Part shown: piece after piece, positions 1-64,000 of the stretch | Layout: every line of letters begins with the position of its first letter | Numbering within the stretch: position 1 is the first letter of the stretch | Assembly (NCBI GenBank): GCA_003194525.1 | Contig: NBIV01000184.1 | Location: forward strand, 1-64,000 | Reading direction: 5' to 3' | From: Gracilariopsis chorda | Lineage: Eukaryota > Rhodophyta > Florideophyceae > Gracilariales > Gracilariaceae | Length of the DNA stretch: 64,000 bases | Program-made: the position numbers and the translations under genes | The notes under the pieces: generated by a model | Seen by the model: only the letters and a program-made list of their open reading frames with translations | Database searches by the model: none | Told to the model about the DNA's origin: nothing

Positions 1-126
1 TCCCTGGTCTTACAAACCGGCTTTCGCCGTGACACCTCTGGGAGGCTCTACCCAACTGGGTTCACCTCGTGAGAGGAAGATCCCGGACGTCTTTCGGTTT
101 TTCCCCTTTTGGGGCATTGCACCACA
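1..126 (+). repeat. 3' end of a gypsy-type LTR (fragment at window edge)
   Basis: The sequence closely matches, in reverse orientation, one end of the solo LTR at 51374-52208, and more distantly the ends of the element A LTRs. It finishes in GGGGCATTGCACCACA, the same terminal motif type (…ATTGCACYACA) that closes the LTRs in this window. Immediately after it the Tc1 transposase C-terminus begins, so the LTR inserted into that transposon. The other end lies outside the window, so the target duplication (expected to be ATACT) cannot be tested. Confidence 0.8.
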
Positions 127-1032
127 ATACTGTTCCAAACTGATTCGATTTAGCACCAAGCTCGTCCACAGTATCAAAATGCTTAAAAACTTGATAAAAA
201 GGCCCTCACCACACACACCCACACATTTTCCAATTAAATTCAAGTCTGGACTATGAGCCGGCCACTGTAACACGTCAACTTCCTTGCATACAATCCACTT
301 TTTTGTAACCTTAGAACGATGGATAGATGCACGATCTTGCACTAAAGTCCAACTTTCACCTAATCTTTCTGTAGCAAAAAGTAAAATTTTCTCTTCAAGT
401 AGTTTTAAATAGTCGTAGAGTTCTGGCTACCATTCAATTCTACTACTTGCAGCGCAACATAGTAAGATATAGCTCCCCAAGCCATTACCTATCCACTTCC
501 CATATTCCGTTTCGAAAAACATATTGGTTTGATACGTAAATCGTGCGCATACATGCATTTTCCATCGGGGCCGTCCAAATTGAACTTGTTATCATCTGTA
601 AAAATAACTTTCTTCCAATCGATAGGTTTAGATTGAAAGTACTTTGTAGCAAACTCCATCCGTTTAATTTTGTGTGCTATCTTCATTTAAGGGCCTTTCA
701 CCATTTTTCTGTACGTCAAGTGTTGAAATTTGTAAATTATCTGCTGTATTGGACGAGTCGTTACTAAAAGTTGCATGTATTGACAAATGTCATTTCCACT
801 GTTTTTTTGATTAGAGTTTTGCAAAATATCCGCCGATCTGTTTGTTTTGTAAGCTTTTGGTTATTAGCTCGCGAATACTTTCGGCTGGATTTGTTCGAGT
901 TGTTTAAAAATTTTCAGAGGCTCTTCTAGAGCGTTTGATAGCCTCTGCAATTTCTTCTTGGCTGACTTGCTCGTGGTGTAGGGCTAAAATGATGCCTTTT
1001 TCCCTGTCCGTAAGGGAATTGCCGCGGGGCAT
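127..1032 (-). pseudogene. Tc1/mariner-type transposase, decayed
   Basis: Read from 1032 downward, the N-terminus is a helix-turn-helix region beginning MPRGNSLTDREKG, with the QEEIAEAIKRSR segment typical of Tc1-like DNA-binding domains. The first catalytic Asp region is visible at 489-686 (VIFTDDNKFNLDGPDG). The second lies near 340 (QDRASIHRSK) and the last near 270 (WPAHSPDLNLIG). In active relatives the last motif continues with a Glu (…PDLNLIENVWG); here the Glu is lost. Several stops and frame changes separate the pieces and the C-terminus is cut by the LTR at 1-126. It is a dead copy; no terminal inverted repeat could be assigned with confidence. Confidence 0.82.
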
Positions 1033-1925
1033 TGTTTTGCAACTGTTGTTTAGACATTCTTTGTTCAGGACTGTGAAGCCGTTTTGTGCCGTTTTATTAG
1101 GCTTGGTTACACTTACAAATGGCAAAAAAGGGCGCCAAAGTACAGTAAACAAGTGTTTGGATTTATTGAATTTCGTGGATCTATTTCGCATTTCACATTG
1201 TATAGTCTACATAAGTTTTTACTAGGGTCTACTTTGCACTTTTGGCCTTCTTGGTGCCGTTAGCTGTAATAGTCTTTACGCTCAGATGCACTACCGTCGA
1301 TCGGCCTTACTTTTCACGAGCAAGGCCGGTGGCTTGGTGGATTTATTTGAATTTTGGAGACTGTATGTAGTAGAGTGGCGCGAAGCGCAACGGCGCTGCG
1401 TGGTCGGTGACGGTGCAGTCGGTGCGCGCACAATTAAAAGCTTCTATTTTGATCTAAAACATTTGCCCGAGGCTAACCGCCACACTCCTCCCACACTCGC
1501 CGCTGCAATTGGGATATCTGCAGCTCCCACAGCAGAAAGCGTCGACAAAGCTCGCACTATAAAAATTACACACTTCATAAGATATGACGCACGCAACAGC
1601 AACAAGCAAAGCGCAACGTCAAACGTTTCCAGGCGCCACCGCATTGCGCACCCGACGAGCACTCATTAAGATAAAGTTATAACTTTATCTTAATGAGTCT
1701 ATCCATGATTCCAAGCGCACAAGAACGGTTTCGAGAACATACCAAACGCCGTACTAGGCCCGCGCAAAAACATAAAACTGTAACCGCCACAATATTCGCA
1801 AACAGAAAACATAAAAAAAAAAAAAGGGAGCGCAATGTGCTCACATCATGCGTCGAGTGCAGTACAAGGGTAGTGTTGGCGTCTAGCAAAATACAACAGC
1901 AATTGGCGCACCTCCGATGGATCGT
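1033..1925. other. Gap without a recognisable gene
   Basis: Contains an open frame at 1286-1669 (plus, 127 codons) that resembles nothing I recognise and runs up to the perfect palindrome at 1661-1698. Short A-rich runs occur near 1808-1825. The part just after 1032 is probably the 5' flank of the Tc1 copy. Nothing else is supported. Confidence 0.4.
1661..1698. repeat. Perfect 38-bp palindrome with no spacer
   Basis: The left arm ACTCATTAAGATAAAGTTA (1661-1679) is followed directly by its exact reverse complement TAACTTTATCTTAATGAGT (1680-1698). It is AT-rich in otherwise mixed sequence. It could form a cruciform, or mark two transposon ends fused head to head. Confidence 0.95.
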
Positions 1926-2837
1926 TCACGCGCAAGTCCGCAACCGTTCAGTCGAGTCGAGTGTGTCTCCGCCACAATCACCGAAACGCCCCGTTCCCCT
2001 CAAAACCTTGAACGCATCTTCGTCCGTAAGATCATCACCCACATAAATCGGCAACACATCCTCCCCGTCCATCTTCATTGCCTTCAACAGATACTCCACC
2101 GCCTTACCCTTGTTCCACGCCACGCGGCCGGGTCTCAGCTCAAACACCATTCTTCCCGCGAGTCAACGCCAGGTCGTGCTGCTTCGCCACGCCGTTCACA
2201 AAGCTTTCAATCGCCCCTATTTGGTCGCCTTCACATTTGCGGTAATGAAATGACACCGATAGCGTGTTGTCCTCCACTGAAGCGCCAGCGTACTGCCTCA
2301 ACCGTTTCTCCATATCCGTTTTCGCCGCCACCAGCGACGGCCGGTACTCAAAATGCCACCCGATGCGAAATGTCACCCACGCCGCCAGGCTTTCCATCAA
2401 TGTCAAACCCATGAGAACCAGCGTAAACCACATTGCTCAACTTCACAAACGACATAATCTTGCCTTTTAGACCGACCGGTCACAATAGCCGTGGTATAGC
2501 GTGACGCCACCTCCCGCAACACCTGCCTCGTCGCCTCCGGTAAAAACGCTTCGATCAGGGTCGTCCACAATAGGCGACAGCGTTCCATCGTAATCGAGGA
2601 ACAACACCACACGACGACCTTCTCGCAAACTTCTTCAATTACGCTCCAAAGCGTTTTGGCAAACACGTTGCCAGTCGAAGCGTCGAAGCTGCCGAACACA
2701 TTACTAGTACCGTTAGGACAACTTCCGCCACTGCCACCGCCCCCATGGGGCGCGCTTCCAAGCACCGTCGCGCAGTGCAAGTTGTTCGGCACCAGCGCCC
2801 ATGGCGCACCGCTTACAACGTTCGATTCCGCCTGCAA
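1926..2837 (-). pseudogene. Trehalose-6-phosphate phosphatase, frameshifted
   Basis: HAD-superfamily trehalose-6-phosphate phosphatase would dephosphorylate trehalose-6-P in the cytosol. In successive frames of the minus strand one reads the catalytic [15 protein letters not shown] (near 2580), then TAIVTGRS (near 2480), then KLSNVVYAGSHGFDI (near 2430), the substrate-cap segment ending VEDNTLSVSFHYRKC (near 2260), and the last HAD motif region KGKAVEYLL…[12 protein letters not shown] (near 2060). Order and spacing match the family, but at least five frame changes interrupt about 700 bp. Four are explained by one extra A or T in the coding strand (near 2557, 2462, 2371 and 2152). The N-terminus is unclear: an in-frame Ser/Gly-rich stretch precedes the domain and the start is not resolved. 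Either a pseudogene or a locus with uncorrected indels in the assembly; the undamaged genes nearby favour real decay. Confidence 0.8.
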
Positions 2838-4333
2838 CCGACGAGCAATGTGTCAAGGGTGGCGGTATGCCTAGTCGAGATTGAACTGCACAAAGGTTGA
2901 AGAGTTGCGGCCGTAGCACCGCCTCCAACCCCCCACACGAAGTACCCCCACCACAAGGCGTCGGCGTTGCACGACAAAAGCCCTCTGCGGCCGGCATATC
3001 GTCGGCCCTGCCTTCAACACAACCGTTCGTTCAAACAGACGTCTAGACCCCACCCCAAAAAAAGCGCAATACAAATGCAAACGCCGTTCAAAACTGCCGT
3101 GCGCCTCAACCCGCCTTCGTCGTGGTCCCGACCGCCAAGTGCGCAGTTATAACGACACGACCCGGGCACAATTTACAACCGCCCTTGCCAACTCTTCGCA
3201 GCCCAAGAACAGGAGCGCACCACGCGCGTGCGAAGCGGCGACAGCGGCGCCCAATTCATCCACGCGCGCGGCCGCAGTGTAAACCTGAGCGAGAAGCGAG
3301 TGCGGGCGAAGAGCGTGCGCGTGGCAGACGCTCAACAACGCGCTGGCGCCACGCATGAAATAGCGCAAACCCATCAGCGTCGAATCTGGCGCAATCTGCC
3401 TCCACGCGCGCGCGCGACGTGCGCACTTTGTGTGGCTCGCGCGCATCGCGTCCCTCACCTTCACGATTGACATGTCCCTCTCCTCTGCCCACCTTCCACT
3501 GCGCCACCGCAGTCGCGCCGCCCGTCTTTGCCGGCCCGCCTCCGTCAACAGGTGCGTGTCCCCGTCATATGATTATTCTCGCAGTGCCTTCCCGCTGCAA
3601 CCTGCTGCAACGTCCGCCCCCTCAATCATCCAATTGTTTCACACGCAGAAGCAGCAGCAAAAACACATCGCAGACTTTCTCGCATGCTCCACTTGTTGAG
3701 CTTCATTCACCCGCTGCGCCATACAATACCTTAATCTATAAAGCCACTGGTGTTAAACCTTTAAACCCACCTCAAAGAACGCCTCTCTCGCATCGCACCC
3801 CTGTTGGCCCGGCCCCACTCCGAACCACATTCCACTCCGCCCACCGTCGTCGTGTCCGCCACTCCGCCATCCTATCCACCAAACTACGAACTGGAAGCAT
3901 CACCCCACCCAAGCCACACATTCTCACACCACCCCACAAACTTCACATCGCCATTAATCACCGGCTCAACGAATACATGTTCAACTGCACATCTCCCCCA
4001 ACACAGCTTGTTTCCCAATGAGCACCTCTATCACTTACAACCCCGAATAGGCTTGTTTTCATTCTGCACTAGAACAGCTCCCTACTAGGCTCTTGAAAGA
4101 AAACGCCACGGCTCCAAAAAAGGGTACATAAGCCGCTTTATATACACGCCCATTACGTCATTCTACTCAGCCGTTCCAGGCACCGCCCCCCACCCCCACG
4201 GATTTATCTCTGTGCGGTCACAACGGCACATCCGCCCCCATCCCCAGCAAAGCTTGAAAAGTCCCATCCTTTCTGAAAAACACATTCACATCATATCCAT
4301 TTTCGTTTTGTTCTTGGTGCATCCCTCTCAGTT
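2838..4333. other. GC-rich gap, no supported gene
   Basis: Several overlapping open frames exist on both strands (for example 3147-3548 minus and 3419-4021 plus), but they are Ala/Arg- or Pro/Ser/His-rich and look like consequences of biased composition (CGCG-rich 3180-3430, C-rich 3480-4200). No GT20 trehalose-phosphate synthase motif was seen upstream of the phosphatase, so there is no evidence for a synthase-phosphatase fusion. The upstream region of the damaged phosphatase must lie here. Confidence 0.4.
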
Positions 4334-7300
4334 TCACTTGCCTCGATATCGCTCCTCCACGTAAACTTCTCGCGCCTGGCGCAGAACTTCCTGTCCATTC
4401 GCGCTCATTCCACAAAGAACTCTTCTTGCGTCTTCGTCATCCAAAGCCTTCATCAGGCTCACAACTCCCCCGAACAATCCTCGTCGAAACTCCGCGCTGC
4501 ACCCTCTCCCAATTCTATCACAGCAATCTGCCAGAACTGCACCAACAATCTCCCTGCCTGAACTGCATTCCACGAATTCTCTTAGGACATCCCCCACAAC
4601 AGCCCAGTTTCGCCACTCCCACCCTTCTTCGCCGCACCTTCAACAGCTCTTCGAACAAGCCCCATACACGTCCATCGTCCCACATTACCGTGTACATGCA
4701 ATATATATTCGGCATATACGCATCGTTTTTGTCACCATCTGCTCTTCGCTCCCGACGAAACGCTTCCCATTGTCATGTGTAAAAGCCACTACCACAGCCA
4801 GAGATTGTAGCACTTCTTGTATCGAATTGTTATCCAAACGGTGCGGAGCACGTCTGGCTACTGTAGTTTCACATGCATCTAAGCCCACCAACACACTCGA
4901 CCACGCAATGTGCTCCAACTCCTCCGCTTCCTTCCTTGACATACTCTTCGCTCGCTCAAAATTCTGGTACAGCATTTCCAGGAAACCGATCAAACGCTTC
5001 CAACATTTCCATCAGCTTCACAACTATCTGCGCGCTCAACTCGCGGCTCAGTCGAATACCACTCAAATCTCTCCGATTTCGCGCAGATACAAAATGAGAG
5101 AACTCGTTTCTTTCGTTCAGAACAAGAGTCTGTTGCTCGGAAGTAGAACGCGATCCACTTAATGCCGCCCCAGCCGCGAGCACGTTTCCCTGCACGCGAC
5201 ACAATGTATCGAGCGCTCCCTCCATCTTTCGAGCATCCTGAAGCGATTCAGCCGATTTGCATATCAAATAAGACAACTCATCATCAAAAGCTTTCATAAT
5301 AGTTGATCCTATTGTGCTTATGACTTCTTCACTCTCGAAAGTGCACATCGCACTTAACATTTCCACGCCAATTGTGCGCAAGGCGGCGCTTCGATCATAC
5401 AAGAAGTATAGCGCATGTGCCAGATGTCTGGAAATAGCAAAACCGCGCTTTGTGTCACAACTGAAGCGATCAGTTCTCCGCGGCATGTATTGACAACTGC
5501 TGAGAAGGAGATCACGTGAACTGGCGAAAACCTCGTCATACTTTCCCTCCTTGTCTTTTGTGATCACTTTGTTGACGCTTAACAAGAGGGCATGCTGCAT
5601 GGTCTCCACGAGAAAAGCCACGCATGCCTGGATTGCTTCGTTGTGCTCAGGATCATCCGGATCCGAATCTTGGACGAGGTGACCCCATACGGCAAGCAAC
5701 AACGACACGATTCGTAGAGCGTGAGGAATAGACGCATCCTTTTTTGATAGGAGTGATGCCTTGCAAGCGTGACACGATTTCTTCAGAACTTCCGCGAGGC
5801 GAACAAGAGCCATAGCGATTATACTTGAATCAGAGAACGAGCGACACATTGCGGCTTCAACGTTGCGTACAAAACCGAGCACCACTTCTAGCTCTGTTGA
5901 AGTCTTTGTCCATTTTTCCAGCACGTACTCAGCTAGTCGAACAACATCATTAAGCTGCGAACGTCTGTCAGACTTGCTTGATACTCTCGCCGTTTCGGCA
6001 GCTCTTTCCGAAAGTTTTGTTAGTATGGAAGAATTGAGAGAATACGCAACTGATTCTTCTATGATCGGTTTCAGTTTGATAGGATTACATTTGCCGATCT
6101 TGAGCAACACATTCAGTGCTTCTGTTCTTTCTTCGTTGTCAGACAAATCCGAGTACATTCGACGCACACATTTTTCAATTCGCTTCTCTTCTGACTCGGG
6201 CATGTACCCTGAAGGCGTGTGGAGAATAAGCTTGAACGTAGCCAATAAGCTAATGTTTGCTCGAGCATCCTTTTTCTCCTTGTTCAGAACCCCTTGAATA
6301 ATCTTCGGAAATGCATCTTGCACAACTTTCTTTTCCAATATGTCCGACCACAGATCAGGAACTGTTGGGTATTTGTTCACCAAGAACCTTAGAAATCTCA
6401 AAAAGCCGTGTGGTGTACGATAGCCTTGGAAAGTCAGCTCAATAACATCCATCATGCCGACCACAAGAGGGACGATTTCGTCGAACTTTGAGCCTTCAAA
6501 GAACGGATTAGGGACCAATTGCTCTCTTCCTTCTGGGGGAACCAAAGCATCAACAAAAGTGAACAATAACTCGATCAAACGACGTATGAAGGCGTGGTCT
6601 TCTTGAACTACGTTTTGCTGAACGTCAACGTGAACAAGCACGGATAGCAGGCGAATGCAACAATACTTCTCGATGGATCGAGATCCTCTTCTTCCATCTT
6701 TTCGACAAACTTCCTCTGGAAATCAGTTATGTCATCAATCCCAAATGGGAATCCACAAGCAGCTTGCATAATCCCACATTTCAGCAGTACTTGAAATGCA
6801 TCATCATCAGGGGTAACGTTCGCTTTTACAACTGCGAAAAGCAATGACGAAAGGAGAAACAGCGACGCACAGCGGATAGACCTACACTCTTCAAGGCTTG
6901 CGATCTTCCGCACCACCTCATTACAAAACAACTTGGATGAGCTGGGATTTGTCATCACGGCTATTTTCCATTATTATAGCCGAAAGAAATGCGACACTCT
7001 GCGCGTCATCTGATTTCATGTTACCAACAGCAATCGTTTTGATGCAATGCTCGGCTTGGCCTTTTGGCAGACGAAAAACTGTTATAGCCAAAGACTTTCG
7101 CAAGTCGTCATGCAGAAAGATGGATTGATACATTCCAAGCAGTGAACAATCGGGTTTGATGAAGTGGTTGAAGAATCTCGGTACCGCGCGTGATGTGGCG
7201 TACAGTTCGAGCAATTCATGGAATACTTGGCCCCGAGCATCAGTATGATCGCGATGACAACATGATTGTAGCAGTGTTGGAAGAATACTGTCAACTGTGT

Positions 7301-8462
7301 CAACGGATAACTTCACCATTGAAGTGGCTGCACGGCACAAAGGAGATACATCAGTGGCTGTTTTTTCTGAACTCAAATCCAGAAGTGCTTTGCAGACTTT
7401 CCTGAAAGCTTCTCGAATTTCCTGAGCAACCGCACGTACTCCAGATGCTTGGGCGCCTTTCTTGAGTTTCTTCTCCGCCTGAATGAACGAAAGGTCGTCG
7501 AAACTGGGTCGATACAGGTCAAGGCTTGCTGACGTTTCGAAGAGAGCACGTAAAGCATTAATGCGAGGTACGGACAGAGACTGTTCGTGTACCAAATTCT
7601 GCGCAAGGGCCGAAACCAGGTCCCGGAAGAAGCGCTGAACATGGTGCAGTTCGGAAAGCGGGCGACTTCGCTTGGAGCTGCCAGATTTGCTTCGCATTGA
7701 AATTGCTCTGCGGTTCTCTTCAAGTTCTTGAGTGCGGCGACGCTCGGTGTCTGCGTACGCATTAAGAAGAAAGTGAGTGGTCTCCGGCAGGTGTTCGTCA
7801 ACGGATTTGGACATGTAAACAATGATATCATCCCGTGAAAGATTTGGTTGCGCAAAGAATGCATGAGTAAGCACAGGTTCAGCAGGACGGCGCAGTATGG
7901 AGGATGAGAGGAATGGCTCTAAAAGCGGGAGGCATATGGATATCATCTTTTTGTGATCTTGTTCTTGTCTCTGGATTTGTCCATAGACTTTTAAAACAGA
8001 TAAGGCAAGAACGTGGAGATCCGGATGGAGTGGTAGAAGAGATGTGATGTTCCTTAAGAGGATGCCAAAATCCTGAAGAGATTGTGGTAGTGGAAAGTTG
8101 AGCAAGATAGTCATTGCCTTTGCAACGGCTTCGGTACAAGAAGGTTGAACGATATGCTCAGCAGCATGACGCAGAAGGGTGTCCGGAAACTCGGGAACGT
8201 ATTCAGACGTTCTTATAGCCTCGTGAAGGGTGTCGTGGAGAAGTGCCCAGTATTTCGAGAACTGATCGTCAGGCTCTTTTGGAGAGTTCTTCAAGACATA
8301 AAAGATATGGCTGAGGATGAGTGGGGCCGGATGGGGAATTAGTTTGCGCTTCAAAAGGTCACGAGCAGTTCTGAGCTTTTCGTCTGTTGAACCACGAGCT
8401 GTTTGGAGGAGACGGGCCGCCTTAGCATACGAAAACGGTTGTTCTTGTTCTGGCGCAGGCAT
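4334..8462 (-). pseudogene. Urb2/Npa2-like ribosome biogenesis protein, frameshifted
   Basis: One long gene starts at the ATG at 8460-8462 and reads through 8462-6921, 6958-6608, 6641-4956, 4993-4685 and 4597-4334, changing frame where the open segments overlap by about 35 bases. Continuity is clear from sense across the joins; no GT-AG intron fits them. Summed length is about 1370 residues of alpha-helical, HEAT-like sequence with no catalytic motif. The C-terminal block (near 4470-4334: NGQEVLRQAREVYVEERYRGK less the last residue, then stop) resembles the end of the Urb2/Npa2 family, a nucleolar factor for early 60S assembly, and the length suits that family. Assignment rests on that block and is tentative. 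Two of the frame changes sit at T runs (near 6925 and 4963) and are explained by one extra base. It may be a pseudogene or a gene with assembly indels; an essential factor would be expected to be intact elsewhere. Confidence 0.55.
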
Positions 8463-9112
8463 GGTAGGATGTTATGAGAGGGCAAAACAAAGAAAAGACA
8501 GTTGATTACAAAGGGAAGAGCTTAGTAGCCCGTGGCATAAACTGGATTACCCTTTTGACCAAAGCAATACTCGATTCGACGTTCGCAATCTTGATGTGTA
8601 TTGAATTTGTGCGGCGTTACTGTTCAGGTAGCCCTGTTCTCAGGAACTTGGGCGATCTTGAAAGTTGTTTGGTTTGCGCAAATCCCAAATCTTACATCTG
8701 TTGTGTACCGTCGGTACCAAAGGTGCAGGGTACGATACAGCTAGCCAACATTTGCTATTCCGTCAGAGAAGGCATGAGCATTCTAGACAAACTCTTCCAC
8801 AGAATCTTGCCAGAGCCGGATTTCAGATACCGAGAGAAGGCTAGCAAACCGTTTAACCCTTGGTGAAGTGGGTGTCGTGCGCTTTGCAAAGTGTCGGCGT
8901 TGGCGGATCAACGCATGCGCAATCGCGCTGTGTTGAAAGCAACACATTCAGAAAAATAGGCCAATTTCAGTGGCACCCGTCCCCACATGTGCGTAGCCGG
9001 CGCTGTCTGTGACTGGTTTTTATTCGAGCTTGCGGAATGTGTCAACGGATGAATTCACATCCGTCTCGGAGGGAGGCGCATCCGCCATCCAGCGTCAGCG
9101 AGAGCATACGCG
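8463..9112. promoter_or_regulatory. Divergent intergenic region between Urb2-like and DUF1990 genes
   Basis: 650 bp separate the start of the Urb2-like gene (minus) from that of the DUF1990 gene (plus), so both promoters should lie here. A 130-codon plus frame at 8474-8866 has no recognisable content. No clear TATA box was found. Confidence 0.4.
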
Positions 9113-9736
9113 ATGCCATTCGCGCGGCGCATATTCGGGGTGGACGTGTGCGTGCTCGGCCCACCACAAGCGCGACACATCCACGCGCTCTCGGAGAGCG
9201 ACGAGGCGAAACGACTGGTATATGAATACCGCAAACAATCGCTGACAGCAAGCCCACCAAAGCACTTCATCAACCACTTACACGATCGCATCGGACGCGG
9301 CAAAGAATGTTACAAGCGCGCGTCAGAAGCGTTGCGGTGCGGAAAGGCGTTGGAATTACCATGGGTGCGAATTTGGAGACTTGGCGGTACGAAGTGGCGC
9401 AACGGGGATGTGGTGGTAATTGCCGCACGCGTGTTGCCGTTCGTATGGACAGTGAACGTGAATCGAGTTGTGATGATGACAGATGAGCGTAATTTACTGC
9501 GTATTACATGGGGAACTACGCAGCGACACATGCTACAAGGCGAGGAGAGTGTGGGTGTACATGTTCGCAACGGAGAAGTAGAATTCGAACTGCGTAGCTT
9601 CTCAAAGGCGAATTGCGCGGTGGCCGCTATAGGCGGCGGGGTGATCCGCATGTTTCAAAGACGTTTTGCAAGAGATGTACGCGCGCAGCTAATGCAGATT
9701 GGGGGCGAGACGGATCAGGGCCAGGTTTGCTCGTGA
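9113..9736 (+). CDS. DUF1990-family protein
   Basis: A 207-residue protein matching the DUF1990 layout, a small domain found in plants and actinobacteria with no assigned biochemical role. Visible family features are the WVRIWRLG segment in the middle, the DGDVVVIAARVLP-like strand (here GDVVVIAARVLP), then the core RITWGTTQRHMLQGEE, where the family has a YGTLPGHVE-type motif, then VEFELRSFSKANCAVA, and the C-terminal MFQRRFARDVRAQLMQI helix. All are in one frame without indels. The start at 9113 is the first ATG of the frame and leaves about 60 residues before the best-conserved part. The 3' end overlaps the convergent MRNIP-like gene by 22 bp. Function unknown; membership in the family is fairly secure. 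Confidence 0.75.
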   Translation: MPFARRIFGVDVCVLGPPQARHIHALSESDEAKRLVYEYRKQSLTASPPKHFINHLHDRIGRGKECYKRASEALRCGKALELPWVRIWRLGGTKWRNGDVVVIAARVLPFVWTVNVNRVVMMTDERNLLRITWGTTQRHMLQGEESVGVHVRNGEVEFELRSFSKANCAVAAIGGGVIRMFQRRFARDVRAQLMQIGGETDQGQVCS

Positions 9737-10389
9737 TAGGGCTCGTCACCCGGAAGGACGGTGCAGTGGTTGGAGTCGAAGGAGTGGGCTGGCGCTGGAG
9801 ATTTTGGCGGAGATGCATCCGGGAGATTTATGCGGCGTCTACGCGTTGGAGGATGTGTGGAGGCGGGTTGTGTGTTGTCCACATTTGGATATGCATTCTG
9901 ACGGTGGCGTTTGCGCGAGGAGGCTTTCTGACGACGGGCGGCAGTCGCATCGGGCAGGACTGTGACGAACAGATGGTCCGGAACGGGGAATTGCTCCGAA
10001 TCAGGATTTGGTTGGCATTCAGGGGACGGGGATCGTTCCTTTCGCGAAGCAACAAGAGCCGAGTAGATGCGCCACCGCGACGGGGCAGGTTGCTTGAGCT
10101 GGGGCGAGTGCTCGGGTGGAGACAGCTCGGGCGGAGGCGGGGATGCAGGCGGAGAACGTGCTTGCGTTGGGTGAATGTGATGGTCGTAGCGTTCGGCGGC
10201 GAGACCGCGTTGAAGGTTGAATCGCTGCACGAAGGGGCGCACATCAGCGGCGCGCGAGGAACGCGCAAGCACCTTTCGCACGGACTGCTTGGCGGCACAC
10301 AGCTTGCAGACGAAGCGAGAGTCTTTGCGCTGCTGTGCGACCTGCGCCTGGCTACACTGGAAGCACTGCACTGCCAGGAAGACGGGCAT
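9715..10389 (-). CDS. MRNIP-like zinc-ribbon protein
   Basis: The ATG at 10387-10389 opens a 224-residue protein beginning MPVFLAVQCFQCSQAQV. Residues 5-65 form the N-terminal domain of MRN-complex-interacting proteins: CX2C (CFQC), about 18 residues, CX2C (CKLC), AAKQSVRKV, then ADVRPFVQRFNLQRG. In animals the protein binds MRE11-RAD50-NBS1 and promotes the DNA damage response. The remainder is Pro/Ser/Arg-rich and probably disordered, as in relatives. The frame stays open upstream to 10674, but nothing there resembles the family, so the internal start is preferred. The gene is convergent with DUF1990 (stop codons overlap) and divergent from the bHLH gene across 364 bp. An overlapping plus-strand open frame (9613-10695) is rejected as composition-driven. 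Confidence 0.72.
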   Translation of the reverse strand: MPVFLAVQCFQCSQAQVAQQRKDSRFVCKLCAAKQSVRKVLARSSRAADVRPFVQRFNLQRGLAAERYDHHIHPTQARSPPASPPPPELSPPEHSPQLKQPAPSRWRIYSALVASRKERSPSPECQPNPDSEQFPVPDHLFVTVLPDATAARRQKASSRKRHRQNAYPNVDNTQPASTHPPTRRRRINLPDASPPKSPAPAHSFDSNHCTVLPGDEPYHEQTWP

Positions 10390-10753
10390 TGCGCGCGACG
10401 ACGTGCAGACGAGGGGCCGACTCGATTGACGGGGAAGCGCGATTGGAGCGGTCGCGCCATTTTTGCGTTTCGGGTGTGGCCTTGCGCTTCGGGAGTGGGA
10501 CGCTTTTCGTGGCGACGTGTCACGCTCGGATTGCATGCCGCGTGGTGCAGAGTCCACTGCGGACACGGTGGGGCCCTCGGCCGTTTGGCGCAGCAAGCGC
10601 TTGCGCGGTCCGTTGTGCGTGCTACCGAGTCCGACGTCAGCGAGCCGCGGCGTGAGATGCCTCTCGCGCAGCACACTCTACCCTCGCACTCGTAGCGCTC
10701 CACCCCCACCCCCCCCCCCCCCCCCCCATCCCACCCGCTATCTCCCCCACCAA
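10390..10753. promoter_or_regulatory. Divergent promoter with a 19-base C tract
   Basis: 364 bp separate the start codons of the MRNIP-like gene (minus) and the bHLH gene (plus). An uninterrupted run of 19 C lies at 10709-10727, 26 bp before the bHLH ATG and so probably in its 5' leader. G-rich on the other strand, it could form a quadruplex or i-motif, and is also a likely site of length variation. No TATA box seen. Confidence 0.55.
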
Positions 10754-12091
10754 ATGTCGCACCATGTCCCCGACGCCGCCGACTACGACCTGCTCGCAGA
10801 CGTGTCGCACCACGGCGCCTCCTCCTTCTTCGACCTGTTCGCCTCCACACCGCTCGACCCCCCTCCCCGCCCCAATCTAGACGCGCCCTACCTCGCAACT
10901 CCCACCGCTTTTTCCTCCGCTCCCCATTTCATTTCCCACCACGACCACCCCTCTTCCAACGCCCTGTCCCACGTCACCGCCCCCACTGCAGCTCCCGACT
11001 CGCTGCCCTCAAATATCCCACCTCCCGTCCCCCCACCCGCTCCCTCCGCCGCTCCCAAGCGCCGCTCCTCCTCCATCCCCGCGCCCCCCACCTCAACCTC
11101 CAAGCGCAGAAAACCCCGCTCAGCTGCCGTCAAGCTTGAGGATCAAACCGACGCCTCCGCCCCACCGAACCCCGCCCAATCGCTCGCAAACTCCACGTCC
11201 AACCAGCCGCAAACCCGAAACTCACACTCTCTCATTAACCCCGATCCCAACCTCAAGGACACCCACAACTCCCACACGCGCAAATGTCGAGCAAAGGTCA
11301 ACTCCAAGTTTAAGGAGCTTCTCGGCATCCTCCCCGCCCCGCCCGCCAACACGGGCATAAAGCACAAAGCCCAGATTCTCGAATACACTATTCGCGTATA
11401 TCGAGACATTCACGCCCGAAAAACGCTGCTTGAAGCCGAACTCGCCCTCAGTTCGCCTTCGCAACTCAATGCTTGGATTTCGAACATTGTTTCTCGTTCG
11501 CGTTCTCTGCAAGACGCGCTCGCCCCTTACCTCTCACTAATATGCACAAAGGGAGCTTGGAAGTACTCTGAAGCATGGGTTCCATTACAAGAGCCTGAAT
11601 CTAACACAACTAACGACTCTCAGCTCCGCGCTATCACGGGCGAAAGCCGATTTCTCACCCCTGCGAATATGCTCTTGGGGCCTAATGCTAGACTTCGCCT
11701 TGGGCTTGCTGTCATTCCCTCTCTAGGAAATACCGATGACCCTGACCTGCAACCCAAACTTGAGCGCTTTCGTGACCGCAGCCGTCCGTACACTTGCAAG
11801 CCCCGAGTTGACCTCCCTGGTAGAATTATGTGCACTATGCGACCAGAGTGGTTGCCCTCGCTTGAGGATCATGAGGCCTTCCAGAGAGCAAAACTCGCCA
11901 GAGATGCTTCGCTCGTTGTATGTTTTGGCGTTCCGATCTTCATTGGCGATCACGTTGCCGCCGTCGCCGTGTTTTACGACACTGACCAGCGGACATATGA
12001 TGCCAAGTGCTTAGACCTCGCTGTGCGAGTAGCTCGCATGTTGGGCAGCGCATACGGAGCGTCGGCTATGAAACGCGTTAATTACCGATGA
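10754..12091 (+). CDS. bHLH transcription factor with C-terminal GAF-like domain
   Basis: The chosen ATG (MSHHVPDAADYDLL) gives 445 residues; the frame is open upstream only through the C tract, which would encode polyproline. Residues 1-165 are Pro/Ser/Ala-rich and probably disordered. A basic helix-loop-helix lies at about 170-228: HNSHTRKCRAKVNSKFKELL, then a loop with PAPPANTG, then KHKAQILEYTIRVYRDI. The C-terminal 200 residues look GAF-like: AWKYSEAWVPL, a RLRLGLAVIPSLG segment, PGRIMCTMRPEWLP, FQRAKLARDASLVVCFGVPI and HVAAVAVFYDTDQ. The order (W-E-W opening, PGR-x-W region, late PI strand, hydrophobic VAVFY strand) is that of small-molecule-binding GAF domains. It should act in the nucleus as a dimeric DNA-binding protein, perhaps ligand- or light-responsive by analogy; that part is inference. 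Convergent with DPH6, 188 bp apart. Confidence 0.8.
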   Translation: MSHHVPDAADYDLLADVSHHGASSFFDLFASTPLDPPPRPNLDAPYLATPTAFSSAPHFISHHDHPSSNALSHVTAPTAAPDSLPSNIPPPVPPPAPSAAPKRRSSSIPAPPTSTSKRRKPRSAAVKLEDQTDASAPPNPAQSLANSTSNQPQTRNSHSLINPDPNLKDTHNSHTRKCRAKVNSKFKELLGILPAPPANTGIKHKAQILEYTIRVYRDIHARKTLLEAELALSSPSQLNAWISNIVSRSRSLQDALAPYLSLICTKGAWKYSEAWVPLQEPESNTTNDSQLRAITGESRFLTPANMLLGPNARLRLGLAVIPSLGNTDDPDLQPKLERFRDRSRPYTCKPRVDLPGRIMCTMRPEWLPSLEDHEAFQRAKLARDASLVVCFGVPIFIGDHVAAVAVFYDTDQRTYDAKCLDLAVRVARMLGSAYGASAMKRVNYR

Positions 12092-12279
12092 CTCGTACTC
12101 GCGGTAATCTACCTTCGTACGTTGAAAGTCGTATCGCGCCTCTCTGCAAGCACCAATCACTGGTCTTGGCCACACAACGAACAACACAATAACGTGCGTT
12201 TCGCCGGGTCCCAGACTTGTTTTTTTTTTGTATAATCAGGTTTTCTGTTTATTAAACATGATCACCAGGAATCATCTCG

Positions 12280-14277
12280 TCACAGTATATCGTATATTCC
12301 TATGCCTGTTGGTGATGCTGACCGACAGTGGTTTGCGTACTTCACAAATGTCATCGCCGCTCCCGGCTCCAGCTTCATCAGCTTGCTTTCAACATCGGGA
12401 GTACATACTGCTTCATCACAGTATAACTGCGCTGAAATGAGTTTTGAGTCGGTTGGAAATGCACTCGTTTCGCACAGCCCTTTTACAATGTCCACGTAGT
12501 CTACGGCTTCATATTCTGGTCGTATCCGTCGAATAACGGTGTACCCTAGCTTGCCAAAAGTTACGCTCTGCTTGGTGAACGCCACAGCCTCATCATCGTC
12601 CTCACAAACCATAACAAACTCTGGAAACGCCATCTCCTCGCGATTCACAACCCCCACGGCTCGAACCTCAACCAGAGCTCCTTTCGGCAGAGCTGATACA
12701 GGTAACACTGCTACCACTACATGAGGCCTCTTTCTTTGCGCCAAAAGATCCTCTAGCTCATTGCGAACTTCTTGCACGAGACAGTCCCTCGTCGTATAAG
12801 CTATCAGCAACCCTATTTGCCGGAGGTTTGCATGACTTGCTTCCAGTGTGCATTCGAGGTTATACAGACATGCAGCGACTTGTGACTTTCCGTCAAACCT
12901 TCCCGGTACGCTGGCGGTAGGGGCATACAGGGGTAATACACCGCTTACGTGAATGACGCCGTCTTCTTCAACAAATTGCGCGTATGGTCCGATACAGGGT
13001 GGTGCCCACTCCGAGAGTGACTGCACGTGCAATGCAAATGAACCTGGAGCATCCTTATTCCGCTTTCTTCTCACAAGAGCTTCAATTGTCGTTGGGTGGT
13101 TTTCGGCTGATACCGCTACGCACGCTCGAGCGGGAGGAGGTGTACACTCTGGAGTAGCAAATACTTCGTTATATCCGTTATTCGCCTCTTTGTAATTCTC
13201 CCCAGAAACTGACCGCAACAAGAGCGTTACATACATGATGCTCCCAAGTCTTTCACCATGTTCTTTCAAGACGCGTTGAAGGTGGGATGCGGCATGAACA
13301 ACGCCTTCTTTACCAACTTTCGGACTTTGTATCGATAAATACATGAGTCGGTCGCCGAATCCAGTAGTCACATTTAGAGCGTGTTGCTGGGTAGTTGTCG
13401 CATCGTTTTCTTCACTGCTAGATACCTTAGCTTGCGTTGCGGTATCGCAGCGCTTAATAATCTCTGTCCAAGTGGAATCGTGTTCAAAAACTGTGCTCGG
13501 TGGCGGTGTCGATGGCAAAGGAGTGTGTATTTCCGCGTCTGTAAGATCTGCCAGTTTGCTGGACAGTATTCGCAAGTACGAGACAGGAGCATGAGGATCT
13601 TCAGAATGAGAGATCGTTTCAGTCTCATCAAGAACAATTCGTTTCTGGAAGCCGGGCATCCAGAGTACAAGGCTTTCAAATTCTCCTCCTTCTCCACAGA
13701 CGTGTGAGCCATACTTCTGTTCCAGTTCATGCAGGATAGGTTGCATTTCCTCCAGGCTCTTACCAAGATGCGAGGAGTTGAGTCCCATACCAGCTACTTT
13801 GATTAACACTGCATGAACTCCAGCCTCGATCATTTCATCCAACAATTCCTTCTGATCTCGACGCCAAAGATAAGACAGTGAGAGCAATCCCACGCGAGAA
13901 GCAGCACTTTCGACACGCAATCGCTGGTAGTCAGACCATAGTGCGCCGGAGCAAACTGCTTCTATCTCTGGGTGTTCTCTTTTCACTTCCTGCAACAGAG
14001 CCACAAGGTCCTCAACTTCATCCATCTCCGTAGGAATATAAAAAAGATCACTTTCTATTGCATTTGCGTTCGTCTTTCTCGTGAAAAGGGGCAAGTTGAG
14101 GGCGGTGGCTATCAATGGCACAACATTCGATCCTACGGACTGGTACATAAACGAATCAGCTTCCTCCTGCGGGGGTGTGATGTGAGCGACTGCAACGACC
14201 TCATGACCATGAATTCGAGATCGAAGAAGAGAATAGCAGCTGTCCTTCCCGCCACTTAACAGAGCAACGACCTTCAT
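12280..14277 (-). CDS. DPH6: Diphthine--ammonia ligase (DPH6) with two RidA-like domains
   Basis: 665 residues from the ATG at 14275-14277. The enzyme performs the last step of diphthamide synthesis on elongation factor 2, amidating diphthine with ammonia and ATP in the cytosol. The N-terminal adenine-nucleotide alpha-hydrolase domain starts with MKVVALLSGGKDSCYSLL (P-loop SGGKDS at residues 8-13) and ends with CGEGGEFESLVLWMP near residue 200, the signature of this family. Two RidA/YjgF-like domains follow (about 300-390 and 415-545; the second has IGPYAQFVEEDGVIHVSGVL), the eukaryotic long form as in yeast. About 120 further residues close the protein. No indels. Head-to-head with the TOG-TACC gene across 597 bp. 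Confidence 0.93.
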   Translation of the reverse strand: MKVVALLSGGKDSCYSLLRSRIHGHEVVAVAHITPPQEEADSFMYQSVGSNVVPLIATALNLPLFTRKTNANAIESDLFYIPTEMDEVEDLVALLQEVKREHPEIEAVCSGALWSDYQRLRVESAASRVGLLSLSYLWRRDQKELLDEMIEAGVHAVLIKVAGMGLNSSHLGKSLEEMQPILHELEQKYGSHVCGEGGEFESLVLWMPGFQKRIVLDETETISHSEDPHAPVSYLRILSSKLADLTDAEIHTPLPSTPPPSTVFEHDSTWTEIIKRCDTATQAKVSSSEENDATTTQQHALNVTTGFGDRLMYLSIQSPKVGKEGVVHAASHLQRVLKEHGERLGSIMYVTLLLRSVSGENYKEANNGYNEVFATPECTPPPARACVAVSAENHPTTIEALVRRKRNKDAPGSFALHVQSLSEWAPPCIGPYAQFVEEDGVIHVSGVLPLYAPTASVPGRFDGKSQVAACLYNLECTLEASHANLRQIGLLIAYTTRDCLVQEVRNELEDLLAQRKRPHVVVAVLPVSALPKGALVEVRAVGVVNREEMAFPEFVMVCEDDDEAVAFTKQSVTFGKLGYTVIRRIRPEYEAVDYVDIVKGLCETSAFPTDSKLISAQLYCDEAVCTPDVESKLMKLEPGAAMTFVKYANHCRSASPTGIGIYDIL

Positions 14278-14874
14278 ATTATCGAAGCACAGTATCTGAT
14301 GTCGTAAAGAACTGCTTCCTTAACAAATCACATACACACCTGTTCTGTAACCGGAAACTGTGAATGCTTTGAAGACGATGCTCACTTTAAGGATGGAAGC
14401 TTTCGTCGGTAGGTGTAAATGATCTCGAATGAATTCGACTTGCGACGTTTACAAGATGAAAGGATGCCTTCGGTAGCCTTAGATCAAAGAACGCATGATA
14501 CTGTACAGAACACGCTGGAATGCACCCCACCTTTGTCACGCTCGCTGTACAGGTGTAAAGCCGTTAGCCGTGTTAAAACTTACCTAAAAACTGTTGATCA
14601 CTACTAGCTAGTTTTCCGAACCAGTGTGCACATATCGCTGCTGTCCCCACGTTCAAAATTTGAACTTTAAGAATGCTTGGAAAAGGATACGGATTTGAAA
14701 ATTCAAACCTTTATCAACTCCCCACGGGTCTCCTTTGGCAAGCGTCTCTTTCGCTTCAACGTCTGAGCGAGCCATCTAAATCACCGCATTCAACCGTTTC
14801 GTCTTTCTTGCCATCAGCAATAGCTTTGCTCCGGGAATCCTCGTCGTACACCGTCTGCCCCTATTCCCTTCGAT
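14278..14874. promoter_or_regulatory. Divergent promoter region of DPH6 and TOG-TACC genes
   Basis: 597 bp between the two start codons. Short open frames (14419-14607, 14673-14900) are not convincing. No TATA box or repeat stands out. Confidence 0.4.
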
Positions 14875-17409
14875 ATGGCTTCTTCGTCAGATTCTCCTGA
14901 CATAATATTTCGCGAAAAGGCAGCCCCACTGCCAACTTTTGACGGAGTCGCGCTTCCAGCAGCTCTTAGAGAGCTTCGTTCGACTGAAAACAACCGCCCT
15001 TCTCCTCCCTCTTCTGAAATGACTGCGCTGGCACAGAAATTCCGAAGTGTTTATCTCCACGCTACACCACAGAAATCTGATTCAGATATCCGACAAATCG
15101 AAGAGCATGCTGCGCCTACGAATTCACATGTCTCTCAAGAAAAGCACTCAGAAAAGGAAAACGAACCTTCCGAGATGAAACGTAACAAAATACTGAACGG
15201 TATTGACCTTTTCCAGTCCGAGAAAGAAACGGAAATGGATTACGAGATGGCTGCCGTGCATAAAAGCCATGACAGTCGATTTCAAGATGTGTCCTCTGCC
15301 GGAAATGTGGAGAAGCCACCTCAAATTGCTCCGAACAATGCTTTAGATTCGAAATCAAGCCGACCTCCTCTCGGCTTGCAGTCCGCTGAAAGAAAAGGGA
15401 ACTTCGTTGAGAAGAGCAATGTACCCAGTGGAAAGGACCACGGTGAAGATAGTGCTAAATCCCGTCAGGCGAACACTGACAACCTGACTAATCCAATCCC
15501 AAGCCCGTCTGCTTTTGTTCCGTCATCTTTCGAAGCAGACCTTCGCAAGATTCTGGAAGGTAAAAAGAAATGGTCATGGCCACAACGGAAAGACGCTCTC
15601 TTGTCTCTTGCAAAGACTGTTGCCATGGTTCCGAAAGAAGCAGACCAAATTCTCGGTCGGTCTATTAACGCTTTCGCATCAGCCATAAGTGATCACCTGG
15701 AGGAGCTTCGTCCCACCGTAATCACATCTGCGTTGGATCTTATCAATATTATTGTACTCCGAAAGCTAAGCATGGCAAACGAGTTCGCAAATGAAGTGTT
15801 TCCCAGTGTCATGGATGTGGTATGCGGGCGTTCGCTTACTGCGGAAAGCGCGGCAAAAACCCTCGTTCACCTGTTACAATTTGATGAGAAATTGGCCACC
15901 AACTTGCGGGACGCGGATAATCCAGAGCGTTTGCTGCAGCTCATTACAAAGCTAGCTGAGTCTGGAGACATTAGCGTAAAAGAGGGAGCATGTAAAGCGA
16001 TAGTTGCGATTCGCAGTGAAGTTTCATCTGGGCTGAGAACCCCATCGCGACCGACATCCATTCCAACAAATGCTTCACCTGGTTCAATTGCCACTGAGAT
16101 CGGTAAGGCGGAAGTACTGAATCCTGAATCTGGGTTTAGATCCGGAAGGATATCAGCAAGGTCGACTCCTAACATTAGGAGAGTTATGGGGCTCCGAAAG
16201 TCATCTGTCTTACGGAATTTGCAGGGCGTGCGGCCGTCGACAGACCTATTGGAATACTCTAGCGCTACTCGGAGCGGCAACTACAAATCAATGACACCTG
16301 GAAGTGAGCTACTGCCGCTAGACGTTCGCTCCGGGGCTTCAGTGCTGAGAAACATGAAGCTTAGTGACAGCGTCAGGAAAATAAGTCCATCTCCATCACG
16401 TGGACGGATGTTTTCTGAAGAAGATGTCGAAGTCATTAAGAACAACTCCGTGGCTCTGGTTGTGGATAAGTTGAAAGCTTCACATTCCAAGGAGCTTCAG
16501 AGGCGTTCGCGAGATGTGGACGATATGCACAAGAAGCTTAAGAGAGAGCGAGCAGAGGTGCAAGAACTGCGGTCAGTTTTGGAACAGTATCAACTGACGA
16601 TGAAAAAAATGGTGTCAGAAGGAAACTCGAAAGCCAACGCCCAGCAAATTCTTCTGGAGAAGGAAAAGAACAAACTAAAGGCAGAATTGCTCGAGAGGTC
16701 CGATGCTTTCGAAAAGCTCAAAGAACGTTACGAGAATGCGAAAGAGGCGATTGTTGTTTATGAGAACAAAGAAAACCGTTTCATCGAGCAAATCAAAGAG
16801 CTGAAGCGAAACATGGTGGAGCTGCAAAAGTGGAGCAACGATTTGAAAGCCAATTCAGAAAAGAAACTCACCATAGCCTTTGAAAGTGTAACTGCCTACC
16901 GTGCATCTTACATCGACAAAGAAGCCCATGCGAATAAGGCGTTGAGCGACTTAGAGCGCACTACTGCTGAGCTCGAAAAAGCTCAGCAAAGCCATGCTGA
17001 AACAGCCGCGAAGTTTGCCCAAATAGAAGCTGAGTTACACAAGGAGCAGGACCTCAGAGCCACAGCAGAAGCCGCCCTTTCCACCGCAAAGAGTTCTCTG
17101 GCACGAACGACAATTCAAAGAGACCAGTTGCAGAAAGAGCTATCAACAGCGGAAGACGAATTAAGTGGATTGAGAAGCCAGGTGGGTGAGTTGCAGCAAT
17201 CCAGGGCCCGTCTGTCGGAAGTGGAAAAGACTCTTGAAGGATACACAGTCGAGGGACAAACCCTGAAAGCCAGAGCATATGATGACATGATACGAATCAG
17301 AGAGCTGGAGGACAATCTAGAAGCCAAGAATAAGGAGTGTGATGAACTACACGAATTCTGCAATGAAATCATGGAGCGGCTTGAGCGAAGTGAAATGAAG
17401 GGAAAATGA
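14875..17409 (+). CDS. TOG-like domain plus C-terminal TACC-type coiled coil
   Basis: 844 residues, one frame, ATG at 14875. Residues 1-215 are polar and probably disordered. Residues 220-383 form a helical repeat block opening ADLRKILEGKKKWSWPQRKD; the W followed by R and a leucine-rich helix is the first HEAT repeat of TOG/CLASP-type tubulin-binding domains. A Ser/Arg-rich linker follows (384-525). Residues 530-844 are continuous coiled coil with the TACC features in order: FEKLKERYENAKEAIVVYEN (the F-x2-L-x2-RYE-x2-KE-x-I-x2-Y-x2-N signature), LKANSEKKLTIA (compare LKAHAEEKL), and the closing LEAKNKECDELHEFCNEIME (compare LE-x-KTKE-x-EEL-x2-ICDELI). TACC proteins normally recruit TOG proteins of the XMAP215 family to spindle poles and plus ends; here both seem to be in one chain. 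Likely role: microtubule nucleation or growth during mitosis. Confidence 0.72.
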   Translation: MASSSDSPDIIFREKAAPLPTFDGVALPAALRELRSTENNRPSPPSSEMTALAQKFRSVYLHATPQKSDSDIRQIEEHAAPTNSHVSQEKHSEKENEPSEMKRNKILNGIDLFQSEKETEMDYEMAAVHKSHDSRFQDVSSAGNVEKPPQIAPNNALDSKSSRPPLGLQSAERKGNFVEKSNVPSGKDHGEDSAKSRQANTDNLTNPIPSPSAFVPSSFEADLRKILEGKKKWSWPQRKDALLSLAKTVAMVPKEADQILGRSINAFASAISDHLEELRPTVITSALDLINIIVLRKLSMANEFANEVFPSVMDVVCGRSLTAESAAKTLVHLLQFDEKLATNLRDADNPERLLQLITKLAESGDISVKEGACKAIVAIRSEVSSGLRTPSRPTSIPTNASPGSIATEIGKAEVLNPESGFRSGRISARSTPNIRRVMGLRKSSVLRNLQGVRPSTDLLEYSSATRSGNYKSMTPGSELLPLDVRSGASVLRNMKLSDSVRKISPSPSRGRMFSEEDVEVIKNNSVALVVDKLKASHSKELQRRSRDVDDMHKKLKRERAEVQELRSVLEQYQLTMKKMVSEGNSKANAQQILLEKEKNKLKAELLERSDAFEKLKERYENAKEAIVVYENKENRFIEQIKELKRNMVELQKWSNDLKANSEKKLTIAFESVTAYRASYIDKEAHANKALSDLERTTAELEKAQQSHAETAAKFAQIEAELHKEQDLRATAEAALSTAKSSLARTTIQRDQLQKELSTAEDELSGLRSQVGELQQSRARLSEVEKTLEGYTVEGQTLKARAYDDMIRIRELEDNLEAKNKECDELHEFCNEIMERLERSEMKGK

Positions 17410-17510
17410 CCCAACCGCTTGTTCGACAACCCATTTACAGCCCATCTAAACTCTTTCTAGTGAATAGCCCCGAATATAATGCACAAACGCTTGACAACTA
17501 CAAAATTTCT

Positions 17511-18305
17511 CTAAGGAAACTCCTCTTCCATAAACAAATCGTTGCATTCACCTCTCAAATATGCTCGAGAATGCATATCAGCGAAGCGTATCGGAGAAGG
17601 TATCCGAAATTCACAAAGTGCAGTAACTAGGCGTGCCGAAGTTATCAAAGATACTCTATGTCCAACAGAAACAAATATAGGTTTGCTCTTCGCATTTCCA
17701 GTCATGATCGCTTTTCCCCATAAGAAGCCACTTCTTCCGATCACATCGATTTCATTTGAATGACTAGAAGCGATGTATTCTCGAAATGTCTTCTCATTGA
17801 GACCATCTACGCATAGCAAGTTCTTTGAGACACCAACACAGGGGATACTCTCCCCAATTCCCACTTGACATGCCAGACCGGCTTTTCTTGGATGAAGAAC
17901 ACCGTTTCCATCGACCAGCAAACAGTCAAGACTACAGCGTACTCGAAGAGGAAGATGTTTCATCAATGTTGATATTATCGGTGCCTCACGGAAGCCCAAA
18001 AAGGAAGGGACATACGGATATTGAACAGAGACTTCGCGAGAGTGAGAGTAAACAAGTTGCTGTCGGCTATCTCTTCGGAGCTTCACAATAGCAATAGTTC
18101 CAATGGAAAGGTCCTCCGTGGTGGAAAAGGAAATATCAACGCCGGCAACGAATAAATCCCTGTCTGCCTGAAATCCGGTAGGCTTAAAGAAATGGCTCCA
18201 GTCGTTGTTATCTGTGTAATCCACATTGCTTGCCAGATCTTCTTGCATTCGTGTCCACGACGAGACAATTTCGTTTGAGCGAGGATTGCTGTGTGTGTTC
18301 GACAT
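17511..18305 (-). CDS. Endonuclease V
   Basis: 264 residues from the ATG at 18303-18305. Endonuclease V cleaves nucleic acid one phosphodiester 3' of deoxyinosine (bacteria) or inosine in RNA (eukaryotes), using Mg2+. Family motifs are all present: LFVAGVDISF (first Asp), YVPSFLGFREAP (Glu of the Y-[IV]-P-x-L-x2-RE motif), LLVDGNGVLHPRKAGLACQV (second Asp and wedge region), IPCVGVSKN and ISVGHR-like FVSVGHRVSLITA-type segment near residue 220. The N-terminal 35 residues are extra and hydrophilic. Convergent with the TOG-TACC gene, 101 bp between stops. Intact and probably active. Confidence 0.92.
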   Translation of the reverse strand: MSNTHSNPRSNEIVSSWTRMQEDLASNVDYTDNNDWSHFFKPTGFQADRDLFVAGVDISFSTTEDLSIGTIAIVKLRRDSRQQLVYSHSREVSVQYPYVPSFLGFREAPIISTLMKHLPLRVRCSLDCLLVDGNGVLHPRKAGLACQVGIGESIPCVGVSKNLLCVDGLNEKTFREYIASSHSNEIDVIGRSGFLWGKAIMTGNAKSKPIFVSVGHRVSLITSARLVTALCEFRIPSPIRFADMHSRAYLRGECNDLFMEEEFP

Positions 18306-19420
18306 GTTTCTTTAGATTAGTCTGACTAGCAAGCATCTCAGGAAATTTCGACCATGTAGTGAGCGCAACGCAGGTATCCTTCTTACCCCAAAATGACCGA
18401 CACTGAGAACCCGAGCATGTTAGCGTGTTTTACCCCCAGCGCCAACAAGAACAGAAGTTAGTACGCGCGACAAAGACGAGGACATATTTGAGAGCAAACG
18501 TGTCCTAACAGAGGACAAGAAAAGTCATAAAAATAAAAAAAGCAAGTAACGGTAGCAATTGCTACCAAGGATTGCTAACCCTTAGAGCATCCCCACCGGT
18601 TGGAGAATAAATGAGCAATGAGCTAAATATTTTCAACACTTGTCATTCAAATACTGGTGCGCATGCGCAGGTGCATTCGTTCACATTTGGCAGTTTAGAG
18701 CAAGGCCACTGTGAGTGTCATGGTGCACGATTTCACGACACCGGACGATGACAGTCCTCTTTGTACCCTTATTTGCTGGAGAGTAGATAAAAAATATATG
18801 CATAGCTCGAGAGTACCAGCACAGGCGTGCAATGCCAATGTATTAAATAGGCATAAACAGCGACAAAGAACCAAGTTGCAAGGTAGAAAGAAAACCCGGT
18901 AGTGACCGTACAACACATCAAGCAACAAATCCCGGTACAATGTACCAAACACCAGAAGATAATTTACCAATCAATATCTTAGATTTAGCGTAGTACTGAT
19001 GATTATTCCTAGTATAACGCAATGGCCTACACGCACGATCAGAATTTTAGGTCTAGTGCGTGGCCTAAGTGCACCGTACTTTATAAGATGAGCCCAAACA
19101 AGGGAAGCGTAGTACAGCCAAGTAAGAAGATGCGAAACCCCGAGCTGCAACACGTAAAAGGGTGAGTGTTGAAGATTTTAGTTGATTGCAGGGAGGAGCA
19201 GACTGCTCTAAGAAAAGTTGGGGGTTTCCAAATGCAAAAGAAGTGGTCTGGCTCAATTTGGCTTGGAGGCCAGCAAACTGGCGCTTATGTAGACAATCAT
19301 TCTATATGAATTCCCTCTAGTATTGCATACGAGGGCTAAGTAACAACTCAGAACAATCGTTCATGGGACATTTCTTTGCTATGGCAGACCAGTTTGGCGA
19401 AAGGTATTGTACCAAATAGG
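18306..19420. other. Gene-free stretch with a 16-bp palindrome
   Basis: About 1.1 kb upstream of endonuclease V without a credible gene. A perfect 16-bp palindrome GGTAGCAATTGCTACC lies at 18551-18566. Base composition is more AT-rich than the neighbouring genes. No tRNA or transposon end identified. The endonuclease V promoter should lie at its left end. Confidence 0.45.
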
Positions 19421-19433
19421 GTATTTTTGAGTC

Positions 19434-19441
19434 TATATAAT
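19434..19441 (+). promoter_or_regulatory. TATA-like box of the truncated gene
   Basis: TATATAAT lies 53 bp before the ATG at 19494, a plausible distance for a short leader. The frame it would drive is cut off by the element A LTR. Confidence 0.4.
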
Positions 19442-19493
19442 ACCTTGTGCTGGCACCAGATGATTTCAGTAACAATGTTTAAACCACCTCACC

Positions 19494-19700
19494 ATGTCTA
19501 GACATCCACTTCCGAATTTCACCCGGCTCGTTCGAGAGTTATACAACGATTCGCCCCCGGAACCACCTTGTGAACGCAGTCGTTTCATAGATGACGAAGC
19601 TTCCGAGTCCAGGCCTTCTACCGAGGAGGTGCTCTCCATTCAGGCAGAATATGGCCTGACGTCTCAGGACAGCGCCATCAACCCATTTTACGGTGTTGCT
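19494..19700 (+). pseudogene. 5' end of an unidentified gene, cut by LTR insertion
   Basis: The ATG begins MSRHPLPNFTRLVRELYNDS and stays open for 67 codons to the LTR boundary; the LTR then supplies a stop two codons later. The N-terminal stretch is protein-like (charged, with an apparent amphipathic helix VLSIQAEYGL) but not recognised. It could be the N-terminus of a host gene or of the gag of element D. The matching downstream part was not found to the right of element A at 49289, where D pol sequence starts instead, so DNA has probably been lost or exchanged here. Confidence 0.45.
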
Positions 19701-20496
19701 TGAAGTAAAATGCCCTCAGAGAGGGATTATTGGTACTTGGTTGATTTCCCGAATTTTTCGGTAATGTAGTCATTGCATGAGCTACGACCACTAATAATGG
19801 ATTTGAAATGTGGGACACGGAAGAGTCAATTGGCAGTTGGTCACAGTGGTGGGTATGAACCACCAAAGTGGAGCTATTTATTTAATTCTATTTATTATTT
19901 TTACACCCATTTCTGGGATGTTTAGTACTTAGTATGTCGGCAGGTTGCCGTCACACCAGTAAACCTTCCCCAACAAGGGAACCCAACCTGGGGAATTGGC
20001 TCTATACCTCACCGCCTTCGCGTGTTCTCTACTCCTCTTTGGAGGGAAGCACCTTCGCATACGGGAAGTCTAACCCCCTTGCCTATCTAAAGGACCCGAA
20101 TATTCGGATTTTTATTCCAGCTGTCTTTTTGTTCGCCTTCTATAAGGTTTATTTACCGGCACTGCCGTTAGTCTTCGTCACGACACTCGTGACTCAGCTC
20201 CCCCCTTCCTTTTTTTTTACAGGGTGGCTTTCCCGCTACCCACGGCTCGTGTTCGCGGGTGCCAATAACGTGGAAACCTCACCTATCTAGAGGACGACCA
20301 CCCCCATACACCGCTCTTATGGATACCCGAATCTTGCCTCAACCTCCCTGCGCAAGTCACGACGGGTGGCCTCGGCCTTACAACCGGACATAGTCGTGCC
20401 ACTCCTGGGAGGGCTCTACCCAACTGGGCTCACCTCTAACGAGGAAAGATCCCGAACGTATTTTGGTGCACTCCCGCTTCCGGGCATTGCACTACA
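19701..20496 (+). repeat. Element A 5' LTR
   Basis: 796 bp, TGAAGTAAAATGCCC … GGGCATTGCACTACA. Same length as the 3' copy at 48493-49288. The end motif is the imperfect inverse of the start, as expected for LTR termini. Confidence 0.92.
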
Positions 20497-20499
20497 AAG

Positions 20500-20519
20500 T
20501 GGTCTCCTGACTTAGAATC
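20500..20519 (+). other. Element A primer binding site
   Basis: TGGTCTCCTGACTTAGAATC begins 3 bp after the LTR end. It starts with TGG, the complement of a tRNA CCA tail, and closely matches the site at the same place in element B (TGGTCTCCCGACCTAGAACG), so both elements probably use the same tRNA primer. The tRNA is not identified. Confidence 0.7.
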
Positions 20520-20612
20520 GGTTTTGGTGTTCGATTCCATCTTTCGAGGTTTTGTTTCTTTTGTTTGTTTTCCGGAAGTTCCGCTGTTTTCCCGTCGTAA
20601 CGGTTGGCCCTC

Positions 20613-22752
20613 ATGTCGAGGAAGCCCTCCTCTGCGGAGCCTGCAACTAAGTGCAGTCGCTCCCACAATGGTGGAGATAACCCCGAAGTTCGGTTCGTTT
20701 CTCGGATCCCGACTAGGGTTAAATCCAGCCATGCTGGGGGTGCCTCGTCTAGGACTTCAAACCCAGCCCGGGATCCCCGGAACTCCACGTCGACCCCGTT
20801 ATCGAATGCCGTGGATGGTGCTCATCCGGCCCCAGCCGTGGCCGCCGTCGCACCTGAACCCCGTCTAACAGTCGATACCACCCCTGAGGGGAATTCCCTG
20901 GAATCTCAGGTTTACGCTTTGTGGACCGCCCACGACACCCTCGTCGGTGAATTACAAACCCTCCGTGAGGTGGTGATGGACACCCCTAGAAAGGTGGTCG
21001 CAGAGGATCTCCGTACCTTACGTCCGATTTCAACTGTATGTTAGAGAGTTTGGGGCAACCTGCCACCTTCATAGAAGGAGTTGACTCTCGATTTGGTCGA
21101 GTTCGTGCCCGTCTGGAGACGTTAGAGCAGTTTATTCTCATGAATAAACCGTCCCCGGATGATCCGGCACCAGCTGCGTCACACCACGACCAGCATGCTG
21201 GAAGAAAGAAGCGCCGCTATAAGCGGAAACAGAAACGAGATCACTTGGATTCCGATTCTACGACATCATCGGATTCATCCCGAAACGGGTCAGATGGTTC
21301 TAGTTCCTCGGATTCCGATTCGGAGGACGAGAAACGAGGCCATTCTTCCCACTCTAAGCAGTCATCCGCCACCCAAGGTGGGATCCGGACCCGCAGCAAG
21401 GGGAGAAGACACCCTGGCCTCAGGGAATTAAAAACGACGAACCCGTTGTATCGGAAACTATTGTCCTACCGTTACTACCGGCTCGAAGATTCCTCTTTAG
21501 AACGTACACCCCGTGGCACGGGGAAGGTGAAAGAGTGCATAAAGCGTATGCAACTCTCGCTGCGTAACCAGTATTTTACTGGAGAAGACCCAATTATGGT
21601 GTTAGGCTTTCTTTCCCGCTTTGTAGCGGAAGCCGATATCCTCGGAATGAATGAGGGACAAGTCTATTTTGCATTACCGTATTTCTTACGGGGAGTGGCA
21701 GAGGACCAGTACACCTCTGTCAGAAGATCATCTCGTGCCTCAGAGGGAGGATTAACCTGCTGGCCGGAGGCGATGCAATATTTATTGCGCTCCTATGCCA
21801 CCAATACCGCCATTCAAGCGGCAATCCTCGCTTTGCGAGATACTCGTCAGCGCTCAGGCAAGAGTGAAACCGACTACTCGGTGCGCCTTAACAAGGCCTT
21901 CCACCGATGTGGGAATGTATACCCCGCAGGGGAACGTTGTACCATGTTCATCTATGGCCTTGACCCGGCAATCCGGAGTCTTGTCACTAGTTACCGCGAG
22001 GAAAAGCGGAGGGTCACCTACCTCGAGCTTGTTCAACACGCTCGAGCGGAAGGGGAAGCACTTTATGCAAGAACTCCGAATCCTCGGTCTAGGCCCGCCA
22101 AGGCGTTGGTGCTGGAGAGTGACTCCTCATCGCCCTCACTTTTGCGAATAGAACCCCTCAACAGGGATACGACACCGTGCATTTTGCACAGGGAGATGGT
22201 GTGTCTATACAAACCACGTACTTACCTTCAACGACGGAGGACACGTTCGAAACGGCGCAAGATAACCCCGTATTGTACGTGGGGAACAATCGCGTTCAGC
22301 CGCCACGAACCCCGTTTATGAACGGCCAATCCCGTTATCAGCGGCCTGGATGGAATGACACCCACCCGGCGGTACGCTTCTCCGATGCTCGGGATATTAA
22401 CCGGCGCGTCGCCGTGTTGGCTCTAATTTGCCACCTTTGCTACACCCATGGCCATACATCCCCTCAGTGTCTTTGCTCACTGAAGAATATGGCCAAGGTG
22501 GTGGAAAATTACGAGGCCCTCACTCCAGAGGAGAAACGTTCCGTTCCGAGGGCTTCCTACCTCCGTGCTAACACGGACTTCTCGCATGCCTTGCCACATA
22601 TCCGGCGTGCAAGGCTAGCTTTAATTAACCCGAAACGTCCGACGCAACCACTGCTTATGCGGATAAAACCCCCGGCCCCCGGAAGAAAGCTCTGGTGGTC
22701 GAAGATCCTGGACTACCACCTACGGCGGGAAACTCCCAGGAAAACTAACTGA
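20613..22752 (+). pseudogene. Element A Gag, frameshifted
   Basis: Three overlapping frames (20613-21044, 21038-22321, 22177-22752) together align along their whole length with the intact Gag of element B. Shared blocks: RRHPGLRELKTTNPLYRKLL, YRYYRLEDSS, LPYFLRGVAEDQYTSVR, SRASEGGLTCWPEAMQYLLR and the CCHC zinc knuckle CHLCYTHGHTSPQC near 22430-22475. Gag forms the virus-like particle and the knuckle binds RNA. Two frameshifts (near 21035 and 22180) disable this copy. A Ser/Asp-rich low-complexity stretch lies near 21250-21340. Confidence 0.85.
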
Positions 22753-22755
22753 GGG

Positions 22756-22990
22756 AGTCTCCTCTTTGGGAAAGGCGTCCTCAGAGATGAGGCTGTTGAC
22801 GCCCGAGGCGTCGCCACCTCACTCCCGGGTGAAAATCCTTTCAAGGAAGGACCCCGCAGATGCGGACTCTGCACACCTTTCTGTGCTGCGTCGCCCGTGG
22901 ATACGGAGTAAAACCCCCGGATCCCGGATAGAGTCTCGGTTATGGCCAAGCGCAACTACAACGTCAGTGTTCTCGGAATGCTAGATAGAG
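22756..22990 (+). pseudogene. Element A Pol N-terminus, broken at the protease
   Basis: Aligns with the first 95 residues of element B Pol: RLLTPEASPPHSRVKILSRK, LSVLRRPWIRS, then after a frame change MAKRNYNV and LDRGAR at the protease active site. Homology stops at about 22990. Compared with B, some 14 residues are missing between NYNV and the active site. The downstream part of Pol resumes at 41041. Confidence 0.7.
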
Positions 22991-23800
22991 GTGCTAGATC
23001 GCAAGTTTCTTAGGCAAAAGCTCAAAGATACTACGAACATGATAGATTATGCTAGTTTCTGGCGCTTGCCAAGTAAAAGAAAAGATTTTTTGGAATTCAT
23101 ATTTCCATATCTTACAGAGCCTTGCCTCACCTGCACTACCCATCGTTAATTTCAAGTTTGGAGCATGTTCACTCTCCACTAAAAGCCAGATACAGATCTC
23201 GAAATGGCGATGGCCGCGCAGCGGCCAGCGCCATTTCGAGCACCCAACCAAAACTAACATTTTTATTTCCATCTTTTGAACTTCAAACTTCATACTGCCC
23301 TAGTTTGACTTCCAACTCATCCTCAGGAACTCATCTGGGCAGCTCTCTCCGTTCTCACACACCCGACGCACCGTGCATCAGATTCCAATACCACCCATTC
23401 CGCCGTCCTAACAGCCTCAACGGCACTCCTAAACATCACTAGCCTTCTTCTCCCTCTTCCCTCTTTCCATGCCTCCTCTTCAACCGACTCTTAACCTCCA
23501 ATCCTTCTTCGTCCTTCTCCTCCAACCTCGTTTCACGACCCCATCTTCACGCCCAGCACTGCACGTGTCGTAGTACACATCTCTTTGTACATGTTGCGCG
23601 ACGCACGGCAGTACACAGCATGATGAACCATTCGGAAGTCATCAAGTGATTGGCACTCCACCCGATGGTGCTTCCTCAGATTTATCCTCTGCATCCATGG
23701 ATGGGAATGCTTCACTGCATTTCCGCTTGCAGGCCACTCAATTGGCAATGAGTATAACAGGTCCACCCAAGACATGTCCGCACCCATAGCCAGCTGTCCT
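22991..23800. other. Segment C, left part (3' side of the ParB-like frame)
   Basis: Non-LTR DNA between the broken element A protease and the element B 3' LTR. Adjacent to B, on the minus strand, the ParB-like frame of 35388-37974 continues for about 20 codons to a TGA near 23735, once the B target duplication is discounted. A second minus frame stays open from the LTR down to 23533. The segment also contains the hairpin at 23198-23240. Confidence 0.5.
23198..23240. repeat. Strong hairpin, 20-bp arms, 3-base loop
   Basis: Arm CTCGAAATGGCGATGGCCGC (23198-23217), loop GCA, and a reverse-complementary arm at 23221-23240 with one mismatch. It lies in segment C, downstream of the ParB-like frame, where it could act in 3' end formation or be a transposon-derived foldback. 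Confidence 0.85.
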
Positions 23801-24713
23801 TGTGGTGCAATCCCGGTGTGGGAAAGGCACCCAAGGCAGCTCGAAGCCTTGCTCTCTTGGAGAGGTAGGCCCAGCTGAGTAGAGCCCTCCGTGTCCCGTA
23901 TGACGGGTGTAACTCCGTCGGGAGCCTGGATGTACCTCGGAGGTTTAGGGGTTAGAACGGGTCGGAACCACGGCTGGTACGGAAGTAGCCTGCGAGCAGG
24001 GGAACAAAAGAGGGAAAGGGACCACCCGACGGGGGCGTGCGGAAAGCGGGAAGAGACCCCGGAGGTGGGTGCCGATACACACGCACGAACACGCACCGCG
24101 CGGCGGTTAGGGGATATGAGGGGAAGAGATGGTCTCACGGTCTCACGACACACGTCGGTAATATCAATACCCAAAACTGGGGCGGAGATAGGGCCTGTAC
24201 GGGCGGTCACACGACAACAATGAATACCACGAGTGGTCACAACCCACTGGGTACGACGAGCACGGTCTCCTCGGTGGTGCGAGTCGGGTGAAACTAACGG
24301 GCAAGCGGTGTACCTCCGCGAGGAGTTAGACACTTCGCATGGCGAATAGAGTCAGAGCCGAACTCTCCTTTCTTTTCTTGGTGAGCTCGCCGTCGTGCGG
24401 CCGACGCTCAAGTACTAGCTCAGTGCAGTACAGTAGGTAGTGCACTAGCCTAAGTAAAATTAACCCCTAAACTACACTAAAATAAGTAGCCATTTTGGGC
24501 CTCCTGGCCGGGGCTGTAGCCACGTGTCCACCACCCTTGCCAGGCAAGTACCACAAAATATGAATGTTCCCATAACCACCCTGGGTAACCCGACCGCTAA
24601 TTAGCCCGGTAAACGGGGGCTAAAATTCATGCATCCCGCTTCATTGCTCGCACCGAGTACACCTCAGATATGAGTTTCACCATCGCCCGTACGCGGGAAT
24701 GTATTGCACTACA
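23801..24713 (-). repeat. Element B 3' LTR
   Basis: 913 bp, nearly identical to 34475-35387. In element orientation it starts TGTAGTGCAATACATTCCC and ends GGGATTGCACCACA. Confidence 0.95.
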
Positions 24714-24726
24714 CATCCCCCTCCTT
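24714..24726 (-). other. Element B polypurine tract
   Basis: On the minus strand AAGGAGGGGGATG abuts the 3' LTR start. Its position and purine run are those of the plus-strand primer of reverse transcription. Element A has the equivalent AAGGAGGGAGATA. Confidence 0.8.
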
Positions 24727-24777
24727 AAGGGCCGAAAACGAACGTGAGTATAGGCGTGAGGAGGTGAGGCGCGAGGG

Positions 24778-24785
24778 TATAAATA
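24778..24785 (+). promoter_or_regulatory. TATA box driving the antisense gene of element B
   Basis: TATAAATA on the plus strand, just inside the element next to the 3' LTR and 105 bp before the ATG at 24890. It points in the direction of the antisense gene, opposite to gag-pol. Position fits a dedicated promoter; activity is inferred. Confidence 0.5.
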
Positions 24786-24889
24786 GTCCCGACAAGGAAA
24801 TCGCCGAGATACCGGTCCCCCGTACCAACACGGTTACAACTGATCAACCCTCAGTACCTTCTTCAACAGACTCTGCGCCCCTCTCCGCT

Positions 24890-26605
24890 ATGACCAACAC
24901 TCCGTTTTCGAACAACCCGCCTGCGGGCGCCCCGCAGGGGACTTCTGCGAGCGAACAACCTTCCTCCGCGACGCCGGGGTTGCGGGTTCGTCACCCAACC
25001 TCTGGGTTTCTCTCCTTGCCTCTGCCTGGAGGATCGTCTCATGTTCCAACCTTGGATGCCTCGGATGCCGCGAGTATCGCCGCCTGGAATTCCGCTCAAG
25101 TGATACCGATCACTGCGACCGCGGCCGGCTGGGTGTCACCATCGACACTTTGGGCCCGCAATCCCCGGGAAGACGCTCTCCTCTTTTCGCGTGCGCCCTG
25201 GTTCCACCCCACATGGGTTTCCGACTCGGACCTCATCGACTCCTATGTGGAGGAGGGCGAGCTCCCAGGGGGACTAGGCCGGGATTTGGTCGACTCCTTC
25301 GACTGGAGGACGCGTATCGCGGTAGAGCCACAGTTCCTCGCACGGAAGCGCACCAGATATGGTTTCGAGAGGCTGAATGAAGCCCGTGCCGGGATGGCCA
25401 AGGTCGCCTACGACCGTCTCGCCCGCGCGAGTTATCCGGATGAGCTGATACCAATGGAATACAGCTTTGACCTCTCGCGGTACCGTACCTACGGTGAAGT
25501 CTCATACTGCGAGAACCTTGCTGCCTACCAGCCATCTACACCGTTCCGGTCCACTCCAATAGAAGCCGGGATGCTCCTCTGGAGGCGCCCAATTCTGCGT
25601 GCAGAGTTCCGATATCTTCGTCGTCCGAATCATCGCGGATCCTTCTTCGACCGACTCCGGTTTGAGCGAAAGGCGCGCTCCCGCTTCGGGTTCCTGGTAC
25701 CATACCAAAATCTCGAGGTCGAGAGGCTCCGTCCATCCGCGATGCGCGGCCGGTATGCACCTCTTCCCCATTGGTGGAGCAGGTTCGAAGTCCCGAGGGG
25801 ATGCTTTGCGGAGATGCCTCCGTGCCTCAGCTACATCGGTTCACGATTAATCAACAATCCGGATTCCGGTTACTGGACTCTCTTCCTCGCCGAATGGGCT
25901 GCTCGCGTTGCCGCATTTCTCCTCTGGGAGGTGTACGACAAGAACCGTCTGTGGTACATTCCTCCTCACCTACGCCAGGTTATCCGCCGATTGGATCTCT
26001 ATATCCCTCTGGGATCCGAAGCCAATGTGGATGAGCTTCAGTGCCTTCTGAACACCATCGATATGGTTAGCTGGGATACAGTCCCAGCCTCCAACGTCCC
26101 TGAAGGTGAGCCTTCCAGGCATGATCGCTCTCCAGGCCGGAGAAATCCAAACGCTGGCAACTTCGTCTTCTATGACCCTTGGGAGGTATCCGTGACTTCA
26201 CGGGCCCACGCGCTAGCGTTACGCGATGTACCACGCTCCGTTCCGCGAGGCCACCCGGTTGGGTTCATGTTTTCCGATGACTGGCACGGTTCCTACGAGG
26301 ATGATCCAATGGTGGATGACGACCCCGATGAGGTGGAGGAGGCCGTAGCCCCGGGAGCGGCGATGGTCGACGATCTCGACGGATCCGGCCAGCATGTGGC
26401 TGCTCCAGATGGCTGGAATATGGCCGCCAGTGCGGCTGCTTCTCCGTCTACCGCATCTCCGGTCCCCGTGGACCCTCAGGCCGTTGCCCTCAGGGCTCAC
26501 CTCCAGTCCATTGGAGTGGTTGCGCCTTCCAACCTCACCAGCGTGAGCGAGTTATTGGCTTTCGCGTCTGCGAACTACCAACCGCCAACGAGCGGCTCAT
26601 CCTAA
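24890..26605 (+). CDS. Antisense accessory protein of element B, unknown family
   Basis: 571 codons from the first ATG (MTNTPFSNNPPAG); the frame is open a further 62 codons upstream to a TTG. Lies between the chromodomain tail of pol and the 3' LTR, on the strand opposite to gag-pol. The N-terminal 110 residues are Pro/Ser/Thr-rich. The core, about residues 110-400, is rich in W, R and aromatic residues: RAPWFHPTWVSDSDLI, WRRPILRAEFRY, RSRFGFLVPYQNLEVERLRP, RGRYAPLPHWWSRFE, FLAEWAARVAAFLLWEVYDK. An acidic part follows (FVFYDPWE, DDPMVDDDPDEVEE) and a short helical C-terminus. The decayed counterpart in element A (46589-48436) aligns through all these blocks, so the frame has been kept over the divergence of the two families. 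No known domain, no catalytic motif, no membrane segment recognised. It could be a structural, regulatory or Env-like protein; nothing decides between these. Confidence 0.72.
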   Translation: MTNTPFSNNPPAGAPQGTSASEQPSSATPGLRVRHPTSGFLSLPLPGGSSHVPTLDASDAASIAAWNSAQVIPITATAAGWVSPSTLWARNPREDALLFSRAPWFHPTWVSDSDLIDSYVEEGELPGGLGRDLVDSFDWRTRIAVEPQFLARKRTRYGFERLNEARAGMAKVAYDRLARASYPDELIPMEYSFDLSRYRTYGEVSYCENLAAYQPSTPFRSTPIEAGMLLWRRPILRAEFRYLRRPNHRGSFFDRLRFERKARSRFGFLVPYQNLEVERLRPSAMRGRYAPLPHWWSRFEVPRGCFAEMPPCLSYIGSRLINNPDSGYWTLFLAEWAARVAAFLLWEVYDKNRLWYIPPHLRQVIRRLDLYIPLGSEANVDELQCLLNTIDMVSWDTVPASNVPEGEPSRHDRSPGRRNPNAGNFVFYDPWEVSVTSRAHALALRDVPRSVPRGHPVGFMFSDDWHGSYEDDPMVDDDPDEVEEAVAPGAAMVDDLDGSGQHVAAPDGWNMAASAAASPSTASPVPVDPQAVALRAHLQSIGVVAPSNLTSVSELLAFASANYQPPTSGSS

Positions 26606-26941
26606 GTCAGGATCCTGGACCGTGGCACACACACCTGATATAGGTTAGCGCTTAACGCTCCATAGCTTGTGGTAAACGACTTCCTTCTTCTATATCCGTA
26701 TGTCCGGACTCTTCTTTTTCTTCTTCATAGCATCTTCATGCTGGACCGCTAGGCGGTATTCTTCATTAAACCGTTACTTCGGTCGGACCGCTAGGCAGTG
26801 TGACGTCCAATGACCATTGGTTTCCCTATCCAGTCCATTACTTCGTGTAACCTTCTGTAGCCAGATCTCTTCCTGTGTCCTCTTCTCTTCAGAGACTTCT
26901 CTTCCGTCTTCGGAATCTTCTGCATAGTGCAGTGTATCGTC
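26606..26941. other. Spacer between antisense gene and pol tail of element B
   Basis: Convergent 3' region of the two transcription units. Pyrimidine-rich on the plus strand, with the block GGACCGCTAGGC repeated near 26743 and 26788. Probably carries both 3' ends; no gene seen. Confidence 0.45.
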
Positions 26942-27286
26942 CTACCCAACCTGGGCCATGTCCAAAGTGGATGGGAGTGGGAACCGCGTCCGGCGGTGGT
27001 AGGTTATCACCTTGGAACGAGGAAGGTGCTGAATGGGCTCCCATGTGTCCTCTTCCGGGGGGTATCCGTACCATCGGACTTGGTAAAACCACACTCCTTT
27101 GGAGTCCAGAACATGATCCACGATGTGGTCAACGACAAACTCCTGGTCGTACGTAGCCGGCTCCTGACCCGTCATGGCAGGGCTTAAGGGGAGAACCCTG
27201 TGAGGGGAATTGCCTGAAATTGGCGCGACCCTGCGGGCAAAGTCAGTTTTCCTCGACGCTGCGAGTGCTGGGACTTGATACCGCAT
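26942..27286 (-). CDS. Element B Pol C-terminal tail with chromodomain (separate frame)
   Basis: The 114-codon frame ends in a canonical chromodomain: YDQEFVVDHIVDHVLDSKG, then FYQVRWYGYP, EEDTWEPIQHLP. The aromatic cage positions (F/Y near the start, W of VRW, W of TWEP) are present. Chromodomains at the end of integrase direct chromoviruses to modified chromatin. The main pol frame stops at 27886, so about 600 bp in other frames separate the two; at least one frameshift has occurred. The counterpart in element A has the same layout, but its TWEP is TMEP. Confidence 0.8.
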   Translation of the reverse strand: MRYQVPALAASRKTDFARRVAPISGNSPHRVLPLSPAMTGQEPATYDQEFVVDHIVDHVLDSKGVWFYQVRWYGYPPEEDTWEPIQHLPRSKVITYHRRTRFPLPSTLDMAQVG

Positions 27287-27885
27287 TGCGGTCTTTCCGC
27301 TTCCTAATCCTCTCCTTGTGGGGGGGCCTTCCGTTCTAACCGGATTCCCCTATTGACTTGCAGCTCGCGAGCTCTTCTCCCACGCGACCCGTGCAACTCT
27401 GGTGAGTTTGACCGTTCACGGTGAGGGAGGCGGTTCACTACGGTTCCGACGCCAGGAGGCGGATTGCCATGCATCACACACTGTGATTGGCTGGCCGCTG
27501 GCGGCAAGTGTCGCGCGCGGTCTTTCCACGACGCGGGTCTTGACTGTACTCCTGACGCCGGCCGGCGGTATGTACGTGTACACCTTTCCACGGTTTGGAA
27601 TTTCGGGCTTCGTCCGCGTGACAGTGGCGTCACAGTGTCCATTTGTGGGGCTCTGCGGTAACGCACGCAGTGTCAACCACACTCTCCGTGTCCGCGGTTG
27701 CTTTTCAGCTCACCACGAAACTGGTTATGACCGAGGTTGTATGTGCTCCGTACTCGGAGATATCATTCGCCACATTAGTGACCACACCGAGTCCGGTTCA
27801 CTACTTCCCCCTTCGCTACCCAGCGACTCGCTCGACAGGGGTGCATCCGGGTCCGCGGAGACGGCCTTCTCGCTTCGTGATGCGT

Positions 27886-30800
27886 TCAACTCCTCCCTGC
27901 TCCGGGGTGCTCATCCGACGATACCGTATTCCCGATGCAGGCTCGTCCACTGTTCCCAACCTTCTCCCGTGCCGGGCTTACCACGCGTTCCGTGACGGCA
28001 GTACCCTTGCTCTGAAGGGCCTCGGTTAGCGCAGATTGCGGCGCGAGGGAACTCGCTCGCGAAGCCGTATGAAGCGGGACACCGTCCGACGCCGGAGCTT
28101 CCTTCCGCGATGGCGCGATCGATTCCCGTCCCTCCCCCTCCTTAGGTGAGAGGGCGGTGGGTTCAGGCTGAAGGACCTCCGCGGGCGGAGTAACGGTTAG
28201 GCGTTTGGGGTCAAGCGTGCGTTGCACGATACGCGCGGCGCGCTCAACCGGTTGATCGGCAATCGGAAGATCCGAGAGTCCCCGTTCCGGGTGCGGTAAG
28301 ACGGGTGGGCGGGACGGAAGCAGATTATCCGTTGGCGGAGTTACGAGGTCATCCTCCGGGATTGTCACGAGCGGTGATGAGCACTCAGGGGGCGCAGGCG
28401 CGTGGGCTACGCGGTCGCGTGAGACGCGTTCGAACTGGTTATCGATGTCCAGTACGACTGTGTCGTCGGCGACGGAAACCACCCGATAGGGTCCATTCAC
28501 TATCGGTGACAACTTGTGGCGCTTCTCCTTTTCGGGATTATAATATTCCTTTCGCAGGAAGACAGAATCCCCTTCCGAGACCTGGGGTATCGGGGTACGA
28601 ATCTTCGCGTCGAAGTTCTGTTTGTATGCCTTCTGGGCTTTTCCCATAGCCTTTCGGGCGGTAGGGACCATGTTCTTCAACCATTCCTTCCAGGAATCTC
28701 GATATAACCTTGGTGAAGGGTACCCCGAGACGTTCGGTTGCGCTTCAATAGCCATGGGTGGCGGAATCCGAGACAGGACCAGCTCAAATGGAGCGAGGGT
28801 CGTGACCCGGTGTACCTGGGTGTTATACGCGTACGTAATAGCGTCCTTGTACAAGTCCCATTCCATGGGGTGATCCGCGACATACGCGCGCAGTGCGTTG
28901 AGCATAGTACGATTGAATCGTTCCACTTGTCCGTTACACTGCGGGTGGTAGGTGGTAGTAAACATATTCTTGATTCCCAAGATTCTACATACGTCCTGAA
29001 AGAACTTTGAGGTAAATTGAGATCCGTTGTCGGAGAATAGATGTACCGGCGGGCCGTAAGTAAAGACCCAGTGGGTTACGAACGCACGCGCAACCACGTC
29101 CGCGGTAATCCGTTTAAGCGGTACTGTTCTCACCAACTTTGAGAAGCGGTCAGTAATGACGAGAAGATACTTGTAACCACGTTTGGTTTTGACAAGCTCG
29201 CCCAAGATATCAATAGCGACATATTCGAGTGGCGCCCGTGCCGAGAATAGTGTTAACTTCTTCGAGTACTTCCGAAGTTTCACATTATTCTTCGCACATT
29301 CCACGCACGAGCGGCGAACTGCATAGCAGTCAAATGCCATAGCAGGCCAATAGAAGTCCCTGCGAAGGGTCAGGTATAGTTTCCTCCCGCCGGGATGTGC
29401 ACCCAACTTCGCGTAATGCGATAGATGCAAGACGCGCTGCTGCAGCGTGTGAGGTACAACGATCTGTGGGGCCCGTGTCAGCGACCTGACTAGGTAGCCT
29501 CGATCGTTCACCGCAAAGGGTATCTGTGCACCCCCGTTAAGACGGGCACGAATCTGGGCACAGAAAGGATCCTGCTGTTGTTCACGGATCATTTCCTCAG
29601 AGGATATGGGAACAACCTGGCCATCCGGAGGATCCGTAGGGCTTGCAGCCAGAATATCATCACAGATGTCATCCCCATTCACGTCTGGGTCGTCTTCTTC
29701 CGTTCCCTCCGGGGATTGTGCCATGAAACATGGTATTTCCAGATCGTCGACCGGTTCGGTTTCCGCTGATGTTCCTAAGCGCGATAGGGCGTCAGCCTGA
29801 GTATTCAGGGATCTCTTCTTGTAGAGGACATCAAATGTAAATTCCGAGAGTCGGAGACGCCAACGCATGAGGCGGCCCGACGGTTCTCGAATTTCGAGTA
29901 GCCAACGGAGAGCCGAGTGATCGGTGTGAACCTTGAAATGGTTACCCATAAGGTATGGGCAAAGCGTTGCCAACGCCCAAACAACAGCAAGACACTCCTT
30001 CTCGGACACCGAGTAGTTGCGCTCGTGAACGTTCAACGAACGTGACCAATATCCGATCAGATGTCTTTCTCCTTCTTCCGTGACTTGAAACAACGCACAA
30101 CCCACCTGGTGGGCACTTGAGTCAGTATCCACTTCGAAGGGTAAGTCCGGGTGCGGTAAGGCCAGAACTGGCGGGGACGTTACAGCGTCGACAAGAGACG
30201 AGAATGCTGACGACTCAGCCTCGTCAAAGACGTCCAGTTCGGTGGGTTGTCCTTTCCGGAGGAGTGCGTTAAGCGGTGCTGACAAGTCGGCGAAGTTCGG
30301 GACGAATCGGCGATATACATTGCAAAGTCCTAGGAAGGATCGAAGCTCCGTTTGATTAGTCGGATGTTTCGCCTCTCGAAGTGATTTCACTCTTGCTTCA
30401 TCGATTGAAAGCTGTCCGGGGCGGATGATGTGTCCCAGATATTTTACCGAATCGGCGCAGAACTCACACTTTCCCAGCTTCAGGGTGATGCCCGCGTTGC
30501 GGAGCACTGTCAAGACTTCCCGGACATGGGACAGGTGATCGTCCAAGTTATTGGAGAACACTATAATGTCGTCCAAGTATACCAGACAGCTGGTCCATTT
30601 GAACTTCGCCAAGAGGATATCGATTGCCCGTTGGAATGTAGCTGGGGCATTCGTTAGTCCAAACGGCATTCGCTTAAAGCGATATAGTCCTTGATGGCAC
30701 ACAAACGCGGTCTTATCACGATCTTCTTTCCTAATAGGGACCTGCCAGTATCCCGAATTGGCATCAAGGGTAGTGAACACCGTGGCGCTCCCCAGGGAGT

Positions 30801-32280
30801 CAATGTACTCGTCCATTCGTGGAATCGGATAGACGTCCTTGACGGTAACCGCATTCAGGCGGCGGTAATCCACACAGAAACGCCATGATCCATCCGCTTT
30901 CGGAACAAGGACAACAGGAGAAGCCCAAGAGGATTATGCTGCTTCGATAACTCCAGCTCGCAGCATCTTCTCCACCTGAGATTTGTCTTCCCCCCTTGCT
31001 TTAGGGCCTGCCCGATACGGGTGCTGTGCAATAGGCCGTGTATCCGGCAACAAATCAATCCGATGTTCGGTTACCCGTATCGTCCCCAGGGAACCGTCCC
31101 ACATGGCGGTAAAGTCCCTGAGCATGTCACGAAACTTCTCACGATGAGATTCATTAATGTGATCCAGGTCCAACTTATCCAAAGCCTGTTCTGGGTCTAA
31201 CGCAGTATCTGCCGATGCTGAAGTCGTGCTCTTCTGAGCTTCTTCGACAGTCGAATCTGAACTTTTCCGGGCGGGATCCAACGGAACGAACGGGACCTCC
31301 TCCCCGTCCTTAGGGTCTTGTATTCCGAGAACGTCGGATATCGGAATCTTTGTAGGAAGGATAGCCAACGGATGCGGAAGCATGTTGCCCAGGACCTGGT
31401 TTTTAACCAACCACTGAGTGGTAGTTCCGAGGTTAGCAACGAGAACCTTAAAGGGTTTGTCCGGCTCGACGGATACGATCCCATTTGCTAATGCGAGACG
31501 GCGCTGTTCGTAGATCGAGGGGAGCGGTTGAACAACCTGCAACCCGTGGTGTTTGGATGTTACCAAGACCCACACCTGAGATTTCTTCGGGATCGAAACT
31601 GGTTCCGCGACGCGAATCTTCGTAGATGCTCGATCCACATTGAACGCTTCCTGAGCAGCAGGTAAAGGTACCCGTTTACGGGAGGCGTGTCGCAAGGGCT
31701 TCCGTACAATCGGGATGGTCGAACCGTTGGCCAATTCCACGGATCTGGAGCGAGGGGGGCTAGCTTCCACGAAGCGGTCACAGAAATCACAACCGAGGAT
31801 GACCGGTGCAGCAAGAGAATCGCATACGATGAAGTCCAACTTCACCACGTAGGTGCCTAGTCTGAGTACCAGAGGAATTGTTCCAAGAGTCTGGAGCGGG
31901 TTGTTATTAGCGTCCGCCAGATCCAGATTTGGACCTATGCGAATGCATTTCCGCATGGCGGGTGGAATAATCCCGATATTGATCAGGTTCGGAGCGGCAC
32001 CTGTATCCAGGACAGATAACTGACGAACCATGAACTGGTTAGAGAGACCGAGGTCACTATAAACTTTATAGTTCCTCTTGGCCATTACCAAAACTCGATC
32101 CGGGATGTGGAGGTTACGGGACCGTATCCACGGACGACGCAGAGCCACTAAGTGGTCCGAGCTCACGTCTTCTTGAGCCAGTTTCCTCGTAAGGATTTTG
32201 GCAGGGGAGCGAAGCGTTGGCGCCTCAGGCGTCTTCAACTTCAGCTTGGAAGACACCCCTCCCGTGGGGGAGACTCCCAA
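27886..32280 (-). pseudogene. Element B Pol: protease, RT, RNase H, integrase (one premature stop)
   Basis: The first part (32280-30934) holds the retropepsin (LDTGAAPNLI, Asp at residue 92, and VILGCDFCDRF). Then an in-frame TAA at 30934-30936 interrupts VIEAA/SSWASPVVLV, explained by one C-to-T change from CAA. Reverse transcriptase continues in the same frame: first catalytic Asp in FTTLDANSGYWQ, then FGLTNAPATFQRAI and VYLDDIIVFSNN. RNase H: VDTDSSAHQVGCALFQ and TDHSALRWLL. Integrase: HHCC finger (LGAHPGGRKLYLTLRR … SCVECAKN), catalytic Asp in VAIDILGELV, Asp in FSDNGSQFTS and Glu in NGQVERFNRTM. A Pro-rich tail follows. Apart from the stop the polyprotein is complete and catalytically intact. 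Pol overlaps gag in the -1 frame. Confidence 0.9.
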
Positions 32281-32282
32281 GA

Positions 32283-32292
32283 TTAGTTTTTC
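32283..32292 (-). promoter_or_regulatory. Candidate -1 ribosomal frameshift site at the gag-pol junction
   Basis: Gag ends CTG AAA AAC TAA. Pol is in the -1 frame and open across the site (GAA AAA CTA ATC TTG GGA). G-AAA-AAC resembles the A-AAA-AAC slippery heptamer placed directly before a stop. Element A has nearly the same bases at the same place (with one A fewer). Efficiency and any downstream structure are untested. Confidence 0.5.
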
Positions 32293-34325
32293 AGGACCGA
32301 ATCGACCGCTGGGTGCGGATGAGCCCGTTCCGAAAGGTTTGGGTTGTTACCGTTCGTGGTTTTCGCGGCTTCTCGAGCTTGAGCATTGTGGACCGCAGTC
32401 TTTGCGTCTTCATACGAATTACTCGGGACACGAGCCTTATGCTCCGGGGGGAGATTCTCATAATTTCCCACGATCTTCCACATCTCGCGAATGGGGAGGG
32501 TACACTGCGACGCAGTATGACCTTCAAAGTAACAAATGTAGCAAATCAGCGGGGCTGAACGTGTTCCGGTGGCGTGGGACATCATTCCGCGGTGCTGAGA
32601 GTGTTGTGGTTGTAATGCTAGTTGCTTCGGGTTGGACCATCCCGGGCGGTAGTGTCGTGTGGCGCTCGACGCGTAGGCTACCGGGGCTGGGGGAACCCGA
32701 CCGGGGTTTGCGTAAAAGGCCGGATCTACCACGGGTGGTGTAACCGTGGACGGCAGTTCCGAGGTTTCCAACGACTGTTCAAGACTGCCAAGATACTGGA
32801 TGTTATCCGCAAATCCGGAAGGTGGTCCCGGGTTAGGGAGAGATGCCGAGGAAGCCTCGTTCTCGACGAAGAGAGCCTTCGACGACCGACGCCTCGGGTC
32901 TCTCGCTCTGAGGGTGTCACCCTCAGCCTGCGCGTACTGGACCAGTTCCAGATACGTCGCCTTGCGCTTCTCTTCCCTGTAGCGGGACACCAGTGCCCTG
33001 ATACCAGGATCTAAACCATCCACCAGCATGGAGCAACGCTCAAAAGCGGTAAACACATTTCCACAGCGATGAAACGCTTTATTCAAGCGAGTTGAATACG
33101 ACGTTTCCGTTTCACCAGGCTTCTGTTTCGTATCGCGAACCGCCACGATGGCTTGACTGATTGCAGTTCCCGTCGCGTACGACCTGAGCAGGTAGTGTAC
33201 AGCCTCGGGCCAGCACGTAACACCTCCTTCTGAGGCCCTGGACGAACCCCTGACCGAGTTGTACTGATCTTCAGCCATTCCTGAAAGAAAGTAGGGCAAC
33301 GCAACGTATGCCTGCGCCTCACTCATTTCGAGTACCTTTGCTTCCTGCACAAAGCGGGCCAGAAAATCCAACACGAGGATCGGATCTTCACCGGAGAACT
33401 TCTGCTTAAGCATCGTCACATTCATACGACGTATGAGATCCTTCACCCGACCGGTGTCTCTCGAACTTCGAGTGCCCGAAGAGTCTTCCAATCGGTAATA
33501 ACGATAAGACAACAGCTTCCTGTAAAGGGGATTCGTCGGTTTCAATTCCTTCAAGCCGAGATGACGGCGACCTTTCTCCCGCGCACGGATTGCTCCATGG
33601 GAGGTGTAGGTAGCCCTCGAACTAGGTTCTTCTCCGCGACGGCGGCCTCTCCCTTCACGTGATGATCTCGAAGGCGAGCTACTCGAACTTGTTTCCGAGT
33701 CGGAACTTGACGAAAATTCATAACATTGAACTCTCTTTCCAGGGTGACGGGGGAGGTGACTGGAGTGGTGTTGGGTTGAGATGACCTTCACTTCCTCCTG
33801 TCTCGGAGCGTTCAGGTCTTCTCTGAGCAACGCTTCCAGCGTGTCCATACGTCCGGTTACCCGCATCATATGGGTTTTAACTTCCTCCACGAACTCCCGA
33901 TATCCTTCTACGAAGGCAGCCGGAGTACCCAGACACTCCAGAATGGAATTCACATCAGCTCTCAGGAGACGAATATCTCCCGAATAATCCCGAGCCAGGG
34001 AGTCACTCCATCGCCGTTCCAACTCGGTAACTTGCTGCGAGAGGGAGGCGTGGGCCACATTGGCAATGTCGATTCTCGACTCGAGGAGATGGTACTTAGG
34101 CGACCCGGGTCTCGGGGGGACAGCCGACGGCGTTTCGACCACCGGAGGTGGCGTAGTGGCCACAGCTGTCACGGCTCGAGGCACCGAGGTTGCCGATGGG
34201 ATTCCTTGGGATTCCAGACCGACGGCATCGGTAAGTAGTTGTTCCAGAACGGACCTTCGTGATCTCGCCGCTGCGGCGTTCCGTTGCGGACCATTCCTGG
34301 GGGAACTCGGAGCTGTGGGCAGCAT
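32283..34325 (-). CDS. Element B Gag
   Basis: 680 residues from the ATG at 34323-34325, intact. N-terminal third is polar with a coiled-coil-like stretch (about residues 85-170), then a Ser/Glu/Arg-rich linker (SSSSDSETSSSSSPSRSS). The capsid-like helical core covers about 245-470 (NPLYRKLLSYRYYRLEDSS, LPYFLSGMAEDQYNSVRGSS, TSYSTRLNKAFHRCGNVF). One CCHC zinc knuckle, CYICYFEGHTASQC, lies near residue 595. Gag would assemble the cytoplasmic particle that packages the RNA. The TAA stop sits on the candidate frameshift site leading into Pol. Confidence 0.9.
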   Translation of the reverse strand: MLPTAPSSPRNGPQRNAAAARSRRSVLEQLLTDAVGLESQGIPSATSVPRAVTAVATTPPPVVETPSAVPPRPGSPKYHLLESRIDIANVAHASLSQQVTELERRWSDSLARDYSGDIRLLRADVNSILECLGTPAAFVEGYREFVEEVKTHMMRVTGRMDTLEALLREDLNAPRQEEVKVISTQHHSSHLPRHPGKRVQCYEFSSSSDSETSSSSSPSRSSREGRGRRRGEEPSSRATYTSHGAIRAREKGRRHLGLKELKPTNPLYRKLLSYRYYRLEDSSGTRSSRDTGRVKDLIRRMNVTMLKQKFSGEDPILVLDFLARFVQEAKVLEMSEAQAYVALPYFLSGMAEDQYNSVRGSSRASEGGVTCWPEAVHYLLRSYATGTAISQAIVAVRDTKQKPGETETSYSTRLNKAFHRCGNVFTAFERCSMLVDGLDPGIRALVSRYREEKRKATYLELVQYAQAEGDTLRARDPRRRSSKALFVENEASSASLPNPGPPSGFADNIQYLGSLEQSLETSELPSTVTPPVVDPAFYANPGRVPPAPVAYASSATRHYRPGWSNPKQLALQPQHSQHRGMMSHATGTRSAPLICYICYFEGHTASQCTLPIREMWKIVGNYENLPPEHKARVPSNSYEDAKTAVHNAQAREAAKTTNGNNPNLSERAHPHPAVDSVLKN

Positions 34326-34450
34326 ACTGCAGACAGCCGTCCACGGCTTACTTCACCAGTCCCACGGCTTGGGAATCTCAACGAATGAGCAAAAAGGGAT
34401 AAAAGGGAAAAGGGGAAGCGGACTTCCGACAGGCCGGATTGAAAGCCAAA

Positions 34451-34472
34451 CCCGTTCTAGGTCGGGAGACCA
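34451..34472 (-). other. Element B primer binding site
   Basis: On the minus strand TGGTCTCCCGACCTAGAACG starts 2 bp after the 5' LTR. It is the same type as in element A. Confidence 0.7.
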
Positions 34473-34474
34473 CT

Positions 34475-35387
34475 TGTGGTGCAATCCCGGTGTGGGAAAG
34501 GCACCCAAGGCAGCTCGAAGCCTTGCTCTCTTGGAGAGGTAGGCCCAGCTGGGTAGAGCCCTCCGTGTCCCGTATGACGGGTGTAACTCCGTCGGGAGCC
34601 TGGATGTACCTCGGAGGTTTAGGGGTTCGAACGGGTCCGAACCACGGCTGGTACGGAAGTAGCCTGCAAGCAGGGGAACAAAAGAGGGAAAGGGACCACC
34701 CGACGGGGGCGTGCGGAAAGCGGGAAGAGACCCCGGAGGGGGGTGCCGATACACACGCACGAACACGCACCGCGCGGCGGTTAGGGGATATGAGGGGAAG
34801 AGATGGTCTCACGGTCTCACGACACACGTCGGTAATATCAATACCCAAAACTGGGGCGGAGATAGGGCCTGTACGGGCGGTCACACGACAACAATGAATA
34901 CCACGAGTGGTCACAACCCACTGGGTACGACGAGCACGGTCTCCTCGGTGGTGCGAGTCGGGTGAAACTACCGGGCAAGCGGTGTACCTCCGCGAGGAGT
35001 TAGACACTTCGCATGGCGAATAGAGTCAGAGCCGAACTCTCCTTTCTTTTCTTGGTGAGCTCGCCGTCGTGCGGCCGACGCTCAAGTACTAGCTCAGTGC
35101 AGTACAGTAGGTAGTGCACTAGCCTAAGTAAAATTAACCCCTAAACTACACTAAAATAAGTAGCCATTTTGGGCCTCCTGGCCGGGGCTGTAGCCACGTG
35201 TCCACCACCCTTGCCAGGCAAGTACCACAAAATATGAATGTTCCCATAACCACCCTGGGTAACCCGACCGCTAATTAGCCCGGTAAACAGGGGCTAAAAT
35301 TCATGCATCCCGCTTCATTGCTCGCACCGAGTACACCTCAGATATGAGTTTCACCATCGCCCGTACGCGGGAATGTATTGCACTACA
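34475..35387 (-). repeat. Element B 5' LTR
   Basis: 913 bp, nearly identical to 23801-24713. A sense open frame (35007 to about 34475) is present in both copies, but its content is not recognised. Confidence 0.95.
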
Positions 35388-37974
35388 CTCCTGGCGTACT
35401 TAAGCCAGCTAAAAGCTTGTTGGTATTCTTATCGGCAAAGCTGCCTGCGGTTTGCTGCTCCTCTGCCTCGTCTTCCTCATCATCCACAAAGTCCTCTTGA
35501 GCTTCATCCTCGCTTATCTCGAGCACAATGATCTCTTGTGCTGTTAACCACCTACTCAAATCTCTTCTTTCCACACTACGCAGCACCTCCACCACCTCCT
35601 GCGAGATACCAAATCCAAGTCGCTTCACATGAGATACAGTCGGCTTACGAATCGATCTTCTCTGCCTATTCACCGGTGGCTCAAAACCAACTGACTCTTC
35701 ATCTTCATCTTCGTCCAGCACGTCCACTTTACGCTTCTTTGAGATTCGCTTACTTCTTCAAGGCTCCTGGTCAGCGTTCAGAGGTTTTTGAGCAGCTTCT
35801 TCATTCAGACCAAGCAACTCGATCACGTCCACATCGGCCGCAGTGGGAGCAGCAGCAGTAGCATCCTGTCCCTGCATGCCCGACAAAGCACTGGACAACG
35901 TCCTACGAACATCTTTCACCTTATTACTCACTCTGGACTCCAGTGAACTGCGTTTCCCTTTCGTATAGCACTTCCCCAGACGAGATATGATATACTTTGA
36001 CACAGTCTGGTCAGAATCGCCGATGGTAACCGTGGTATTCATCACTTCCTGTATATTCTTTTTCTCCTTCATGGAACTCACCAGCTCACTGCAAATGTCA
36101 TACGTTGTAGAAGCGTAGTCGAAGAAGTACTTTCGGAAATCCTCAAACGGTCCCATCTTCACAGTGGCCGCCGAACTCACTCGAACATGCGCCTGTAGAC
36201 ATTGGATAGTAAAACGAAACTTATCCCCTGACATTCCAAGCAGAATATCACTAGAACCATGAGTGATTCCAATTTGAGGCGTCTCCTGCCACACCACATC
36301 GAAGAACTCTAACAGACCGGGATTACGCGCAAACTTCAGAGCAAGAGCAGAATGGCAATTGAAATGACGTATCTTCCCTTCTTTCCCCTTCGTCTCACTG
36401 CTCCACAACACCCCCGTGATTTGGCTTGGTTTAAGCTTCGACAAATCATACCCATCCTGCCCTACGCCATTACGAATAAACGATACAGCAGTGTGAATCT
36501 TATCTGCGAAGGACATCACCAGAATATTGGAGCTCAAATCATTCAACGTCTTCCCCAGCCACAACATCTCATTCAATGTCATTCTCTGGCCGTCGTTCCG
36601 TTCCCAAAGCGTGACGTTCAAACCAGCAGTAATCCGTGCCCATTTCGCACCATCCTGCTCGAGGTCCAGTAGAACAGTCACTCGATGGAAGCCATCCACT
36701 AAAACCACAGGAACAATCACACGCCCACTCGCATCAATAGCGTCACGAACCGGCACATCCTCCAACAGGGGTACCGCAATCGACCCAAGAGAAGGGATCC
36801 ATCCGAAGTTTCTCAGTTTTTTCGAAGTATCTCGAAGATGTTTTCCATTCTTAGAACGAACCATGTTCTTCGGAAATCGAATGTTGTGGATATCGATTAC
36901 GCAATTGTGCTGGTCATAATCATCTCGATTGATGTGTAAGACACCCAAACTGTTATCAACCTCTTCCGAAGGAACAGCATCACCGTCGTCATATAAAAAC
37001 CTCTCCTCCGGATCAAGATCGTTCCTGGAGAGTACAGGCACCTCTATGAAGTCATCATCGAAGCATGCTCCGACTTCAGGGCCTCCTCGGCTTCCAGAGC
37101 CGCCCGTGAGAGCACCTGTTGTTCCTCCACCGCTCTGACGGGTTTTCACCGGATCCTATCCACCGCTCTCAAAGCTCTTCACCGGCGCTTTGGTCACCAA
37201 AATGCTTGATGGTGTACCAGCAACAGCGGGAAGGCGCTTGACTTGTCTTGCAGTGGTCCTGGAAGCTGTACTTCTGTGGACAGTCTTCAAATTTGCTCTT
37301 GACTGCGGTGGAACCGACTCATTCCCCTCTCCGCCTTCATTTTTGACACTCATCATCGCAGTGTACCATGCATAGAAACCCGCTGAAACCATCTCCTTCA
37401 AAGTTGCGGGTGGTTCCTTGGGACCTCCAAAAACATAATGGTATTTCTCATCTTGGTGTGACGAAATATTTGTCTTAAAGATAACCACCAAGTCCTCTCC
37501 AGGTCTCTGCGTAGAGGACAGGGGATGGTTGTGTAGTGAACGACAGAGTCTCGTCCCCGGCTCCCCAGCAACGCCCACACCGTGCAATTTCGCCTCTCCT
37601 ACCTTCACCTTCGCATCAGTACTCCCAACTCGTACGAACAGATTGACCTCCGCATCGCTCTTAAGCACCTGACCCGTATTGCCCCCAATTGATGGCTCAG
37701 GGTGGCTGGCAGTTCGGGTGGCGCCCCGGCTCTTCACTTTGCCTCGCATGTTCGGAATGTCGATAACACGTCTCTTCGGCGAAACAGGCTTCCTCGCAGT
37801 CCGTTTCCGTGATGGCGCGTTTATCTTATTCCCAGTGGAATCCATGGCTGAGTACTTCAAAGGTCGCGCTTGCGTTTTCTTGGCACCCGCTGACGTCGAA
37901 TGCTCCCATGATCCCGTATGCTTGGTTCCAAAGAGATGGACGTAAGCACTATATATCGCTTTCATGACATCCAT
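35388..37974 (-). pseudogene. ParB/sulfiredoxin-like protein of segment C, two in-frame stops, cut by element B
   Basis: From the ATG at 37974 one frame runs about 860 codons to the element B LTR without any frameshift, broken only by TAG (37156-37158) and TGA (35758-35760). Past B the frame continues about 20 codons (near 23800-23735). N-terminal 275 residues: basic linker, then a soluble domain (VNLFVRVGSTDAKVKVGEAK). Middle: CVIDIHNIRFPKN, HLRDTSKKLRNFGWIPSLGS, then VVLVDGFHRVTVLLDLE. The I/L-x-R-x-N opening, the L-x2-FGWIP turn and the DG-x-HR motif are the plan of ParB N-terminal nuclease-like domains, where bacteria have GERR. A helical region (MTLNEMLWLGKTLNDLS) follows as in ParB. C-terminus: basic then very acidic (DEDEDEESVG, VDDEEDEAEEQQ). 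ParB-fold proteins bind or cut DNA; the role here is unknown. Not a family I know from eukaryotic transposons. Confidence 0.5.
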
Positions 37975-38045
37975 TGTCGTCAACGTAGCATCCCTGCAAT
38001 TTCCCTCCCAATTACTTGCATTGCAAAAGAATTTGTTAATTTTTT
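37924..38045. repeat. Direct repeat, copy 1 (start of the ParB-like gene)
   Basis: About 122 bp beginning GGTTCCAAAGAGATGGACG, repeated with a few changes at 38400-38523. It spans the first codons and upstream sequence of the ParB-like frame. The foldback element begins where this copy ends. Confidence 0.9.
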
Positions 38046-38198
38046 GGTCGAGGTCCGTGGTCCGGGGTGTCGTGGTGCACCATCGCGATTACGATGGAGC
38101 GCCAGGACGCGAAGTTTTAATTAAAATCCATGCCTGGCGCTCCATCGTAATCGCGATGGAGCATTATGACACCTCGGACCACGGACCTCGACCCAAAA
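38042..38198. mobile_element. Foldback (MITE-like) element, about 157 bp
   Basis: Long inverted repeat. The left arm opens GGTCGAGGTCCGTGGTCCG (38046), the right arm ends CGGACCACGGACCTCGACC (to 38193), and the arms pair almost throughout, including CGCGATTACGATGGAGCG and its complement. The short centre carries TTTTAATTAAAA, itself palindromic. No coding capacity. It looks like a small non-autonomous DNA element or a recombination product. Confidence 0.8.
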
Positions 38199-38399
38199 CG
38201 AAGAGAAACATAATCCGTGGCAACCAAGTCAAAAGCGTCTTGCGCATTCTTCGCAACCGCATTCGTTGCGTCGGTTTGGGCGATTGAAAACTTCTATTGA
38301 ACCCGAAGAACAACTTTTTCTTGTTAAACAAAGCACCGGAGTGGTCATCTCCAACAGTGTTACCCCTTTCTTTTGAAGTTCCCGTGATCACGCCTGCTA

Positions 38400-38523
38400 G
38401 GTTCCAAAGAGATGGACGTAAGCACTATATATCGCTTTCATGACATCCATTGTCGTCAACGTAGCATCCCTGCAATTCCCCTCCCAATTACTTGCATTTC
38501 AAAAAGAATATGATAATTTTTTT
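38400..38523. repeat. Direct repeat, copy 2
   Basis: Second copy of 37924-38045. The roughly 355 bp between the copies hold the foldback element and a unique stretch, so the promoter and start region of the ParB-like gene is duplicated around them. Confidence 0.9.
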
Positions 38524-38573
38524 TTTCCGTCGGATCCGAGCGCACGACGAGTGATCGAACGACGAGTGAGAAT

Positions 38574-39539
38574 TTGAAGGCTGATGCCCATGCGCATGTA
38601 GCACGCGGGAGAGATTCGGTTCGGGGACAGCGATCTATGCCTGGGTCTGGTGGTGGGGTGGAGGGTAAGAAAGGGTCGGTTGCTAAGAGAAGGGAAGAGG
38701 TACCAGATCAGGGAGGGTTGAAAGCAAATGCGCGGGTCAAAGACCGAAATAAAGATGAAGAAATGCCGGAAAGGAAAATAATGGAAGAGACAGTTGCGCT
38801 GAAGAGAGGTGGGGCCCCAAGGGGAAATCAATATGGAGGAGAGGTAAATGTCCGTTTGGTAGAGAGTGATGGGGACGAAGAGGATCAAATTGTGAAGGGG
38901 AGATGGACGACAGAGATAATAAAGGAAGGAGTGGGACGCCGCTCTGACTTGAAGAAAACGCGAGAAGTGGAAGAAGTGGTCAGAGCGGCGGATGGAATAC
39001 AGGAAGCGTCGAAAAGCGGAGAACGTACGAGCACCCCGGTACGGGCGCGAAAGTTGCAAATGGCTCAAGACTTGGAAAGTGATAAAGGAAGCAGAACGCC
39101 ACGGACTCCGGAAGGTATTTGAGAGAGGAAACGAAGTGTTCATCGGTCGCCAAGTGAGTCTGCTGAGGAGCGACGGCTGCCTGTCCATATTTTGGGAGAT
39201 GCAGGGAATGACGACATTGGTGTGATGTCTCGATCTTCGTTAGTTGAGAGGGTCAGTATGTTGAAGGCAGAACTCGGACAGATCAAAGGGGAACACTGCA
39301 GCCTAAAGATGTCGATGAAGCTGACGCAAGAGGAGCTGAAGAGGATGAGAGAAGAGATGAGCGAGAATAATTTGCTGATAGATAGCTTACAGGAAGAGAT
39401 GAAGGTGATACGAGGGGAGAGAAAGGGATCTGAAGGTGAAAAGGAATTGCGAGGGCGTAGGAAGTATGTGGTTGATGTGCAAGGGGGTTTTATGGTTTTT
39501 CTGTCACGTACGAAGGAGGGTTGGCGTGGATGCGGTTGA
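38574..39539 (+). pseudogene. Charged coiled-coil protein of segment C, one frame change
   Basis: Frame 38574-39122 encodes a very charged Lys/Arg/Glu-rich sequence; the frame 39192-39539 continues with VERVSMLKAELGQIKGEHCS and LTQEELKRMREEMSENNLL, a heptad-like coiled coil. They are probably one gene with a frameshift near 39125-39190. No family recognised; ORF1-type proteins of non-LTR elements can look like this but there is no specific motif. Segment C carries it between the ParB-like gene and the minus-strand frames at 39597-40713. Confidence 0.35.
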
Positions 39540-39596
39540 GTTTGAGGTCGAGCATGGGAGGATAGGGAAGGGTCTGCGGAAATTGGATTCCAGTCT

Positions 39597-40713
39597 TTGA
39601 AGATATTGGAGCGGTCTATAGCACGGATGGTTTCTGTATGGGCGGTGGCTCTTCGCTTGGAAGTTTTTTCGGGGGTGTGCCAGACGATGTCATTGATGTG
39701 GCACTGCATGATGGCTTGTTTGAAGGCAGGAACGACTTTGTTTCCAAAGCCTGCGGCCATAGGATGGTTGAAGGCGGGGGTGGAAGAGGGTGAAGGGGAA
39801 GATTAGGAGACGGGTTGGAAGAAGGTGTTGTTGAAGTGTGCGAGAGCACGTTCTTGCTTCAGGACGTCTATGGCGCCTTTTTGGAAGAGAGTTGCGGAGA
39901 AGGAGTTGTGCTCGTTGGAGATTGTGAGAGGGGGAAAAATGGTGGAGTTAATACGTCCCTTGACGAGGTGTTCTTGGAGTGCGAGGCACTGCTTTGCGGA
40001 GGAGATGGATTTCTGGAAGGATGAGTTGGAAAAGTCTGGGTGGTTGAGAAGGGAGATGAGTTAGTCGGCTTTTCGTGTGTTGAAGTAGGAAGCGATGGAG
40101 GAGATGCAGAGGACGAGTTGCTCGAGATGGGGGTTGTTGAGGAGAGGGGAGGGGGATTGGGACAATGTATGGGGAGGTGGGTTTGAGGAGGAGACTGAAC
40201 AGAGGGCGTGACTTGCCATGTGGTGTGCGTCTTGTGTTTGGAGGGAAAAGGAGGCCTGTTGGATGTGATAGGTTCATCTTCGGCGAGGGGGACGTTGTCG
40301 GAGGGGCAGTGTGAGGGAGTGGGAGGAGGAATGGTGGAGAGGTTTGGAACGGATTTTCGTCACTTGGTCCTTGGAGGGAACTGGACGGGAGCGTTGGCGG
40401 AGGAGGAAGGGCGTTTGTCGGGGGTGAGTCGATGAGGGCACCTGCGTTGGTGACTCTGGAGAGAGAACGCGGTGCGGCCATAGAAGATGCAACGGGGATG
40501 GCAACAGGGTATCATGGCGGGGGAAGGAGAACGGAGAATGGGATGCTTGGAAACAGAGAAGGGAGGGTGGTGGAGGAGTGGGATATCGGGGAGCCTAATA
40601 TTATGGCGCACGTAGATGAGGTGGTGTACGTGATGCAGAGCGTCTTTTCGTAGGGAATGGGGTAGAGCATGCGATGCAGGGAGCAGGTCGGGCAACGGGT
40701 GATAGAAAGCCAA
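39597..40713 (-). pseudogene. Cys/His-finger, Pro-rich protein remnants of segment C
   Basis: Successive minus frames give a C2H2-like finger near 40520-40440 (CCHPRCIFYGRTAFSLQSHQ then RRCPH), a long Pro/Ser-rich part, then a protein-like stretch near 40000-39810 (KQCLALQEHLVKGRINSTIF; ATLFQKGAIDVLKQERALAH) and another at 39760-39600 (FGNKVVPAFKQAIMQCHIND, RAIDRSNIFKDW). Frame changes and at least one stop interrupt it. Fingers of this spacing occur at the N-terminus of non-LTR retrotransposon and other mobile-element proteins, but no polymerase or nuclease motif is visible. Function unknown. Confidence 0.3.
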
Positions 40714-41040
40714 AGCTATTTGGTTATATAAACGCTATGTATCTATTCTATCTATTATATCTATTCTATTCTGCTATTTGAAGTGGCACTCGCTCAGCAC
40801 CAGTAAGATATGGATTCCACGTGCACCTGAGAGGGTAGGTATTAGTGGAGTCTGGCGCTAGTTTTACCTCCAAAGAAACTGGGAAACGTCTATTATACTG
40901 CTATTCTTTTGTCCTAAGCCAACTAGACCTGTGCTTTATATGGAATTATTTTGAGAAATTTGACTCATTCAAAATTGGGTTTGAAGAGTCGTTATTCGTT
41001 CATTTTAATTCTTTGCCTTTTGAATGCCGAATTAGCATCC
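40714..41040. other. Right end of segment C
   Basis: AT-rich, with a CTATT-rich microsatellite-like stretch at 40738-40780. A frame opens at 40845 and runs into the element A protease, but the part before about 41041 has no match in element B Pol, so it probably belongs to the insertion or its junction. No terminal inverted repeat with the left end (near 22991) was recognised. Confidence 0.4.
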
Positions 41041-44000
41041 CGAAAACACCGACGAAGGTTTACGCCAACCTTGGCCTTGACACCCATTTTTTGGTGAGAT
41101 TTCTAGTAGTCTTGGACAGAGGTGCAGGCCCCAACTTCATCGTGGAATCATTGTTATCCCCGCAGGTGCGGTCTCGTATCCGTTCCGGAACGGTTCCAGA
41201 CGTCGCAGATGCGAACAACAATCCGTTAAAAACGGTGGGTACCGTCGACTTAGTCGTGCGGCTGGGCACCTCCGTGGTGAAGCTCGAATTTATTGTTTGT
41301 TGGTCATTGGCCGCTCCAGTCATACTGGGATGTGATTACTGCGACAGATTTGTCGACGCAATCAGGCCCCGCCTTAGGCGTGTGGAAATCGACGACGGAT
41401 CGTCAGTCCCGATCGTCCGTTGCCCGCTGAAGCGTGCTTAGCAGAAGCAAGTCCCACTACCTGCTGCGCAGGAACCACCGCCCGCGTCTCGCGAGTCCAT
41501 CAAACTTCGAGTCGCAGCCTCTGTTTCTATACCGCCTGAGTTCCAAGTCTGAGTGCAAGTCAATTGCCGTCAACATGGTCTTTGGGTTATTCAACCTCTG
41601 TTCTCGTTATACGAGAAATACCGGCTTGCGATGGCAATCGGAATTGTTCACGTTACCTTGGATGCTCCTTTCCGGATACTCGTTGCCAATCTCGGCCAAC
41701 GCCCCCGGTATCTGGTAAGGAACCAAGTAATTGGAAGCGTCACTCCACACCCCCTTGGGATGCTCCGGACGAAGATGACGACTGCTAATGTTCTCGGAAT
41801 TGCCGCCTCTTCTGAGGAAGCCATCCTCACCACTGACGAACTATCGTTAAAGGAGGGAGAGGAAACCGTTGTTTTAGGGTCAAAAACCCCGAATAACTCG
41901 GAACCGACGGCCACACCTGTATCACAGGACCATGTTACAGCGCGTTCTGACCGAGTGGACCCCATAAAGGCACTTGAAGATATAGACCTCGGCCATGTGC
42001 CAGAGTCACACCGCGACAAACTCCGTGCAATGCTACGGGAATGCAATTTACCACGATGTGGGATGGCTCGCTCAGCAAGATTAATGCTACGGAACACCAG
42101 ATAGATTTGTTACCGGGTGCACGTCCGATGGCACAACTCCCTTACAGGGCAGGACCGAACGCTTGGGAAGAGGGGCAGTCCCAAGTGGACAACATGCTCC
42201 CCGCAGGTGTGATAGAGCCCACTCAATCACCCTGGGCATCCCCAGTTGTACTGGTTTTGAAGGCCGACGGAACCTGGAGGTTCTGTGTCGACTATCGCCG
42301 GCTCAATGCCGTGACTGTTAGGGACACATATCCCATCCCTCGTATGGGCGAGTGCATCGATTCCCTTGGAGACGCTACCGTGTTCACGGCTTTGAAGGCC
42401 ATTTGGGGTTATTGGCAGGTCACTGTTAGACAGGAGGATCGCGATAAGACTGCGCACACCTGCCACGCAGGATCGTACCGCTTCAAGCGGATGCCGTTTG
42501 GTTTGACCAACGCTCCGGCTACCTTTCAACGTGCAATAGATATTCTATTGAACTGCTTCAAGTGGCGGAGCTGCCTGGTCTACCTGGATGATATTATCAT
42601 CTTCTTCATTAATTTGTACGAACCTGTCACGCATGTCAGGGACGTTCTGACCGCGCCCCGCGATGTGGGAAGTACCCCCAACTTGAGGAAGTGTGAGTTT
42701 TTTACAGATACTCTCAAGTATCTGGGACATATCATCCGTCCTGGATGGTTAATGATCAAGAAGGCTCGAGTCAGGTCCCTCGTTTGAGCTAAGGAACCCC
42801 GCACTCAAACGGAACTCTGCTCCTTTTTAGGGCTGTTCAACGTCTACCCACGGTTTATCACGAACTTTTCTGATATCGCGGCACCGTTGAACGCGTTGTT
42901 ACGCCAAGGAAATCCCCCACAACTGGGACAATTCACGCCCAAGCAATCGGAAGCGTTTAAATCCTTAAAGGAGGCTGTCACTTCAGCACCTATCTTATCT
43001 TTACCCAACTGGGACTTCCGTACTCCGTGGACACGGACACGAGCGACTACCAAGTTGGTTGTGTTCTTTTCCAAACCACCCCAGGGGGGGACAGAAGGCC
43101 AATTGGTTATCGGTCACGCTCACTCCATGTCCACGAGCGGAGTTACTCTGTGTCGGAGAAAGAGTGTCTCGCCGTCATGTGGGTGCTTTCCACTCTACCC
43201 CCCTATCTGATGGGAGTTAGGTTTACGTTATACAGGGATTATTCCTCGTTGAGGTGGTTAATGACCACATCCGACCCTTCTGGCCCCCTTGTGCGCTGGA
43301 GACTCCGTCTTGCGGAATATGACTTCCAAGTCATACATAAAAAGGGGGCGCTCAACACCCAGGCCGACGCTTTGTCACGTTTACCCAGAAATGGGGAACC
43401 AATCCCAACGGAGGATGGCGACATTCCCTGCTTCATGGCTGAAGAACCGGATGACCCGGAGTGGAAGTTCGAGGAATGGCCAGACGACTGGGATGAAGAT
43501 GCTGACTTTGAAAACTTACTCGCATCCCGCGAGACCCCTGAGAACCCCTTACCGGGAAGTTTTGTACCGGTTTCACCGGAGGAATTGATCCGAGAACAAT
43601 TCGGTGACCCCTTCTGTATGATGGTTCGTGCCCGTTTAAACGGTGGCGAAGACCTCCCGTTCGAGGTGAACGATAAAGACTACTTCGTTCGGTTGGCCGA
43701 AGCTTGCCCACAGATTGTGGTACCTCACTCCCTGCAGTCGCGGGTGTTACATCTCTCGCACTATGCGAAGCTCGGTGGCCACGTAGGTGGGAGGAAGCTC
43801 TACCTCACCCTGCGAAGGGCTTTTTACTGGCCCGCCATGGCGGTTGATTGCTACGCAACTGTGTGGTTTTGTATTGAATGCTCGAAGAACCGGGTGAAGC
43901 TCCGCAGGAACGCGAAGAAAATGAAGTTATTCCCTGCTAGGGTGCCACTTGAGTATATTGCAATGGATAATCTCGCACCCCTCCTCACTACAAAGAGAGG

Positions 44001-44632
44001 CAACAAGTTCTTACTTGTGATTACCGTTCGCTTTTCAAAGCTTGTTCGGACTGTCTCTCTTCGGAGGATAACCGCTTTCACGGTGGCCCAGGCTCTGGTA
44101 CCGCACTGGTTTTTTGTCTACGGTCCTCCTGTGGAGGTGCTCTCCGATAACGGACGGCAGGTCTCGTCCAAGTTCTTCCAGGATGATTGTCACATCCTGG
44201 ACGTGAAAAACTTGTTCACGACTACCTACCATTCCCACCTGTAATGGGCAAGTCGAACGGTTCAACCGGAATTTGTTGGCCTCTCTCCGTTCCTACTTTG
44301 CTGATCATCCCAAAACTTGGGACTTGTATGCAGATGCTTTAACATTTGCATACAATACAAAAGTGCACCGGACTATCGGAGTGTCACCGTTCGAATTGGT
44401 TCTCTCTCGTTCACCCCCGCCTATGGCGTTAGAATCCCAAGCCACCTTGGACAATTTCCTATCTGTGGGTCGCTACCGCCAGGAATGGAAGCAATGGCTT
44501 ACTAAACTGGTCCCGGCAGCGCCGAAGTCTATGGAACGCGCGAAAGCCGCGTACAAGCGGGATTTCAACGCTCGTTTACGAGGTAATTCTCCCCGCATAC
44601 GGGCTAGTACCTACGTCTTTTTACGTAAATAA
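41041..44632 (+). pseudogene. Element A Pol: protease to integrase, decayed
   Basis: Aligns with element B Pol from VYANLGLDTHFLVR onward. The protease site reads LDRGAGPN where B has LDTGAAPN, so the catalytic triad is broken. RT keeps FGLTNAPATFQRAIDILL and VYLDDIIIF, but the first catalytic Asp is replaced (FTALKAIWGYWQ versus FTTLDANSGYWQ in B). RNase H begins MDTDTSDYQVGCVLF. Integrase shows LGGHVGGRKLYLTLRR, WFCIECSKN, IAMDNLAPLL, LSDNGRQVSS and, after a frameshift near 44240, NGQVERFNRN. In-frame stops occur near 41441, 41550 and 42787 plus several frame changes. Clearly dead, and older than B. Confidence 0.88.
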
Positions 44633-44674
44633 TATTATAACCCGGAGCGGGAGAAGCGTCACAAGCTTTCGCCT

Positions 44675-46402
44675 GTGGCGGATGGACCATTTAAAGTGGT
44701 ATCCGTTAACTCCGACACTGTCGTAGTGGAAATGGGCAAGGCACACGAGCGGATTTACTGCGATCGTGTTGTACCTGCCCCTCCTCCCTCGTCTGAGGTC
44801 GTCCTGGAGCTGGGGAAACCGGTGTCTACGGACTCAGCAACGCCGGAAACCCCGGGAATAAATAGACCGACTACTCTACCACACCATACTCGGGGCCTCT
44901 CAGATTTACCGATTTTGTCGGAACCCCCGGCTCGGCCGGATCGTTCAGGTCCAAACGCACCTTTCTCTACTGCTAACAATACCACCCCTTCGGCGCGCAT
45001 TTACACCTGCCATGCGGGATATCCTCCTATTACTCTCCTTGCTCCGTCTAAGGAGGGGGAGGGGACCTATCGCCACGCTGGAAATTTATTACCGTCGCAA
45101 CGGGATTTGACCCGTGAAACACGGAAGGTCGCTGAAGGAACGACGCAGTTTCACCGTATGATATGGGAGAGTGGACCGACATCGCAGTTCGTACCCCTGG
45201 ACCAGGGCAATTCCCTGAGTCCGGATAGCGATATCGTTTCGCAGACCCCTCACCAGGGTGTAGTCGCAGAACCGTCGTCGACGGAATTTCCGCCAAAACG
45301 GATTCCTCAGCACCATCTACACCGCTGGTACCAGGCAACGCATGCCTTGGAAAACCAGCAGCGCTGGAAAGTGAAAACATCCTCTTGAGGGAGGAAGGCA
45401 GGAATGCACATCTTGCCACCCAAGTCCCTGGCTCTACAGCCCCGGACTTGAGAACCGTTCATAACGGGAATGTTGTCCGAACTTCAGAGATAGAAGTGCC
45501 GAAGTCTCCACGCAATCGCGGTAATATACCGAGCGTCTCGGAAAAATCCGCCGTCGTCCCCAGGGTTAAACCGGTCGTCCCGGATGATGCACCTCTTGAG
45601 GAAGACATCACAACTCAATTACAAGCAAAGTCCCCGAACAGGGTGTCCACCACACCAGCTGTCCACGCCCCATCAGGGAGTTTGAGGCAACACACCGGAG
45701 CACCGGAAGTAACCACCGGATACCGGGTCCCAACACAGCAGTGCAAGGCTCAGCCGGACAGTGTAAGGCCAAAGCCAAGGGAGGCGGAACGCAAGGAGGC
45801 GGTTCAGAGCCACATGCCATGGGAGTCACGTGAACGCACGGAGATTGTGCGCCCCGCACCAATCACCGCACGACGCGGAAAGCCCCACCAGGGAGTGATC
45901 TCCACAACTCCGCCAAAGCGGCAAGATGCCCGCAAGCTCACCGTTCGACCGGACTACCGTCAACATGGGACGGAGGAACCCCAGCAAACTAGCGGTACGA
46001 CCCAATTACCGCGGTACGCGGCAACCGTTCCACGAAGACACCCTCTTGATGGATATTATTCCGCACTCTGTGCCGTATCCTCCTAGCGAAGCTGGCAAGT
46101 TGCATCCTGACGCACCTCGAAGGGGAAATATCCCGTCCATCGGGCAATCTCTGATAAGCGAGTTCACCATAACACGGCAAGGCCGGCAGGTACACAAACA
46201 AGAGTTTGTGATTGACCGAGTCGTCGGGCACACCTGGAATCAGGAAGGCATTCTAAGATTCCGCGTCCGCTGGTACGAATATGACGCAAGCCGGGACACC
46301 ATGGAACCCATCGAACACCTGCCTCGTTCGAAGGTGGTCCAATATCACCGCAGCGCGGGTATCGCAAATCAAGCTACGCTGTGCAACGCCCAAGTGGGAT
46401 AA
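44675..46402 (+). pseudogene. Element A Pol tail with chromodomain, frameshifted
   Basis: Frames 44675-45388, 45385-46086 and 45926-46402 give the integrase C-terminal SH3-like part (VADGPFKVVSVNSDTVVVEM), a long Pro/Thr-rich linker, and a chromodomain (HKQEFVIDRVVGHTWNQEG, RFRVRWYEYD, TMEPIEHLPRSKVVQYHR). The cage Trp of the TWEP motif is Met. Layout equals that of element B, confirming that the separate chromodomain frame in B belongs to Pol. Confidence 0.82.
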
Positions 46403-46588
46403 AAACGCCGCAAAGCCATAGAAGGTAGGAAAGAAAAAGTACACCCCCTTTTGTATGGACTCCGTCAAGGACGGGAATGAAAGAGAAAACGCCGTTCTAA
46501 ACAGAAAGTTTACTCACGAGCCTCGCACTCCTGTGTGATGCTAATCTACACTACTGGCTAAGCCAGGGAAGGAGACCAGGATACTGGA

Positions 46589-48436
46589 TTAGAAGTTTGA
46601 CCCCTTCCCATGGTTCAGGGCGTGACCACCCGCAAGGCGGTAAGCCAAGGCATCCGCCATCGCGGTGACGTCACCCGAAACCCCGGCAGCGCTTAAACCC
46701 GCTCCGCGGAGGAAGCGGGCAATGATATTGCTTTCATCGACTGTACCCCCGCTGGGGAGTGAAGGCCCGGCGCTCGCCGTCGGAGGACTGGGAACCGGAG
46801 GCACCCCCTCGGGGGATTCGTCTACGACCATGTCCGCAACGTCTAGTTCCATGTCCCACGGCTCGTCGGGTTCGGTATCGACCATCGGGTCATCCCCGCT
46901 ATACGCGCGGTAGTAATCGTCGGAATCGACGTACCCAATCGGGTGGTCGTCCGGAACGTGCCGTGGTGCGTCGCGGACTTCCCTCGCCTCCTCGGAAGAA
47001 ATCTCCCAGAACTCCCAGGGATCGAAGTAGATGAAGTCCCCCGCAAGTGCGGTGTTCCTACCAAGACCCGGACCACCGGTACCGCCACCGCCCCCGTCAA
47101 GCCGACCACTCTGTTCCAGCGGGACCTCGCGCCAGTCAATTCTGTCGATCAAACCAAGTAATTGGAGTACTTCGTCATTATTGGCAATACCCCCAAGTGG
47201 GACGCTGAGGTCCAGATTGCGAATAACGGCCCGCACACGCGGTTGGATGAGCCACAGTCGATAATGGTCATTAAACCTCAGCGAGGATATACGCTGCAGT
47301 GCGGGCAGCCCACTCGGTTACAATTACCGACCAAAGCCCCGACCGGGGATCCTGAATCAAAAGGAACCGAGGTACGTGAATGCCAGGGGGAGTTCAACGT
47401 AGCAACCCCAGCAGGCTTCATGGAACCTCCACCACTCGGAGAATGCCAAATACCGACCGCGTCGGTGAGGCGGAGCAATCCGCTCAATCTCCACGTTTTG
47501 ATACGGGACAAAGTACCCGAATCTGGATCGCCAGCGCCGTTCATAACGGATGAAGTTTTGGAGAAAGTTGGACCGGAATTGCAGGGAAGGGTACCGGAAT
47601 TCAGCCCTAAGTATCGGTCGTTCCCAACAGAGGTTTTGGCGTTCCCAGCACAGGGCTTCTTGCCGCGCAGCGGAAAGGTTCCTCCACGTGAGGGTTTCGA
47701 GGCTGGCCAGGCGTTCGCCGTAACCGATTTCACTGCGCGTGCGGAATAGGCTGACGTCAAAGCCAAAGCTGGTAGGCACCGGGAATTCGAAAGGCGCCCG
47801 TCTCTGCCGTTGATATACAATCCACACCAGCGCCGCATGAGCCGCAATCGCGGATGCTCCCGAGGTTCTTCGAATATGGTGCACTGGGATGGCGATTAGA
47901 TGCCGCCAGTCCCACGAAGAGGTGACAAGGCTGGGTAGATCCCCGGGCAAAGTACCGGAACCATCCGCGTAGGCCGTAACCAAATCCTCGTTGAGGGCAG
48001 CGATGGGATGGAACCAAGGCGCAAGCCGGAGCCGAGAGGCGTGACTCCGATTCATCGGATCTAACCCTACAAGGGCTTTATAAGAAAGCCCAGTCGCCAC
48101 CGGGATCAGTCCGGAAGGAGCCACCTCTGGTGGAAGTTGGAACCCATGCTGGGACGCTGCGCCAATGTTGGCCGGCTGTGCCGGAGTTCGCCTCCCTTGT
48201 GGCAAGGGTACCGACCGGAAACCGGTTGTGAAGTTCCTGACTGGAGTCGGTCTTGGAGGCTGGTTTTTGTTGTTTTTCATATTCCCCTTCGAAAGGGCGT
48301 GACCTGACTGAGTTGAGCAGGAAGAGGAGGAGCGTGCCCTTGTGGAAGGCTGATTTGCTGCTTTTGCAGGAGGTTGTTTCTCTGAGGCAGAGGCTTGAAC
48401 AGGTGACCCGGAGAGGTTTGGACTTTTACCACCCAT
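46589..48436 (-). pseudogene. Antisense accessory gene of element A, decayed
   Basis: Read on the minus strand from an ATG at 48436 (MGGKSPNLSGSP; the frame is also open upstream into the LTR) through 47357, then in shifted frames to 46589. Shares with the element B gene (24890-26605): LAPWFHPIAALNEDLV, ERPILRAEFRY, RSRFGYFVPYQNVEIERIAP, RGRYLAFSEWWRF, a TEWAARTAAYILAE segment, VIRNLDLSVPLGG, FIYFDPWEFWE and DDPMVDTEPDE, in the same order. At least two frameshifts and a stop lie between about 47360 and 47240. It sits in the same place relative to the chromodomain and 3' LTR as in B. Confidence 0.75.
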
Positions 48437-48477
48437 TTTCGGCTGGGATTTGCCCGCGTTCGCGGTTGCTTTCCCAA

Positions 48478-48492
48478 CTAAGGAGGGAGATA
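48478..48492 (+). other. Element A polypurine tract
   Basis: CTAAGGAGGGAGATA directly before the 3' LTR, matching the element B tract. Confidence 0.75.
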
Positions 48493-49288
48493 TGAAGTTC
48501 AATGCCCTCAGAGAGGGATTATTGGTACTTGGTTGATTTCCTGAATGTTTCGGTAATGTACCCATTGCATGAACTACGACCACTAATAGTGGATTTGACA
48601 CGTGGGACACGGAAGAGTCAATTGGCGGTTGGCCACAGTAGTGGGCATGAACCACCAAAGTGGAGTAATTTATTTAATTCTATTTATTATTTTTACACCC
48701 ATTTCTGGGATGGTTAGTACTTAGTGCGCCGGCAGGTTGCCGTCGCACCAGTAAACCTTCCCCAACAAGGGACCCCAACCTGGGGAATTGGCTCTAGACC
48801 TCACCGCCGTCGCGTGTTCTCTACTCTTCTTTGGAAGGAAGCACCGTCACATACGGGAAGTCTAACCCCCTTGCCTATCTAAAGGACCCGAATATTCGGA
48901 TTGTTGTTCCAGCAGTCTTGGTGTTCGCCTTCTATAAGGTTTATTTACCGGCACTGCCGTTAGTCTTCGTCACGACACTCGTGACTCAGCTCCCCCTTAT
49001 TTTTCCCTTTACAGGGTGGCTTTCCCGCTACCCACGGCTCGTGTTCGCGCGTGCCACTAACGTGGAAACCTCACCTCTCTAGAGGACGACCACCCCCATA
49101 CACCGCTCCTATGGATACCGGATTCTTGCCTCAACCTCCCTGCGCAAGTCGCGACGGGTGGCCTCGGCCTTACAACCCGACATAGTCGTGCCACTCCTGG
49201 GAGGGCTCGACCCAACTGGGCTCACCTCTAACGAGGACGGATCTCGAACTTCTTTCGGTGCACTCCTGCTTCCGGGCATTGCACTACA
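48493..49288 (+). repeat. Element A 3' LTR
   Basis: 796 bp, TGAAGTTCAATGCCC … GGGCATTGCACTACA. Same length as the 5' LTR, visibly diverged from it. Confidence 0.92.
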
Positions 49289-52200
49289 AGGGGTCAAGAA
49301 AGGTACAGTTTCGGCCATTTTCTTTGAAGCAAATTGTCAAAAAGGTGAAACAAAGTGATTGTGAAATGTACTCAGTTCGTCTCTAGGAATTGAAAACAAA
49401 GACAAAATAACGTTACGAACGCAAAATGCGCTCCTCACTACAGAGAAGTATTGAAAGAGATCGAAGACATCTCCAAAGAGGAACGGCCAGATGAGTTACC
49501 ATTGCCACGCTGTATGGAATTCGGAATCAATCTCATCCCTGGTTCAAAACTTCCCGCGAGACCTGTTATTAAACTCTCATCTGAAGAGCTTAAAAAATTG
49601 AAACGACAACTACAAAAGTATTTGGAGAAGGGTTTTATACGCCCATCATGGTCTCCGTTTGGAGCCCCAATGTTTTTTATCAAGAAGGACAATGATTGTT
49701 TGCGAATGGTATGTGACTATCGGGCCTTGAACAAGATCACTATACCTGATGCAAGCCCAATACCACTGATGAACGAGACAATAGATCAAGTTGCCGGAGC
49801 AACAGTGTTTCCGCATATTTATCTGATTTGGAGATACCATCAGATGACACTTAAGGACGAATGTTGTCATAAAGCAACCTTACAAACGCGATATAGGTCG
49901 TCTGAGTGGCGAATAAGTTGTTTTGGACTCACCAATGCTTCAGCCACTTTCTCTTGTTTATTTTCACATGTATTGCGGGAATTACATGGACAGTGTATGA
50001 TGTTGTATTTGGATGACATTTTGATCTACAGCACGTTGGCGGAAAAACATAGAAAGCATTTGGAAAAGCTGTTTACGCTTGTGAAAGAGAACAAACTGTA
50101 CATCAGGCCAAGTGGGTCCAATTCTGGAGCCAAAGTGGTCGAATACCTGGGATACAAGATTAATGCAAACGGTATCAAAACCCAGCAAGGACTGGTCGAA
50201 ACAGTAGTAGGATGGTCAGCACCATCAATGGTCAAAGAATTCCAGAAATTCTTAGGAATCTCAAAATTTCCGGAAGGTTTGTTGAACAATATGCAAATGT
50301 GTTCCGTCCAATAACGGACATACTGCGCTCCAACTTTTTTCAATGGAAAGAAGAGCAAGATTTGGCTTTCGAATCTATGAAACAGCGGTTTAGGACTTCG
50401 CTGTTACTACGACATCTATCCTCAGAGCAGAAGTTTGTATTAACAACAGACGCCTCCAAATACGCTGTGGGTGCGACACTGGAACAAGAAGGACATCCAG
50501 TCGCGTACATTTCTCATCGCTTGCCAGACGTTGAGCCAAAATGAGGAGAAGCAGATCGACAGCTTCTGGTCGTCAGGATTGCTCTGAGTGAATTGGCTGT
50601 TTACTTACGAGACAGACCATTTATACTCAAGACAGACCATGAGCCCTTGAATTACTTCCAGTCCAAAAGCAAACTATCTGCTCGACAATTCAGATGGTTA
50701 GAAGAGCTACAGTGCTACAATTTTGAAATTGAACATATACCTGGAGGTAAGAATACCGCCGCAGATGCGTTGGGTGGAGTGGCTGAGGTACCACTGCACA
50801 TGAGTAGCCTACATCTCCGAAATCCACAGCTCATTGCTTCAAGCAATAAACGTTACGATGAACATGCATGGGCACAAAGAAATTTCTACATGTGCTCCAA
50901 GACAAACAGCTCCCAGAAAACAAAAAGAAAACCGTGCACATTGGAAATTGCACTTCTGAAGACGGTTTGGTGTATTGGAAAGGAAACAATGCAGAACGGA
51001 TCTATGTTGCAAAGAACAAAGAACTGCGTCAATCTTTGATAGAAGACTCACACATGCCACGACACGTCAGCTCAGAGAAGACGTACTGCATCTGTTCAAA
51101 ACATTTCTATTGGAAAATGATGTACGACGATGTACAAAATGTTGTCATATCCCGTCATGAATGTCAAGCTCCCAATGGGGAGCAAACACTGAAAACAGGA
51201 AAAATTCATCCTCATCATGTTCCGGAACAATGTTGGGATATAATATTTATCGAGTTCCTGACAGAATTACCAATAACGGACAGAAAGAAAGATGCTATTT
51301 TTTTTATCATAGAGAAAATTTCAAATTGAGCACTGTTCATAGCGTTCACAAAGTCGATCACCTCAAATGAAACTGCGGTGCAATGCCCCAAAGGGGAAAA
51401 ACACCGAAAGACGTTCGGGATATTCCTCTCACGAGATGAACCCAGTTGGTTAGAGCCCTCCCAGGGGTGTCACGGCGAAGCCGGTTTGTAAGACCAGGGA
51501 CACCTGTCGCGACTTGCGCAGGGAGGTGAGGGCGAAGAATCGGTGTCTGCGTGAGCGGAGTGTGATCCTCAGTAGAGGTATGTTTCCACATAAGTGGGGG
51601 TGTGTGGACGGATGCGCACACGAGAGCCGCAGATAGCGGGAGGTGCTACCCTAAAAAGGGGAAAAAGGAAGGGCGGAGAGGAGGAAGAGAGGACGAAGTG
51701 AGTCGCAAGAGCGACGGGGGCGAACGGCGATGCCAGTAACAATATCCCTATACAGGGCGAAAATCTAATGCAATTGGAATAATATGACTCCCAGTGATGG
51801 GTCGCTTTAGATGTGCAAGGGGGTTAGATGTCCCGTGGTTCACGGCGTTTCCCTCCAAGGAGGAGTAGAGCACGCGCGCAAGCGGTAATAACTAGAGCCA
51901 ATTCCCCAGATTGGGGTCCCTTCTTGGGGAAGCTTTAATGGTGCGACGGCAGTGCGCCGTCGCACTAAGTACTAACTTCCCAGAAATGGGTGTAAAAATA
52001 ATAAATACAACTAACTAAAATTATTAGAAATACTCCACATCTCGTGGCAACATCCACTACTGTGGCCAACCTCCAATTGACCCAAAACCGTGTCCCACGT
52101 GTCCATATCCACCATTGTGGGTCGTAATTCATATACACACTACACAACCGATAATATCGGGAAAGCATTCAAGTACCAAGAACCCCTCCCTGAGGGCGTT

Positions 52201-53137
52201 GCACTTCAGAAACCATAAGTTGCTGTTCGACAACGTTTTCTCAAAGCATGAAATGCCACATACTATTGTTCTTGACAGAAACTGGCTTTTTAAGGAAAAT
52301 TATTTCAAAGAAGTGGGTAACGTACTCAACGTCAGTTTGAACATGGCTACGAATGACCATCCTGAGACAGATGGAAAAACTGAAAACACAATCAGAACGA
52401 TGTGATCAATGGTCAGAAGAACTGTCCAGAAACAGCCATCACGTTGGGATACGGTATTCTGCGAATTGGAATATCAGCATAACTCTACCGCCAACATAAG
52501 TACTACTCGTACTTGATTTGAAGTCGACATCGGAAGGACCCCGCATTGAGAACTCATACGTAGTATTAGAAACAATATTGTCAAATGTCAAGCATCTTGC
52601 GATATGGTTGATCGCCGGAGAGCTTTTCGACAGCTCGCAAAAGACAATCTTCTGAACGCAATAGCGAAACAAGAATTTTATGCAAACAGAAAAGGAAGGA
52701 TATATCTTTTATTGTGCGTTACTTGGTTTTGTTATTCAGAGCGTTCCAAAACTGCAAACAAGCGGAAGCCAAAGTTCATGGGTCTTTTCGCAGTATTAGA
52801 AGTCACGGGTCCGGTGACATCGAAGATCGAACTACCGCAGGTAATGAAAAAAGCACACAAAGTGTTTCACCTTTCGAGATTAAAGCGTTTTCACAGGCGT
52901 AAAGGTGACGAGGGTTCTATTCCGGTGGTCATTGATACAGAAGGCAACGTAGAACAAGAATTCATCGCTATCCTTGACAAGAAGATAGAAAATCGAAGTG
53001 TGTTTTATCTTGTGCAATTTGAGGGTGATAGCGTAGAAGATGCAGTTTGGATGAAAGCAACGCATCTCGATAAATGTAAGGAGTTTATTAAGAAGTTTAA
53101 GACTTCTTTGCAGAAAAACAGTTCCAAAAGAGAGTGA
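49289..53137 (+). mobile_element. Element D: third Ty3/gypsy chromovirus, fragmentary
   Basis: Only pol remains, truncated on the left by the element A LTR and interrupted by a solo LTR (51374-52208). RT: FGAPMFFIKKDNDCLRMVCD, YRALNKITIPDASPIP, FGLTNASATF, LYLDDILIYST; the first catalytic Asp is lost (YLIWRYHQM). RNase H: LTTDASKYAVGATLEQEG and TDHEPLNYF. Integrase parts lie on both sides of the solo LTR (YWKMMYDDVQNVV, VLDRNWLF, DGKTENTIRTM). A diverged chromodomain closes it near 52950-53090 (QEFIAILDKKIENRS). Sequence is distant from A and B, so it is another lineage. Multiple stops and frameshifts; no LTR of its own found. Confidence 0.85.
51374..52208 (-). repeat. Solo LTR with 5-bp target duplication
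   Basis: 835 bp on the minus strand, TGAAGTGCAACGCCC … GGGGCATTGCACCGCA, related to the element A LTRs and to the fragment at 1-126. It is flanked by GAAAC on both sides (51369-51373 and 52209-52213). Inserted in the integrase region of element D; the internal part was lost by LTR-LTR recombination. Confidence 0.92.
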
Positions 53138-53389
53138 CTGTAACATAATAAGTTCTGAAACGGACGCACCTTGATCATGGCCATATAAAATGGTTGGAAT
53201 TCGAAGACAAACAACAACCATTCCTTTGGAACTCAAATAAAAATAACGACCGTTCCTTTTGTATATAGAACGCCGCTAGTTTCGAAACAGAAGGAGTCTA
53301 GTTATTCTCTTTGTCTAAGTTGTGTAAATGTTTTGTTGTGTTGTTGAAGAGACAGAGTCGTGAAGGCGATCTGTTACAGATAATCTGTT
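53138..53389. other. Downstream flank of element D
   Basis: AT-rich sequence after the D chromodomain, with repeated AACAACAACCATTCCTTT-like and ACGACCGTTCCTTTT-like blocks near 53206 and 53245. It may be remains of the D 3' LTR; there is no second copy in the window to prove it. Confidence 0.35.
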
Positions 53390-54885
53390 GAATATGATTG
53401 TCTAACCACCCTTTGCAATCTGAAAACACCCAGTATGGACCAGTGGTTCAGACTCTAGACTACGCTGCCTCCGCGAGTATCCTACACCTCCCAGAAGACA
53501 TATTCCGTTACAAATGATTGTGTAAACCCCCTTCATACCTAAAGAGACCGAGTATTAGGAGTGTTCCTGTGGAGCAAAACATCTCCTTTGGGAGTTGCTT
53601 TTACCCTCCTTAGAGGCATTACCGATGTACGGATTTACCCCAATTGTGTGTTCAATTGTGGCAATCTTCGGTGTGAGTTTTCCCCTTCAGGTGATTTCTA
53701 GATGGACTGGTACAGGACAAACGGGTGGCACGCGTGGGAATTCTTGGCTCCAATTTCGGAATTTATTTAGTAGGTTAGTTTACTTTGGCCCCTGACACTG
53801 GGTCCTCCACGTGTATGGCCCTGAGAAGGTGTGCACTAATTTCTTTAATTAGTTTTTATGTTTCTAGTGAACCTTACTTACGTGGGAGTGACCTCGCGGT
53901 CGCAAGGTCACAGTAAACTGAACCAAGGTTGGTCTTCAAAACCATCGCTCTAGTCTGACAAACTAGAGCGGGCTCTGGTCGCAACTGCCCTCGTAGGTTC
54001 ACGACTCCATCTGGAGAGTCACCACGTTTGGTTTCAGTACGACTAACCCCTTGGGACCGCTCAGGACATCTGTGTAATTACAAAGACCATGGGTCTAACC
54101 TTACTCTGCTTATCTTGTGTATCCTGTCGCAGGACAGATCTCCGCCCCAGTATTGGGTTGTTTCGTTGGTTGTTGTTGCTATTTTACCCCTTAGTTCTTG
54201 GGTCTGTTGCCACTTTGAGCACGACCCCCTCCCCCTCGTTGTCTGGTTCTTTTCCCCCTTTGGGACACTACATTTGCTGAGTACGCTGTCTACGTCCCCT
54301 CACTTGGATTCTTCTCTGATCTCGTTCCTTTGAGGATTCTTCGTATTCACCTCCACAGGTATAGCCAGTATCCACCATTGGATTTACACCCGACACTCGT
54401 GTGGAGTAGAGGGCTCGTCCACTGAGTGTACCCTCCATAGGGAGCATGGACTCGGACGCTTTGAGAGCTACAACCCGCACGGGTTTTGCTCCAGTTCCAG
54501 AAACTATTATTGTTTTCGCTCCTGTACAAGGTTTGTGTCTGTGTTGCGGTTTTATTTCATCACTTCTAGTACTCCCCAATCCCTCTTTCTTTTCTTCCAC
54601 TTTTTGGTTAGATTTCTGCAATCCATGGCTCGTGTTTGCCAATGCTCGAACGTGCCATTCACGTAAATATGATGCTTTTTAAAGAGGACATGCACGCCGT
54701 TGGCGTGGACGACCGTTTTTTGTCTGACTTTTCTGAGCAGGTCGCGAAGGGGTAAGCTCGGTCTAACATCCGACATATTCGTGTCATCCATTGAAAGGGC
54801 TTTTGTAATGGGTTCACCTCTTGGAGGAAGGTCTCGAACTTTTTTCTGGTGGTCTTCAGTTTCCGGGCGTTGCAGAACATAAACG
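53390..54885 (+). repeat. Degenerate LTR-derived sequence
   Basis: Near 53440-53580 the order of short matches (ACTCTAGAC, CCTCCGCGAGT, GTAAACCCCCTTCATACCTAAAG) follows the middle of the element A LTRs. Near 54770-54880 it follows their end (GGGTTCACCTC … GGTCTCGAAC … TTCCGGGCGTTGCAGAACA). The distance between these parts is about twice that in an intact LTR, so it is either an expanded LTR or two nested ones. A short inverted repeat (CTCTAGTCTGACAAACTAGAG) less its loop lies near 53949-53969. No coding potential accepted. Confidence 0.5.
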
Positions 54886-56440
54886 TGATCAATGATGGTC
54901 TACGGAACATTTAGCAATAGAACTTAGTAAAGTAAGTTTACAATGCTTCCCACTGACTATATTTAGAATAAAAGAGGCTATTCAGTAATTGTCATACCAT
55001 CATGTCAAGGAGTACAATGAGAGAGGAATAATAACTAGTGAATGGTAGAAACAGATCCATTCACTATCAGAAAAATTCTAAAAGTATTTAGTTTCCCAAT
55101 AGATGACGATATTGCAGAAGAGTCTCGATTAACCGAGAACTTCGCCATTCAAGTTTATTTAATACTAAATTATAGACAACGACAAGAAGTAAGACTACTG
55201 TCTTCAGAAGTAGAAGAATAGAAATACCCAAACATGCTATATCGGAATGAAATCGATGAAAAGTATGAACGAAGTTTTTACCAGTCGAGAATTGTCTAAG
55301 TTTATACTTAGAGAGCTTTAGGATCCGCAGAACTCTATAAAGACAGTAAAGTAATTGAATAATGTAATGCAATGTGAGTAAAAGCGATGGGTTAGGCAGA
55401 TCAAAAGATGAGATTATAAGCCCCTAGCTAACCTCTAAGAGTCTTTGAACCTGTAATATCTATAAACCATACCAAACCACACTCTTTCAAAATACAGAAG
55501 ATCAAATAAGTTCTTTACCCTGCACAATGTGAGATATACTGTGCTTAGTGCAACTACTAATGTATACTAGATTGAAAGACAAAAGAAAAACAGTTTCTCT
55601 TGTGTTTTATTACCAGAAATGTATATATAGTTATCATATATGCAGTAGAAAGATTTAACTCTCTATAATGCAAAACAATTTTTCAGAAATACTGTAGATA
55701 CTAAAATGTTTCTAATGCTATATTCAAATTGGTTTTGCTCTTCAAAACAAAGCTAATGTTACAATTTACTTAGCAAATTCTAAACTTTCGTGAAGTATTG
55801 TGATAACGAAATTTTCCTTGCATTAAATTAAAAGTACTTCCGGTATCTGTAATAAACAGTTCTGATAAAATCTTTATAGTTATTAAAAAATAAGTTATGA
55901 ATCTTTTCTTTTAGGACTAATTCATATGTAGCATTTTTTAAAATTAAGCAAAATATAGTTTATCATGTATTTCGTTGCAAGGTGAGAACTGCGCAAAATC
56001 TTTAAAATCATGATTAGAACTGAAAAAAGAATTTTTTTTGTGCAATATGCAATGAGTTTAATATTCCACTACAGACCGCTTAAAATTTTTTTCTTTACTG
56101 TTTTTGATAACATAAACATTTGTATGAGGTAAAATGGGTTTTTATCGGTTTCAAACTTAAATTAATTATAAAGAAACAAAATGGAATGCTCTTCAAAATT
56201 TAATATACTAATAGGCAAAATGCAAATTTTTACTACTTTATTAGTGAAAATTTGAGAATTGTTTAAGAGAATTTTTTAATTTGTTCAAGCTTTGTTTTAT
56301 AACTGCTTTGTGTTGAATGAAATTGGTTGACTTTTACGAATTACCTGAATGATGACAGACGTAGAGTATTTGATTTTTTGGGTCATAAGCCTTTCTTGCA
56401 GGGTTGGAGAGGGATCAATATCTTTCTGGCGCTATGTGAT
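54886..56440. other. AT-rich island without genes
   Basis: About 1.5 kb of strongly AT-rich sequence with many T and A runs, unlike anything else in the window. The longest frame (55088-55372, minus) is Leu/Val/Tyr-rich and has no recognised content. No tRNA, rRNA or repeat identified. It directly precedes the dsRBD gene and may include its distal promoter, or be DNA of other origin, for example organellar. Confidence 0.5.
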
Positions 56441-56716
56441 TCCTTTTGACTGGGAAGCAGAGGTTTTTAGCGCAGCATTTCTCTTCCAGTAAGGTTTCGT
56501 GTACCAGGGTAGCGCTAGATACGGTTAGGCCTCGCCTTGGGTCTACGCATTGCCCAGACCATCAAGAATCTAGGCAAAGAACGTTCTGGAAGACGGGTTC
56601 GGGTGAACGCTGCCTCCACGCCGGAGGGGCGAACCTGGAACAGCGCAAGAATTTTAGGCTCTCTGGAGAGATAGTTACCCATTGGGGATACCTCCGGTTA
56701 TCACAACAGCAGCTTG

Positions 56717-59700
56717 ATGGACGACGATGAAGCGGATTACGACTCCTATAGTGACTGGGAGGCCTACGCAGGGATCGATCCACCTCCTCCTGGAAGCTTG
56801 AAAAGTCTCCCACTGAAATTTGTTCTTGTTGATGACGAAAAAATCGCCGAGGACGATTCTCCAAGGGATGTCCTTTACCAGGAAACCGCGAATCCCAGCC
56901 ATTGTGTAAATGCGATTCAAGACACAACTTTGAGAAGCAAAGAGGTGCGTGGGGACAAGAAGGGAGGATCTGGTTTCCATGACGATGGAAGCCGAGTGTT
57001 GGTCGCACAAAACGTTGCGGCCCATTGTACTGACTCTCCAAACCGACGTGAAGCGACTTCTGCGGGAACCCACGATACAAACGAAAGAATACCACGGCAC
57101 AGTCAGCGGAGGTTTGGACAAGAACGGAAGACAGAGAAGTCTCAAAAGCGGCCTAGACCATTAGACTACGTACCTTTCGTGTCGTCAGATACACGGTCAA
57201 GCCCAAAGCAGCGGTTCCGGACATCAAAGGGTCGAGACTTCACCCGCTCTACAGGGAGATTTCTGAACCCCGTCACGCAGACAACCGACCTGACCGGCGG
57301 AACACAAGGTCCCGCACCAAGCATTTCCACAAACCACGTACAAGCGGCAAAGAATACGGCGTTGAGAAAACGAGTACCGAAGCCGGCTTCGCCCGACAAT
57401 GGGAAATTCTCTGATCATGCACCCACCGGCATGCGGCCCTCTCAAATTGCGCCACCTCACCTTCGTTCGGAGAAGCAAACATCGACTTCTTCGGGAGTCG
57501 ACCACCTGTCTGCTGGTCTCCCAACATCCGTACGTTGGAAACAGAACGAAGGCCGCCAGCACGAAAAATCGTTGCATAATACTCCAGTACCCTTGCCGGC
57601 GGTGATGGGGACAAGCGTACTGGGGATTAGCCAGCTAAGCCTCCCGGCCCAAGAGATGGATGGCGCTACGAGTACCCCTTCATCAATTCGTGAAGCAATT
57701 GCCAGTAGCAATAATCAACATGGAGGTATTTTCGGTCTTCAACCTGATGGAACGATTCTGCATGGTTTCCAAAGACCCTTGAGTACTCCGCGCATACCCA
57801 CTCCGAGACATCCTGGTGCGTTGTATTCAAATCCGATAAGCAAATCCAATCCTCTTTGTGATGTCACATCACCAGCCTTGTTCCACGGCGGGATGCCAAC
57901 AACGGCTTTCGGGCCTTTTCCTTTTCAGCATGCCATCGGATATCCCGGAGTCCCAAATGGGTTACACAACTTCGCTCCACCGCTACCGATAATGCCAGGA
58001 AGGCCTTTTATTGGAAACTTCGGGAGCGACATGATGCAGGCTGTCAACTTCCAGCCACCTTGTGTTGGAAATCCGGGGCAAGTGCCGCCTGGCGCTTTTC
58101 CAAATGAAAGGGTAGACACTCTCAGGGGTACAATTCCGGTAGATGTGCCATCTCAGCCCCTAAACACAGAGGTTATTGCTCCGCGAAGCAACGTGCTGCA
58201 TTCTCCGGTTCAAGCTCTAGAAGTTGAAAGTAACTTGAGAGTAACGGATAAATCACTCGATCGTGAAGACGTTAGGGAAGACGCCCGGAACGCAGAAGTT
58301 AGATCGAATGACTGTGCTCAGATGACAGGTGCGTCCGCGCAGAGAAGCAAAAACACCCCTGTCAAGGGAACTACAGTTAGAAGAGGTTTGAGAAAAGCCA
58401 TTGAAGTTGACGAAATTCCATATGAAGAGGATGATGATGCAGAGGACCATGTTTCACGCCTGAACGAAATACCTCAGAAGCGGAAGTTTATCGCTTTGGC
58501 TCGACCGCAGTGGCAGATGGTCCGAGTGCGTTCCGGTGGGGGATCTGGATGGATGTGTACAATGAAAGCCACGGTTTTAAGGAAGTCGCCCCAAGAGGTT
58601 GTAGAATGCGTCAGTGTTGCTCGAAACAAGAACCGTGCAAAACGGGCGGCGGCCAAAGAAATGCTCTTGAAGTTAAAGTCTAAACTTCCAGAAGCTTTTC
58701 TGAGTGAAAACCAGGGAAAGCAGACCAACCAGCCTGTTAGAATGCACTCCGCCGTGAACGCATTGCATCAGCTTGCCCAGGAGGGAAACCTCCCATGTCA
58801 ACCAGGATATGACGTTGAAGAAGTGAACGAAGCGGGTGAGAATCATTGGCGTTGTACAACGACCCTGTTCACCAGGGATCACGACTCGAAGGTGTTCGTC
58901 GAATACGGTCCGTCCAAAAATGCTGCGAAACAGAAAGGGGCTCGCAAAGCACTTGAGGCCATCATCAAGCTCAAGTCACCGGGTGCGGATCAGTTTCAGA
59001 AGCTGCTGCTGCCAGCCGAGATCCAGCCGACGAAAACGATGGCTAATATCCCAGGAGCTTCGGAAGTAATCTTTCAAACGGGCGACGATGAAATGTCTCA
59101 TGGTTCATGTGATGATCTGGTCGAAGGCACGGGCTTAAGACTTGAACTTCCAACTGATTATGAACTAGTTATCGCTGAGACAGAATCGGATTGTTTAAAT
59201 TGGTTTAGCGCACACGCTCAGCCAGGGGCACGGTTAGGCATATACATTGACTCAGAAACAGCCCGGGACTCTGTGTTTAGAGTCAGTGAGTTGGAGGGCA
59301 ACAAGGAGTACGAAATCAAATTTCCCATGTTATGCTTCTCCTCCGCGAACGCAGGTATAGTAGTGCGGGTAGATAAGCGTGAGAGCAGTCCAGATGCTGG
59401 TGGGCTATCTCAAGTTGAGGAGAATACGTTTTGGGTTCCAGATATAGTGGCAGACACACTCGAAGACGCAAGAGTGGAGAAGGCAGCTCTCGCTTGTGAC
59501 GAAGGGCTGGATGAACTATTCGAACGGCATGGAATACAAGCGGATGGAGTGCAAGACGTCGCACTTACATCGATAGCCATTGCAGGGCTTGGAAGATTTG
59601 ACGGTCGTAGACAGTTCTCATCACTGAGGCAGCTAACAAAGTATTGGATGCGACAGGAAGTGAAGGACATCAACTGGCAAACACTTTGGCCAAAGAGATC

Positions 59701-59890
59701 TGAGCTTCCAAAGGCGTTGCTTGGAACCGACGCGAAGGAACTAGCTGCGGCAGTTCTATCCGCGTTTGCAGTTCGTTGCGTACGTGTCAAATTAAGTGAT
59801 GCGGCGCGGATGAAAAGGGTGAACATGGGGGGTGCTTCGAATGACTTGGTGGTGCTTTGTAAGCGGGTTTTGGACAGTGGCACGTCTTGA
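56717..59890 (+). CDS. Double dsRBD protein with a 3'-5' exonuclease-like C-terminus
   Basis: 1057 residues from the ATG at 56717 (MDDDEADYDSYSDWEAYAG). Residues 1-570 are polar, Pro/Gly/Asn-rich, probably disordered. Two double-stranded-RNA-binding domains follow: about 588-658 (RPQWQMVRVRSGGGSGWMCT … NKNRAKRAAAKEMLLKLK) and 675-753 (SAVNALHQLAQEGNLPCQPG … GPSKNAAKQKGARKALEAII), each ending with the A-x3-KKxAA-type helix that grips dsRNA. The C-terminus, about 836-1020, resembles a DEDD 3'-5' exonuclease fold: LGIYIDSET (D-x-E), VQDVALTSIAIAG, FSSLRQLTKYWMRQEVKDIN, WPKRSELPKALL and TDAKELAAAVL. The family spacing is there, but not all acidic catalytic positions are obvious, so activity is uncertain. 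Likely role in dsRNA or structured-RNA metabolism. Convergent with Rab6. Confidence 0.62.
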   Translation: MDDDEADYDSYSDWEAYAGIDPPPPGSLKSLPLKFVLVDDEKIAEDDSPRDVLYQETANPSHCVNAIQDTTLRSKEVRGDKKGGSGFHDDGSRVLVAQNVAAHCTDSPNRREATSAGTHDTNERIPRHSQRRFGQERKTEKSQKRPRPLDYVPFVSSDTRSSPKQRFRTSKGRDFTRSTGRFLNPVTQTTDLTGGTQGPAPSISTNHVQAAKNTALRKRVPKPASPDNGKFSDHAPTGMRPSQIAPPHLRSEKQTSTSSGVDHLSAGLPTSVRWKQNEGRQHEKSLHNTPVPLPAVMGTSVLGISQLSLPAQEMDGATSTPSSIREAIASSNNQHGGIFGLQPDGTILHGFQRPLSTPRIPTPRHPGALYSNPISKSNPLCDVTSPALFHGGMPTTAFGPFPFQHAIGYPGVPNGLHNFAPPLPIMPGRPFIGNFGSDMMQAVNFQPPCVGNPGQVPPGAFPNERVDTLRGTIPVDVPSQPLNTEVIAPRSNVLHSPVQALEVESNLRVTDKSLDREDVREDARNAEVRSNDCAQMTGASAQRSKNTPVKGTTVRRGLRKAIEVDEIPYEEDDDAEDHVSRLNEIPQKRKFIALARPQWQMVRVRSGGGSGWMCTMKATVLRKSPQEVVECVSVARNKNRAKRAAAKEMLLKLKSKLPEAFLSENQGKQTNQPVRMHSAVNALHQLAQEGNLPCQPGYDVEEVNEAGENHWRCTTTLFTRDHDSKVFVEYGPSKNAAKQKGARKALEAIIKLKSPGADQFQKLLLPAEIQPTKTMANIPGASEVIFQTGDDEMSHGSCDDLVEGTGLRLELPTDYELVIAETESDCLNWFSAHAQPGARLGIYIDSETARDSVFRVSELEGNKEYEIKFPMLCFSSANAGIVVRVDKRESSPDAGGLSQVEENTFWVPDIVADTLEDARVEKAALACDEGLDELFERHGIQADGVQDVALTSIAIAGLGRFDGRRQFSSLRQLTKYWMRQEVKDINWQTLWPKRSELPKALLGTDAKELAAAVLSAFAVRCVRVKLSDAARMKRVNMGGASNDLVVLCKRVLDSGTS

Positions 59891-60130
59891 CGCAAAGAAC
59901 ATGAAACATAATTGGAGGCTGCACCAATTGCAGCTCATAGAAAGAAACCTGAGATTCCTGATAGGGCAAAGGTGAAGTGGGGTTTTGGCATTGGGGTGTG
60001 AGCAACGCCAAGAGCTCAGCGGTTTGAGGGCGGTTAATGCTGTTTACGTCAATTTGGGTGAAAATACAAGGGTAGAGGAAGGTTGAGGCGCAGGACGAAA
60101 TTGGTGGAAGTAGCGAGAGGATAATTGCGG

Positions 60131-61196
<1,066 letters not shown>

Positions 61197-61658
61197 ATGA
61201 AACACAGAGTTGCGCTTCGGAAGCTGTCGCGCTCGAGTTCGCACCGAAAGGCGCTATTTCGCAACCAGGTGACCTCTCTCATCGAGCACGAACGCATTGA
61301 GACCACCGTCGCAAAGGCGAAGGAATTGCGCCGCATCGCCGATCGCATCATCACTCTCGGCAAGAAGCAAACGTTGGTGGCGCGCCGTCGAGTCAACGGC
61401 TTCGTCATGACCAATGAGGCCTCGAAAAAAGTGTTCGTCGACCTAGCGCCGCGCTTCGCGGATCGGTGCGGTGGATACACCAGGGTGCTCAAGACGCGCT
61501 TTCGTAGAGGCGACTGCGCGCCCATGGCTATAATTGAGTGGAGTCAGACGGAGCGCTCTATACTGACGCCGGAGCAGTTGCTACGAAAGGAACAGCGGAA
61601 GACAAAGCATAGAAGGCAGTCTGCCACGCCTCCGGGGCTTGGCGTCGTCTTGGATTGA
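61197..61658 (+). CDS. Organellar ribosomal protein bL17
   Basis: 153 residues beginning [20 protein letters not shown], which is the bacterial L17 N-terminus; [20 protein letters not shown] and [18 protein letters not shown] follow as in the family, then [20 protein letters not shown] and [12 protein letters not shown]. It belongs to the large subunit of the bacterial-type ribosome, near the exit tunnel. Encoded in the nuclear genome, so it acts in mitochondria or plastid, mitochondria more likely. The frame is open 33 codons upstream from an ATG at 61098; that Ala/Ser/Arg-containing stretch could be a targeting peptide, so the longer start (186 residues) is a real alternative. Confidence 0.9.
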
Positions 61659-62254
61659 ATTCACGTGTGCACCCTCGTCAACTTGCCAGCACAACTTGTA
61701 TTCACATTCTATTCTGCTGAGTCGCGGAGAACGCTTGGCAGACGTGTGCTCTGCTCTACTTCGAGGAAATCTGCTCGATGGAAAGCAGATGCTTCGGCAA
61801 CTTTGGTTCCGAAAGCTGGCGCTGAGCACATGATATGCATTTCGGTGATGCATCGCAGTTCCATCAAACACGGGCCATAAATTTCCTTACTTTTCGCGCG
61901 TTGTGCACGCAAAGCCATTTTGGCGCGAACCGCGTTTACGCCTGCATCCGCTTCTATGTACATTCACGCAATACTCCCGTCCCTACTGCTATCCGCCCCC
62001 ACTGCTCGTTAGAAAAACTGCGAACAAGGTAGCCATTGTATGCTAACGCTACCGACTTTGTCCTCCATTCGCCACAATTCACCATCTTCCTCCAACCTTA
62101 TCTTAAATCGTTGCGTCCTCAAGTGGCCCTACTTTCCTTCCCCCTCAACAGCTTCTGTAGACACTGTGCTCCTTGATTCTCAAACACATTTCTCAGCGGT
62201 TTTTCCACCCCGCTATTTCGCTTGCTTTCGCCCGCGGGCACCGAGCCATGCAAC
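61659..62254. other. Intergenic region, bL17 to ASF1
   Basis: 596 bp with no credible gene. It should contain the bL17 3' end and the ASF1 promoter; the last 200 bp are C/T-rich, like many leaders here. Confidence 0.4.
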
Positions 62255-62918
62255 ATGGCCGCCGTTGACATTTTTGACGTAAAAGTCCTCGACAACCCTG
62301 CCCCCTATACAAATCCACTTCAGTTTGAGATTACCTACGACGTACGCGAGACTCTAAAGGAAGGTAAGTGCTGTTTCTCCCAACCCCTGAAACCGTCTCT
62401 TCTTTCGATTTCCAGCAAACTGACTCCAAACCTATGTATCGTTCATTACCATTCTCCCGTCAGACATAGAATGGAAAGTTATATACGTAGGTAGCGCCGA
62501 GGACGAAAGCCACGACCAGGAACTGGACGCCGTTCTTCTTCCAGCCGATAATACGGGACGGTTCATGTTCGTCCTCCAGGTGGATTCACCAAATCCATCA
62601 TTAATTCCTGACTCGGACGTTTTGGGTGTCACCATTGTGCTGCTCACATGCAGTTACAATGGAGCCGAGTTCATTCGCGTGGGATACTACGTTAGCAATC
62701 AGTACACAGACGCAGATCTACATGAGAACCCCCCTCCAAAGCCTCTAGTCAACAAAATTCAACGCACCATTGCGGCACATGAACCTCGAGTCACAAAGTT
62801 TCCGCACAAGTTCGACTTTCGCGAACCGAAAACGGGTACTCCGGCTGAACCAGAATTATCCACAGATGGCAGCCACTTTGCTACCGGAGTTGCCAATCAA
62901 CAAGCTAATCTCGCATAG
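62255..62918 (+). CDS. ASF1: Histone chaperone ASF1, one intron
   Basis: Exons 62255-62363 and 62464-62918 give 187 residues. ASF1 binds the H3-H4 dimer and passes it to CAF-1 and HIRA during replication and transcription. Exon 1 reads MAAVDIFDVKVLDNPAPYTN and ends ETLKE; exon 2 resumes DIEWKVIYVGSAEDESHDQE, then GRFMFVLQVDSPNPSLIPDS, LGVTIVLLTCSYNGAEFIRV, GYYVSNQYTDADLHENPP and EPRVTKFPHKFDF. These match the conserved core throughout, and the join restores the LEW/IEW-type motif exactly. An out-of-frame ATG 7 bp upstream (62248) could lower initiation. The C-terminal tail is short (about 30 residues), as in animals and plants rather than the long acidic yeast tail. Confidence 0.95.
62364..62463 (+). 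other. Spliceosomal intron of ASF1 (100 bp)
   Basis: Starts GTAAGT directly after GAA G and ends CAG before AC ATA GAA, phase 1. The pyrimidine-rich stretch CCATTCTCCCGTCAG precedes the acceptor. It is the only intron I can support in the window. Confidence 0.92.
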
Positions 62919-63357
62919 TTTCGCTACTCACTAATCCACAAGTTCAAGCTCTCCTCTCCTTCACTAATGCTTGTCATATATGCGCTATACCATGCAACAG
63001 CCTTTGGTGGTTTCGGCAATGGCGACAGGGTGATGCATTTTCATGTCAGCAATGAACTTGCAAAGTATTGTTGGGAGTTGATTTTCAGTCTGTCATGACG
63101 ATGTGAACTTTGTTCTACGAGCTTATGTACGGGTCGTCATTTGGGATTCTAACTAATAGCGGAGACGTGCATCCTTTACATCAAACAACCGTTGTCTGGC
63201 ATGAAACAAAAGTAAAATGCGGGCTTCGCCAAAAGCCTGTATAGGGCGAAGAAACACGTGATGGAAAATGGATTCTCCGTGCGACCAGGGCAGAAGACTT
63301 TTGCGTTGCAAAGTAGCGCACTCCCCAGGCCAAGTGCTAGTTTACGTCTTAACCTTC
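62919..63357. other. Convergent 3' region of ASF1 and sterol oxidase
   Basis: 439 bp between the two stop codons; small frames on both strands are not convincing. Confidence 0.45.
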
Positions 63358-64000
63358 TTAGTCTTTGGCAGATTTTGCGAGTTGCCTCTTTCGACGCCAT
63401 GCTTGAAAAGCATTATCTGTTCCGAACAGCGCGTCAACCCATGTAAACGTACTGGAGTAGTTTCCAGAATGAATGCGATGATGATGGTCATGAAAATGTG
63501 CACCACCATAAAGTGGAAACCATCTGTTTAGGCTCCACGGAAAGTCGTAACCGGAATGACATTCTACTGTTTGAATGCAACGCAGGGCAAGGTAGATATA
63601 CAGCGTGAGCAGGTGCGGAGCGAATAACATTGGCCCTGCCAATGTGGCAGCGCCGAGAAATACAACTTCCAAGGGGTGAGCGTATTCAGCTGCCAAGCCG
63701 AAAGGCGCAGAATGTTCGTGGTGGATATGATGCACCTTCTTGTAGAGATACGGGGTGTGTAAAGCACGGTGTCCCCAGTAGAACACAAAGTCTTCGATGA
63801 GAAAGAACAAAAACAGTTGGAATAAGATAAACGAGGGGGTTGGTAGCGTTTCAACGGAATGATCGGCACCCATGAGGTCCATGACCGGATGAGTGAACAT
63901 GATGATCGGAAAAACGAGGAGAAAGTGATTCACAAGCAGTCGCGCAACACAGTTCTTCAGCATGGGCGTATCGGTTCGTTTTTCGGGTTGTAGCTTCCAT
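63358..64000 (-). CDS. C4-methylsterol monooxygenase (ERG25/SMO), 5' partial
   Basis: The C-terminal 214 residues; the frame stays open to the window edge (WKLQPEKRTDTP then MLKNCVARLLVNHF), so the start lies beyond 64000. The enzyme removes C4 methyl groups in sterol synthesis in the ER membrane, using a di-iron centre. Histidine boxes: WGHRALHTPYLYKKVHHIHH (HRxLH-like and HHxHH) followed by EHSAPFGLAAEYAHP, and GGAHFHDHHHRIHSGNYSST near the C-terminus. ETVECHSGYDFPW-type segment (TVECHSGYDFPW) is also typical of SMO. Hydrophobic segments FPIIMF… and LFQLFLFFLIEDFVFYW are membrane helices. Convergent with ASF1. Confidence 0.92.
   Translation of the reverse strand, partial: WKLQPEKRTDTPMLKNCVARLLVNHFLLVFPIIMFTHPVMDLMGADHSVETLPTPSFILFQLFLFFLIEDFVFYWGHRALHTPYLYKKVHHIHHEHSAPFGLAAEYAHPLEVVFLGAATLAGPMLFAPHLLTLYIYLALRCIQTVECHSGYDFPWSLNRWFPLYGGAHFHDHHHRIHSGNYSSTFTWVDALFGTDNAFQAWRRKRQLAKSAKD

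Follow-up and report, generated by a model that had tools for sequence, protein, structure and literature searches.

An antisense gene of red-algal chromoviruses that apparently encodes a new protein family

Chromoviruses in the genome of the red alga Gracilariopsis chorda have a protein-coding gene on the strand opposite to gag-pol. In the two such elements, A and B, of the window (the 64,000-nucleotide stretch of contig NBIV01000184.1 analysed here) the gene lies between the chromodomain and the 3' LTR, and at ten further loci of the genome it lies beside pol. Judged by sequence divergence, the gene has been under purifying selection between lineages, and it apparently encodes a new protein family. 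New in the searches made are the protein family, its chromovirus setting and its host group; the antisense accessory ORF is as a kind already known.

The antisense gene in elements A and B

Element B is a Ty3/gypsy chromovirus with gag-pol and the chromodomain on the minus strand (Table 1). Both B and A have the chromovirus order of reverse transcriptase, RNase H and integrase followed by a chromodomain, which in this copy of B is in a frame different from the main pol frame. Neither the protease-like region nor the gag of B gave an accepted Pfam match. Beside B's 5' LTR, at 34420-34475, the minus strand reads TGGTCTCCCGACC, by eye a candidate tRNA primer-binding site, and the only candidate target-site duplication, likewise by eye, is a 4-base TCCT that is off by one base on one side.

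The sequence-only reading had reported an antisense frame of 571 codons from its first ATG in B and the same gene, decayed, at the same place and orientation in an element A with clearly diverged LTRs, and these observations were confirmed. B's frame has 571 codons from the ATG at 24890, 633 from a TTG at 24704 and 643 from stop to stop; the first 10 bases of the interval 24704-26605 fall within the 3' LTR. In a tblastn search B's protein matched the minus strand between A's chromodomain and A's 3' LTR, where the gene is broken into frames at 47357-48658, 47278-47847 and 46589-47236. The LTRs of A and B have only an 11-base end match in common (E 0.31). By chance alone, 500 second-order Markov sequences of 24714-27350 gave a longest ATG ORF with a median of 157 and a maximum of 374 codons. 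The possibility raised earlier that the frame is the shadow of a conserved sense frame is ruled out, as the largest minus-strand ATG ORF opposite it is 100 aa. B's antisense ORF is a real accessory gene. In A and B, whose LTRs are mapped, the gene has the arrangement of an aORF-3R (a term of PMC7264820), an ORF antisense between pol and the 3' LTR in most copies of a family, and the B-type protein recurs at the 76 places described below.

Element A is interrupted from about 23010 to 41055: 21017-23010 contains gag and the beginning of the protease region, the remainder of protease and pol follows from 41055 on, and B sits in the gap. Since 35388-40800 is a genomic repeat in its own right (40 places scored of 391 candidates, with 117 matched stretches), B appears to have inserted in another repeat that lies inside A. 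This high-copy repeat between the halves of A (35388-41054, perhaps also 23011-23800) is probably an unclassified transposon; its minus-strand ORFs gave no accepted Pfam match, and within it are a pair of 143-base direct repeats and, near 38041-38198, a palindrome. Elsewhere in the window, 49454-52543 holds fragments of another, distant Ty3/gypsy pol (about 29% identity to that of B) together with an A-like LTR in inverted orientation (51378-52208, 72%), and 6-127 is an A-like LTR fragment (74% identity across 125 bases). A host-like ORF at 12280-14277 encodes diphthamide synthase and L-PSP domains. A long plus-strand ORF at 56714-59890 is possibly a Dicer-related host gene: it has a double-stranded RNA-binding motif (E 3.4e-07) and, below the threshold, a match to the Dicer dimerisation domain.

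Table 1. Features of elements A and B and of the antisense gene, in window positions
Feature	Position	Strand	Remarks
5' LTR, element A	19701-20497	+	93.0% identical to 3' LTR
3' LTR, element B	23801-24713	-	7 differences of 913 vs 5' LTR
Polypurine tract, element B, adjoining 3' LTR	24714-24734	-	by eye
Candidate TATA box TATAAATA	24778-24785	+	consensus match only
Antisense accessory gene, element B	24890-26605	+	ATG to stop, 571 aa
Folded core, residues 81-450	25130-26239	+	model pLDDT 81.1, pTM 0.81
Acidic low-confidence linker, residues 451-526	26240-26467	+	pI 4.1; DDPMVD = residues 471-476
C-terminal helix pair, residues 527-571	26468-26602	+	helices 529-540, 552-562 (model)
Chromodomain, element B	26945-27349	-	PF00385, E 2.3e-11
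pol, element B: reverse transcriptase, RNase H, integrase	27886-30873	-	
Protease-like region, element B, up to reverse transcriptase start	30934-32280	-	DTGA motif by eye
gag, element B	32283-34325	-	CCHC zinc-knuckle motif
5' LTR, element B	34475-35387	-	7 differences of 913 vs 3' LTR
Chromodomain region, element A	46112-46396	+	
Antisense gene, element A	46589-48436	-	broken into three frames
3' LTR, element A	48493-49289	+	56 mismatches of 797 vs 5' LTR

Copies, relatives and selection

B's protein was scored at 76 places in the genome, of 1681 candidates, and 62 of these are free of internal stops in the matched span. The 1848 bases of A's antisense gene matched 43 stretches of DNA, and in 38 of these the match extends over 1697 bases or more; the frame over the gene is unbroken in one of the 14 A copies fetched, and the longest frames in the other 13 run to 231-519 codons. 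The annotated G. chorda protein BWQ96_10156 (P0003) has 97-99% matches at six places, which fits a host that is G. chorda or a near relation of it, and the queries P0003, P0004 and P0008 had many further genomic copies among the matches listed. Ten further loci were fetched with about 3.5 kb downstream. As they were picked from stop-free matches their openness is no evidence, while the presence of pol played no part in the choice. In all ten an opposite-strand pol lies downstream of the antisense frame (LTRs were mapped for A and B only). Their antisense proteins are 34-47% and their pols 40-72% identical to those of B, and the loci are partly non-independent, the antisense proteins of L057 and L061 being 96% and those of L056 and L062 91% identical. 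The gene occurs across lineages of only about 35-45% identity.

Protein searches recovered 17 homologues, known from protein sequence alone; two are named, both red-algal (G. chorda and Agarophyton chilense), and the other 15 are without a name. Across the 18 aligned sequences 11 residues are invariant besides the start methionine, among them E259, R260, R263, E300, E335 and W355. The family gave no accepted Pfam match, and no relatives were found among PDB sequences, phage or viral contigs. The prominent extra domains of plant elements are, in the accessible text of PMC6317226, the plant mobile domain, Transposase_28 and Athila ORF-1. The antisense protein matched neither the plant mobile domain (PF10536, hmmscan) nor the Athila ORF-1 domain, and the family gave no SMC match. 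Transposase_28 (PF04195) was not found at E up to 1 in nine family members, nor was it matched in P0004, P0010, P0012 and P0017 or in the alga's own genome (the search controls gave one signal, below the cut-off). Open-access papers on the retrotransposons of red algae, Gracilariopsis or Chondrus and their antisense or accessory ORFs showed no such gene in their titles and the beginnings of their abstracts, and the accessible parts of PMC6431247 and PMC2864245, on red algae, make no mention of one.

Structure prediction gave a confident model of the core (pTM 0.81) with no fold match, and so no functional clue. Short basic stretches occur in family members at positions that are not conserved. 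The maximum 19-residue hydropathy of B's protein is 1.29, and a few members reach 1.6-2.0 at the region that forms a long core helix in the B model. An Env-like protein, which would be encoded in the sense orientation and have a transmembrane segment, was rejected because the gene is antisense and B's hydropathy maximum is low.

Two pairs of elements of unsaturated divergence indicate purifying selection between lineages. L044 (A-type) and L057 (dS 0.85) have a dN/dS of 0.22 (bootstrap 0.18-0.27), with 0.18 for pol of the same lineages when the window's copy is used for A, and L056 and L062 (dS 0.29) have 0.16 (bootstrap 0.11-0.25), with 0.22 for pol. Five more distant pairs gave 0.15-0.20 for the antisense gene, although in four of the five dS is above 2.4 and saturated, so that the bootstrap ranges reach 0; in the four of these pairs with a pol to compare, pol was somewhat stricter (0.09-0.14 vs 0.15-0.20). 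Another set of five distant pairs gave 0.15-0.24, one with infinite dS. Together with a third-position excess of change in the gene, this codon-level signal indicates that selection acts on the protein. Antisense-protein and pol distances are also correlated among 11 elements (rho 0.69, a value that 15 of 5000 permutations attained); L061 was omitted as a near copy of L057, and for A the protein was taken from L044 and pol from the copy in the window.

Within subfamilies, 13 close pairs (dS under 0.15) scatter in dN/dS from 0.17 to 1.57, and B against L063 gave 0.82 (0.61-1.12), as expected if copies decay after insertion. Of the 30 B copies fetched, the best-scoring of the 76, 29 were used and L037 was dropped for a mismatched protein start. 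Singletons comprised 82 nonsynonymous, 51 synonymous and 2 nonsense changes (0.71 of neutral, p 0.06), doubletons 3 nonsynonymous and 6 synonymous (0.22, p 0.03), and variants in three or more copies 13 nonsynonymous and 2 synonymous (2.9, p 0.17). These copies give no clear signal and neither support nor refute selection, because they are young and the best-scoring of their kind.

The sequence-only reading had proposed a distinct accessory protein, maintained by selection and described in no family. The first part is supported by homology, by the constant placement relative to pol and by dN/dS far below 1 between lineages, a value near 1 being what would have spoken against it. The second holds within the databases and open-access papers searched, where nothing described matched.

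Possible expression and function

In B the sequence TATAAATA, which belongs to the internal region and separates the 3' LTR from the ORF, matches the TATA consensus perfectly and precedes the ATG by 112 nt. Upstream stretches of 29 to 250 nt were scanned in 25 sequences, and perfect TATAWAWR occurs in six of them, from three lineages (B, L053 and L054); in the A lineage it was not found. In L054 and L073 TATAWAWR follows the first in-frame ATG but still precedes the part homologous to B. The match is suggestive of a promoter of the gene's own. Under the explanation that we favour, the gene would be transcribed from such a promoter just inside the 3' LTR, towards pol, so that synthesis of its product need not depend on the sense genomic RNA. 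The predicted soluble protein, with its folded core, acidic linker and C-terminal helix pair, may then work in trans inside the nucleus, where it would regulate, or serve as an adaptor of, the element's genomic RNA, the pre-integration complex or silencing. This role is favoured by analogy with the antisense proteins of plant Grande (gene23) and Retand elements, and we hold the explanation as a whole tentatively, giving it slightly less than an even chance. Weighing against it are the perfect TATA match in only six of 25 sequences, the unconserved positions of the short basic stretches, the stricter pol of the distant pairs, the scatter of dN/dS within subfamilies, the mostly nonsynonymous variants shared by three or more B copies and the want of a fold match. 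The strongest form of the explanation, a new accessory family with a fold absent among solved structures that controls the nuclear phase of the red-algal chromovirus life cycle, is possible but rather unlikely.

A nuclear regulator is not the only kind of protein that could be maintained in this way. The product, made from a separate antisense mRNA, could instead serve the virus-like particle in its structure or assembly, for instance as a second capsid-like protein or a chaperone. The large folded core with its many conserved aromatic and charged residues would suit such a task, as would the number of B-protein copies still free of stops. However, a gag with a zinc knuckle is already present in B, and the family profile shows no similarity to it (probability 0.1); the core model, moreover, has no capsid-like fold match, leaving this role unlikely. 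We give about as little weight to a protein that would counter host silencing, for example of double-stranded RNA from convergent transcription. The layout is indeed convergent, towards pol, and the Dicer-like ORF with a double-stranded RNA-binding motif in the window makes RNA silencing in the host plausible, but the antisense protein resembles no described protein.

Two further readings fare much worse. Non-coding antisense transcripts are known in other elements (accessible text of PMC7264820), and here too the RNA could matter with the frame as a by-product; codon-level selection between lineages (dN/dS 0.16-0.22) and the third-position excess make this highly improbable. The recent capture of a host gene by a single element family seems just as far-fetched: LTR elements are known to capture genes (same source), but this one stands beside pol in all ten loci, from diverged lineages across which it is selected, and no name or Pfam domain among the 17 homologues points to a host gene. 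The data leave room for an ancient capture.

Relation to other antisense genes

In the accessible text of the sources cited here, the antisense accessory genes known in LTR elements are mostly those of land plants, and their origin is open; the function of plant antisense ORFs at this place is not known, and regulatory roles have been proposed (PMC7264820, PMC11963269). Grande gene23 and the related RIRE2 antisense ORF of grasses likewise lie between pol and the 3' LTR (PMC7264820). Transcription of gene23 from its own upstream promoter and the nuclear location of its product are described (PMC7264820), whereas the red-algal gene has a candidate TATA box and a proposed nuclear role; the two are likened by position. 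The Retand lineage of flowering plants has an antisense ORF with Transposase_28/TRP28 (PMC11963269), a domain that gave no match in the red-algal proteins searched, and Retand is a non-chromovirus lineage (PMC11963269) whereas B is a red-algal chromovirus with a chromodomain. The Boty antisense ORF of Botrytis and Sclerotinia (PMC7264820) is also found between pol and the 3' LTR and is likened by position alone, and PvRetro13 ORF2 (PMC7264820), with the same placement, has an SMC domain, for which the red-algal family gave no match. HBZ of HTLV is likewise antisense near the 3' LTR, and is itself nuclear and regulatory (PMC11963269, PMC7264820); the red-algal protein, in contrast, has no accepted Pfam match, and the HTLV antisense promoter is inside the 3' LTR whereas B's candidate promoter is internal. 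As a kind, the red-algal gene is a variant of the Grande, RIRE2 and Retand antisense ORFs, set in chromoviruses and encoding an apparently unrelated protein.

A selected gene at the same place, whose protein has no detectable likeness to those of plants, suggests more than one origin of the arrangement and a benefit to the element. The family is well conserved, with its 18 sequences, invariant residues and confident core model, and offers material for testing the function of such genes. If the protein does control the nuclear phase, red-algal elements would be retrovirus-like, with an independently expressed regulatory gene.
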